A stretch of 38,874 bases of DNA. It comes from an uncultured Bacilli bacterium (lineage in GTDB: Bacteria > Bacillota_I > Bacilli_A > RF39 > UBA660). Below, piece after piece: positions 1 through 38,874 of the stretch (position 1 is the stretch's first letter; the number at the start of each line of letters is the position of its first letter). The notes under the pieces are model-generated. The model had not been told where the DNA came from. It ran no database searches and saw only the letters and a program-made list of their open reading frames with translations. The stretch spans positions 1 through 38,874 of the forward strand of contig CALVJB010000010.1 in assembly GCA_944332025.1 (NCBI GenBank). The letters are read 5' to 3'. Position numbers and translations under genes: made by a program.

Positions 1-143
1 TTTATAATAGGTTTAATAATAGTATTAAAGAATTCTTTATAGTCTTCTATTTTAAAGAAATGTTTAAATGAAGTGTCTGATAAAAGACTAATAAATTTCT
101 TTTCACTCTTTTCTTTAGTATCTCTATTTTCTTCTTGTTTCAT
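1..143 (-). CDS. Rpn/PD-(D/E)XK nuclease-family transposase-like protein, N-terminal part
   Basis: The reading frame starts at the ATG at 143 and runs off the left edge of the window, giving 47 residues. A strong GGAGGT ribosome binding site lies at 152-157. After a charged start (MKQEENRDTKEKSEKK) comes FISLLSDTSFKHFFK, which resembles the opening of Rpn/PD-(D/E)XK transposase-like proteins, where a short acidic/basic leader precedes an 'SDxxFKxxF' segment. The catalytic region is outside the window, so neither function nor intactness can be judged. Tail fragments of the same kind of gene lie at the right edge (38439-38874), so the family appears to be multicopy here. Confidence 0.5.
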   Translation of the reverse strand, partial: MKQEENRDTKEKSEKKFISLLSDTSFKHFFKIEDYKEFFNTIIKPII

Positions 144-283
144 AATATTTTACCTCCAACAATAATGATTTATCTGCAGATGCCTACACTCTAACATAAG
201 TTAAAATACATTGCAATTTACGAAAATTAGTAATCGGAAGGATAAACTACCATGAATTTTGAAAATTCCTCTAGAGAAAATTA

Positions 284-313
284 AAAATTGACCCCTCTTT
301 TGAAGTCAATTTT
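284..313 (-). terminator. Intrinsic terminator after nadE
   Basis: A perfect 9-bp stem (AAAATTGAC at 284-292 and GTCAATTTT at 305-313) closes a 12-nt loop just downstream of the nadE stop. On the minus strand it is followed by a T-rich stretch. The arms belong to a wider palindrome-rich segment (about 250-320) that resembles the element at 7167-7265. Confidence 0.55.
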
Positions 314-329
314 CAAAATTACAACAAAT

Positions 330-2252
330 TTAAGAAATTTTATCTAACTCTTCTAAAATGTTCTTAAAACTTGCTTCACTAGGCATTCTCAAATCCCCTC
401 TAGGAGATAGACTAATAGTACCTACTTTAACACCATCCGGAACAGCATTTCTTTTAAATTGTTGTGTATAGAAGCGCCTAACAAATACTTTTAACCACTT
501 TTTAATCTCATCATCACTAAAACTATCTTTAAAAGTTAATTTAGCAAGTAAATATATCTTCTTGAAAGATGCTCCACATCTTAACAAATGATATAAAAAG
601 AAATCGTGTAAAACATAAGGACCTATACTAGACTCTGTCTTCTGTAAGATATTACCTGCTTCATCAGGTGGTAATAACTCTGGAGATATAGGAGTATCTA
701 AGATATCTGTTAATATTTTCTTTCTTTTATCTGTACTGTTATCTTTAACATATTCTACTAAATATCTTACTAAAGTCTTAGGAATAGATGAATTAACAGA
801 ATACATACTCATATGATCACCATTATAAGTACACCAACCTAAGGCAAGTTCTGATAAGTCTCCTGTTCCAATAACAATACCACCTAACATATTAGCGATA
901 TCCATAAGTATTTGCGTTCTCTCTCTTGCTTGAATATTCTCATATGTAACACTTCTATCAGATTCATCTAGCCCAATATCCTTCATATGAAGTAAACTTG
1001 CTTCTTTAATACTAACTTCCCTTAAAGTCGCACCATATTCTTTAACTAAATTAATAGCATTTAAATAAGTCCTATCAGTAGTACCAAATCCAGGCATTGT
1101 AACACCTATAATATCTTTATTATCACGACCAAGTTTTTGAAAAGCACGAACTATAACAAGAAAGGCAAGAGTAGAATCAAGTCCTCCAGACATACCAATT
1201 ACACACTTAGTGTTATTTAAGTGAATTAGACGTCTTGCAAGGGCACTACTTTGAATATCTAATATCTCTTCAAATCTTTTTTCTTTATCATTAACAGGTA
1301 TAAAAGGATACATCTTATAAGTCCTATCAAGAGTCTTTATTTTATCACAAACATCAACTTCTATTACTTTATAGTCACCATTATAAACACTACTAGTAAA
1401 ACTACTATTACGACATCTTTCATTAATTAATCTTTTAACATCTATATCTGCATATATTAAATTACTCTCTAATTCAAACCGTTTATTAGATTTAAGTAAC
1501 TTACCATTCTCATAGATTAAAGAAGCTCCTCCAAATACTAAATCAGAAGTTGATTCCATAATACCACTACTTGCATAAATATAACCTGATATTGTTTTAG
1601 CAGATTGCATAGAAACTAGATTTCTTCTATAACTATCTTTACCTACAATTTCATTACTACTAGATAAATTAAAGATAATAGATGCTCCATTTAAAGTATG
1701 ATTATTGCTAGGAGGAAAAACACTCCATAAATCTTCACATATCTCTATTGCAAAACTAACTTCTCTATATTTCTTATCTCTAAATAATAACTTAGTAGAA
1801 ATAGGAACAACTTGATTTAATAGTTTTACTTCACTTACTCTTAAATCAAAACTAGAAGTAAACCATCTCTTCTCATAAAATTCACTATAATTAGGTATAT
1901 AACTCTTAGGAACAATACCAATAATATTACCTTTTTCTATAACAACAGCAGTATTTAAAAGTTGATTATTACATCTTAATGGCATCCCTATAATAGAAAT
2001 AATATCTAAATCTTTAGTATCTTTCAAAATAATACTTAAAGCTTTTTCTACTTCATCAAGTAATTCATCTTGTAAAAACAAATCCCCACAAGTATAACCA
2101 GTAAGAGCAAGTTCAGGAGTAGTAACAATTGATACACCTTCTTTATCTGCTTTCTTAATCATTTTAACTATCTCTTTAATATTGTCTAAAGGACTAGCAA
2201 GTACTAACTTATTAACAATTGCCCCTACTCTAACAAAACCATATTCTAACAC
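330..2252 (-). CDS. nadE: Glutamine-dependent NAD+ synthetase
   Basis: Converts nicotinate adenine dinucleotide to NAD+ with ATP and glutamine in the cytoplasm. It has the two-domain, glutamine-hydrolysing architecture: an N-terminal nitrilase-type glutaminase domain with the Glu-Lys-Cys triad (TTPELALTG, VPKSY, EICEDLW; about residues 47, 116 and 172 from the chosen start) and a C-terminal synthetase domain with the PP-loop SGGLDS (about 355). About 640 aa is normal for this form. The frame is open to an ATG at 2273, but the GTG at 2252 has AAGGAG nine bases upstream and gives an N-terminus (LEYGFVRVGA) that aligns with the family, so it is preferred; an ATG at 2261 overlaps the upstream stop. 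Last gene of the NAD-salvage operon, 5 bp after the radical-SAM gene. Confidence 0.93.
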   Translation of the reverse strand: MLEYGFVRVGAIVNKLVLASPLDNIKEIVKMIKKADKEGVSIVTTPELALTGYTCGDLFLQDELLDEVEKALSIILKDTKDLDIISIIGMPLRCNNQLLNTAVVIEKGNIIGIVPKSYIPNYSEFYEKRWFTSSFDLRVSEVKLLNQVVPISTKLLFRDKKYREVSFAIEICEDLWSVFPPSNNHTLNGASIIFNLSSSNEIVGKDSYRRNLVSMQSAKTISGYIYASSGIMESTSDLVFGGASLIYENGKLLKSNKRFELESNLIYADIDVKRLINERCRNSSFTSSVYNGDYKVIEVDVCDKIKTLDRTYKMYPFIPVNDKEKRFEEILDIQSSALARRLIHLNNTKCVIGMSGGLDSTLAFLVIVRAFQKLGRDNKDIIGVTMPGFGTTDRTYLNAINLVKEYGATLREVSIKEASLLHMKDIGLDESDRSVTYENIQARERTQILMDIANMLGGIVIGTGDLSELALGWCTYNGDHMSMYSVNSSIPKTLVRYLVEYVKDNSTDKRKKILTDILDTPISPELLPPDEAGNILQKTESSIGPYVLHDFFLYHLLRCGASFKKIYLLAKLTFKDSFSDDEIKKWLKVFVRRFYTQQFKRNAVPDGVKVGTISLSPRGDLRMPSEASFKNILEELDKIS

Positions 2253-2257
2253 CTTAA

Positions 2258-3505
2258 TCATCTCCTTAAACATTTTTGATAACCAAGAGGAATACCCTTC
2301 TTTTCAAACTCCTCTTTTAATTCTAAAAATCTTAAATGTAGAGTATCTTCTTTAAAGAAATCTCTAACATTATCTTGATAAAACTTTGAAGTATAATATT
2401 CCCACTGATAATAAAACATCTCATATTCCATTCTTTTTCTTATCTCTAAATCTTTCTCTAAGAAAGCACTCTTAGATGTATATAAATCATAATCATCGAC
2501 ACTAACTAAATCTTTATATTGATCCCATATCTTAGTACCTCTAAAAGGCATTAAGAAATTACCACATACCATTTCAGGTTTTAACTCATAAAATCTTTCT
2601 AATAATCTATCATAAAAGTCTCTACTCTCTTCTTCATTATGTACTTTTAATGGATTAACAATAAAAGATAAGTATGTCATAATATCATTCTCATGAAGTA
2701 AATCACATGCTTTATCTAATTCTTTATTTTTAGCATAATTAACAGTAATATCTTCAAGTCCTAAACAAACCATATAGACATTATGTAACTTCATAAACTC
2801 TACTGTATCTACACTTAGCAAGTTAGCAGAAGCGAAAAGATATATTTTAGCATCAAGACTACTTATAACTTCTAATCTTTCTTTAAAGTCTTTTTGCAAA
2901 GGAAAATTCTCATCACGGATAAAAATGTACTTAGGATTATATTGTTTTAAATAATTAATCTCTTCTTTAATTAACTTTATAGGCTTAGACATTAACTTAT
3001 CACACATTAAAGGACTACAACAAAAGTCACAATTAAATGGACAACCCTGAGATGTATTAATAGAAGTACAAACATCATCTTTTAATTTATCAGGTATAAT
3101 CTGTTGATTATTTCTAATATCATATAAATCATATCTAGGAATTTTCTTATAATTAGTAATCCCTTTTACAATATCTCCATCTTGATTAATAGTAGCATAA
3201 AAGTCATCACAAGGCCCTACAATAACTTTAGAAGCATAAGGTAAAAACTCTTCTGGATTAATAGTAGGTTCATATCCTCCAACAACAATTTTATTTTTAT
3301 CATGTTTTAAAGCCCATTTCTTAAATTCATTCATACCTGTAATATAAATAGAACAAGCATACTTTTCAACCTTATTATCATCAAAATCTTTATTTTCCAT
3401 AGAATACATAACATTATCTCCCTCAGGAAGTACTGTTAATAAAGATGGCTCTAATCCTAAAGTAACATCTTGTCTTGGAAAAGTCATACCAATTATTTTT
3501 TTCAT
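2258..3505 (-). CDS. Radical SAM protein of unknown substrate, in NAD operon
   Basis: About 415 aa. The [4Fe-4S]/SAM motif is visible as GCPFNCDFCC, with CxxxCxxC cysteines near residues 155, 159 and 162. The N-terminal ~130 residues (including an IVVGGYEPT segment) look like the Rossmann-like, B12-binding-type domain that precedes many MiaB-like radical SAM domains, though no clear DxHxxG cobalamin motif is seen. The start lies in a run of ATG codons after an extended GAGGTGAT ribosome site; 3505 or 3508 are equally plausible. It sits between the Nudix and nadE genes with 4-5 bp spacings, so it is co-translated with NAD salvage. The substrate is not known; a role in NAD or nucleotide metabolism rests on context only. 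Confidence 0.8.
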   Translation of the reverse strand: MKKIIGMTFPRQDVTLGLEPSLLTVLPEGDNVMYSMENKDFDDNKVEKYACSIYITGMNEFKKWALKHDKNKIVVGGYEPTINPEEFLPYASKVIVGPCDDFYATINQDGDIVKGITNYKKIPRYDLYDIRNNQQIIPDKLKDDVCTSINTSQGCPFNCDFCCSPLMCDKLMSKPIKLIKEEINYLKQYNPKYIFIRDENFPLQKDFKERLEVISSLDAKIYLFASANLLSVDTVEFMKLHNVYMVCLGLEDITVNYAKNKELDKACDLLHENDIMTYLSFIVNPLKVHNEEESRDFYDRLLERFYELKPEMVCGNFLMPFRGTKIWDQYKDLVSVDDYDLYTSKSAFLEKDLEIRKRMEYEMFYYQWEYYTSKFYQDNVRDFFKEDTLHLRFLELKEEFEKKGIPLGYQKCLRR

Positions 3506-3510
3506 CATCA

Positions 3511-4101
3511 TCACCTCTTTATATATTGTTTAGATAACTCTAAAGCATATTTAGACTGTATATCTTTAATATACCCCATTTTAACAAGTTCTAATACTTC
3601 TTCATAATTACACAAGAAATATCTAACAAATTCATCTTTATCAAGCTTCTGTTCTTTTACCTTTTCACAGTCTAGAGCAAGATAAGCATAGTTATAAGCT
3701 TCACTACAACCTTGGTCTTGATAGAAAGAGTCAAGATACTTAATATTATCAGAGTAATATCCCGTCTCTTCAATAAGCTCTCTTTTAGCAGAAATCAAAG
3801 GATTTTCTTTATCTTCTACATAACCAGCAGGAAATTCAACAAGAAATCCTTCTTTAACTGGTCTAGGTTGTACTATTAATAAGAACTCATTATCTTTAGT
3901 AACAGGTAGAGTAATAACGGCATCACCATTACTATTACCTTTAATTATTTTATCTCTTACAATAGTAATACCATTATTAAGTAAACAGTTATAGTTTTCT
4001 ACTTTTATATAAGAATTATTACTTCTTTCTAATAAATTTCTTCTAATTATTTTTAATTCTTCTATATAACCATGTAACTCTTCTAACTTCTCTTTTCTCA
4101 T
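3511..4101 (-). CDS. Nudix hydrolase, ADP-ribose pyrophosphatase-like
   Basis: 196 aa. A complete Nudix box is visible at residues 93-115: G-x5-E-x7-RELIEETGY, with the catalytic REXXEE core intact. The segment before it (FLLIVQPRPVKEGFLVEFPAG) matches the ADP-ribose pyrophosphatase subgroup, which hydrolyses ADP-ribose or related NAD breakdown products. The gene overlaps pncB by four bases upstream, and its stop lies within the ribosome site and ATG run of the radical-SAM gene, so all three are likely translationally coupled. In this operon it could recycle ADP-ribose or clean up NAD-derived nucleotides. The exact substrate cannot be read from sequence. Confidence 0.85.
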   Translation of the reverse strand: MRKEKLEELHGYIEELKIIRRNLLERSNNSYIKVENYNCLLNNGITIVRDKIIKGNSNGDAVITLPVTKDNEFLLIVQPRPVKEGFLVEFPAGYVEDKENPLISAKRELIEETGYYSDNIKYLDSFYQDQGCSEAYNYAYLALDCEKVKEQKLDKDEFVRYFLCNYEEVLELVKMGYIKDIQSKYALELSKQYIKR

Positions 4102-5567
4102 CTTTTCTCCCTACTTTTAACTAATTTCTTTTCTTCATCTATCATTTTATTTTTAACATTCCATAAATCATAACTTAAATCAACATGTACAGGATGAGGA
4201 TTAACAAATCTTTTATTCTCTTCGCTCAATGTTTCTTTTTCCATACTACAGTAATCTCTAATATTCATTACATTATCACTTTTATAAACACATTCCCCAT
4301 TTATAAATATTGGTTCTAACAACTCTCTAACTGTATAAGTACCCTTCTCTAATTCTTTTCTCTTCCAAGTATCTACAGGATCAAACATTATAGTTGTCTC
4401 TTCCTCACTATATTTTTCATCTACAAAGCCAATAATATCTCCCCTAATTTTACCTGTTTCCTTATCATAGAATCTAAATACTTGTTTATCTCCTGGATTA
4501 GTAATTTTTACAGCATCTTCACTAAGTTTAATCTTAGGAATCACTACTCCTGATTTTTTAATGGCCGCAAGTTTATAAACTCCTCCAAAGCTAGGACAAT
4601 CTTTTGAAGTAATTAAGCTTGTACCAACTCCCCAAAGATTTATTTTCGCTCCCTGTTTTTTCAAATCTTCTATTAGATATTCATCTAAATCATTAGAAGC
4701 ACAAATAGTAGCATCAGGAAATCCTGCTTCATCTAACATAACTCTAGCCTTTTTAGATAGATATGCTAAGTCTCCACTATCAAGCCGTATTCCATATTTT
4801 TTAGGCATCTTACCTTCTTCTTTTAATTCTTTAAATACTCTTATTGCATTAGGAACACCTGACTTTAAAGTATCATAAGTATCTACCAACAAGGTTGCAT
4901 TATTTGGAAAAAGTTCTGCATATTTCTTAAAAGCCTCATATTCACTATCAAAACTCATAATAAAGCTGTGAGCATGAGTACCTGCAACAGGAATGTTAAA
5001 CCTCTTACCAGCTAGAACATTACTAGTTGAAGCACATCCTCCAATAACAGCAGCCCTTGCTCCATATATACCAGCATCAGGACCTTGTGCTCTTCTAAGT
5101 CCAAACTCCATAACAGCATCCCCTTTAGCCGCTTCACACACACGAGATGCTTTAGTAGCAATTAGACTTTGATGATTAATAATATTTAATATCGCTGTCT
5201 CTACAAGTTGTGCCTCTATTATAGGAGCATCTACTTTTAATAAAGGTTCCATTGGAAAGACAACTGTTCCTTCTTTAATAGCATAAATATTACCAGTGAA
5301 CTTAAATTTCTCTAAATATTTTAAAAACTCTTCATCAAAAAGCTCTAATTCTCTTAAGTACTCAATGTCATCCCTATCAAAATGTAAATTTTTAATATAG
5401 TCAATTACCTGTTCAAGACCTGCTACAATAGCATATCCTCCATCACAAGGATTCTTACGATAGAAGACATCAAATACTACTCTTTCATCCCTTCTCATAT
5501 CAAAATATCCATTCATCATAGTAAGTTCATATAAATCAGTTAACAAAGTTAAATTTCTTTCATTCAT
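4098..5567 (-). CDS. pncB: Nicotinate phosphoribosyltransferase
   Basis: 489 aa, the usual length for the Gram-positive form. Joins nicotinate to PRPP to give nicotinate mononucleotide (Preiss-Handler salvage). Seen: N-terminal LLTDLYELTMMNGYF, the conserved EFGLRRAQGPDAG block (about 154-166), GTHAHSF with the catalytic-region histidine (about 198), the phosphate-binding RLDSGDLAYLSKKAR block and the ASNDLDEYLI segment. Follows pncA by 36 bp, with AAAGGA upstream of its ATG. Together with pncA and nadE it takes nicotinamide to NAD; the adenylyltransferase step (nadD) is not in this window. Confidence 0.95.
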   Translation of the reverse strand: MNERNLTLLTDLYELTMMNGYFDMRRDERVVFDVFYRKNPCDGGYAIVAGLEQVIDYIKNLHFDRDDIEYLRELELFDEEFLKYLEKFKFTGNIYAIKEGTVVFPMEPLLKVDAPIIEAQLVETAILNIINHQSLIATKASRVCEAAKGDAVMEFGLRRAQGPDAGIYGARAAVIGGCASTSNVLAGKRFNIPVAGTHAHSFIMSFDSEYEAFKKYAELFPNNATLLVDTYDTLKSGVPNAIRVFKELKEEGKMPKKYGIRLDSGDLAYLSKKARVMLDEAGFPDATICASNDLDEYLIEDLKKQGAKINLWGVGTSLITSKDCPSFGGVYKLAAIKKSGVVIPKIKLSEDAVKITNPGDKQVFRFYDKETGKIRGDIIGFVDEKYSEEETTIMFDPVDTWKRKELEKGTYTVRELLEPIFINGECVYKSDNVMNIRDYCSMEKETLSEENKRFVNPHPVHVDLSYDLWNVKNKMIDEEKKLVKSREKR

Positions 5568-5603
5568 TTAAATCATTCCTTTCTTTTTATCAAATTATTA
5601 ATA

Positions 5604-6197
5604 TCAACTTCTAAATTTTTTAACTAACTGAATCCCTTGCTGTTCCATAAGTAGATAAGCTGCATCTACATAGTTTTGTCTATCATCTTCTGCAAAGGTA
5701 GCAACAGCATCTTTATGTACTCTAACAACACTATCTCTATTATGTTCATCAAGGTAATTTGCAAGTCCCATAGGACCATTACATACACAAATATCAGTAC
5801 AACATCCTACTATATCAAACTCTTTTATATTACAAGCCTCCTCCATCACTTCTCTAAAAGGCTGAGCCTCCATAAAACTTGTATTATTTTTAGGTATACA
5901 TATAGTATTATCTAAAGTAGTAAAAGGTTTTAACTCATCAACTACTTCCTCTTCTCTACTACCTTTAAGACAGTGATAATCAGGAAATCTCTTATGTTCT
6001 GTAGATTCTTTAGTATGAGTATCTTGAATAAAGATAACTAACTGTCCCTCATTATGATACTCTTTAATAAGTTCTATCTGTCTAGGTATAACTCTAGTAA
6101 TAGATTTATCATGTAACACTCCTTCCTTAACAAAGCCATTAACCATATCAACAACAATTAAAGCTTTATTATAGACTTTCAAATTCTCAACTTTCAT
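5604..6197 (-). CDS. pncA: Nicotinamidase (isochorismatase family)
   Basis: 197 aa. Hydrolyses nicotinamide to nicotinate and ammonia. The triad of the family is present: Asp17 (ALIVVDMVNGF), Lys103 (CIPKNNTSF) and Cys137 (GCCTDICV). The metal site is likely Asp59, His61 and His75 (QDTHTKES, DYHC). First gene of the NAD-salvage operon, with a consensus promoter 80-110 bp upstream and GAGGAGGG as ribosome site. Position next to pncB supports nicotinamidase over other isochorismatase-fold hydrolases. Confidence 0.92.
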   Translation of the reverse strand: MKVENLKVYNKALIVVDMVNGFVKEGVLHDKSITRVIPRQIELIKEYHNEGQLVIFIQDTHTKESTEHKRFPDYHCLKGSREEEVVDELKPFTTLDNTICIPKNNTSFMEAQPFREVMEEACNIKEFDIVGCCTDICVCNGPMGLANYLDEHNRDSVVRVHKDAVATFAEDDRQNYVDAAYLLMEQQGIQLVKKFRS

Positions 6198-6208
6198 AAA
6201 TTATCCCT

Positions 6209-6292
6209 CCTCTTATTAACTTTTTATTAATATCAAAAGCTAAGAAATAAGCAAGTAATTAAACTTGTTATTAACATTATATTAATAAGAGG
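6209..6292. promoter_or_regulatory. Cluster of TTATTAA half-sites, candidate operator for the NAD operon
   Basis: Four copies of the heptamer TTATTAA or its complement lie at 6213-6219, 6224-6230, 6268-6274 and 6282-6288. Two of them form a palindrome (TTATTAA-N7-TTAATAA, 6268-6288) centred on the -10 box of the pncA promoter. A longer perfect 11-bp inverted repeat pairs 6209-6219 (at the ribosome site) with 6282-6292 (promoter spacer). This layout fits a repressor site, but A+T-rich DNA makes short repeats common and the regulator is not identified. Confidence 0.4.
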
Positions 6293-6304
6293 ATAATTTG
6301 TCAA
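6276..6304 (-). promoter_or_regulatory. Consensus sigma-A promoter of the NAD-salvage operon
   Basis: On the minus strand, TTGACA (6299-6304) and TATAAT (6276-6281) are separated by exactly 17 bp, a perfect match to the housekeeping consensus. It lies between the terminator of the preceding gene and pncA, so it sets the start of the pncA-pncB-Nudix-rSAM-nadE unit. The leader would be about 70 nt. Confidence 0.85.
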
Positions 6305-6315
6305 CACTTTTTTAA

Positions 6316-6348
6316 AAAAAGAGAAATTTAATCAACATTTCTCTTTTT
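6316..6348 (-). terminator. Intrinsic terminator after the 107-aa gene
   Basis: Twelve-base arms AAAAAGAGAAAT (6316-6327) and ATTTCTCTTTTT (6337-6348) form a perfect stem with a 9-nt loop, and the minus-strand 3' side ends in a long T run. The stop codon of the upstream gene lies inside the stem. It separates the vapD unit from the NAD operon. Confidence 0.75.
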
Positions 6349-6670
6349 ACATAGTATCTTCATTTAACAAACCACATTTCCTCATTGAATTATAATAAGA
6401 TTGCATACAATCCTCTCTATAAAGAGGGCTTAACCCTTCTACTCGCCAATACATCTTATCTATTATCTGTCTAAACCATTTAGTCCTAGGTAAATTTATA
6501 TTAGCTTTAGAAAAAGTTACAAAATCTTCTTTTGTACCTAAGTACACACCTTCATCTATTTTTTTAACATGATTGTCTTCAAAAAATTTATCTATAATCT
6601 GATAACGTTCATTAATATCATAATTATATTCTTTACATTTTTCTTCATCAAAATATATTTCCATCATCAT
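6347..6670 (-). CDS. Hypothetical 107-aa protein next to vapD
   Basis: I do not recognise this protein. It is small, charged and soluble, with no signal peptide or membrane segment. It has an acidic N-terminal third (YFDEEKCKEYNYDINERYQI) and a basic aromatic middle (PRTKWFRQIIDKMYWRVEG). The start lies at one of three consecutive ATGs (6670, 6667 or 6664) after AAGGAG. It follows the vapD-like gene by about 48 bp, has its own ribosome site and ends in a strong terminator, so the two probably form one transcript. By analogy with vapX-vapD it could be the antitoxin or a partner of VapD, but nothing in its sequence proves that. Confidence 0.6.
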   Translation of the reverse strand: MMMEIYFDEEKCKEYNYDINERYQIIDKFFEDNHVKKIDEGVYLGTKEDFVTFSKANINLPRTKWFRQIIDKMYWRVEGLSPLYREDCMQSYYNSMRKCGLLNEDTM

Positions 6671-6718
6671 TTTTAATCAACTCCTTTTATAATTAAATTT
6701 TATATTTGCAAATATTTT

Positions 6719-7045
6719 TTAATCTTTAATAACTCCCACCATATCATACCTATCACCTACACTAGTCACATCTATTCTTTTAATACAAAATTTTATCCAT
6801 GGTAAATTATTTCCCATATTAATCATATCCTGCTCTACTTCTGACAAATTTAAAAAATTAACAGAAATATAACCAGAACCTTGTCTATGTAGATAACCAA
6901 TATCTTCTAAATATTTCTTTATATCATAATAGGCATTAGTATAGGTTTTAGGATATACTTCTTTTAGTTTATTAGTATCTAAATCAAAATTAATCGCTTT
7001 TCTTGTTAAATCATAATTAACATCTTGATTTAGATTTAAATCTAT
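6719..7045 (-). CDS. vapD: VapD-like endoribonuclease (Cas2-fold), non-canonical start
   Basis: The frame encodes about 108 residues ending in TAA at 6719-6721. It contains KAINFDLDTNKLKEVYP, then TNAYYDIKKYLEDIGYLHRQGSGYI and a late WIKFCIKRIDV segment. These match the VapD layout: an N-terminal FDLDT strand, a 'Y-DIKK-LE--G' helix, then a 'Q-S-Y' turn. VapD proteins are small ribonucleases with a Cas2-like ferredoxin fold and often act as toxins. There is no ATG, GTG or TTG in frame after the strong GGAGG at 7054-7058. The codon eight bases downstream is ATA (7043-7045), so it either starts at ATA or has lost its start. Upstream lie a promoter and a palindromic operator; downstream lies the 107-aa gene. 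Confidence 0.7.
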   Translation of the reverse strand: MDLNLNQDVNYDLTRKAINFDLDTNKLKEVYPKTYTNAYYDIKKYLEDIGYLHRQGSGYISVNFLNLSEVEQDMINMGNNLPWIKFCIKRIDVTSVGDRYDMVGVIKD

Positions 7046-7115
7046 AACCGATACCTCCTATACTATAACTTATAACTATCAACTCCTTTCCAGTAATTTA
7101 TATTTAGATACTTTC

Positions 7116-7127
7116 CGTGTTAACACG
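7116..7127. promoter_or_regulatory. CGTGTTAACACG palindrome, candidate operator of the vapD unit
   Basis: A perfect 12-bp palindrome, the most G+C-rich patch of this intergenic region. It sits just downstream of the candidate -10 box and inside a longer imperfect inverted repeat (TAGAT... ...ATCTA, about 7104-7138). Such a site at the transcription start is typical of autoregulated toxin-antitoxin promoters. The binding protein is unknown. Confidence 0.5.
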
Positions 7128-7132
7128 AGATA

Positions 7133-7161
7133 AATCTAACATAAAATTAAATATCTGTAAA
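7133..7161 (-). promoter_or_regulatory. Candidate promoter of the vapD unit
   Basis: On the minus strand TTTACA (7156-7161) and TAGATT (7133-7138) are spaced by 17 bp. Both boxes are imperfect, but the position directly before the palindrome and the vapD ribosome site fits. Confidence 0.45.
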
Positions 7162-7166
7162 ATCAT

Positions 7167-7265
7167 GAATTTTGCAAATTCGCCAAAAAAAGCGGGTCAA
7201 ATTTTAAAATTCGCCCACTAAATTTTTAATTTTGATATCTAAATTAACTCGAATTTGCAAAATTC
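7167..7265. repeat. Intergenic inverted-repeat element
   Basis: A perfect 16-bp inverted repeat (GAATTTTGCAAATTCG at 7167-7182, complement at 7250-7265) flanks 67 bp that hold a second, imperfect palindrome (GGGTCAAATTTTAAAATTCGCCC region, 7194-7215). It lies between virD4 and the vapD promoter and may act as the terminator of the long secretion locus. A related arrangement (GAATTTTGAAAATTC, GGGGTCAAT, CAATTTTCAAAATT) is seen at about 253-322 near nadE, which suggests a dispersed palindromic element. A separate 14-bp palindrome with the same TTTGCAAA core is at 6702-6715. Confidence 0.55.
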
Positions 7266-7281
7266 AAAGTTTTTATATTTT

Positions 7282-9498
7282 TTATTCATCAAAGAAATCA
7301 TCAAAGAAGTCATCATCATCGTCATCATCTAAACTTAAGTTAACTGCCTTTTTAGGCTGTTCCTTAACTACTGGTTTAACTTCAGGTATTGGACTATTAA
7401 CAACTTCTTTAACTGGAGAAACATCCTTAACAGGTTTAGGTTCCCCAGCTTTCATAGCCTCTAACTTCTGTTGTTGTTTCTGCTTATTCATTGCCTCTTC
7501 TTTCTCAAGTTCTGCAATCTTAGCATCTATCTTCTTAACAAGTTCATCCACATCAAATGAAGGTTTCTTAGGTCCTGCATTACTTTCCATATTAGGATTC
7601 ATAAAAGAAGGCATTGGATTATTATTAATAGGATTATTTGGTCTAGGTATTCCAGTAGGATTAGGCATTGCCCCTCCCATAGGACTATTATTAGAACCTG
7701 CACCTATACCAAATAAATTAGGAGGTACAAATCCAGGAGGAGTATTTCCACCTTCTCCATTTGGATTAGAACTATTCATCATCTCTAACAATTTTTCTTT
7801 TTTCTTTTCTTTAACAAATGTCTTTATATCAAAAGTATGAACCTGCTGTTTCTCTCTACTAGGATATGTTGCCTTAGGATAAGTTTTACCCCAGTCAAGT
7901 TTAAAATCAGGTGTAAACTTAGTCTTAAATGGTTGCATCCTCATTCTTAAAACAATAACTTCAAACTGTTTCATTCTCTGTAAATCAGATACAGTAACTA
8001 AAGGAGTAGAAGCAGTCTTATCATCATCTTTAGATTTAACTTCACCACACATCTTAGATATTTCTTCAAGTGCTGCAAGCTCTGCAGATATTAAGTAAAT
8101 AATATTACCACAGTTACCTCTAATAGTTTCAGCATTCTCTTTACCATAAACTTGATTTAACTGTGCATAGTTTTGGATAATCATTGTAAATCTAATATGC
8201 CTTGAACGAGCAGCCGTAATCATAGTAGTAACGTCTTTTAAAGGTGGCATATTTGCAAACTCATCAAGTAAGAAATTAGTTCTAACAGGAAGTTCTCCAC
8301 CATTTTCCTGTGCAACACCAATTAATGTTTCATAACATTGCTTTAAAAGGATAGTAACAAGTGAATGATATGTTTTCTTTTCATCTTGCACAACTATAAA
8401 TAAAGCCGTTTTCTTTCTACCAATATCAGCTAGTTCTATATCACTATGACTAAGCATTTCTGATAAGTTTTCACGAGATGCAAATAACTTAATCTTCTGT
8501 CTAAATACTGACAAGATTGATCCTTTTGTATCTGTTGGAGCATTAATAGTACTAGAAGCATTAATAACTGAAGCACTAGCAGGATCTTTAAATGAAAAGT
8601 ATTCTTTAATATAGGTACTACCACCAAACTTCTCTTCACCAACAGTAGTCATTAAACTAATACTATTAATATTAATCTCATCTTCTTTAGCATCTTCAAA
8701 AAGACCTAAAGCAACACCAGAAAAGTAATCAGCTGAAGTCTTTTCCCAGAAAGGATCACTATTATTACTAGATTCATCATATAAAATATTTAAAGCAAGG
8801 TCATCAAGTAACTCAATCGCTTTATCTTGATTACCACTTTTATACATTCTATAAGGAAGTGATAAAGGATTCCAACTACTACCATTTTGTGGATCACGGA
8901 AATTAAGTATCTGTACATCATAACCTTTATCACGAAGCATATTAGCAGTAGCCTCATAAATCTCACCCTTAGGGTCAGTAATAATCATAGATTCTCCTGC
9001 TTTAGCAAGTAATTTAACAGTAGGTTTAATAACAGTCTGAGTTTTACCAGAACCAGTAGAACCAATTACTAAAGTATGATACTCTCCATTATCAACCCAA
9101 GCTTCTTTTTCACTTAAAAGCAAAGGAACTCCTGCAGCATCACTAACTTCTTGTTGTGGACTAACCATAGTAAGTTCAGCTTTCATCTCTTTATCTTTAG
9201 CCCATCTAGAATAACCTTTATCTTTAGATTCACTAGTAAAACCAAATCCTTTTTCCATTTCAAAGAAATATGATTTAACACTAACAAGCATTCCCACTAA
9301 AGCTAAAAAGTAAATAAGTAAAGTCATCCACAAAAACTTAGGAGTAAAAGCAGGAAATGGATTAAGACCACTAAAATATCCTTCAGTAGCAAAAGAATGT
9401 AAATTAACAATACCTATCGCTACTATATAAAGTAAAAATATAGCAAAGACTATAAAAATCATTACATCGTCTTTATCTGCTCTAAATTTTAACTTCAT
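7282..9498 (-). CDS. VirD4/TraG-type coupling ATPase
   Basis: 738 aa. Type IV coupling protein that recruits substrates to a T4SS at the membrane. Two N-terminal membrane helices (about 12-34 and 53-75), Walker A GSTGSGKT at 146-153, the ITDPKGEIY block, and Walker B LLDEFANM at about 410-417, followed by the TAARSRHIRF and QNYAQL segments typical of TraG/VirD4. A long unusual tail follows (about 570-738): a Pro/Asn/Gly-rich stretch, a predicted coiled coil (about 640-675), a Pro/Val/Lys linker, and an extreme acidic end with seven consecutive Asp then FFDDFFDE. Last gene of the 27-kb locus, with its own likely promoter at 9527-9555. Presence of a VirD4 normally implies substrate transfer, yet no relaxase is in the window. 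Confidence 0.92.
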   Translation of the reverse strand: MKLKFRADKDDVMIFIVFAIFLLYIVAIGIVNLHSFATEGYFSGLNPFPAFTPKFLWMTLLIYFLALVGMLVSVKSYFFEMEKGFGFTSESKDKGYSRWAKDKEMKAELTMVSPQQEVSDAAGVPLLLSEKEAWVDNGEYHTLVIGSTGSGKTQTVIKPTVKLLAKAGESMIITDPKGEIYEATANMLRDKGYDVQILNFRDPQNGSSWNPLSLPYRMYKSGNQDKAIELLDDLALNILYDESSNNSDPFWEKTSADYFSGVALGLFEDAKEDEININSISLMTTVGEEKFGGSTYIKEYFSFKDPASASVINASSTINAPTDTKGSILSVFRQKIKLFASRENLSEMLSHSDIELADIGRKKTALFIVVQDEKKTYHSLVTILLKQCYETLIGVAQENGGELPVRTNFLLDEFANMPPLKDVTTMITAARSRHIRFTMIIQNYAQLNQVYGKENAETIRGNCGNIIYLISAELAALEEISKMCGEVKSKDDDKTASTPLVTVSDLQRMKQFEVIVLRMRMQPFKTKFTPDFKLDWGKTYPKATYPSREKQQVHTFDIKTFVKEKKKEKLLEMMNSSNPNGEGGNTPPGFVPPNLFGIGAGSNNSPMGGAMPNPTGIPRPNNPINNNPMPSFMNPNMESNAGPKKPSFDVDELVKKIDAKIAELEKEEAMNKQKQQQKLEAMKAGEPKPVKDVSPVKEVVNSPIPEVKPVVKEQPKKAVNLSLDDDDDDDFFDDFFDE

Positions 9499-9526
9499 TA
9501 TATCCCCTCATTTCAAATCTACGCTT

Positions 9527-9555
9527 ATTATACCAGTAATTCTTAAAATTGAAAA
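9527..9555 (-). promoter_or_regulatory. Candidate internal promoter for virD4
   Basis: On the minus strand TTTTCA (9550-9555) is followed after 17 bp by TATAAT (9527-9532) with the extended -10 TGG. It lies entirely in the 66-bp gap before virD4, which is wide for this locus. Confidence 0.6.
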
Positions 9556-9564
9556 CAAATTTAA

Positions 9565-10251
9565 TTATATTTTATTATTATTTTTATTTCTAAAGACAAG
9601 GAATAAGACAATAATAAGTATTATAGCAACTATAATAACTATAGGAATAAACCCGTCTATAACACTATAATTAGCATCTCTTGTTGTATCAATTGACATA
9701 TTTATACTTTTTTTACTATCTTTATTAAAAACCCAAGTATAAGTATTCCCATTAATACTATCAGCATTATTCTCTAAAACAAAATAATCTGTCTTAATAT
9801 TAACCCTAACTTCTTCTAGTAAAGGATAATCATCAAAATAAAGTATTCCTTCATCATCAGTAGATAAAGAAATAATATCATTTTCTTTAGAAACACTATA
9901 AGATCTAAAACCTTCTTTAATAGTTCTAGCATTATTATAATCTAAGATATCAAAATCATATTTATAATTAAACCTATAACCATTCCCCAAATCAGTCTCT
10001 TCTTTTTCATAATAAATTATATCTAAAGATGGTAAATCAGGCTCAGCATCAATAATTGAATCACTTTCATAAATAGGAATATAATTTCTAAAAGATGTTT
10101 TTATAACATCTTTAGGATATATTGCATTCTGATAAAATGTAATTTCAACATTTTCTTTTACTTCACTATCAGTTATTTCAAGATTAACACTAGCAGTACA
10201 TCCACACATTAAAAATGTTATAAGTATTAGAATTAAACATTTAATTTTCAT
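9565..10251 (-). CDS. Lipoprotein with C-terminal membrane anchor
   Basis: 228 aa. The signal peptide ends in the lipobox MCGC (lipidated Cys18). The body is predicted beta-rich and acidic, resembling Firmicutes lipoproteins of the LppM/DUF3153 type (N-terminal 'CTASVNLEIT', then an 'ENVEITF' strand). A second hydrophobic helix at about 199-221 is followed by a positive tail, so the protein is anchored at both ends on the outer face of the membrane. The AAGGAG ribosome site overlaps the end of the NlpC/P60 gene. Function unknown; position between T4SS genes suggests a structural or surface accessory part. Confidence 0.7.
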   Translation of the reverse strand: MKIKCLILILITFLMCGCTASVNLEITDSEVKENVEITFYQNAIYPKDVIKTSFRNYIPIYESDSIIDAEPDLPSLDIIYYEKEETDLGNGYRFNYKYDFDILDYNNARTIKEGFRSYSVSKENDIISLSTDDEGILYFDDYPLLEEVRVNIKTDYFVLENNADSINGNTYTWVFNKDSKKSINMSIDTTRDANYSVIDGFIPIVIIVAIILIIVLFLVFRNKNNNKI

Positions 10252-10253
10252 AA

Positions 10254-11651
10254 TTAACTCCTTACCTGCTGCTCATAAAAGCCATCCATATTAACGCCCC
10301 AATATCCATTAGCACCAAACCGTTTAGTTGAAAATTTAACTCCCGTAGAATTACCTGCTGCTTCTGCAACAACATATCCACCATCTATTACATCGACAAC
10401 CAATACTACATGAGAATTAGACTCCATCAAATCACCAGGTTGTAACACTGCACTGCCACTACTTAAGGTAACACGTTCTGCTCCAGGTAAATTTTGAAAA
10501 GAACCAGCTGACCTAGCAGCGACATTAAAGCCTCCATTATATATAGCCCAAGCGACAAAACCAGAACAATCTAAGCCGCAGTAATTATAGGACTGCCCAT
10601 TTGCATATGTATGACAAGAACTACTTCCCCAATTACCATCAGCACCTTCTATCATCCTACCATGTCCTCCACCCCAATAATATGGAATTTTAACATTATA
10701 GTTATTACCAAGTTCTGCTATCAAAGTAACAGCTGCGGCTACTACGCCAGCTCTTGTTCCATATCCAGAATTTTGAACATTAGAAGAAATAAGTCCATTA
10801 AACTCAGTTAAACTAGAACCATGACTTTCCAAAAATGAACTTAAAGATTCATGTAATATTTGATCAGAGTCTGAAGAAAGCTCATAATCACCATAATCAA
10901 TGGTACCTGCATTACTAGTACTACCATCACTAGCTAATACTACATCTGTACCCCAAAAACCAGTAAAAAAACCTACAACTGTTGAAGGGAGGAAAATAAC
11001 AAAGAAAATAATAAATAAAGGTGATAGTAATATAGCAATTTTTAACGGCATAGGTATTCTTCCTAAAAAACTAAATCCAAAAGAAATACCACCAGTTAAT
11101 CCAGAAAGACCACTAAGCGGATTAAGAGAACTTAAAATTCCCCCTCTACTAGAAGTACTAGTACTATTATCATCTGCATTAGTAACAGTACCACTAGGAA
11201 TAACATCATTATTTTTAGTATTAGTACTACTATCATCACTATTTGTAACAGAAACTCCATTTCCATTAGCATTATTAGGTCTTCTTCTACTTATTACATT
11301 TCTTATATTATTAGCAGTATTAAGAGCTTTTAAAGCTGGATGTAAATTAGATACTGTATTAAGAGCTTTATTACCAATAGCATTTTTAGAGTTATTAATA
11401 ACATTAGGTCTTTTCTCAGGAATAGCCTTATTAAAGTCTTTTTTAGCCATAGAAGCACTATTATTATCATTAGGATTCTTTCGATTTAACATACTTTTAT
11501 ATTTATTACTATCTAAAGTTGCCCCTGCAATATTAGTAACAGCATTCCTAAGTGGTGAATTAGCATTTCTAGAAGTAGAAACATTATTACTTCCATTCTC
11601 TTGTTCTAAACCTTCTCCCTCATTATCTAACATTTCAATATCTTCTTCCAT
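10254..11651 (-). CDS. Membrane-anchored NlpC/P60 peptidoglycan hydrolase of the T4SS
   Basis: About 465 aa. The start is set at ATG 11651 with AAAGGTGG upstream; an in-frame GTG at 11669 lies too close to any ribosome site. Order: a long Asn/Ser-rich cytoplasmic region (1-190), a Gly/Leu segment and one strong transmembrane helix (about 202-228), then an extracellular NlpC/P60 domain with YYWGGGH, the catalytic Cys in GLDCSGFVAWAIYNGG and His in SNSHVVLVVD. These enzymes cut peptide crosslinks so that a transfer channel or pilus can cross the wall. Resembles the VirB1-like hydrolases of Gram-positive conjugation systems. Overlaps no neighbour; followed by a lipoprotein gene. Confidence 0.87.
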   Translation of the reverse strand: MEEDIEMLDNEGEGLEQENGSNNVSTSRNANSPLRNAVTNIAGATLDSNKYKSMLNRKNPNDNNSASMAKKDFNKAIPEKRPNVINNSKNAIGNKALNTVSNLHPALKALNTANNIRNVISRRRPNNANGNGVSVTNSDDSSTNTKNNDVIPSGTVTNADDNSTSTSSRGGILSSLNPLSGLSGLTGGISFGFSFLGRIPMPLKIAILLSPLFIIFFVIFLPSTVVGFFTGFWGTDVVLASDGSTSNAGTIDYGDYELSSDSDQILHESLSSFLESHGSSLTEFNGLISSNVQNSGYGTRAGVVAAAVTLIAELGNNYNVKIPYYWGGGHGRMIEGADGNWGSSSCHTYANGQSYNYCGLDCSGFVAWAIYNGGFNVAARSAGSFQNLPGAERVTLSSGSAVLQPGDLMESNSHVVLVVDVIDGGYVVAEAAGNSTGVKFSTKRFGANGYWGVNMDGFYEQQVRS

Positions 11652-11672
11652 ACTTTCACCACCTTTCACAAA

Positions 11673-12131
11673 TTAAAATAAAAATTCTACTTCATACTTA
11701 TATACTGCATCTACATAAAAAACAATGGTTTGATTGTTACTATTTACAATTCTATATGTATCATCTGAAATTCTATAACTCTCTACTTTATTACCATAAT
11801 AATCATTTATTATACTATCTCTAAATAACTCAAATTTCTCCATTGGTACATTATCTTTATTTCTAATTCTATTATAAGCATCACTACTATTATTAACAAC
11901 CAAGTCTTTAAAATGATTATAATAAATAGTTGCAATTTCTCTATCTGAAATACTTTTAACTTCATAACTATTAGCATTACTCTTAGTCCCTACATTATTA
12001 AATTCATTTAACTCTTCATCACTAGGAAGCTCTCTTTGTGCTTCATCAACTCCTCTAATATTACTAAATATTAAAAAGGCAAGTAAAGCAGCAAAGATGA
12101 TAAAGACAATAATTTTTATTTTCTTTTCCAC
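11673..12131 (-). CDS. VirB8/NTF2-like single-pass membrane protein
   Basis: 152 aa. One N-terminal transmembrane helix (about 5-24), then an acidic linker and a globular domain outside the membrane with alternating helix and strands (SDREIATIYYNHFKDLV..., ending in YVDAVYKYEVEFLF). This size and layout suit the VirB8/TcpC NTF2-like proteins that line T4SS channels. The start is a GTG that shares one base with the stop of the preceding gene. It is next to a second protein of the same layout; the two may form a hetero-oligomer. Assignment rests on architecture and context, not on a sequence signature. Confidence 0.55.
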   Translation of the reverse strand: MEKKIKIIVFIIFAALLAFLIFSNIRGVDEAQRELPSDEELNEFNNVGTKSNANSYEVKSISDREIATIYYNHFKDLVVNNSSDAYNRIRNKDNVPMEKFELFRDSIINDYYGNKVESYRISDDTYRIVNSNNQTIVFYVDAVYKYEVEFLF

Positions 12132-12655
12132 TAAGAATCAGCCCCTTTCACTTTATCTGTATAAATAATTTCTGAAATAGGCTCTATAGCAAAAGTTAAC
12201 TCATTTTCATTAATAGTAACTATATAGTAGTTATAACCTTGTAAAGTAGAATCATATAAAGTCTCTTCTTTAAGTGCTACTTTAGTATAGTATTTATAAA
12301 TATTTTGATAAGAATTAACTCTATAAGCTTCCTCTAAACTAGTTCTTATATTACTATCATAATTACCAACAAAATCATATATATTACTAGTATTAATATT
12401 GTTTCTATTAATATAATCTGCATCTAAAATACTTAATAAACTCTCTCCATCTCTTGAAGTAATATAAGAAAAATACTTAGAAATAGCAGAATCTATTGTA
12501 AAGAAACGATTAACATCATCAAGAGCAACAACAGAGTTATCTATTCTCTCTTCTCTAGATTTACTTTGCATAGCCTTCATATATATAAAACTGCCACAAA
12601 ATATAACAACAAGTAAGATAATGATAAATACTTCTGCTTTAACCGTTTTATTCAT
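12131..12655 (-). CDS. VirB8/NTF2-like single-pass membrane protein, second copy
   Basis: About 174 aa. The ATG at 12655 has AGGAG eight bases upstream. N-terminal transmembrane helix (about 8-28), then a domain with IDSAISKYFSYI and DGESLLSILDADYI, a pattern seen in NTF2-like folds, and a strand-rich end. Same topology and position as its downstream neighbour, so an old duplication is possible, though identity by eye is low. Likely part of the T4SS core between the M23 hydrolase and the NlpC/P60 hydrolase. Confidence 0.55.
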   Translation of the reverse strand: MNKTVKAEVFIIILLVVIFCGSFIYMKAMQSKSREERIDNSVVALDDVNRFFTIDSAISKYFSYITSRDGESLLSILDADYINRNNINTSNIYDFVGNYDSNIRTSLEEAYRVNSYQNIYKYYTKVALKEETLYDSTLQGYNYYIVTINENELTFAIEPISEIIYTDKVKGADS

Positions 12656-12666
12656 CAAATCATCTC

Positions 12667-14445
12667 CTATAATCCAAATATTGTATTTCTAAGTTCTAAT
12701 TTTTCTTGTAATTGCCATGCTGTATAATCATTTTGCTCACATACAGTAGTTGCACTACTCGCTGGACAACTAGAATAATTAGTACAAACTGACTTAGTAG
12801 AACAATAGCCTTCACCATAAATAATATTTAAATATTTACAGCCACCCATTCCCCAACTACCAGGACTATATCGATAATCTCCTAGCCAAGAATAAACAGA
12901 CTGCATACCAGCTAAACTTCCAGGTGGTCCATGTCCTGCCGCATCACATCCCGCCGCTTCTCTTTCCTGATTTCTATTTTCAATAGAAGAAGCATATCTA
13001 CCACCTGGTTGATACTCTTTCAAAGTATCAGCATATTCTCTAATCCCAGCCTCTAAAGTTGTTAACTGAGGACCAGCACTACAACCTGCACCATTAGGTA
13101 TACCAATTCCCCAATAATTATGAAGACCTCCACATTTTCGCCATCCTTGCTCTGTACCTGCTGTAACGACAACAAGTTCCGGATTAACACCTGAGTCTAT
13201 TGATACATCATAAACTTCTCCAGCATGATCAGCAAAATTCGTACAGAAAGATTCATTACCACTACTAGTACAATATGCTTCCATCTTAGCAATAAATTCC
13301 TGTCTTGATAAAGATGAAGTAGTTAAAGAAAAATCAACACAGGAAGGACGAGGATTATCAATACTTACATAGTCTAAAGGATCAACTCTATTATCTCTAC
13401 TATTACCACCAACTCTAACCTCAAAATGTAAATGTGTTCCAGTTGATCTACCAGAATGTCCCATCTTACCAATAACTTGTCCTTGTTTAACATTATCTCC
13501 CGCTCTAACTGTAATACTATTCTGTGCCATATGACCATATAAAGTATAAGTACCATCAGAGTGTTCTATAATAACATAATTACCATAACCACCACCATCA
13601 CTATTATCTAAAGAACCATTATCAGCATACTGTGTTTGTGAATCTTCTGTAGGATAGACAACAACTCCATCTTTAGCAGCGATAATATTAGTACCACCTA
13701 CTCCTAAATTATTAGAAATATCTATCGCACCATGATTACCATTATGAACTGAATCATTACCTGCAAAAGTAGCAGTTATAGTAGAAGAGACAGGATCTCC
13801 ACTAGCAAAAGTAACACCATTTTCAGTTGTTGTCTCACTACTACCTATAGGCCACCAATAAGAATTACCATTACAGCTAGAAGAAGAGCCATTACCATCT
13901 TCTACATTCGCTCCTATAAATTCTAAATAATCATCTATATAGTCATAAACATCTTCAGCCATTCTTTCACAAGTAATATCATCAAGTGTTGAATCAATTC
14001 TTTTAAAATAATCTGTTAACCCTTCTTTAACTTCTTCTTCTCCTTTATCAGTATAAGTAATAGTACCATTTTCATGTTCCACTTCATCAAGCATTAAACT
14101 AGCAACTTCTCTCATCATATCTAAAGACATATCTTCATAAGTAAAACCTTCAACATGTAAATGTAATACTGTAAAAGTAGAAGTAATAACTAATTTAGCA
14201 AACTCTTTCTCATTTCCAGGAAATTCATTATATACTTGATCTAGTCTATCATAAAATGCATCAGCAGCATCACTATAAGCAATGACTTCATCACTAGAAC
14301 TAGAAATATCTATAACTTTAAAACAATAAGTTAAACTTACAAGACAAATAGAAAAAAGTAATGCTATTAGAACAAGTTTCCCATACATAGAAGAAGAAAA
14401 AGAGCTTTTTTTTCTATTTTTCTTACTAAATTTTTCTCCTCCCAT
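12667..14445 (-). CDS. Bifunctional cell-wall hydrolase: M23 (LytM) peptidase plus glucosaminidase-like domain
   Basis: About 592 aa. Short basic N-terminus, one transmembrane helix (about 20-42), an acidic helical region, then an M23 metallopeptidase domain: zinc ligands in NGNHGAIDIS and in GTHLHFEVR, with YGHM between them. The C-terminal region (about 370-590) holds NPELVVVTAGTEQGW, a HNYWGIGIPNG segment and many cysteines, resembling glucosaminidase/lysozyme-like domains. Two lytic activities in one protein parallel the VirB1/CwlT-type enzymes of Gram-positive conjugation. The start is taken at ATG 14445; GTGs just upstream are in frame. Eleven or so cysteines in the tail suggest disulfides. 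Confidence 0.85.
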   Translation of the reverse strand: MGGEKFSKKNRKKSSFSSSMYGKLVLIALLFSICLVSLTYCFKVIDISSSSDEVIAYSDAADAFYDRLDQVYNEFPGNEKEFAKLVITSTFTVLHLHVEGFTYEDMSLDMMREVASLMLDEVEHENGTITYTDKGEEEVKEGLTDYFKRIDSTLDDITCERMAEDVYDYIDDYLEFIGANVEDGNGSSSSCNGNSYWWPIGSSETTTENGVTFASGDPVSSTITATFAGNDSVHNGNHGAIDISNNLGVGGTNIIAAKDGVVVYPTEDSQTQYADNGSLDNSDGGGYGNYVIIEHSDGTYTLYGHMAQNSITVRAGDNVKQGQVIGKMGHSGRSTGTHLHFEVRVGGNSRDNRVDPLDYVSIDNPRPSCVDFSLTTSSLSRQEFIAKMEAYCTSSGNESFCTNFADHAGEVYDVSIDSGVNPELVVVTAGTEQGWRKCGGLHNYWGIGIPNGAGCSAGPQLTTLEAGIREYADTLKEYQPGGRYASSIENRNQEREAAGCDAAGHGPPGSLAGMQSVYSWLGDYRYSPGSWGMGGCKYLNIIYGEGYCSTKSVCTNYSSCPASSATTVCEQNDYTAWQLQEKLELRNTIFGL

Positions 14446-14484
14446 AATCACCACTTCCCTCTACATACATTACTTTAACTATTT

Positions 14485-16275
14485 CTAAAATCCACCAGCA
14501 CTACCAAATGACTCTAATTCTTCTTGTGTAACAACTATATTTATTCTCATACGCCTATTACCACATACAAACAGTGCTTCACCTTGAGAATATCTCTTAA
14601 TACTATCTTTCTCATTTTCATTTAAGTCTATTAATAATGATAAATCTTCAACAGCTTGTTTTCTAAGTCCCATAACAAGATAATATGATGAGTTATCAAA
14701 TATCGCTTTACCTTGAGTAATAATAGCAGGACTAGAGAAATCACTAGGTTGTTGAGTAATAATTATAGTACCTGTATTATATTTACGAGCACGTCTTTGT
14801 ACTTGAGCAAGGAAATCAGCTCCTTGTTCATTATTATTACTAAGTAATACATGAGCTTCATCTACCATTAATATTGTATTAACAGAAGGATCAAGACAAA
14901 GTCCCCAAGCATACTTTAAGATATTGAAGAATAAAGCATTTCTAATATTAGTATCAGAATTCATAAATTCTTTTATATTAAAGACCATAAAATCACTATC
15001 AGCAGTTATAGTAGTCTTACCATCAAAATAGAATCTCAACTCTTTTATTAAAGGTCTAATCTTAAGTTCAAGACTCTGAATAATATCCTTTTCTCTAGTC
15101 TGTTCAGTTAAAGACATAAGTCTTCCCTTAATAGTAGCATATACATCAGAAAATGTTGGATAATCAGCTGAAGTAAAGTTACTAAAATCAGTATTAAAAT
15201 CTATTCCAAAACGTTTATAAGTATCTTGAACTATCTCACTAAACATATTAAGTACATCTTCACCAATAGATGGATCATAATACTTCATAAAGGCTCTAAG
15301 TGACTGTAAAGTACGAGTCAAAACAGTATAACCAAGTCCTTGACTAATCTCTTCATCATCAGCATCAATAATAACTTCTAATGGATTAATAAGACCAAAC
15401 TCTCCACCTTTACCAATATCAATGGTATCTCCTCCAAAAGTTTTAGTCATCTCTTCTAACTCATTCTCTGGATCTATTGCAACAATCTGACAACCATTTC
15501 TAATATGAGTTCTTAAAAGTAGTTTAGCAGCAGTACTTTTACCAGAACCAGAAGTACCAAGTATAATCATATTAGCATTATTTCTATTATTTTCTTTTCT
15601 TATTTGATATAGAAATTGATTAAATAGGATTACTCCTCCAGAAAAATCTACCCCAAGTAAAACAGATAATCCTGGATCTTTAATACTATCAAAGATAAAA
15701 GGATACATCGCTGCAATAGTAGGAGTTGGAATAGGAGTACCAATTCTCTCTTCTATATCTTGATCAGGAAAGATTGGCAAAATACTTTTTAAGACTTTTT
15801 CTTGTTCAAAACGTAAAGACACTGCTCTTAATTCCATAGCATCCAAATAGTTTTTTACATTTACTTTACGTAACTCTAAGTCTTCTTTAGTATCAGCATT
15901 TATCATAATATGCATTTGAAAATCAAAGATACGAGACTGACTTGATGCAAGCATAGAAACAAAGGACTCTAAACTCTCAGCATCTTGTCTAATTCTTTCT
16001 TTAGCAGTTTGATCATGTTCTTGACGATATCTTTCTCTTAAATCTGCAACTTGTCTATTAATCATTTTAGACATTGTACTGAATGGTACAGGAAGATGCT
16101 TAATAACTATTTTAATACCACTCATAGATGTCAAAGTTGAAAGGTACCCTGGTGCAATATAACGAGGATAAGATATAACAGAAAGTATAGTCGCATACTT
16201 ATCACTAATATTAAAATCATTAGGATTAAATTGTAATCCTTTAGGAGCTAACTGACTTTTTATACTTATACTCAT
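14485..16275 (-). CDS. VirB4/TrsE-type T4SS ATPase
   Basis: 596 aa. The signature motor of type IV secretion. The N-terminal part (1-210) is the substrate-binding region; Walker A GTSGSGKS is at 240-247, followed by IVAIDPENELEEM. Walker B TILMVDEAHVLL is near 465-476, then a RRARKYNTGTIIITQQPSDF block typical of VirB4/TraC ATPases. Shorter than Gram-negative VirB4, because a TraC-like N-terminal module is encoded separately just upstream with an ATGA overlap. Confidence 0.93.
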   Translation of the reverse strand: MSISIKSQLAPKGLQFNPNDFNISDKYATILSVISYPRYIAPGYLSTLTSMSGIKIVIKHLPVPFSTMSKMINRQVADLRERYRQEHDQTAKERIRQDAESLESFVSMLASSQSRIFDFQMHIMINADTKEDLELRKVNVKNYLDAMELRAVSLRFEQEKVLKSILPIFPDQDIEERIGTPIPTPTIAAMYPFIFDSIKDPGLSVLLGVDFSGGVILFNQFLYQIRKENNRNNANMIILGTSGSGKSTAAKLLLRTHIRNGCQIVAIDPENELEEMTKTFGGDTIDIGKGGEFGLINPLEVIIDADDEEISQGLGYTVLTRTLQSLRAFMKYYDPSIGEDVLNMFSEIVQDTYKRFGIDFNTDFSNFTSADYPTFSDVYATIKGRLMSLTEQTREKDIIQSLELKIRPLIKELRFYFDGKTTITADSDFMVFNIKEFMNSDTNIRNALFFNILKYAWGLCLDPSVNTILMVDEAHVLLSNNNEQGADFLAQVQRRARKYNTGTIIITQQPSDFSSPAIITQGKAIFDNSSYYLVMGLRKQAVEDLSLLIDLNENEKDSIKRYSQGEALFVCGNRRMRINIVVTQEELESFGSAGGF

Positions 16276-16829
16276 ACAGGCATCACCGTCCCAAACTCTG
16301 TACTAACTCCTCCATTTAAGAAGTTTTCCATAATTATTCTAAGGTCATCATTACTAACTTGTGCAGCATTAAGTCCACAGGATGCAAGTCCATTAATCAA
16401 TAAACGAACTCTTTTTTGTAGTACATCTTCACTAGCATCTTTAAATAGAATAAAGTACTCAGTATCAACGATATTATTATTCATAAAAGTATTACCTTTA
16501 TCTATATCTTGTAAAATAAGTTTACGAATAGCAGGAGATGTAGCATCGTTATATAATAGTTGTAATTGTGACATATAAACTGATATATCAACAGGTCTAT
16601 CTGCAACAACTAACCAAAAGGTAAAATCTATCATATTATAAAAGTTCTTAAGACTAATCAAGACATTATCTTGAGACTGTTGATCAAGGATAAAGATATT
16701 ACGAGGAGTAATTTTAACACCTGTAACTTTCTGTTTACCTTCACAAATTATATAACCATTTTGAATACCAGTAATAGGAAGCCAGTCTTCAGTATACTGA
16801 CTAGTTACTTTTTTTGACATCTTGGACAT
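16272..16829 (-). CDS. TraC/TrsD-like protein (VirB4 N-terminal module)
   Basis: About 185 aa, soluble. Contains TEDWLPITGIQNGYI and a later FYNMIDFTFWLVVADRPVDIS segment, similar to the small TraC/TrsD-type proteins that precede VirB4 in Gram-positive transfer regions and correspond to its N-terminal domain. The start overlaps the end of the PrgI-like gene by nearly 30 bases, and its stop overlaps the VirB4 start (ATGA), so all three are coupled. Start at ATG 16829 or 16820; the GTG further upstream is less likely. Confidence 0.75.
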   Translation of the reverse strand: MSKMSKKVTSQYTEDWLPITGIQNGYIICEGKQKVTGVKITPRNIFILDQQSQDNVLISLKNFYNMIDFTFWLVVADRPVDISVYMSQLQLLYNDATSPAIRKLILQDIDKGNTFMNNNIVDTEYFILFKDASEDVLQKRVRLLINGLASCGLNAAQVSNDDLRIIMENFLNGGVSTEFGTVMPV

Positions 16830-17127
16830 CTTTAACACACCAACCTTTCCAAATATAATTTCTTCTACCTGTAAAGAAATTATAACACTCTATAATTATA
16901 GTTAAAATATTATGATAATTAGGTATTGGAATAACAAGAAATGCACAAATCAAACCTGGTAAGACTACAAGTATAACTTGCCAATTAGAAGCCACAGGAA
17001 AAGTCATTAAGAGAACAAGAGAAATTAAAACTCCAGTTCCCAGTAAAATTAAATCAAAAGGCTTAAACCACCCAAGTATCAATGTTCCCCTCTTTGTATT
17101 AGCAGGTATTAAATAACTATCATTCAT
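16801..17127 (-). CDS. PrgI/VirB3-like small membrane protein
   Basis: 108 aa with two adjacent transmembrane helices (about 24-44 and 48-70) and a short basic tail (FFTGRRNYIWKGW). The opening SYLIPANTKRGTLILGWF and its position directly before the TraC-like and VirB4 genes fit the PrgI/TrsC/VirB3 slot, an inner-membrane partner of the VirB4 ATPase. The final 30 bases also encode the start of the TraC-like protein in another frame. Confidence 0.75.
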   Translation of the reverse strand: MNDSYLIPANTKRGTLILGWFKPFDLILLGTGVLISLVLLMTFPVASNWQVILVVLPGLICAFLVIPIPNYHNILTIIIECYNFFTGRRNYIWKGWCVKDVQDVKKSN

Positions 17128-17142
17128 CTATTATCACACTCC

Positions 17143-19161
17143 CTATTTACTCTTATTAGCATTATGGTTAGCAATATGTTTAATATGTTTCATACCAGTT
17201 TGCATCTCTTGTGCTTTAGAACTTGCAACACCTATAGTTGGACCTATAACCATAGGATCAAGATATTCACCTTTATAGTCAATATCAGCATCAGCTAAAG
17301 CTTTTTTTGCTAATTCCCAATTTGATAAAACACCAGGATTATCTTCAGTACCATTAAAAACTGCCTTAACATAACGACTATTCTGACTTTTTAAGATTTC
17401 TCCCATTACATTTGCATCAAAATCTCTAACATTATACTGTAAACCACCATACTTAAAGTTTCCACTACTATCTTTTGCATTCATTGCAGCTACCAAACGT
17501 TCATAATTGAAAGCTCTAATTTGCGTTCTTCCATCAGTAGCTGAGTATATACCATACTTAGAATAACCAAAATCGCCTTTCTTCTTAGCTTCACCTTCAG
17601 TAAAGCTCTTCCATTCCTGCATCTGTTTAACAGCGGCTTGATTAACTTCTAAAGCTTGTTTATCTTTCTCTGCTAAAGTTCTACCAGTAAACATACCATA
17701 AGCTTCACTAGAAAGTCTACCTAAAGCAGTAGAATGTGATGCTCTCATAGCATTTCTTTTTTGCATAGCAGACATTACAGCACTAGGAACCTGTTTATCA
17801 GCAGTAGCAAGTGCTCTACCACCAGTTACAAGTCCTCCTACTCCACTAGTTAAACCTGCGACTCCTGCTCCAATTCCAGTCCAAGCATTTCTTAAATATC
17901 TAGCAGGCGTACCTTTTTTAGATTTATCTCTAAATTCCTGCCCTTCAGCCCATCCAGCTCTTACACCAGTAGCAACAGAACCAGCAATACCACCAGTTAA
18001 AGCAGCAGCACCTAACATAGTACCAATACCACTAAATAATTTACCATCACCTTTAATTCCTAACATATCTTGGAAAAATTTAGGAGCTTGTTTCATAAAT
18101 ACTAAAATACCAATTATAATAAATACATTAGCTAAAGCAGAAGTACCATTCCAAGTAACTAAATCTCCTTCTCTTAATAAGATTATTAAATATATACCAA
18201 AATAAATAACCATTAATCTAACAAATAAACTTAAATAAGTTGAAGTTAATGTCTTAATCCAATTACCAAAAGCTCCATCTTTTTCTTGTCCAGGACTTAT
18301 ATAAGAAATAATAGGAACAGGTGCAATTAATCTTAACAATGCAAGTTTAATAGCACGTACTGCAATATCAAGCGTAAATCCTATAATTATAATAGTCATA
18401 ACAACAGCAACTACAACTCCACCAAAACCTGTATAATTAAATGCATATGTTTCATCACCATTTACATTACATGTAACATTTATATGATCAAGTAAAGCTC
18501 CAGAAGTAACAGAAGTATTTAAATAAGAACTAGCATCATCAGGACATGCAGCGACACTATCTACATTTGAACTTGTTAATTCTTCATCTTCATCAAGCTG
18601 AACTGGACTAATAAAAGCTTTAGCAATATCTGCAGTAATAACATCACCTACACCTTGCATACCAGGAAGTTGAGCACCATTTGAAGTAGTATTATCAGTC
18701 TCAGAACCAAGAAGCAATTTACCTAAAACATTATCTTCTACAACAGTATTCTGAATTTGATATAAAAAACCAAATAATATACCATTATCCCTTATCTGTT
18801 CATTTAAATCACTCCCATTAGTTGGTATATTTTCCATAGGAACAATAAGAGTTAATAAAACAAGCATAACTGCAATTCTCATCACAAGAGAACCTGCACC
18901 CTTTTGCTTATCTTTAAACACATCAGGATTAATAATAATTTGCAAAAGTGTAATAGATATTCTAAAAATCATTAAAACTCCCAATATCATTTGCACTCTT
19001 GTATAAAATTCATTAATTACATTGCCCTGTAAAATATCAGCATTTACAATATCAAAAAATATATCAAAAATTCCACTTAAGAAGAAATATCCTATACTAT
19101 CTAATATTGCAAAGAAACCTCTACAGAAATCAGCTATAAATCCAGGATCTGTCCAAAACAT
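17143..19161 (-). CDS. VirB6/TrbL-like polytopic channel protein
   Basis: About 672 aa. Start at ATG 19161 (an in-frame GTG is nine bases upstream). Several hydrophobic helices: near 15-45, 60-85, 95-115, then an extracellular loop with two cysteines, and a cluster at about 250-375 (GVVVAVVMTIIIIGFTLDIA, RLIAPVPIISYISPG, ANVFIIIGILVFMKQ). The 'AP.P..SY' stretch is typical of VirB6/TrbL. The remaining 300 residues are soluble, Gly/Ala-rich then charged, as in Gram-positive VirB6 homologues with long cytoplasmic tails. It probably forms the membrane channel used by VirB4/VirD4. Confidence 0.85.
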   Translation of the reverse strand: MFWTDPGFIADFCRGFFAILDSIGYFFLSGIFDIFFDIVNADILQGNVINEFYTRVQMILGVLMIFRISITLLQIIINPDVFKDKQKGAGSLVMRIAVMLVLLTLIVPMENIPTNGSDLNEQIRDNGILFGFLYQIQNTVVEDNVLGKLLLGSETDNTTSNGAQLPGMQGVGDVITADIAKAFISPVQLDEDEELTSSNVDSVAACPDDASSYLNTSVTSGALLDHINVTCNVNGDETYAFNYTGFGGVVVAVVMTIIIIGFTLDIAVRAIKLALLRLIAPVPIISYISPGQEKDGAFGNWIKTLTSTYLSLFVRLMVIYFGIYLIILLREGDLVTWNGTSALANVFIIIGILVFMKQAPKFFQDMLGIKGDGKLFSGIGTMLGAAALTGGIAGSVATGVRAGWAEGQEFRDKSKKGTPARYLRNAWTGIGAGVAGLTSGVGGLVTGGRALATADKQVPSAVMSAMQKRNAMRASHSTALGRLSSEAYGMFTGRTLAEKDKQALEVNQAAVKQMQEWKSFTEGEAKKKGDFGYSKYGIYSATDGRTQIRAFNYERLVAAMNAKDSSGNFKYGGLQYNVRDFDANVMGEILKSQNSRYVKAVFNGTEDNPGVLSNWELAKKALADADIDYKGEYLDPMVIGPTIGVASSKAQEMQTGMKHIKHIANHNANKSK

Positions 19162-19248
19162 AACTTTCACTTCTCTTTCGTTTAAATACTAATTTTAACA
19201 ATCATATCGAATATAATCTAAAATACCAAACACCTTTATTAATACTAT

Positions 19249-20421
19249 TTATCCTAAAGTACAAGTTGTTACATTAATAAATGATAATAAAAGTTGTACT
19301 AAAGTAGGAACCAAAAATAGGCCTAATGCTGCTACTAATCTAATAATCAATTTATTTTGTGCTTCTTTCATTGCTTTTTCATCAAAACCAACGACTGCCT
19401 TTATAAAATCTATTGAACTTAACAATACAACTAAAATAGGTCCTATTATTTTAACATAATTTAATATAGTATTTAGAATCCAACCAATATGCCCTTCCTC
19501 CATATTTATAATATCTGGACAACTAACAGGATTACCAAAATCTCCACTACCTATATCCTCACCTAACTCTTCCCACTCATCATCATACACACCATTTTGT
19601 TCATCTATATTATCAGCAATTTGTTCTACTTCCTGCTCTAAACCACTTATTGTATCCTCATATTGTTTATATTCATCACTATTATTGTCTAGACAACCAG
19701 AATTAGTATAATCTTCTAAAGCTTTCTTAGCAGAATTAACTGTAATACTATAATTATCAGTAATTTGTTTACACTCTCTTCCCCACTTAATATTATCAGC
19801 ACTAGCAACAGTATCACGTTCATCATCAGATAATTCATAATTTTGACAATTCATCTCAATAAGTTTATTTCTATTTCCCTGTAATAAAGCTATAGAATTA
19901 TCTAATGCCTCTTTTTTATTTTGGCACTCTTTAGCAGCTTCACTATTTGGATCATCTTTTATCTCTTGATCCCTTATACTAGTTTCAATATGTTCAGTAA
20001 AACTTTTACCATATTTATCTTTTATTAAATCTACTTGTTTATCAGTATTTGCAGCATATGTAGAAGAACTTGATGATAAATTTTGGGAATTAAAAACCAA
20101 ATACCTAGGGCATGACTTATTCTTTTCAAACCATTCATCCAAAGCAAAACCAGTACCTTTTTCACTATTATAATTACCAATCAAAATTGTCATTTCACCA
20201 TCAGGACCACTATCATACTTACAGCTATATGAAAAGCCTCCAAAAAACCATGAATCATCCCAATTAAAAGTACAATTTATAGTTCCTCCACCACTACCAC
20301 TAAGTTGATTATAATTAACATAATAGCTACATTCTTTAGTAGTAGTTTTAGCATCAACCCCTATAGGACTCATAAATAAACAAAATAATATTACAAAAGT
20401 TACTAAAATCTTCTTTCTCAT
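19249..20421 (-). CDS. Secreted coiled-coil protein fused to a VirB2/TrbC-like membrane module
   Basis: About 390 aa. Start at ATG 20421, six bases after GAGGTG. Signal peptide (MRKKILVTFVILF... to VDAK), an extracellular domain with several cysteines and aromatic residues (25-130), a helical coiled-coil region (about 165-285), then two or three membrane helices (about 313-390). That last part repeats the core of the two small pilin-like proteins upstream: IGPILVVLLSSIDFIKAVVGFDEKAMKEAQNKLI against ILIVLGTLDLGKAVISSDDKAVKEAQSKLI (sequence split here by eye). So it looks like a pilin-type module carrying a large surface domain, perhaps a tip or adhesin subunit. It has its own candidate promoter. 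Confidence 0.7.
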   Translation of the reverse strand: MRKKILVTFVILFCLFMSPIGVDAKTTTKECSYYVNYNQLSGSGGGTINCTFNWDDSWFFGGFSYSCKYDSGPDGEMTILIGNYNSEKGTGFALDEWFEKNKSCPRYLVFNSQNLSSSSSTYAANTDKQVDLIKDKYGKSFTEHIETSIRDQEIKDDPNSEAAKECQNKKEALDNSIALLQGNRNKLIEMNCQNYELSDDERDTVASADNIKWGRECKQITDNYSITVNSAKKALEDYTNSGCLDNNSDEYKQYEDTISGLEQEVEQIADNIDEQNGVYDDEWEELGEDIGSGDFGNPVSCPDIINMEEGHIGWILNTILNYVKIIGPILVVLLSSIDFIKAVVGFDEKAMKEAQNKLIIRLVAALGLFLVPTLVQLLLSFINVTTCTLG

Positions 20422-20446
20422 CAAAGACACCTCAAATCATGATATA

Positions 20447-20475
20447 AGTATACCATCATAAAGAAAAAATAGCAA
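20447..20475 (-). promoter_or_regulatory. Candidate promoter for the coiled-coil/VirB2-like gene
   Basis: On the minus strand TTGCTA (20470-20475) and TATACT (20447-20452), with an extended TGG, are 17 bp apart. The -35 box lies inside the stem of the preceding terminator, so termination and re-initiation are packed into the same 40 bp. Confidence 0.5.
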
Positions 20476-20487
20476 TTAAATTGCTAT
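20463..20487 (-). terminator. Intrinsic terminator after the second small pilin gene
   Basis: On the minus strand an 8-bp stem (ATAGCAAT/ATTGCTAT) with a 3-nt loop is followed by six T. The same hairpin sequence occurs at 20865-20887 after the neighbouring pilin gene, so the gene and its terminator were probably duplicated together. Confidence 0.65.
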
Positions 20488-20497
20488 CAAACACTGT

Positions 20498-20845
20498 CTA
20501 ATTTTCCATAGGATAATTCCAACAATTACTCCACCTAGCTAAGGTTTCATTCTCAGTAATAGAACCAACCATTGTAAATACTAAATTAATAACAGTAACG
20601 AAAAAGAATATAACAATAGCATAAACTAATCTTCTAACAATTCTTTTAAGAAGTTTCTTATTCTCTTTATCATCACTACCTATAACCGCTCTACCTAAAT
20701 CAAAAGTACAAAGGACAATTAAAATAATAGGTATTGCTATCTGTAAAATAGGAAATACCCCTTCTTTAATAACTCTTATAACAGAGTCAAAACCATAACA
20801 ATTACTATCTGTATTTACAAAAACCATATCTAATATATTTATCAT
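20498..20845 (-). CDS. Small VirB2/TrbC-like pilin protein (copy 2)
   Basis: 115 aa. Two strong membrane helices (about 31-51 and 72-95) joined by a short charged loop (GRAVIGSDDKENKKLLKRIVRR), and an aromatic, Cys-containing C-terminus (WSNCWNY). This is the layout of VirB2/TrbC-type T4SS pilins. It is clearly paralogous to the 21272-20895 gene: shared SVIRVIKEG/FIVRIIKNG, FPILQI.IPIILIVL and the SDDK loop. Cysteines before helix 1 and at the end could pair. Followed by its own terminator. Confidence 0.7.
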   Translation of the reverse strand: MINILDMVFVNTDSNCYGFDSVIRVIKEGVFPILQIAIPIILIVLCTFDLGRAVIGSDDKENKKLLKRIVRRLVYAIVIFFFVTVINLVFTMVGSITENETLARWSNCWNYPMEN

Positions 20846-20864
20846 ATGAACACATCCTTATATA

Positions 20865-20887
20865 GAAAAAACAGCAATTAAATTGCT
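20865..20887 (-). terminator. Intrinsic terminator after the first small pilin gene
   Basis: AGCAATTAAATTGCT (20873-20887) forms a 6-bp stem with a 3-nt loop and, on the minus strand, runs into TTTTTTCTATA. Near-copy of the hairpin at 20463-20487. Weak stem, so probably partial termination or 3'-end protection. Confidence 0.55.
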
Positions 20888-20894
20888 ATTTATA

Positions 20895-21272
20895 TTAATC
20901 TTCTTCAGGATTACTCCAACACTCACTCCAATTTTGTAAACCTGGTGCATCATCACCTGCAATATTACCAACCATTGTAAACAATAAGTTAAGAAGTGTT
21001 ACAATAAAGAATACTAATATTGCATAGATACATCTTTTAATTAATTTAGATTGAGCCTCTTTAACTGCTTTATCATCACTAGAGATAACTGCTTTACCTA
21101 AATCTAGAGTACCTAAAACTATTAAAATAATTGGAATACCTATTTGTAAAATAGGAAATAAACCATTTTTAATAATTCTAACTATAAAACCAAATCCACG
21201 ACAAGGTCCATCAGGATTAACATCTCCAGCGTCTAAAATTTGTACCATATTCATTAATAACATACTATTCAT
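20895..21272 (-). CDS. Small VirB2/TrbC-like pilin protein (copy 1)
   Basis: About 125 aa. GGAG sits seven bases before the ATG at 21272, so that start is preferred over the ATG at 21278. Short acidic N-terminus with one Cys (DGPCRGFGF), helix 1 (about 38-60), the charged loop GKAVISSDDKAVKEAQSKLIK, helix 2 (about 80-105) and a Trp/Cys-rich end (LQNWSECWSN). Same family as its downstream paralogue and as the C-terminal module of the 19249-20421 protein; I would place it with VirB2/TrbC-like conjugal pilins. A promoter with perfect -35 directly precedes it, as expected for an abundant subunit. Confidence 0.7.
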   Translation of the reverse strand: MNSMLLMNMVQILDAGDVNPDGPCRGFGFIVRIIKNGLFPILQIGIPIILIVLGTLDLGKAVISSDDKAVKEAQSKLIKRCIYAILVFFIVTLLNLLFTMVGNIAGDDAPGLQNWSECWSNPEED

Positions 21273-21295
21273 AAACATTCTCCTTCACTAACACA

Positions 21296-21324
21296 ATAAT
21301 ATATAAAATATTATCTTTTGTCAA
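21296..21324 (-). promoter_or_regulatory. Strong promoter for the first VirB2-like pilin gene
   Basis: On the minus strand TTGACA (21319-21324, perfect) and TATTAT (21296-21301, 5/6) are 17 bp apart in the 50-bp gap after the TadZ-like gene. One of the best promoters in the window. Confidence 0.75.
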
Positions 21325-21328
21325 GTTA

Positions 21329-22306
21329 TTATCTTTTAAATAACCCAAATATTTTATTACCACTGCTTTCTTTTGTATTATGAACAAGTCCAACTTTAGA
21401 TAAAAAATCACTAAGTACAGGATTCTTTATTCTATCATTAAGTGGTGGAAGATTATAAAACACTTTTGTTCTACCTTCATACTCAAAATCCATAATATCA
21501 CTATTAGAAAGCAAACTCATATTAAGAATTATTTTCTTTCCTCTTAATTCTTCAAATATTCTTCTATCTCTTCGCATTAATTTATTAAGCTTAATACTAG
21601 AAGGCTCAATCAAATATAAAACATCATCACAAGCTCCTTCATTACTAGAATCATTTAAATCAATAAGTATAATAGCAACACCCTTATGCTTAGCAATTTC
21701 ACTAATCAAAGCATCATCATCAATTGAAACCATATTCTCACTATTAAAATAGAGAAAATCATGTCTATTAACTTCAATAGCCACAACACTCATACCATAA
21801 GTCTGTTCTAACTCTTTTTTTAACATATAAATAAGTGTAGTACTTCCAGCATGATCAGTAATATTTTTTATACCAATTACTCTAGAACCTGATACTACTT
21901 TATCACTTATAGTACTAGACAAATCATTAAGTTGTTGAATATGAGCTACATCTTTATAAGTATTAGGATGATCTAATAAATATTTAATTCCATCAACAGT
22001 AGTAGTAAAATTATAAATTCCCATAGAAATAATTTTAGATAAATAACCACTAGAATTAGAAATTTCATTATTAGGAAGCAAAAGAATGATTTTATCAGCA
22101 TCAAGCCCTATAGATATTTTTTGAATATTAACAATATTCTCATAATCTTTAATAGCTGTAACATCTAAAATCATTCTTGCATAAAAGAAGTTTCTGAACA
22201 TTTCAACTATCTCTTCAGCTGTATGAATACCATCAACGCTCTTAATAACTTCAATATCTAAAGTGGAAAGCATTCCCTTAGCTTCATTAGCAATAATAAC
22301 GTTCAT
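21329..22306 (-). CDS. TadZ/CpaE-like protein with degenerate P-loop
   Basis: 325 aa, soluble. N-terminal ~125 residues form an alpha/beta, receiver-like domain (IIANEAKGML, KIILLLPNNE, ISMGIYNFTTT). The second half resembles a MinD/ParA-type fold: GIKNITDHAGSTTLIYML (about 145-162) sits where Walker A should be, then VVAIEVN and VAIILIDLND. The usual KGGxGKT is replaced by DHAGSTT, keeping TT but lacking both lysines, as in atypical TadZ proteins. TadZ/CpaE localises Tad pilus assembly to a site in the cell. It lies between Tad genes and T4SS genes, so it may place the combined machine. Confidence 0.65.
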   Translation of the reverse strand: MNVIIANEAKGMLSTLDIEVIKSVDGIHTAEEIVEMFRNFFYARMILDVTAIKDYENIVNIQKISIGLDADKIILLLPNNEISNSSGYLSKIISMGIYNFTTTVDGIKYLLDHPNTYKDVAHIQQLNDLSSTISDKVVSGSRVIGIKNITDHAGSTTLIYMLKKELEQTYGMSVVAIEVNRHDFLYFNSENMVSIDDDALISEIAKHKGVAIILIDLNDSSNEGACDDVLYLIEPSSIKLNKLMRRDRRIFEELRGKKIILNMSLLSNSDIMDFEYEGRTKVFYNLPPLNDRIKNPVLSDFLSKVGLVHNTKESSGNKIFGLFKR

Positions 22307-22323
22307 TATATCACTTCCCTCTT

Positions 22324-22767
22324 TTAATAAATAGTTCTAGTCTCACCATAAATTCGTAAGAAATTTCCTAAACCAATTATATTATTAACAACAGGTATAT
22401 CGATATTTACGAAAGTAACAACAGAATAATAATAACCTGTCATATTACCATCGCCACCAGCAATAGTAACCTCATGAGGAATATAACACCAACCATTTTG
22501 ACAACTTGCACTTCCACCATAATCATCTTCAAAAGCTTGAATAATTCTTCCAGGAACTTCATATGTCATTTGATTAATATAACTATTAATTTTATCTAAT
22601 CCCTCTTGATTATAAGGTCCCTCATACTGTTCAATAATATCAACTATCTGATTCTTAACGCGAAATGCCCTAGTATAATTAACAGAATAAGCCATATAAC
22701 CATTAATTAATATAACAAAAGCTAATATAACTTGTAAAACAAATACTTGACCTATTGCATCTCTCAT
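22324..22767 (-). CDS. TadE-like pseudopilin
   Basis: 147 aa. Short N-terminus, one hydrophobic helix at about 8-28 (VFVLQVILAFVILINGYMAY), then an extracellular domain with a Cys pair (SCQNGWC) and a beta-rich end. This is the TadE/TadF-like layout of minor pilins that help Tad pilus assembly. No typical prepilin cleavage site is obvious. Flanked by the 53-aa pilin-like gene and the TadZ-like gene. Confidence 0.6.
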   Translation of the reverse strand: MRDAIGQVFVLQVILAFVILINGYMAYSVNYTRAFRVKNQIVDIIEQYEGPYNQEGLDKINSYINQMTYEVPGRIIQAFEDDYGGSASCQNGWCYIPHEVTIAGGDGNMTGYYYSVVTFVNIDIPVVNNIIGLGNFLRIYGETRTIY

Positions 22768-22796
22768 TATTAATCACATCCTTATTTCAAACTAAA

Positions 22797-22958
22797 TTAT
22801 GGTGTTATAGTATTATCTTGTGAAGTAACATTAGCATCCCATGTATCTTCAATAGAATTTCTGATTGTAGGCCAAAATATTGCAAAGAATGCTGCAATAA
22901 CACCAATCAAAACAATAGTTACTACAGTCATATTTAACTCTCCAGTCGCTTCTTTCAT
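22797..22958 (-). CDS. 53-aa Flp-pilin-like peptide
   Basis: A small gene with start ATG at 22958, purine-rich AAAGGAGAGAGAG upstream and TAA at 22797-22799. The product begins MKEATGELNM, has one hydrophobic helix (VVTIVLIGVIAAFFAIFW, about 12-29) and a short polar, acidic tail. Size, single helix and position between tadC and a TadE-like gene fit the major Flp pilin slot. A Gly-Glu pair precedes the helix, but a canonical prepilin peptidase site is not clear. It has a dedicated promoter with an extended -10, in keeping with an abundant subunit. Confidence 0.65.
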   Translation of the reverse strand: MKEATGELNMTVVTIVLIGVIAAFFAIFWPTIRNSIEDTWDANVTSQDNTITP

Positions 22959-22994
22959 AAAAAACTCTCTCTCCTTTCATATCTTACAAAAATA

Positions 22995-23023
22995 ATTATA
23001 ACAGATTTTTATACATTTGTAAT
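22995..23023 (-). promoter_or_regulatory. Promoter of the Flp-like pilin gene
   Basis: On the minus strand ATTACA (23018-23023) and TATAAT (22995-23000) with extended TGT are spaced by 17 bp in the 81-bp gap downstream of tadC, one of the two widest gaps in this part of the locus. Confidence 0.65.
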
Positions 23024-23039
23024 CCCTTTTTAGTAAACT

Positions 23040-23837
23040 TTACACAGTAATACCTGTACTTCCTATACTTAATAGTAAAGAAGCAAGAATAACTATCATT
23101 ACACTAACACCTGTAACGACAAGCATAATCATTGTCATATTCCCCATATGATCAAGTCTTTCTTTATATTTAGTATCTCTAGCTTTAGCCTGTAAATTAG
23201 AAACAGTACGAGAAAACATTAAAAGTCTTTCTTGTTTCTGTTCTTGTCCACCAAGACCTAAACGATATAAAAGTCTCATCATTCTCATAGAATCCCTAAC
23301 AGGATAAGTATTAGCAAAATCCATATATGGTGTAATACTAGAGTCTCCAGAGTTAATCTTCTCAATCATCTCTCTAAGACCAGGTTTAAAAATATCAGGA
23401 GCATCATTAATACTCTTACCTATCGCAACAGGAACAGTATAATGTTGAATTAATATTTCCAAACTCTTTAAATAGTATGGCAACATTACATCGATTTGAT
23501 GCAAATGTTTTTTATAATATGATTTTAATTGCGTATAAGGCATTTTAAATACCAAAAAAGCAACTAAAACAGCAAGAATAATATTGATTAGACTAACATC
23601 ATCTATAAATAGAAACATAAATATAAAGAATATAGCAAGTGCATACATTACCCTTTTTTGAAATAATTCATTAGGAGAAGCAGAATCACCATATTTAGCA
23701 TAAACTAAGAAATCATAATCATCTTCTCTTAAAATTTCAAAATATTTCTTATTATCATTAATAAATTTATTCTTATCGATAGTTCTATTATAAACTAATA
23801 TAAATAAGAGTATAACAGCAACAAAAACTATTTCCAT
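23040..23837 (-). CDS. tadC: TadC-like pilus assembly membrane protein
   Basis: 265 aa. Membrane helices near 1-17, 65-82, 85-100 and 235-258, with a cytoplasmic helical domain between them (IDVMLPYYLKSLEILIQHYTVPVAIGKS; ... LREMIEKINSGDSSITPYMDFA), the GspF/T2SSF-type fold of TadB/TadC. Works with the CpaF ATPase as the inner-membrane platform. Two bases separate it from the TadB-like gene, confirming coupling. Confidence 0.75.
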   Translation of the reverse strand: MEIVFVAVILLFILVYNRTIDKNKFINDNKKYFEILREDDYDFLVYAKYGDSASPNELFQKRVMYALAIFFIFMFLFIDDVSLINIILAVLVAFLVFKMPYTQLKSYYKKHLHQIDVMLPYYLKSLEILIQHYTVPVAIGKSINDAPDIFKPGLREMIEKINSGDSSITPYMDFANTYPVRDSMRMMRLLYRLGLGGQEQKQERLLMFSRTVSNLQAKARDTKYKERLDHMGNMTMIMLVVTGVSVMIVILASLLLSIGSTGITV

Positions 23838-23839
23838 AA

Positions 23840-24733
23840 CTATTCAACCCCCACATTCTCATTATAATATCTTTCTCCTTTTAAAAGGAAATAACTATTA
23901 AATATGATAATACCATGTAATATAATCTGAACATAAACAGCTTTAATCAATTCAATATAACTTTCAGTACCAAGCATATATTGTATTAACATAACTAATA
24001 GAAATAACATAACACCATATTGTAAGAATTTCTTATGGAAATTAGCTCTATCCATTCTGTCACGATAAACACTCTCTACAAGAGTATCTATATCAAGCTG
24101 CATATTTTCCAAACTTTCTCCTGTGTCTTTAGCACCTTCTTTAGTTATTTGTAAAAACAACTGATGCATATTTTTAACAATATAGTATGGATATTTATCA
24201 CTCATAAAGTTAATCGCACCATCTATTGATCCTTCATCATAAGCCATATCTATCATATGATTAACATCAGATAGTACAGGATCTTCTAGAATGCCAGAAT
24301 CTCTAACACCTTCAAGTGATTTAACAAAACTCTGAGTTGTGGCAAATTCCATAATGGTATTAGTAGTATAAACCTGTATCTGTTCAAAAATAAACTCACT
24401 ATATATTCTTTTACATCTTAAGAAAGATAAGTAAGGAACAAAACAAATAGCAACTATGACATAAATAATAGAAACTATCAAATTATAAAAATACATATAA
24501 GTAACAACACCTGCAAAACCACCAAGTATTAATACTTGAATTAAATACTGTCTTGCCGTATATTCCTGTCCTAATTGTTTTGTCTTTTCTCTTACCACTT
24601 TATATGAATATGGAGCAAATTTATCATAAATCGCCTGTACTTGATCAGTAATATATTTAGAGACATTAGATCCTCTATAATTACGATATAAAATAACTAC
24701 AATAGCAATAGCAAGTAGTAAAAACAATACCAT
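23840..24733 (-). CDS. tadB: TadB-like pilus assembly membrane protein
   Basis: 297 aa. N-terminal helix (3-15), a pair of helices (about 68-110), a cytoplasmic GspF-like helical domain (residues 115-230, with SFVKSLEGVRDSGILEDPVLSD and KEGAKDTGESLENMQLDI), and C-terminal helices near 235-285. Directly downstream of the CpaF ATPase and upstream of tadC, the standard order of Tad loci. GGAGG precedes the ATG. Confidence 0.78.
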   Translation of the reverse strand: MVLFLLLAIAIVVILYRNYRGSNVSKYITDQVQAIYDKFAPYSYKVVREKTKQLGQEYTARQYLIQVLILGGFAGVVTYMYFYNLIVSIIYVIVAICFVPYLSFLRCKRIYSEFIFEQIQVYTTNTIMEFATTQSFVKSLEGVRDSGILEDPVLSDVNHMIDMAYDEGSIDGAINFMSDKYPYYIVKNMHQLFLQITKEGAKDTGESLENMQLDIDTLVESVYRDRMDRANFHKKFLQYGVMLFLLVMLIQYMLGTESYIELIKAVYVQIILHGIIIFNSYFLLKGERYYNENVGVE

Positions 24734-24751
24734 AAAATTTTTCCTCCTCTC

Positions 24752-26104
24752 TTAAACTATCTCAGTAGAAAAGTCAACTTTAGGTAAATCTTGCCCAACT
24801 TGATTCGTTTGAACATTCGGTGTTACTTCACTATTCAATACACTTTGACTACTTTGAATAACCTGAACATTTTGATTTAACCCACTATTTCCTAAAACCA
24901 CATCACTCTGGTTAAGTAGATTACTTTGATTACTTGTATTAATGTTACTTATATCATTCTCAAAGTTAGGAGATTCTACTACGTTAATCTTAGGTGCACC
25001 TAAAGCATTACTATTTTCATTACTTTGATTATTAATAACATCCATCGAATCCCCTTTAGTAAATAAATTATCAATAAAGATATTTTGATTTTCTAAATAC
25101 TCTTTCAAATGTTTAGTAGGCATATTCTGAACAGGAGCTTTACCAAAAGTCTTCTGATAAAGAATATGAGATTGTGGTTTATTATCATCATCTACATAAA
25201 ACTCTACTACTTCATCTACTTCACGATGAAACTTACCATATTCTTTACTATAATAAGCCTTAATATGTACACCAAGTTGAATATAACGATAAATTGTCGT
25301 TAAGAACTGATCAACATCTATATCACTTTCAAGAAGTGAATACAAACGATAAGGAATAGCACTAGCTTTATCAGCATGTATTGTAGATAAAATATTATGT
25401 CCTGAACTAATAGAGTTACGAACAGCAGTAACCGCTTCTGCACTACGAACTTCTGACAAAAGAATCCATTTAGGATTTTGACGCATACAAGTAACTAAAA
25501 CTTCAGAGTAACTAGCCACATTATTTGTCTTCATTGCAACAATATCACGATGAGGAAAGATTCTATCCAAATGAAGTTCCAAAGTATCTTCTATTGTAAT
25601 AATCTTTTCATTTTCTTTAGTATGACTAGCCAGATATTTAACAAATTCTGTTTTACCAGAACCAGTCTCACCACTAACCATGATATTACAATGACCTTCA
25701 ACACACTTCATTAAAATATCATGAATATTAGCAGTAAAGTAATCTTCACTAATTAACTTTTCTTTATTAAGTCTAATCTTAGCAGGAGTTTTACGGATAA
25801 CTACCGCAATACCATTAGTAGCAATAGAATCATGTACAAAGTTAAGACGTAACTCTGTAGACTCAGCATCAAGAAATGGCTTTGCATTATTAAAAGTTGT
25901 TCCCATAACATTAGAACATTGAAAGGCTAACTTTTCAACAAATGCATCATTTAGCCCTTCAATTTCTACTCTTTTAGAACCTTGAGTTAAAGAACGAACC
26001 CAAATTTGTCCATGATTACAATAAGAAATATCTGTTATATCATCATCTTTAATCAAAGGTTCAAAAAGTCCAAAATCTAACTTGTCAAATATGGCATCGT
26101 TCAT
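24752..26104 (-). CDS. tadA: CpaF/TadA-type secretion ATPase with Asn/Gln-rich tail
   Basis: 450 aa. Hexameric ATPase that powers Tad pilus assembly. N-terminal domain (1-115), Walker A GETGSGKT at 145-152, IITIEDTLELHL (Asp box), the RQNPKWILLSEVRS Walker B region and the GHNILSTIHAD motif (about 232). After about 345 the sequence turns into a low-complexity tail rich in Asn, Gln and Ser with scattered Val-Ile-Gln pieces, ending DFSTEIV. Such a tail is not part of the usual family and may be a flexible docking arm. Ribosome site AAGGGGTG. Confidence 0.9.
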   Translation of the reverse strand: MNDAIFDKLDFGLFEPLIKDDDITDISYCNHGQIWVRSLTQGSKRVEIEGLNDAFVEKLAFQCSNVMGTTFNNAKPFLDAESTELRLNFVHDSIATNGIAVVIRKTPAKIRLNKEKLISEDYFTANIHDILMKCVEGHCNIMVSGETGSGKTEFVKYLASHTKENEKIITIEDTLELHLDRIFPHRDIVAMKTNNVASYSEVLVTCMRQNPKWILLSEVRSAEAVTAVRNSISSGHNILSTIHADKASAIPYRLYSLLESDIDVDQFLTTIYRYIQLGVHIKAYYSKEYGKFHREVDEVVEFYVDDDNKPQSHILYQKTFGKAPVQNMPTKHLKEYLENQNIFIDNLFTKGDSMDVINNQSNENSNALGAPKINVVESPNFENDISNINTSNQSNLLNQSDVVLGNSGLNQNVQVIQSSQSVLNSEVTPNVQTNQVGQDLPKVDFSTEIV

Positions 26105-26126
26105 AGACTACACACCCCTTTTCTAT

Positions 26127-26951
26127 CTATTGTTGTGTATAAGATAAATCTTCTTCAGTCATCGCTGTAACGTTATTAATAAAGTTTCTTAAATCCTCAC
26201 TAGATAACTCTACATCACCAGGTTCATCTTCTAAACTTTCATTAGTAGGAACAGGAATAATTTCAGATTCATAAGCTCTTAAGAAACTAGCTTTACGAAG
26301 TAAAATATGATACTCTTCTGGTACAGCAAATATTATCTGAGAAGGAGCTGTTTTTTCTTCAACATTAGAAAAAACATCATTACCATTACTATCAAATACT
26401 GCTAAAACTTTAACATTAGCAAGTAATCTACCTACCATAATTCTATCATCTGCAATAACAGTACCTTCAGCACCCTGGGCATTTTGAACTTTTAAGTATA
26501 TATCTATATAGTTACCAGGAACTATTTGATTACTATAAGTACTAGCCATATCAACAGATAAGTTATATAAAACATATCCTTTAGGATAATCTAATATTAC
26601 ATTACCAGGTAATTGTTCACTAGATACAACACTTCTTCTATAAAATAAACTTCCTTCTGGAATAACACTATCATAATTAGCATACATATCAATAACATCA
26701 GCACTATTTCTAATGATATTATCATTTAACATAGACTGCGGTATTTCCATAGTACCAACCATATCTTCTGTTATCTGTGTACTAGGATTAATATCTTGCA
26801 TTGCATATGGAACAGTAACAGGTGTAATCGCTTGATTAATACGCATATTATAACCAACATAAATTATTACTATAGCAAGAATAACACCAACTACTGTAAC
26901 AGTATTTCTATTTGTAAGGAATTTCTTTATTCCAACAACTAAATTATTCAT
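26127..26951 (-). CDS. cpaB: CpaB/RcpC-like pilus assembly protein
   Basis: 274 aa. One N-terminal membrane helix (about 18-36), then an extracellular SAF-like domain: PVTVPYAMQDINPSTQITEDM, IPEGSLFYRRSV, LSVDMASTYSNQIVPGNYIDI and the RLLANVKVLAVFD block, all characteristic of Flp pilus assembly protein CpaB/RcpC. Lies directly before the CpaF gene (22-bp gap). In Gram-positive Tad systems it is thought to stabilise the filament base in the wall. Confidence 0.85.
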   Translation of the reverse strand: MNNLVVGIKKFLTNRNTVTVVGVILAIVIIYVGYNMRINQAITPVTVPYAMQDINPSTQITEDMVGTMEIPQSMLNDNIIRNSADVIDMYANYDSVIPEGSLFYRRSVVSSEQLPGNVILDYPKGYVLYNLSVDMASTYSNQIVPGNYIDIYLKVQNAQGAEGTVIADDRIMVGRLLANVKVLAVFDSNGNDVFSNVEEKTAPSQIIFAVPEEYHILLRKASFLRAYESEIIPVPTNESLEDEPGDVELSSEDLRNFINNVTAMTEEDLSYTQQ

Positions 26952-26972
26952 CTAACATCCTCCTTATCCTCT

Positions 26973-27434
26973 TTATCTATCAACTTCACTATAATCTAAT
27001 TCCCCTGCCCTAGTTCTATTAGTAACATATATATTGTTATAATAATTAGTTTCTAGAATCGCATCAATTCTATTAGTAATTCCCAAAGACTCATCATTAA
27101 TACTAGCAGCAGTTTCTGATTTAACTAATATACTAACCTTAGGTGGTGTTTCATTAATATCATAAAAACCTATATCATAAGTTCTACTATTAGCAACATT
27201 TTGAGAAAAACGTCTAATAAAACTTTCAACAAATTTCTCTTTATCCATTCTAACTAGACCGCTTAAGCGGTAATAACCAACGTCTACTGCATCAGTCATT
27301 GCCGCTTCAGTCGTTTCTCTTAATAAATAATAATCAAGTTCATTACCAGTTTGATAACTTTGAGTGATATTTATAACACCAAAAGCAATAATTGCTAAAA
27401 GGATAATACCAACTATTAACATCGCTCTATTCAT
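26973..27434 (-). CDS. TadE-like membrane-anchored protein
   Basis: 153 aa. A hydrophobic helix at the very N-terminus (AMLIVGIILLAIIAFGVINI, 4-23) followed directly by a helical stalk with acidic and Tyr residues, then an extracellular domain with strands (KVSILVKSE) and a polar tail. This looks like a TadE/TadG-type pseudopilin. Four bases separate it from the large cysteine-rich gene, 21 from cpaB. No closer identification possible. Confidence 0.55.
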   Translation of the reverse strand: MNRAMLIVGIILLAIIAFGVINITQSYQTGNELDYYLLRETTEAAMTDAVDVGYYRLSGLVRMDKEKFVESFIRRFSQNVANSRTYDIGFYDINETPPKVSILVKSETAASINDESLGITNRIDAILETNYYNNIYVTNRTRAGELDYSEVDR

Positions 27435-27437
27435 ATA

Positions 27438-30314
27438 TTAATTTCCTCCCTTCAACACTGCACTTTGGGACATATATTCTTGATAACAACTAGTAGTAGT
27501 ATCTATAACATTTGGACAAGTACCATCATCTTCATTATTACATCCTATCAAACCACTCTTAAGTAATTCATTACTATTAAGTACCTTATGAAGTAAGTAA
27601 CTACGATATACTGTAACACCTGCTGTTTTATTTGAACCAGCTGTTAAAACTTCATTGCTATTATCACTAGAAGGCTCAGTATATGCATCATAATCTCTAT
27701 TATAATCTTTTACTTTATTCATAGTCTCAGGTGTTAATCTAATATGATAATCTAGGTATTTATCACCGTCATAAATGCTATCACCTAATGCTTGTATTTC
27801 ATTCATAACTGTTACAGGTTGAACAATATAATCTGGATTTTCAAGATTAGTCGCTTCACAACTCCAGTTAAATCCAGGCTCTCTAGTAGCAGAAGCTACA
27901 GGTTGTAGTGAAGTACCACTATTTCTTAAAGTCTCTAAATTATTTATTAAATTAGAAGCTTGAGTATCTTTATCATTGGCACTAGTTTGTGATGCACTAC
28001 CACCATCAGGGAACATATTATCTAAAGAAATAGGTCTAAAATCATAATCAGTTACAATAGTATCATTACCACCATCATCATCTTTACAATATGGATAATT
28101 TGGATCAGATTCTGGACAATCACAATATGGATAATCTGGATCATCTGCAGGACAACTTCCTGGAGGTTCACATGTAGGATAATAAGGATCTGTTTCTGAA
28201 CAAGTTTCATTATTTTCTGGATTAGGGTTAAGTTCATCATCTATAGCATAGAAACATTCAATATCAAAATCCCAACCAAAGTAACCATAATTATCAATAC
28301 TACCTCTAATATTCATCTCAAGTGAATTATTAATCTCTTCTTTTTGACTATCTGTAAGAACAGATTCATCACCATTTTGAACAACTTTCCAATACCACCA
28401 AGCAGTATTAACAGGAATTGAATTCAATTTAGTACAATACTCATTACCAACATAAGTATAGAAATCTTCAAATCCTGGTTCAATAGAATGAGCAGTTTGA
28501 CCAGTCTTATTATTAACCCAAGTACCTGGGAATGTTATTATATTATGATAATCCCATGGATCATCCTCTCCGTCTTCACATACACCATCTGTAAGAATTA
28601 CCATATCTGGGAAATTACCAGTAACACTATCACCATTCAATTTCTGAGAAGAACTAAATTCTTCTTGCCAATCACTCTTATCAGTATCATTAACACTATC
28701 ATTAGTATCTAAATTATCAACAACGATTTTGTAATCAGTAGTCTCATTAGTACAAGTACCAGAACTTCCTTCACAAGCTGCTTTAGCACTCTCCCATTCT
28801 GCTAATTCTTTTTGATATTGTTGTTCAGCAAGATATTGAGTAAGTACTGTATTAGAAGAACAACTATTTATCCATTTACATGTATCATCACACACATTTG
28901 TATATCCATCAATTGTTTTTCTTTGTAAAAATCCATTAGATCCTGCTGCATATTGTTTCTTACCATGGCTATCACTATAAGATCCATTAAGTTCATTAAT
29001 TGTTGATCTAGTAGCTTCTAATGTTCTAAAGTAATAATAACCTATTTTACTAGAACATGTACCACCTGGAACCCATTTATTACCATTATAATGACCACCA
29101 GGATATTTTTGTTTTTGATTATATAATGCCTCTGCTTGACTTAATGTAAGACTAGCATCTTCTGTAATACAATTATCAGCGATTTGTCTAGCTCTTTGTT
29201 CACCATTTGTTGTATAAACATTAAACTCTAAAAGAGAATTAATAGGAGCAAATGTTGTTTGCCTATTAACAACTTTCTCACTATATGTTTCACCTTTCTC
29301 ATAGACACTAGTATAACATTTATCTATACATGACTGTGTATATTCACCACCATCACACTGATTTATACAAGCATCAAAGTCTTCAGTAGGACCACCTTTA
29401 TCACTTTCATAACCGTTACTAGCAACACATTCTACTGTAGGAACACAAACTGCAGGTTTAGAAGGTCTAGGTGCTGTATATGTATTATTACATTCAACTT
29501 TAGACTTAATTTCTATTAAGTATTGGAAACACATACCAGGCTCAGTAGCAACTGGATCACTAAAGTTAACTTCTATCTCTTCTACACAAGTAGTTGTACA
29601 ATTATTAACAGTTTCAGATTCGCTATGACTATATTTATGCATAGTCTCATAATTATTAGTACTAAAAGCATCACATGTTAATGTATCAGTATTAGTAACA
29701 TCATCTACATTAGTATAACTTGGATCTGTCTCAATAGTAGTACCACCTTGACTAATTTGATAAAGACTCTCTGCTTCATTTATCCAACTACTAACTTCAT
29801 CATAAGAATACTGAACAGATACAGTCTCAGTAAAACAATATTGTACTGCATTTCTCATTGTTTCATTATCAGACCATTTATTACGATAATTTACACATAA
29901 CGCATCATCATATAGTTGATTACGCCCTGTACTATCAGCATAGAAAGTACTTCTACCTACTTCCTTATTCGCTTCACAAACTCCATCATCTTGAACTAAA
30001 TAGAAATAAACAGTTATTCTATTACCCATTTGAGAATCAGGAATAGTAAATGAAAAACTACCACTTTCATCTACTGGATACTGAGTACCATCAAAGCTTG
30101 TAGAATATGCTAAGCCCTGAGCACCAGTATAAGTTACAACATTCCCTGAAATACTATAGCTAAGTTTATTCATATAATTTTCTGCTGTATATCCAGAAGA
30201 ACATTCATTATTAGCAGCATCTACACTTAAAGAACTTGCTAAAGTTCCTAAAGAAGCAGAAACACATAAAGCAATAACTACTAATAATATTTTAAGCCTC
30301 TTCACTTTCTTCAT
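27438..30314 (-). CDS. Large secreted cysteine-rich surface protein
   Basis: 958 aa, not recognised as a known family. Signal peptide (MKKVKRLKILLVVIALCVSA... to VDAA), then a Ser/Thr/Asn/Asp-rich body with about 35 cysteines, often in pairs (CTTTC, CINQC, CIDKC, CDDTC). Near 720-770 there are three tandem units of the type (S/D)DPxYPxC with many Pro and Asp. No C-terminal membrane helix and no LPXTG or NPQTN-like motif. Likely an extracellular, disulfide-rich adhesin or pilus-tip component, by analogy with large proteins encoded beside pilus genes. The start overlaps the end of the sortase gene by 23 bp. Confidence 0.7.
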   Translation of the reverse strand: MKKVKRLKILLVVIALCVSASLGTLASSLSVDAANNECSSGYTAENYMNKLSYSISGNVVTYTGAQGLAYSTSFDGTQYPVDESGSFSFTIPDSQMGNRITVYFYLVQDDGVCEANKEVGRSTFYADSTGRNQLYDDALCVNYRNKWSDNETMRNAVQYCFTETVSVQYSYDEVSSWINEAESLYQISQGGTTIETDPSYTNVDDVTNTDTLTCDAFSTNNYETMHKYSHSESETVNNCTTTCVEEIEVNFSDPVATEPGMCFQYLIEIKSKVECNNTYTAPRPSKPAVCVPTVECVASNGYESDKGGPTEDFDACINQCDGGEYTQSCIDKCYTSVYEKGETYSEKVVNRQTTFAPINSLLEFNVYTTNGEQRARQIADNCITEDASLTLSQAEALYNQKQKYPGGHYNGNKWVPGGTCSSKIGYYYFRTLEATRSTINELNGSYSDSHGKKQYAAGSNGFLQRKTIDGYTNVCDDTCKWINSCSSNTVLTQYLAEQQYQKELAEWESAKAACEGSSGTCTNETTDYKIVVDNLDTNDSVNDTDKSDWQEEFSSSQKLNGDSVTGNFPDMVILTDGVCEDGEDDPWDYHNIITFPGTWVNNKTGQTAHSIEPGFEDFYTYVGNEYCTKLNSIPVNTAWWYWKVVQNGDESVLTDSQKEEINNSLEMNIRGSIDNYGYFGWDFDIECFYAIDDELNPNPENNETCSETDPYYPTCEPPGSCPADDPDYPYCDCPESDPNYPYCKDDDGGNDTIVTDYDFRPISLDNMFPDGGSASQTSANDKDTQASNLINNLETLRNSGTSLQPVASATREPGFNWSCEATNLENPDYIVQPVTVMNEIQALGDSIYDGDKYLDYHIRLTPETMNKVKDYNRDYDAYTEPSSDNSNEVLTAGSNKTAGVTVYRSYLLHKVLNSNELLKSGLIGCNNEDDGTCPNVIDTTTSCYQEYMSQSAVLKGGN

Positions 30315-31074
30315 TTTCTTCCATCCTTTCCTTTATTTTTTCATAGTTATCATTAGTTTTTACTTTTGCATAAATCTTATCCTCACCATCCCTTAACTTC
30401 CTAGCATCTACTCTAAACGAATAACTAGTATCTGCACCATAAAACCTAGTGCAAGTAAACAATGTTAACATTAAATCATCTTCATTAACATCAACATCTA
30501 TATCATACATGCTTTCTCTTTGGGCTTTTTTAATATATCTTTGTTGTTCTTCAGTAGTATATGTATCCATAAAAGAAGCATTCTGATCATCATTTAATAA
30601 TACAACAGCATAAACTCTATAAAGATTGGTATCACCATTACTATCTGTAAATTCAATAAATTGATTGTCTTCAATAAAGTCAGGATAAATAAATGACATT
30701 AACTGCTCAAATCTAACCATAGTATCATCGCCAACAATAGGATTACGAGATACATTTCTTATATTATGAGAGATATAAGCAGGACGATTACCAGTTCCAT
30801 CAGGAATAGAGTTAGTCCAAGCGAAATCATAATCTCCTCTAAGCAAGTCAGTCTCCTCTGTCGCTTGAATTAAAGGTAAATCAATATTAGTACCCTCTAC
30901 TCTTAACCAACCAACAACATTATCCCCATATTTTTTAGCATCTTCTATCTTACTAGATTCATTCTTAACTACAAAATCGCTAGTCCTAAAATTACTTCTA
31001 TAATATGTATAAGCAAGAACAATAGCAATTAAGATAATTAGTACACCTAATAACAATAACACACGTTTCTTCAT
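30292..31074 (-). CDS. Sortase, class B-like
   Basis: 260 aa. N-terminal membrane anchor (4-23), then the sortase barrel: GWLRVEGTNIDLPLIQ, catalytic His103 in YISHNIR, catalytic Cys208 in TLFTCTR and Arg221 in SYSFRVDAR. Sortase B-type features: the long N-terminal region and an extended helical insert between His and Cys (MSFIYPDFIEDNQF, YTTEEQQRYIKKAQRES). Links surface proteins to peptidoglycan or polymerises pilins. No recognisable sorting motif is seen in neighbouring proteins. Acidic C-terminal tail overlaps the start of the cysteine-rich gene. Confidence 0.9.
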   Translation of the reverse strand: MKKRVLLLLGVLIILIAIVLAYTYYRSNFRTSDFVVKNESSKIEDAKKYGDNVVGWLRVEGTNIDLPLIQATEETDLLRGDYDFAWTNSIPDGTGNRPAYISHNIRNVSRNPIVGDDTMVRFEQLMSFIYPDFIEDNQFIEFTDSNGDTNLYRVYAVVLLNDDQNASFMDTYTTEEQQRYIKKAQRESMYDIDVDVNEDDLMLTLFTCTRFYGADTSYSFRVDARKLRDGEDKIYAKVKTNDNYEKIKERMEENEESEEA

Positions 31075-31090
31075 AACACTTCACCCTACA

Positions 31091-32935
31091 TTAATCACTA
31101 ATTGTATATGGATCACTTAAAGTACCATGACCATCACTGATAAATACATCATCTTTTAAATATCCCTTTAATTTAACTCCACTAGTTGTATTATCAGTAA
31201 CATCAGTATAACTAACAGTACCAACTGGATTCATAACAGTCTTAATATTATCTTCACGAGAAGAATCAATAAGCCAATAACCACCATTACTACTATTATC
31301 ACCCTTAGAAGTGAAAATGTCAAATGTTGATGGAATAGTAACTATATTATTATATTTTTTTGTATCATGTTTACCTTGATAAGTAACTCTATTATTATAA
31401 ATTGGAACTTCAATTTCAGTTCTAGTAAATAAATCAGTAGAAACATATCTAGTTATATTATTAATTACCTGATAACCTACATTACCTTCCTTATTAGGAT
31501 TATACACTTTAGAACCACTATTCTGGTAACCAATACTAACTTCTTCTCCATTATTTGTAACAACACCTGTCATAATTATTTCTGTAGTATTATCTGAAGT
31601 AATATCAGCAATTCTCCAAATGTAACCAGAATAACTTATATATTCGCCAACTTGTCTTTCGTTAACTAAAGTATTTCTTCTAGCACTGTTATTCTCAACT
31701 AAAATATAAGGATTATCTATCGTTCCATCTCCATCCAATACTTTAGTATTTTTCTTTAAAGTAACAGCAGGTCTTACATTAAATAAATATTCTTGATTCA
31801 TAGGTTCTGACTTTAATGGATAATCATAAAGACTTGTAAGTGTCCAAGGATTATTATCGCTACCCATATTAGCATACCAAACAATTCCTGCATAATCTAA
31901 AAAACTAAGGTTATTTAATAAAGTATTATTATAATCTTGAATAGACAAGATACCAACTCTTCTCTTATCACTATTTCTAGTACATTCTAAAGTCATATAA
32001 TTATCACTACTTATAACATCATCACACCATGTAGATGAAACAATCAAATCCTGATATTTTTTCTCTAAAAGATTGTAGAAATAATCATTTAACCAACTAT
32101 CTAACGAACTACCTGCAAATCTACCATCATTAGTATAATCAACACTTGCAAGTAACTCATCACTTGCTATAGTTACTGTATTATCATCATTAACTTTAAC
32201 AATTCTAAATATCATATTATTAAACATTACATAATTATTTAAAGGATCTCCTTTATAATAATTATTAGTATCAACAGTTGCCCTCTTAACAACACTACTT
32301 AAGCTCTCTTCTACAATAACTTTTCTTGTAACTCTTCCCTCGTTATTTAAACTATCATTAACAGTATAGACAATCTCATAAGTACCAACTGTACTAGTAT
32401 CAACTTCTCCTCTTATTCTAACATTATCTATAGAAATATCACCATCAGTATCATCTCTAACACTCTTAACGCCCTGTTCAGTGTACTCTTCTCCCCTATT
32501 TAATCTAATAGTAGTATCACCATTTAATGTAATAACAGGTCCTTCATGATCTACATCAGATTCATACTTACCACATTTTAAATAGGTATAGTATTCATAA
32601 CTACCATTATCACCTATAACCACTTTAACATTAGATTCATCCATATCACAAGATTTATTATTATAAGGCTCATATAATCCTTCTAAGTACTCTTGTTTAA
32701 CTAAAGTACGTAAAGAAACAGAAATAACTCTTCCCTCTTCACTAGGAAGAGTATTTCTATTAATCTCGTAATACCTTTCTCCCGCTTCACTAAGCATCCT
32801 TTCATTTTCTTTAAAGACCCTATTAGGATAAAGGTATAAAAACCAAACTAATAATAAAACTGCAATTATAACTACAACTAAAACTATAATTCTAATTATT
32901 TTCTTCTTATCAAAACCTCTTTTTTTCTTCTTCAT
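31091..32935 (-). CDS. Membrane-anchored Ig-like (DUF5011) protein with two repeated C-terminal domains
   Basis: 614 aa. Very basic N-terminus (MKKKKRGFDKKK), transmembrane helix (about 13-33), then a pseudopilin-like helix region (RVFKENERMLSEAGERYYEI ... SVSLRTLVKQEYL). Residues 130-210 read as one DUF5011/HYR-type Ig domain (GPVITLNGDTTIRLNRGEEY, VGTYEIVYTVND). The rest contains two domains with similar ends, DGDGTIDNPYIL and DGHGTLSDPYTI, and a shared 'IWRI/IFRI ... VTI' opening, resembling DUF6273-type repeats. Extracellular; function unknown, probably a surface or structural part of the filament system. Fourteen bp upstream ends the first gene of the locus. Confidence 0.65.
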   Translation of the reverse strand: MKKKKRGFDKKKIIRIIVLVVVIIAVLLLVWFLYLYPNRVFKENERMLSEAGERYYEINRNTLPSEEGRVISVSLRTLVKQEYLEGLYEPYNNKSCDMDESNVKVVIGDNGSYEYYTYLKCGKYESDVDHEGPVITLNGDTTIRLNRGEEYTEQGVKSVRDDTDGDISIDNVRIRGEVDTSTVGTYEIVYTVNDSLNNEGRVTRKVIVEESLSSVVKRATVDTNNYYKGDPLNNYVMFNNMIFRIVKVNDDNTVTIASDELLASVDYTNDGRFAGSSLDSWLNDYFYNLLEKKYQDLIVSSTWCDDVISSDNYMTLECTRNSDKRRVGILSIQDYNNTLLNNLSFLDYAGIVWYANMGSDNNPWTLTSLYDYPLKSEPMNQEYLFNVRPAVTLKKNTKVLDGDGTIDNPYILVENNSARRNTLVNERQVGEYISYSGYIWRIADITSDNTTEIIMTGVVTNNGEEVSIGYQNSGSKVYNPNKEGNVGYQVINNITRYVSTDLFTRTEIEVPIYNNRVTYQGKHDTKKYNNIVTIPSTFDIFTSKGDNSSNGGYWLIDSSREDNIKTVMNPVGTVSYTDVTDNTTSGVKLKGYLKDDVFISDGHGTLSDPYTISD

Positions 32936-32948
32936 CTTAAACGCTCTC

Positions 32949-34478
32949 CTATCTTAAATGATAAATATATCTTTCATCTCTAAAAATAAATACAAGTCTT
33001 AATGTTCCATCATCTTTAATATCGTTTGGAACACTGAAATATGCATAATTTCCATTGTAGTTGTTAACCAGAGATTTAGGTTCTATACTCTGCATCTTAC
33101 CATTATTATCCTCATATCTAATTTTAGCATATATATTAGAAAAGTCAACAAAACTTTTACCTGTAAAATTATTACTAACGAAAGAAATCTCTAAAATTTT
33201 ATTACTAGATGTTAAAGGTAAATCCATCATTCCACAACTAATATTATTACATGAATACCTACTATAAGTTGTCTCATTTGTAAGTTTAAAATCTGTAATT
33301 GTAATATTGTTACCATCAGGAAATTCAAGTCTCTCAGTTATTTTAGCCTCTCCTTTAGTTTTTATTTCTCTAACATCATCAACAGAAAGTTTTACTTTTT
33401 TTACCAATACTCCATTACTAACATCTGGATAATACAATACAAATTTACTAACATCTATATCCTGTGGAACCCTATATATTAGAATAAAGGTAGTATCATC
33501 ACCTGTATCAAGTCTTTTACCATTATAGGCACTACCTAAATCTTGAAAGTAACCGTAGATATTACCTATATAATGAAACTCATCACTTCTATTCATTACT
33601 CTAAATCTATCTAAATTTATATTTCTTATAGTTGCAGTATTTTTAACAGTAAGATTAATAACTAAATAGGCACTTTTTTCACTTAAAACAGTACCATGAC
33701 TATCTTTATCAGTAAGATAACTAGCATTAACAGTAATATCATAATAATTTGCAGTAAAAGTATTTCCTTCTCTATAAGTTCTATTTAAAACTCCAAAATA
33801 ATAATATGTATACCCAGTAAGAGAAACAAATAAAATTATTATTATAGTATTACAGACAAGTTTATGTTCATAATAAACATACTTAACATTTCTAAAGAAT
33901 CTTTTAATATTTCTTGTAATCTTATCTTTATCAAATTCTATATTAACTTCAAATTCTTCTCTATCTTCTTCTTTTATATCTAAATATTCTTCATCGTCTT
34001 TAAATCCAAATTGTTTTAAATCTAATCCTAAAAACCTAATACCAAAAATTATAAAGACAACATACTGAACGAAAGATACAATATTTAATAAATCTCGCCC
34101 CGCCATTATAGGAGTAATACTAGAAAGATCATCATAACCATTAAAATAACTTCTAACAAAAATTAACACTCCAAGCATTAAGATATATTCAGCAATAGGT
34201 ATTAAATATATCTTCCAAGGTTTCTTTTTATAACGAAGTAAAATGATTAAGACTACACTAATTGCAACAACAACAAGAATAGAAATAATTAATAAAGGAT
34301 TAATATAATCACTAATAGGCTCATAATAATCATTATAACTTTCTGTAGCTAAAAAGTTTGAAACAAAGCTTCTTAAAGACATAATTTTATAAAAGATATA
34401 AGCACAGAGTAATATTAATATTAAATGTATTCTTTGAAAGTATTGTATTAAAAGAGCATATGGTTTTCTTAATATCAT
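32949..34478 (-). CDS. Polytopic membrane protein with extracellular beta domain
   Basis: 509 aa, first gene of the 27-kb locus. Helices at about 17-35, 57-83, 90-110, 130-150 and 205-228 are separated by a highly acidic cytoplasmic loop (about 160-185). The C-terminal 270 residues lie outside and look beta-rich; the stretch AYLVINLTVKNTATIRNINLDRF is reminiscent of DUF4352-type Ig folds. Two close cysteines (CNNISC) could form a disulfide. I do not recognise the full-length protein. Ribosome site GGGGTG six bases before ATG; promoter at 34503-34531. Confidence 0.6.
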   Translation of the reverse strand: MILRKPYALLIQYFQRIHLILILLCAYIFYKIMSLRSFVSNFLATESYNDYYEPISDYINPLLIISILVVVAISVVLIILLRYKKKPWKIYLIPIAEYILMLGVLIFVRSYFNGYDDLSSITPIMAGRDLLNIVSFVQYVVFIIFGIRFLGLDLKQFGFKDDEEYLDIKEEDREEFEVNIEFDKDKITRNIKRFFRNVKYVYYEHKLVCNTIIIILFVSLTGYTYYYFGVLNRTYREGNTFTANYYDITVNASYLTDKDSHGTVLSEKSAYLVINLTVKNTATIRNINLDRFRVMNRSDEFHYIGNIYGYFQDLGSAYNGKRLDTGDDTTFILIYRVPQDIDVSKFVLYYPDVSNGVLVKKVKLSVDDVREIKTKGEAKITERLEFPDGNNITITDFKLTNETTYSRYSCNNISCGMMDLPLTSSNKILEISFVSNNFTGKSFVDFSNIYAKIRYEDNNGKMQSIEPKSLVNNYNGNYAYFSVPNDIKDDGTLRLVFIFRDERYIYHLR

Positions 34479-34502
34479 AAGCTACACCCCTTTACTATTA
34501 TA

Positions 34503-34531
34503 AGTATAACTTAGTTTTAGATTTCCCACAA
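34503..34531 (-). promoter_or_regulatory. Promoter of the Tad/T4SS locus
   Basis: On the minus strand TTGTGG (34526-34531) and TATACT (34503-34508) are 17 bp apart, 25 bp before the first gene of the locus. It is back to back with the promoter of the thioredoxin-like gene, within a 112-bp divergent region. Confidence 0.55.
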
Positions 34532-34539
34532 GTAGAAAC

Positions 34540-34568
34540 TTGTTTTTATTTACTGTTCTTGCTATAAT
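34540..34568 (+). promoter_or_regulatory. Promoter of the thioredoxin-like lipoprotein gene
   Basis: TTGTTT (34540-34545) and TATAAT (34563-34568) with extended TGC, spaced by 17 bp. The perfect -10 and spacing make it the likely start of the plus-strand gene. Confidence 0.65.
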
Positions 34569-34590
34569 ACTTAAGGAAAGTAGTGATAAA

Positions 34591-34995
34591 ATGAAAAAGA
34601 AAATTAAGTATTTATTAATAGGTATCTTAGCCATGTTTTTAACAGGATGCTCTAATAGTAATGTTATTACTGACATTGATTATAGTAAGTTAGAAGAAAT
34701 GATTGATAATAAAGAAAGCTTTATTTTAGAGGTTGTCCAAACAGGATGTTCTCACTGTGAGGAATTTTCTCCAAGGTTTAGAACAGTCTTAAAGACAAAT
34801 GACAAAGAAGCCTATTCTCTTAATTTATATAATATGACAGATGAAGAAAGAAAAAAATTCAATGAACTAACAACTAGTGTATCAGGAACCCCTACTGTTC
34901 TATATTTTGAAAATGGTAAAGAAACATCACACAAAATAAATGGTGCCGTAGATAATGAAAATATAGAAGAATTTTTAGATAATATAGAAAAATAA
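34591..34995 (+). CDS. Thioredoxin-like lipoprotein
   Basis: 134 aa. Start at ATG 34591 (MKKKIKYLLIG), preceded by AAGGAAAG; a longer upstream frame would place the promoter inside the gene. Lipobox LTGC gives lipidated Cys20. Thioredoxin fold with the redox motif CSHC at 53-56 (VVQTGCSHCEEFSP) and a cis-proline SGTPTVLYFENG. Acts outside the membrane as a disulfide oxidoreductase or reductase. The only plus-strand gene, divergent from the secretion locus, whose products are cysteine-rich; this suggests, but does not prove, a folding role for them. Ends in a bidirectional terminator shared with typA DNA. Confidence 0.85.
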   Translation: MKKKIKYLLIGILAMFLTGCSNSNVITDIDYSKLEEMIDNKESFILEVVQTGCSHCEEFSPRFRTVLKTNDKEAYSLNLYNMTDEERKKFNELTTSVSGTPTVLYFENGKETSHKINGAVDNENIEEFLDNIEK

Positions 34996-35167
34996 ATAGA
35001 CTATAACAAAGCCTATTTATTTTTTTTAGCATCTGCCTTTTTTCTCTCTTCTGTATTTAAAATACGTTTTCTAAGTCTAATAAAGTTAGGAGTAACTTCA
35101 ACTAATTCATCAGAATTAATATAGTCAAGTGCATATTCTAAGGTAATAGGACGAGGTCTTTTTAAGA
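34986..35167. repeat. 182-bp direct repeat, left copy (typA 3' end)
   Basis: Identical over 182 bp to 36519-36700. It holds the last four bases of the thioredoxin-like coding region up to its stop, the bidirectional terminator and the final ~150 bp of typA. The two copies flank the Abi gene in direct orientation, 1533 bp apart. Confidence 0.9.
34990..35028. terminator. Bidirectional intrinsic terminator (left copy)
   Basis: AAATAAATAG (34990-34999) pairs with CTATTTATTT (35013-35022) around a 13-nt loop. T runs follow on the plus strand, and A/T runs serve the minus strand. It ends the thioredoxin-like gene; the stop codon lies in the stem. The second copy is at 36523-36561, where it ends typA. 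Confidence 0.7.
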
Positions 35168-35305
35168 ACAACGGTATGATCCTGCAGCGCGCATATTACT
35201 AAGTTGTTTACCTTTAACAACATTAACTGCAAAGTCATTATCTCTATTACATTCAACTATTATCATACCTTCATATACTTCTATACCCGATTCAATAAAT
35301 ATTGT
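35013..35305 (-). pseudogene. typA: Displaced 3' fragment of typA
   Basis: Matches the last ~290 bp of the intact typA gene (36546-36838). The first ~155 bp from the stop are identical; beyond 35167 the match drops to roughly 80% by eye, with one extra base and a 5-bp deletion near 35170-35185 that break the frame. Similarity ends near 35305. It has no start or upstream part, so it is a relic left when the Abi segment entered or when a second typA end recombined here. Confidence 0.85.
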
Positions 35306-35330
35306 AAAAACTATTATAAAAAGAAAAATA

Positions 35331-35354
35331 GGGCTCTATCCTAAAATAGACCCC
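35331..35354 (-). terminator. Intrinsic terminator after the Abi gene
   Basis: GGGCTCTAT (35331-35339) pairs with ATAGACCCC (35346-35354) with one mismatch around a 6-nt loop; on the minus strand it is followed by CTATTTTTCTTTTT. Lies ~70 bp past the stop. A second A/T hairpin (AAAAATG/CATTTTT, about 35359-35378) is closer to the gene. Confidence 0.65.
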
Positions 35355-35421
35355 TTACAAAAATGATTTAACATTTTTTCCTTGCATAGATACTATAACA
35401 TAGATATTAGCCTATGTCAAA

Positions 35422-36417
35422 CTATTGATCCAAATTTTCTTTATAATTTTTTTCAATAATTTTGTCAAAATAATTATATATGGATTTCAATAGTCCATTA
35501 TTAGTATAGTACTTATTATTAAGAATTATTCTTCCATAAAATAACTTTGTTATATCATATTTAACATTATTTCTTATACCTTCACTACTAACAATTATAT
35601 TAAACATATATAATGTATAAGTGATTTGCCTAATTCTAGAATTAGCAAGCTTATTATTTCTATTTTCTTTTCCAATACCACATTCTTTTAAATAATTAAT
35701 TATTAGTGTATCTGCTCTATGTAAATTATCTTTTTTATCAAGCTCAGATAAAACACACGAATTATGTGCTACTGCATTTCTAAGTTTATTAATTTCTCTT
35801 AATATAAATACATATTTATTATCATCTAAATTATACTCTCTAGTATAAAACTCAAAAAAATTAACAAGTTCTCCAAAAGTTATAATCTCAAGAAATTCCC
35901 ATATAGGTATATTCTCAATTTTTTTATCTTTATCAATATCATATTTAGAAAAAATCTTTTTATAATATTCATTACTCACTTTTTTTCTAATGCTATCATG
36001 TACTTTCTTTGGAAATTTTGAATCATTATAATCTTTTTCTAAATAAAGATTAACAATATTATAACCATCTTCTGCATCTATATTCTCTATAGTATTTAAT
36101 ATTCTAATTTTTAAATAATGTTCTATATCTATTATCATCTTAAATAACAATAATCTTGTCCTATAATCTATAATAGCTAAATCTTTTAAGTAAGCAAAAT
36201 CTAAATCTATATATTTACCTTTAAATTCTCCACATTGATATTTAACAAAATTATTTTTATAAGCTGTAACATTATAATAGTTATTATTTTCTGTTAAATA
36301 TTTAATAGCATCGTTTTCAGAACACTTTTCAAATTTTATATTTTTTTCTTTCATATGTGGAACTAGCTCTACTATTTTCATCATTGATTTTAAGCTTAAA
36401 TTGTTTTGTATAATCAT
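35422..36417 (-). CDS. Abi_2-family (AbiD/AbiF-like) abortive infection protein
   Basis: 331 aa. Start at ATG 36417, eight bases after GGAG; a longer frame to 36453 lacks a ribosome site. Features of the Abi_2 family: an early basic region, YIDLDFAYLKDLAIIDYRTRLLLFKMIIDIEHYLKIRI, WEFLEIITFGELVNFFEFY, and LRNAVAHNSCVLS (longer parts abbreviated here as contiguous blocks in the gene). The last has the RxxxxH signature of HEPN ribonucleases. Such proteins kill or arrest the cell on phage infection. More A+T-rich than neighbours and lying alone between two typA 3' ends, it looks horizontally acquired. Confidence 0.82.
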   Translation of the reverse strand: MIIQNNLSLKSMMKIVELVPHMKEKNIKFEKCSENDAIKYLTENNNYYNVTAYKNNFVKYQCGEFKGKYIDLDFAYLKDLAIIDYRTRLLLFKMIIDIEHYLKIRILNTIENIDAEDGYNIVNLYLEKDYNDSKFPKKVHDSIRKKVSNEYYKKIFSKYDIDKDKKIENIPIWEFLEIITFGELVNFFEFYTREYNLDDNKYVFILREINKLRNAVAHNSCVLSELDKKDNLHRADTLIINYLKECGIGKENRNNKLANSRIRQITYTLYMFNIIVSSEGIRNNVKYDITKLFYGRIILNNKYYTNNGLLKSIYNYFDKIIEKNYKENLDQ

Positions 36418-36518
36418 ATATATCACTCCTAACTGATGTGAATAGTATAACACACTATCTATAATAACGGCAGCAAATTTTCTTTAATCATAAATATTAC
36501 TATTATCTATCTAACAAC

Positions 36519-36700
36519 AGAAAAATAAATAGACTATAACAAAGCCTATTTATTTTTTTTAGCATCTGCCTTTTTTCTCTCTTCTGTATTTAAAATACGT
36601 TTTCTAAGTCTAATAAAGTTAGGAGTAACTTCAACTAATTCATCAGAATTAATATAGTCAAGTGCATATTCTAAGGTAATAGGACGAGGTCTTTTTAAGA
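36519..36700. repeat. 182-bp direct repeat, right copy (typA 3' end)
   Basis: Right copy of the repeat described at 34986-35167. Here it is continuous with intact typA. Left of 36519 the sequence is unrelated to that left of 34986, so the repeat boundary is sharp. Confidence 0.9.
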
Positions 36701-38360
36701 CTACAGTATGATCACTTCCTGCAGCACGCATATTTGTTAATTGTTTACCTTTAACAACATTAACTGCAAGGTCATTATCACGATTACATTCTCCTATTAT
36801 CATACCCTCATATACTTCAGTACCAGGTTCAATAAACATAGTCCCTCTATCTTCAAGGTTACCAATTGCATAAGCAGTAGAATTACCATTTTCAACAGAA
36901 ACTAAAACACCTAATTTACGTTCTCCAATATCAACGTTTTCATATGGTTTATATTCGCTAAAAGTATGATTCATAATTCCATATCCCTTAGTCATAGTCA
37001 TAAAGTCTGTAGAAAAACCAATAAGTCCACGAGATGGAATACTATAGTTAAGACGTACTTGATTTTCAAAGTTAGTCATATTCTCCATTACTCCACCACG
37101 AGTTCCTAAATGTTCAATAACACTACCAACAACATCTTCTGGTACTTCTATTTGTAACTCTTCCCAAGGTTCACACTTAACACCATCTATTTCTTTAATA
37201 ATTACTTTAGGTTTAGATACTTCAAGTTCAAAGCCTTCACGACGCATATTTTCTATTAATATTCCAAGATGTAATTCTCCACGACCAGAGACAAGGAAGC
37301 TATCACTCCCAGCAGGCTCTACTCTTAAAGATACGTCTTTTTGCGTCTCACGAATTAATCTTTCTTCTATCTTACGAGCTGTTAAGATTTTACCATCACG
37401 ACCTACAAAAGGACTACTATTAGTACCAAATGTCATTTGTAAAGTTGGTTCATCTATATGTAAAATAGGAAGAGGAAGATTATCTCCCATATTACAAATT
37501 GTCTCACCTACTGATATATCAGCAAGACCTGCAACAGCAACAATATCTCCCGCTTCAGCACTCTCTATCTCTATACGATTATATCCATAATAACCAAATA
37601 ATTTTTGAATTCTAAAGTTCTTAACAGAACCATCTAATCTTATACAACTAACCATTTCACCTGTTTTAATAATACCATTATGAACACGACCAATACCAAT
37701 ACGTCCAACAAACTCGTTATAATCAAGTAATGCTGGTTGAAATTGTAATGGCTTAGAGTTATCACCAATAGGTGCAGGAATCTTATCAATGATTAAGTCA
37801 AGTAATGGTTCAAAACCTTTTTTCTGTGTACTTATATCATCACTTAAACTACAAGTTTCATTTAAAGCACTAGCATATACAACAGGGAAATCAAGTTGTT
37901 CTTCATCAGCACCTAATTCAATGAATAAATCAAGAACTTCATCAACAACTGCACTACATCTAGCACTAGGTTTATCTACTTTATTGATAACTACAATAGG
38001 CTTAACCCCTGCTTCAAAAGCTTTCTTTAAAACAAATCTAGTCTGAGGCATAGCACCTTCATAAGCATCAACAACAAGAATAACGCCATCAACCATATTC
38101 ATAATACGTTCAACTTCTCCTCCAAAGTCAGCATGACCAGGAGTATCAAGAATATTAATACGATAACCGTTATAGTCTAAAGCTGTTGTTTTAGCAAGAA
38201 TTGTAATACCACGTTCTTTCTCTAAAGCATTAGAATCCATTGATACATTACTTACATCTTCATTATCACGAAACATACCTGATGTTTTTAAAATACCATC
38301 TACTAATGTAGTTTTACCATGATCGACATGGGCAATAATTGCTACATTTCTTTTTTTCAT
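36546..38360 (-). CDS. typA: Translational GTPase TypA/BipA
   Basis: 604 aa, normal length. Start at ATG 38360 (MKKRNVAIIAHVDHGKTT) with GGAG ten bases upstream; an in-frame GTG at 38369 is too close to it. GTPase motifs: G1 AHVDHGKTT, G2 region KERGITI, G3 DTPGHADF, G4 NKVD, G5 region SALN. Then EF-Tu-like domain II (GRIGIGRVHNG), EF-G-like domains and the C-terminal BipA domain (GSDHTVVLKRPRPITLEYAL). A ribosome-binding GTPase for assembly and stress adaptation. Its 3' end is duplicated downstream of the Abi gene. Confidence 0.97.
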   Translation of the reverse strand: MKKRNVAIIAHVDHGKTTLVDGILKTSGMFRDNEDVSNVSMDSNALEKERGITILAKTTALDYNGYRINILDTPGHADFGGEVERIMNMVDGVILVVDAYEGAMPQTRFVLKKAFEAGVKPIVVINKVDKPSARCSAVVDEVLDLFIELGADEEQLDFPVVYASALNETCSLSDDISTQKKGFEPLLDLIIDKIPAPIGDNSKPLQFQPALLDYNEFVGRIGIGRVHNGIIKTGEMVSCIRLDGSVKNFRIQKLFGYYGYNRIEIESAEAGDIVAVAGLADISVGETICNMGDNLPLPILHIDEPTLQMTFGTNSSPFVGRDGKILTARKIEERLIRETQKDVSLRVEPAGSDSFLVSGRGELHLGILIENMRREGFELEVSKPKVIIKEIDGVKCEPWEELQIEVPEDVVGSVIEHLGTRGGVMENMTNFENQVRLNYSIPSRGLIGFSTDFMTMTKGYGIMNHTFSEYKPYENVDIGERKLGVLVSVENGNSTAYAIGNLEDRGTMFIEPGTEVYEGMIIGECNRDNDLAVNVVKGKQLTNMRAAGSDHTVVLKRPRPITLEYALDYINSDELVEVTPNFIRLRKRILNTEERKKADAKKNK

Positions 38361-38388
38361 ACTTATCACACTCCAAAATACGTTCTAA

Positions 38389-38394
38389 ATTATA
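38389..38394 (-). promoter_or_regulatory. Extended -10 promoter of typA
   Basis: TGATATAAT on the minus strand gives an extended -10 box (TATAAT at 38389-38394). No good -35 is seen at 17 bp. The leader would be about 20-25 nt with the GGAG site inside. Confidence 0.5.
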
Positions 38395-38410
38395 TCACAG
38401 ATTAAAGAAA

Positions 38411-38432
38411 AATACTAGAGTTTTCTAGTATT
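38411..38432 (-). terminator. Intrinsic terminator after the transposase-like tail
   Basis: AATACTAG (38411-38418) and CTAGTATT (38425-38432) form a perfect 8-bp stem with a 6-nt loop; the minus-strand product ends TATTTTTCTTT. Confidence 0.65.
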
Positions 38433-38438
38433 AAATTT

Positions 38439-38683
38439 TTAAACTAAATTTCTTATTTGATTTTTAGAAAGCCCAGTAGCTTTCATTATATCTTTTATAG
38501 AGATACCTATATTAAGAATAATCTTAGTAGATTTTGTTTCTTCTTCTCTAGCAACATTACTATGCTACTCTATCTTTAAAACTTCCTCTGCTTCTTTTCT
38601 CAGGATTATAAAGCCTATATTATCAATATTATATGTTAGTTCATACACTTTTAAAGTACAACCTTCCATTAATTCAATGTTTC
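38439..38683 (-). pseudogene. Degenerate Rpn-type transposase tail
   Basis: The frame reads an N-terminal part (NVGNIELMEGCTLKVYELTY ...), then meets an in-frame TAG at 38565-38567, and continues as HSNVAREEETKSTKIILNIG and IKDIMKATGLSKNQIRNLV to TAA at 38439. The final helix-turn-helix-like piece (GLSKNQI) is the same as in the next fragment. The stop inside the frame and missing 5' part show it is broken. Confidence 0.6.
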
Positions 38684-38874
38684 CTACATTAACATAGTTA
38701 TCTGATTTTTAGAAAGTCCTGTATATCTCATTATTTTACTAACACTTTCTCCTGCTTTCAACATAGTTTTAGCAATAGTTTTTTTCTCATTACTAGCACC
38801 TTGTTTAAGACCTTGTTCTTTAGCAGTAATTTTTATACTGTTTTCTATTCTTCTTCTTTCCTCTTCTTCATCAT
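38684..38874 (-). CDS. Rpn/PD-(D/E)XK transposase-like protein, C-terminal part
   Basis: Open from the right window edge to TAG at 38684-38686, 62 residues. A charged run (DEEEERRRIENSIKITAKEQ) leads to KTMLKAGESVSKIMRYTGLSKNQITML. This tail, a coiled charged helix followed by 'mLk.G.sv..I...TGLS..qI', is what Rpn family PD-(D/E)XK transposase-like proteins usually carry at the end. Whether the gene is intact cannot be seen. Same family as the fragments at 38439 and at the left edge. Confidence 0.6.
   Translation of the reverse strand, partial: DEEEERRRIENSIKITAKEQGLKQGASNEKKTIAKTMLKAGESVSKIMRYTGLSKNQITMLM

Follow-up and report, generated by a model that had tools for sequence, protein, structure and literature searches.

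The closest described counterpart of the protein analysed here is known from F-type conjugation, where TraN has 22 conserved cysteines and a variable tip (PMC9246713), and where the putative clients of TrbB, a thioredoxin-fold isomerase, include TraN (PMC11315126). Comparison is also invited by Tad (Flp) pili with their minor pilin or tip proteins TadE, TadF and TadG, and by the sortase-assembled pili of Gram-positive bacteria. For anaerobic Gram-positives it has been stated that cysteine is avoided in exported proteins (PMC12453122), and the papers on RF39-type genomes (PMC7301438, PMC10868615) do not mention Tad pili, while sortases and a thin wall are noted in one of the two.

The window, meaning the whole 38.9-kb contig that was analysed, belongs to a 1.59-Mb genome (95% complete, 101 contigs) and encodes on its minus strand, at 27438..30314, a giant cysteine-rich and presumably exported protein of 958 residues. 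The first-pass annotation had counted about 35 cysteines, and there are indeed 36, of which C17 lies within the predicted Sec-type signal peptide (residues 1-34, 30213..30314, minus strand, cleavage near VDA-AN), leaving 35 in the mature protein. A hydrophobic N-terminus is found in 98% of the homologues, and the signal region forms a helix at residues 7-25 in the predicted model. At a cysteine frequency of 1%, 9.6 cysteines would be expected in a protein of this length, and the probability of at least 36 is about 5e-11. In a sample of 20 x 20 kb (400 kb) of the same genome together with the window, the giant has the highest cysteine content among about 390 ORFs (35 counted cysteines, the runner-up ORFs having 15 each), and among long proteins its 3.8% has no equal. 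The predicted secreted or anchored proteins of that sample have pooled 0.90% cysteine, as compared to 1.07% in cytosolic proteins, and exported proteins are thus not generally rich in cysteine. Cysteine is moderately abundant in two further exported proteins that the cluster encodes (15 Cys in 595 residues and 11 Cys in 393 residues). The lack of an anchor that had been remarked on first reading extends to the family, as a C-terminal membrane or hydrophobic segment occurs in none of 82 homologues.

Like TraN with TrbB, the giant is a large, cysteine-rich, variable and probably exported protein that is encoded together with a type IV secretion system (T4SS) and a thioredoxin-fold protein, and like TraN it has at least 20 conserved cysteines, with loss in pairs. 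Unlike TraN, it has no family match, its mature cysteine count is odd whereas the 22 of TraN is even, its host is a monoderm without outer membrane or outer-membrane receptors, and it is encoded on the Tad side of the cluster. TraN with TrbB thus appears to be the nearest functional analogue of the giant and not a homologue.

The cluster is of a hybrid type, and the following genes are all on the minus strand. It begins with a 509-residue membrane protein with a DUF4352-like domain (32949..34478), followed by a surface Ig-like protein of 614 residues that is a conserved neighbour (31091..32935), a class B sortase-like transpeptidase (30292..31074), the giant, and a DUF5411 protein that may be pseudopilin-like, judged by the layout (26973..27434). 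Profile comparisons of DUF5411 with the TadE-like and the VirB2-like protein gave no relation. Then come CpaB/RcpC (26127..26951; RcpC 9e-7, over the cut-off), a TadA/CpaF-type ATPase (24752..26104; T2SSE 7e-28, TadA-family model 1e-32, below the equivalog cut-off), and two genes for TadB- and TadC-like platform proteins (23040..24733), which are assigned by position and topology as Pfam gave no name. Between tadC and a TadE-like gene lies a candidate for an Flp-like pilin of 53 residues (22797..22958), an ORF below the 80-aa cut-off that has no family match and is conserved in 17 loci, with the motif MK-x-ATGELN-x-TVxTI. The TadE-like (147 aa) and TadZ-like (325 aa) proteins (21329..22767) are named by position and have no match among PDB sequences. 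The T4SS half (7282..21278) encodes VirB2-like pilins, a cysteine-rich protein of 393 residues, TrbL/VirB6 (by TrbL_4), a PrgI-like protein, VirB4 in two ORFs (by TraG P-loop and AAA_10), M23 and NlpC-like proteins, and VirD4, which belongs to the CD1115 family over the cut-off. Of 58 genomes, 55 encode a prepilin peptidase, and in the window's genome a peptidase A24 is encoded outside the cluster. As a separate observation, the M23 peptidase and the NlpC-like protein (10254-14454, minus strand) are cell-wall hydrolases within the T4SS half, and the M23 protein has 15 cysteines.

This arrangement is conserved. The order of the 509-residue protein, the Ig-like protein, sortase, giant, DUF5411, CpaB, TadA, TadB and TadC, continuing with the TadE-like and TadZ-like proteins, the VirB2-like protein, the cysteine-rich membrane protein, TrbL/VirB6, the PrgI-like protein and VirB4, with VirD4 further on, is nearly universal among the relatives. 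The giant gene is found directly 5' of DUF5411-CpaB-TadA-TadB-TadC in almost every locus, usually behind the class B sortase, and this order recurs across genera even where only the C-terminal module of the giant can be recognised. The linkage to sortase and Tad genes that the first-pass annotation had pointed to therefore holds almost always for the Tad genes, but the sortase is replaced in distant genera by a type I membrane protein of 192-254 residues with about 4 cysteines, and some cassettes lie away from Tad genes. Such displaced giant cassettes are found in L163, L164, L154 and L158; displaced and/or tandem copies occur in L163, L151, L154, L158, L109 and L129; and in the duplicated cassettes of L163 and L151 the giant and DUF5411 stay together. 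Distant giants have 18-60 cysteines in 574-1439 residues and keep the position before DUF5411. A homology of the 4-Cys membrane protein to residues 38-160 of the giant may be suggested; as a firm match it was set aside, as hhalign aligned a short motif only, with probabilities of 5.6% and 80% in two set-ups. L223 (G057:C7) has the pair of 4-Cys membrane protein and giant twice in tandem, next to a thioredoxin lipoprotein and DUF5411, and its two giants contain 51 and 53 cysteines.

In having TadA, TadB/C-like proteins, CpaB/RcpC and a short Flp-like pilin candidate, the cluster resembles those of Tad pili, and the layout of a large, probably exported protein beside a short membrane protein recalls that of their minor pilin or tip proteins TadE, TadF and TadG. 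It differs in that the giant has no TadE or TadG match and in that Tad, T4SS and sortase genes are fused into one cluster. To our knowledge, no TadG has a cysteine count anywhere near that of the giant. With the sortase-assembled pili it shares the sortase gene that adjoins the giant gene and a large surface protein that is presumed to act away from the cell, but a sorting signal near the C-terminus was found in none of the 32 window proteins scanned, the giant included, and in distant genera the sortase is absent at this site. The neighbourhood of the T4SS genes, which come next in the same strand order, also raises the question of whether the giant stabilises cell-to-cell contact for the VirB4/VirD4 half, as TraN with TrbB does in F-type conjugation. 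This would accord with the cysteines and the variable tip of TraN, with TraN being among the putative clients of TrbB, with the cysteine-rich nature of other exported proteins on the T4SS side (11 cysteines in the 393-residue protein, 15 in the M23 protein) and with a weak TrbB match of the thioredoxin-fold lipoprotein described below (1.5e-4). The giant lies, however, in the Tad half beside DUF5411 and travels with it, L159 (on a contig of 1.26 Mb) keeps the giant and the Tad genes while VirB4 is absent from the 20 kb read, the giant has no TraN family match, and there is no relaxase match among the window proteins scanned, which is why a role as T4SS contact factor is considered rather unlikely, if still the foremost of the alternatives.

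The cysteines, on whose conservation the first-pass reading of a disulfide-rich protein hung, turned out to be much better conserved than the other residues. Each of 21 cysteines recurs in at least 97% of 82 homologues, whose median identity is 29%, and in an alignment of 68 sequences 16 of the 37 invariant positions are cysteines. The mature cysteine count varies from 25 to 41, and it is odd in 74 of the 82 homologues and in 40 of the 48 that have less than 50% mutual identity, a statistic that is weakened by the shared descent of the homologues; of the eight homologues with an even count, two or three reach the end of a contig. As a control, odd counts of other amino acids occur in a fraction of 0.38-0.61 of the sequences. 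A number that varies while its parity stays constant points to gain and loss in pairs. None of the 82 homologues has only one of Cys 925 and 933 (phi 1.0), Cys 819 and 943 co-occur almost always (phi 0.95), and Cys 140 and 160 do so in part, so that presence and absence yield only two or three safe disulfide pairs, the remaining cysteines not being pairable in this way because they are invariant. Of the distant giants, 10 have an even count and 9 an odd one, and the odd rule is thus limited to the sortase-linked branch. Conservation, odd count and paired loss together suggest extensive disulfide bonding, and we infer that all cysteines of the giant but one are paired as disulfides. It is conceivable that the cysteines hold zinc or iron-sulfur clusters instead, as CX3C and CX2-5C spacings are frequent and the hosts are presumably anaerobes without Dsb enzymes, but the paired gain and loss, the presence of a signal peptide and the repeated proximity of the thioredoxin lipoprotein gene fit disulfides better, and metal binding is therefore regarded as very improbable.

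Disulfide formation would have to take place in a setting in which the usual enzymes are absent. VKOR was found in none of 78 genomes, DsbB in none of 58 and DSBA in none of 58, and every one of these searches included genomes that served as positive controls; BdbD-type Thioredoxin_4 scored over the cut-off in 2 of 78 genomes, the window's genome not being one of them, and a DsbD/CcdA-type membrane protein is encoded in 7 of 58 genomes, including that of the window. Divergent from the cluster, the window encodes on its plus strand (34540..34995, likely ATG start at 34591) a thioredoxin-fold lipoprotein with the motif CSHC (PF00085, 1.2e-8). Its best NCBIfam matches are a PDI domain (5e-11) and the PedC/BrcD disulfide isomerase (4e-10), both below the equivalog cut-offs; C70, C73 and T-P118 are invariant in its relatives, and the lipobox cysteine is nearly so. 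With the thioredoxin fold, a CXXC motif and predicted export, it has the features of a Dsb-type protein. Of 98 family genomes, 83 encode a relative, frequently in divergent orientation to the cluster, and in 31 loci, mostly of close relatives, a distance of 4-137 bp separates this divergent gene from the first gene of the cluster. As a check for bias, 20 regions from other genera were chosen by the lipoprotein score only; the lipoprotein gene touches the giant cassette or the start of the cluster (509-residue protein, Ig-like protein, class B sortase) in 9 of them, is near Tad genes in 2 and lies elsewhere in 9. The link to the cluster is thus recurrent but not universal. The lipoprotein can be seen as a candidate disulfide oxidoreductase or isomerase for these Dsb-less bacteria, and because the usual Dsb enzymes are missing, it may be this protein that handles the disulfides of the giant.

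No match of the giant was found in Pfam (E 0.1), NCBIfam, PHROGs or among PDB sequences, including the TraN, TadE and TadG families. AlphaFold2 gave moderate confidence only for the whole protein (pLDDT 76.7, pTM 0.52) and pLDDT 78.8 and pTM 0.65 for the C-terminal module; structure comparison revealed no significant known fold and no adhesin or pilin, and the model of the C-terminal module had no fold match either. A Foldseek hit of the full model to LacZ (TM 0.07) was rejected as multi-domain noise. In the sequence-variable N-terminal domain (residues 38-127, 29934..30203, minus strand as for the following parts), VIA-align matched residues 42-126 to Ig-like structures at a Z of at most 6.8, which is below the informative level for so common a fold, and this segment may be said to have an Ig- or FnIII-like look in the model. 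It is followed by a conserved cysteine-rich core in two parts, residues 205-345 (29280..29702) and 465-690 (28245..28922), the first of which contains a twin CX3C-X8-CX3C helical hairpin (C316-C333, 29316..29369) that is present in 68 of 68 aligned homologues, and, behind the DPxYPxC linker, by the C-terminal module (residues 759-958, 27441..28040), which is shared more widely within the family than any other part. A thioester-domain motif was considered as well; a loose pattern occurs only in the distant giant of L155 and in 3 of 82 orthologues, and the window protein lacks it. In L155 (7308-10337, plus strand), the motif reads ALCLDPG ... SQIVAWQW and resembles the thioester domains that are a feature of covalent host adhesins.

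The DPxYPxC linker (residues 709-743, 28086..28190) is hypervariable and restricted to the genus level. The three units that had been described as tandem repeats are present (DPYYPTC, DPDYPYC and DPNYPYC at residues 709, 725 and 737), but their spacing is uneven, TRF finds only 1.9 copies of a 36-bp unit in this region, and as only 9 of 82 homologues have them, in 1 to 3 copies and all among the window's close relatives, they are no feature of the family. Variability is not confined to the linker. The N-terminal 200 residues have identities of 0.38-0.59 among close relatives, whereas the C-terminal module and most of core part 2 have mostly 0.65-0.80, and with 51% identity within the genus and 27% outside, the giant is the fastest-evolving conserved gene of the cluster, as compared to 81-97% within the genus for TadA, TadB, TadC, VirB4, CpaB and DUF5411 (TadA: 92% within, 81% outside).

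As the DUF5411/Tad linkage, the export signal, the missing anchor, the fast N-terminal half and the conserved C-terminal module best fit a contact function at a tip, the giant may mediate contact at the cell surface, most likely as the tip adhesin or as a tip-complex protein of the Tad-type pilus encoded in the same cluster, a reading to which we give roughly an even chance. The idea of a filament or tip component, already put forward in the first-pass annotation, is thus a plausible one. The giant would be exported by Sec and its signal peptide removed, nearly all cysteines would form disulfides with one left for an intermolecular bond, and the neighbouring lipoprotein would oxidise or shuffle these bonds, as the gene neighbourhood suggests. 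The C-terminal module could then dock on conserved parts of the pilus, with DUF5411 as the best candidate partner, and the variable N-terminal half, judged by its fast evolution, would meet other cells, mucus or a host surface. Alternatively, the odd cysteine could serve to cross-link a structural protein of the wall or envelope into a mesh around the machine or the cell, without any adhesion. The odd count, the large size, and the lack of an anchor and of a known adhesin domain would suit such a protein, and RF39-type cells have been predicted to be thin-walled (PMC10868615), but faster evolution than that of the machine genes is unusual for a lattice protein, most genomes have one giant copy per cluster, and the linkage to pilus genes is tight, so that an envelope mesh is an improbable explanation, somewhat more so than the T4SS contact factor.

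Named relatives include Candidatus Onthousia, Candidatus Faecimonas and uncultured Bacilli or Tenericutes, many of them from animal guts, all of which we take to be GTDB order RF39. BLAST-level relatives of the giant occur in 23 of 145 family genomes, and its profile matches 102 of 288 genomes, many of the distant matches covering the C-terminal module only. As the profile of this module matches 30 of 38 sampled family genomes and none of 258 other Bacilli, the gene family is, as far as sampled, restricted to the window's own lineage. DUF5411 behaves similarly (over the cut-off in 23 of 25 sampled family genomes and in 0 of 173 others); in 20 of these 23 genomes it adjoins a match of the C-terminal module, and two of the remaining three carry a cysteine-rich ORF beside it. 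Collections of plasmids and phages contain no relative of the giant, and a mobile-element origin is thus unsupported.

An uncultured gut lineage thus conserves 25 to 41 cysteines in one probable surface protein without the standard disulfide machinery. If its proposed maturation and role are confirmed, disulfide formation that does without DsbA, DsbB or VKOR could be studied on a defined substrate together with a candidate enzyme, and a likely contact protein would be known for this group of gut bacteria, which is common but poorly characterised. More tentatively, and with clearly less confidence than in a tip function as such, small-genome gut Bacilli might throughout the order carry a hybrid Tad-T4SS machine whose tip adhesins diversify fast and are locked by disulfides; these adhesins would be matured by a thioredoxin-fold lipoprotein dedicated to the task, in cells that lack DsbA, DsbB and VKOR, and their single odd cysteine would form a covalent link to the pilus or a partner.

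The flanks of the cluster hold two further features. Between the cluster and typA lies a gene for an Abi_2 family protein (35422-36453, minus strand; PF07751, 5e-24), possibly an abortive-infection gene, and just beyond VirD4 (330-6670, minus strand) there are NAD salvage genes for NAD synthetase, nicotinate phosphoribosyltransferase and a nicotinamidase-like protein.
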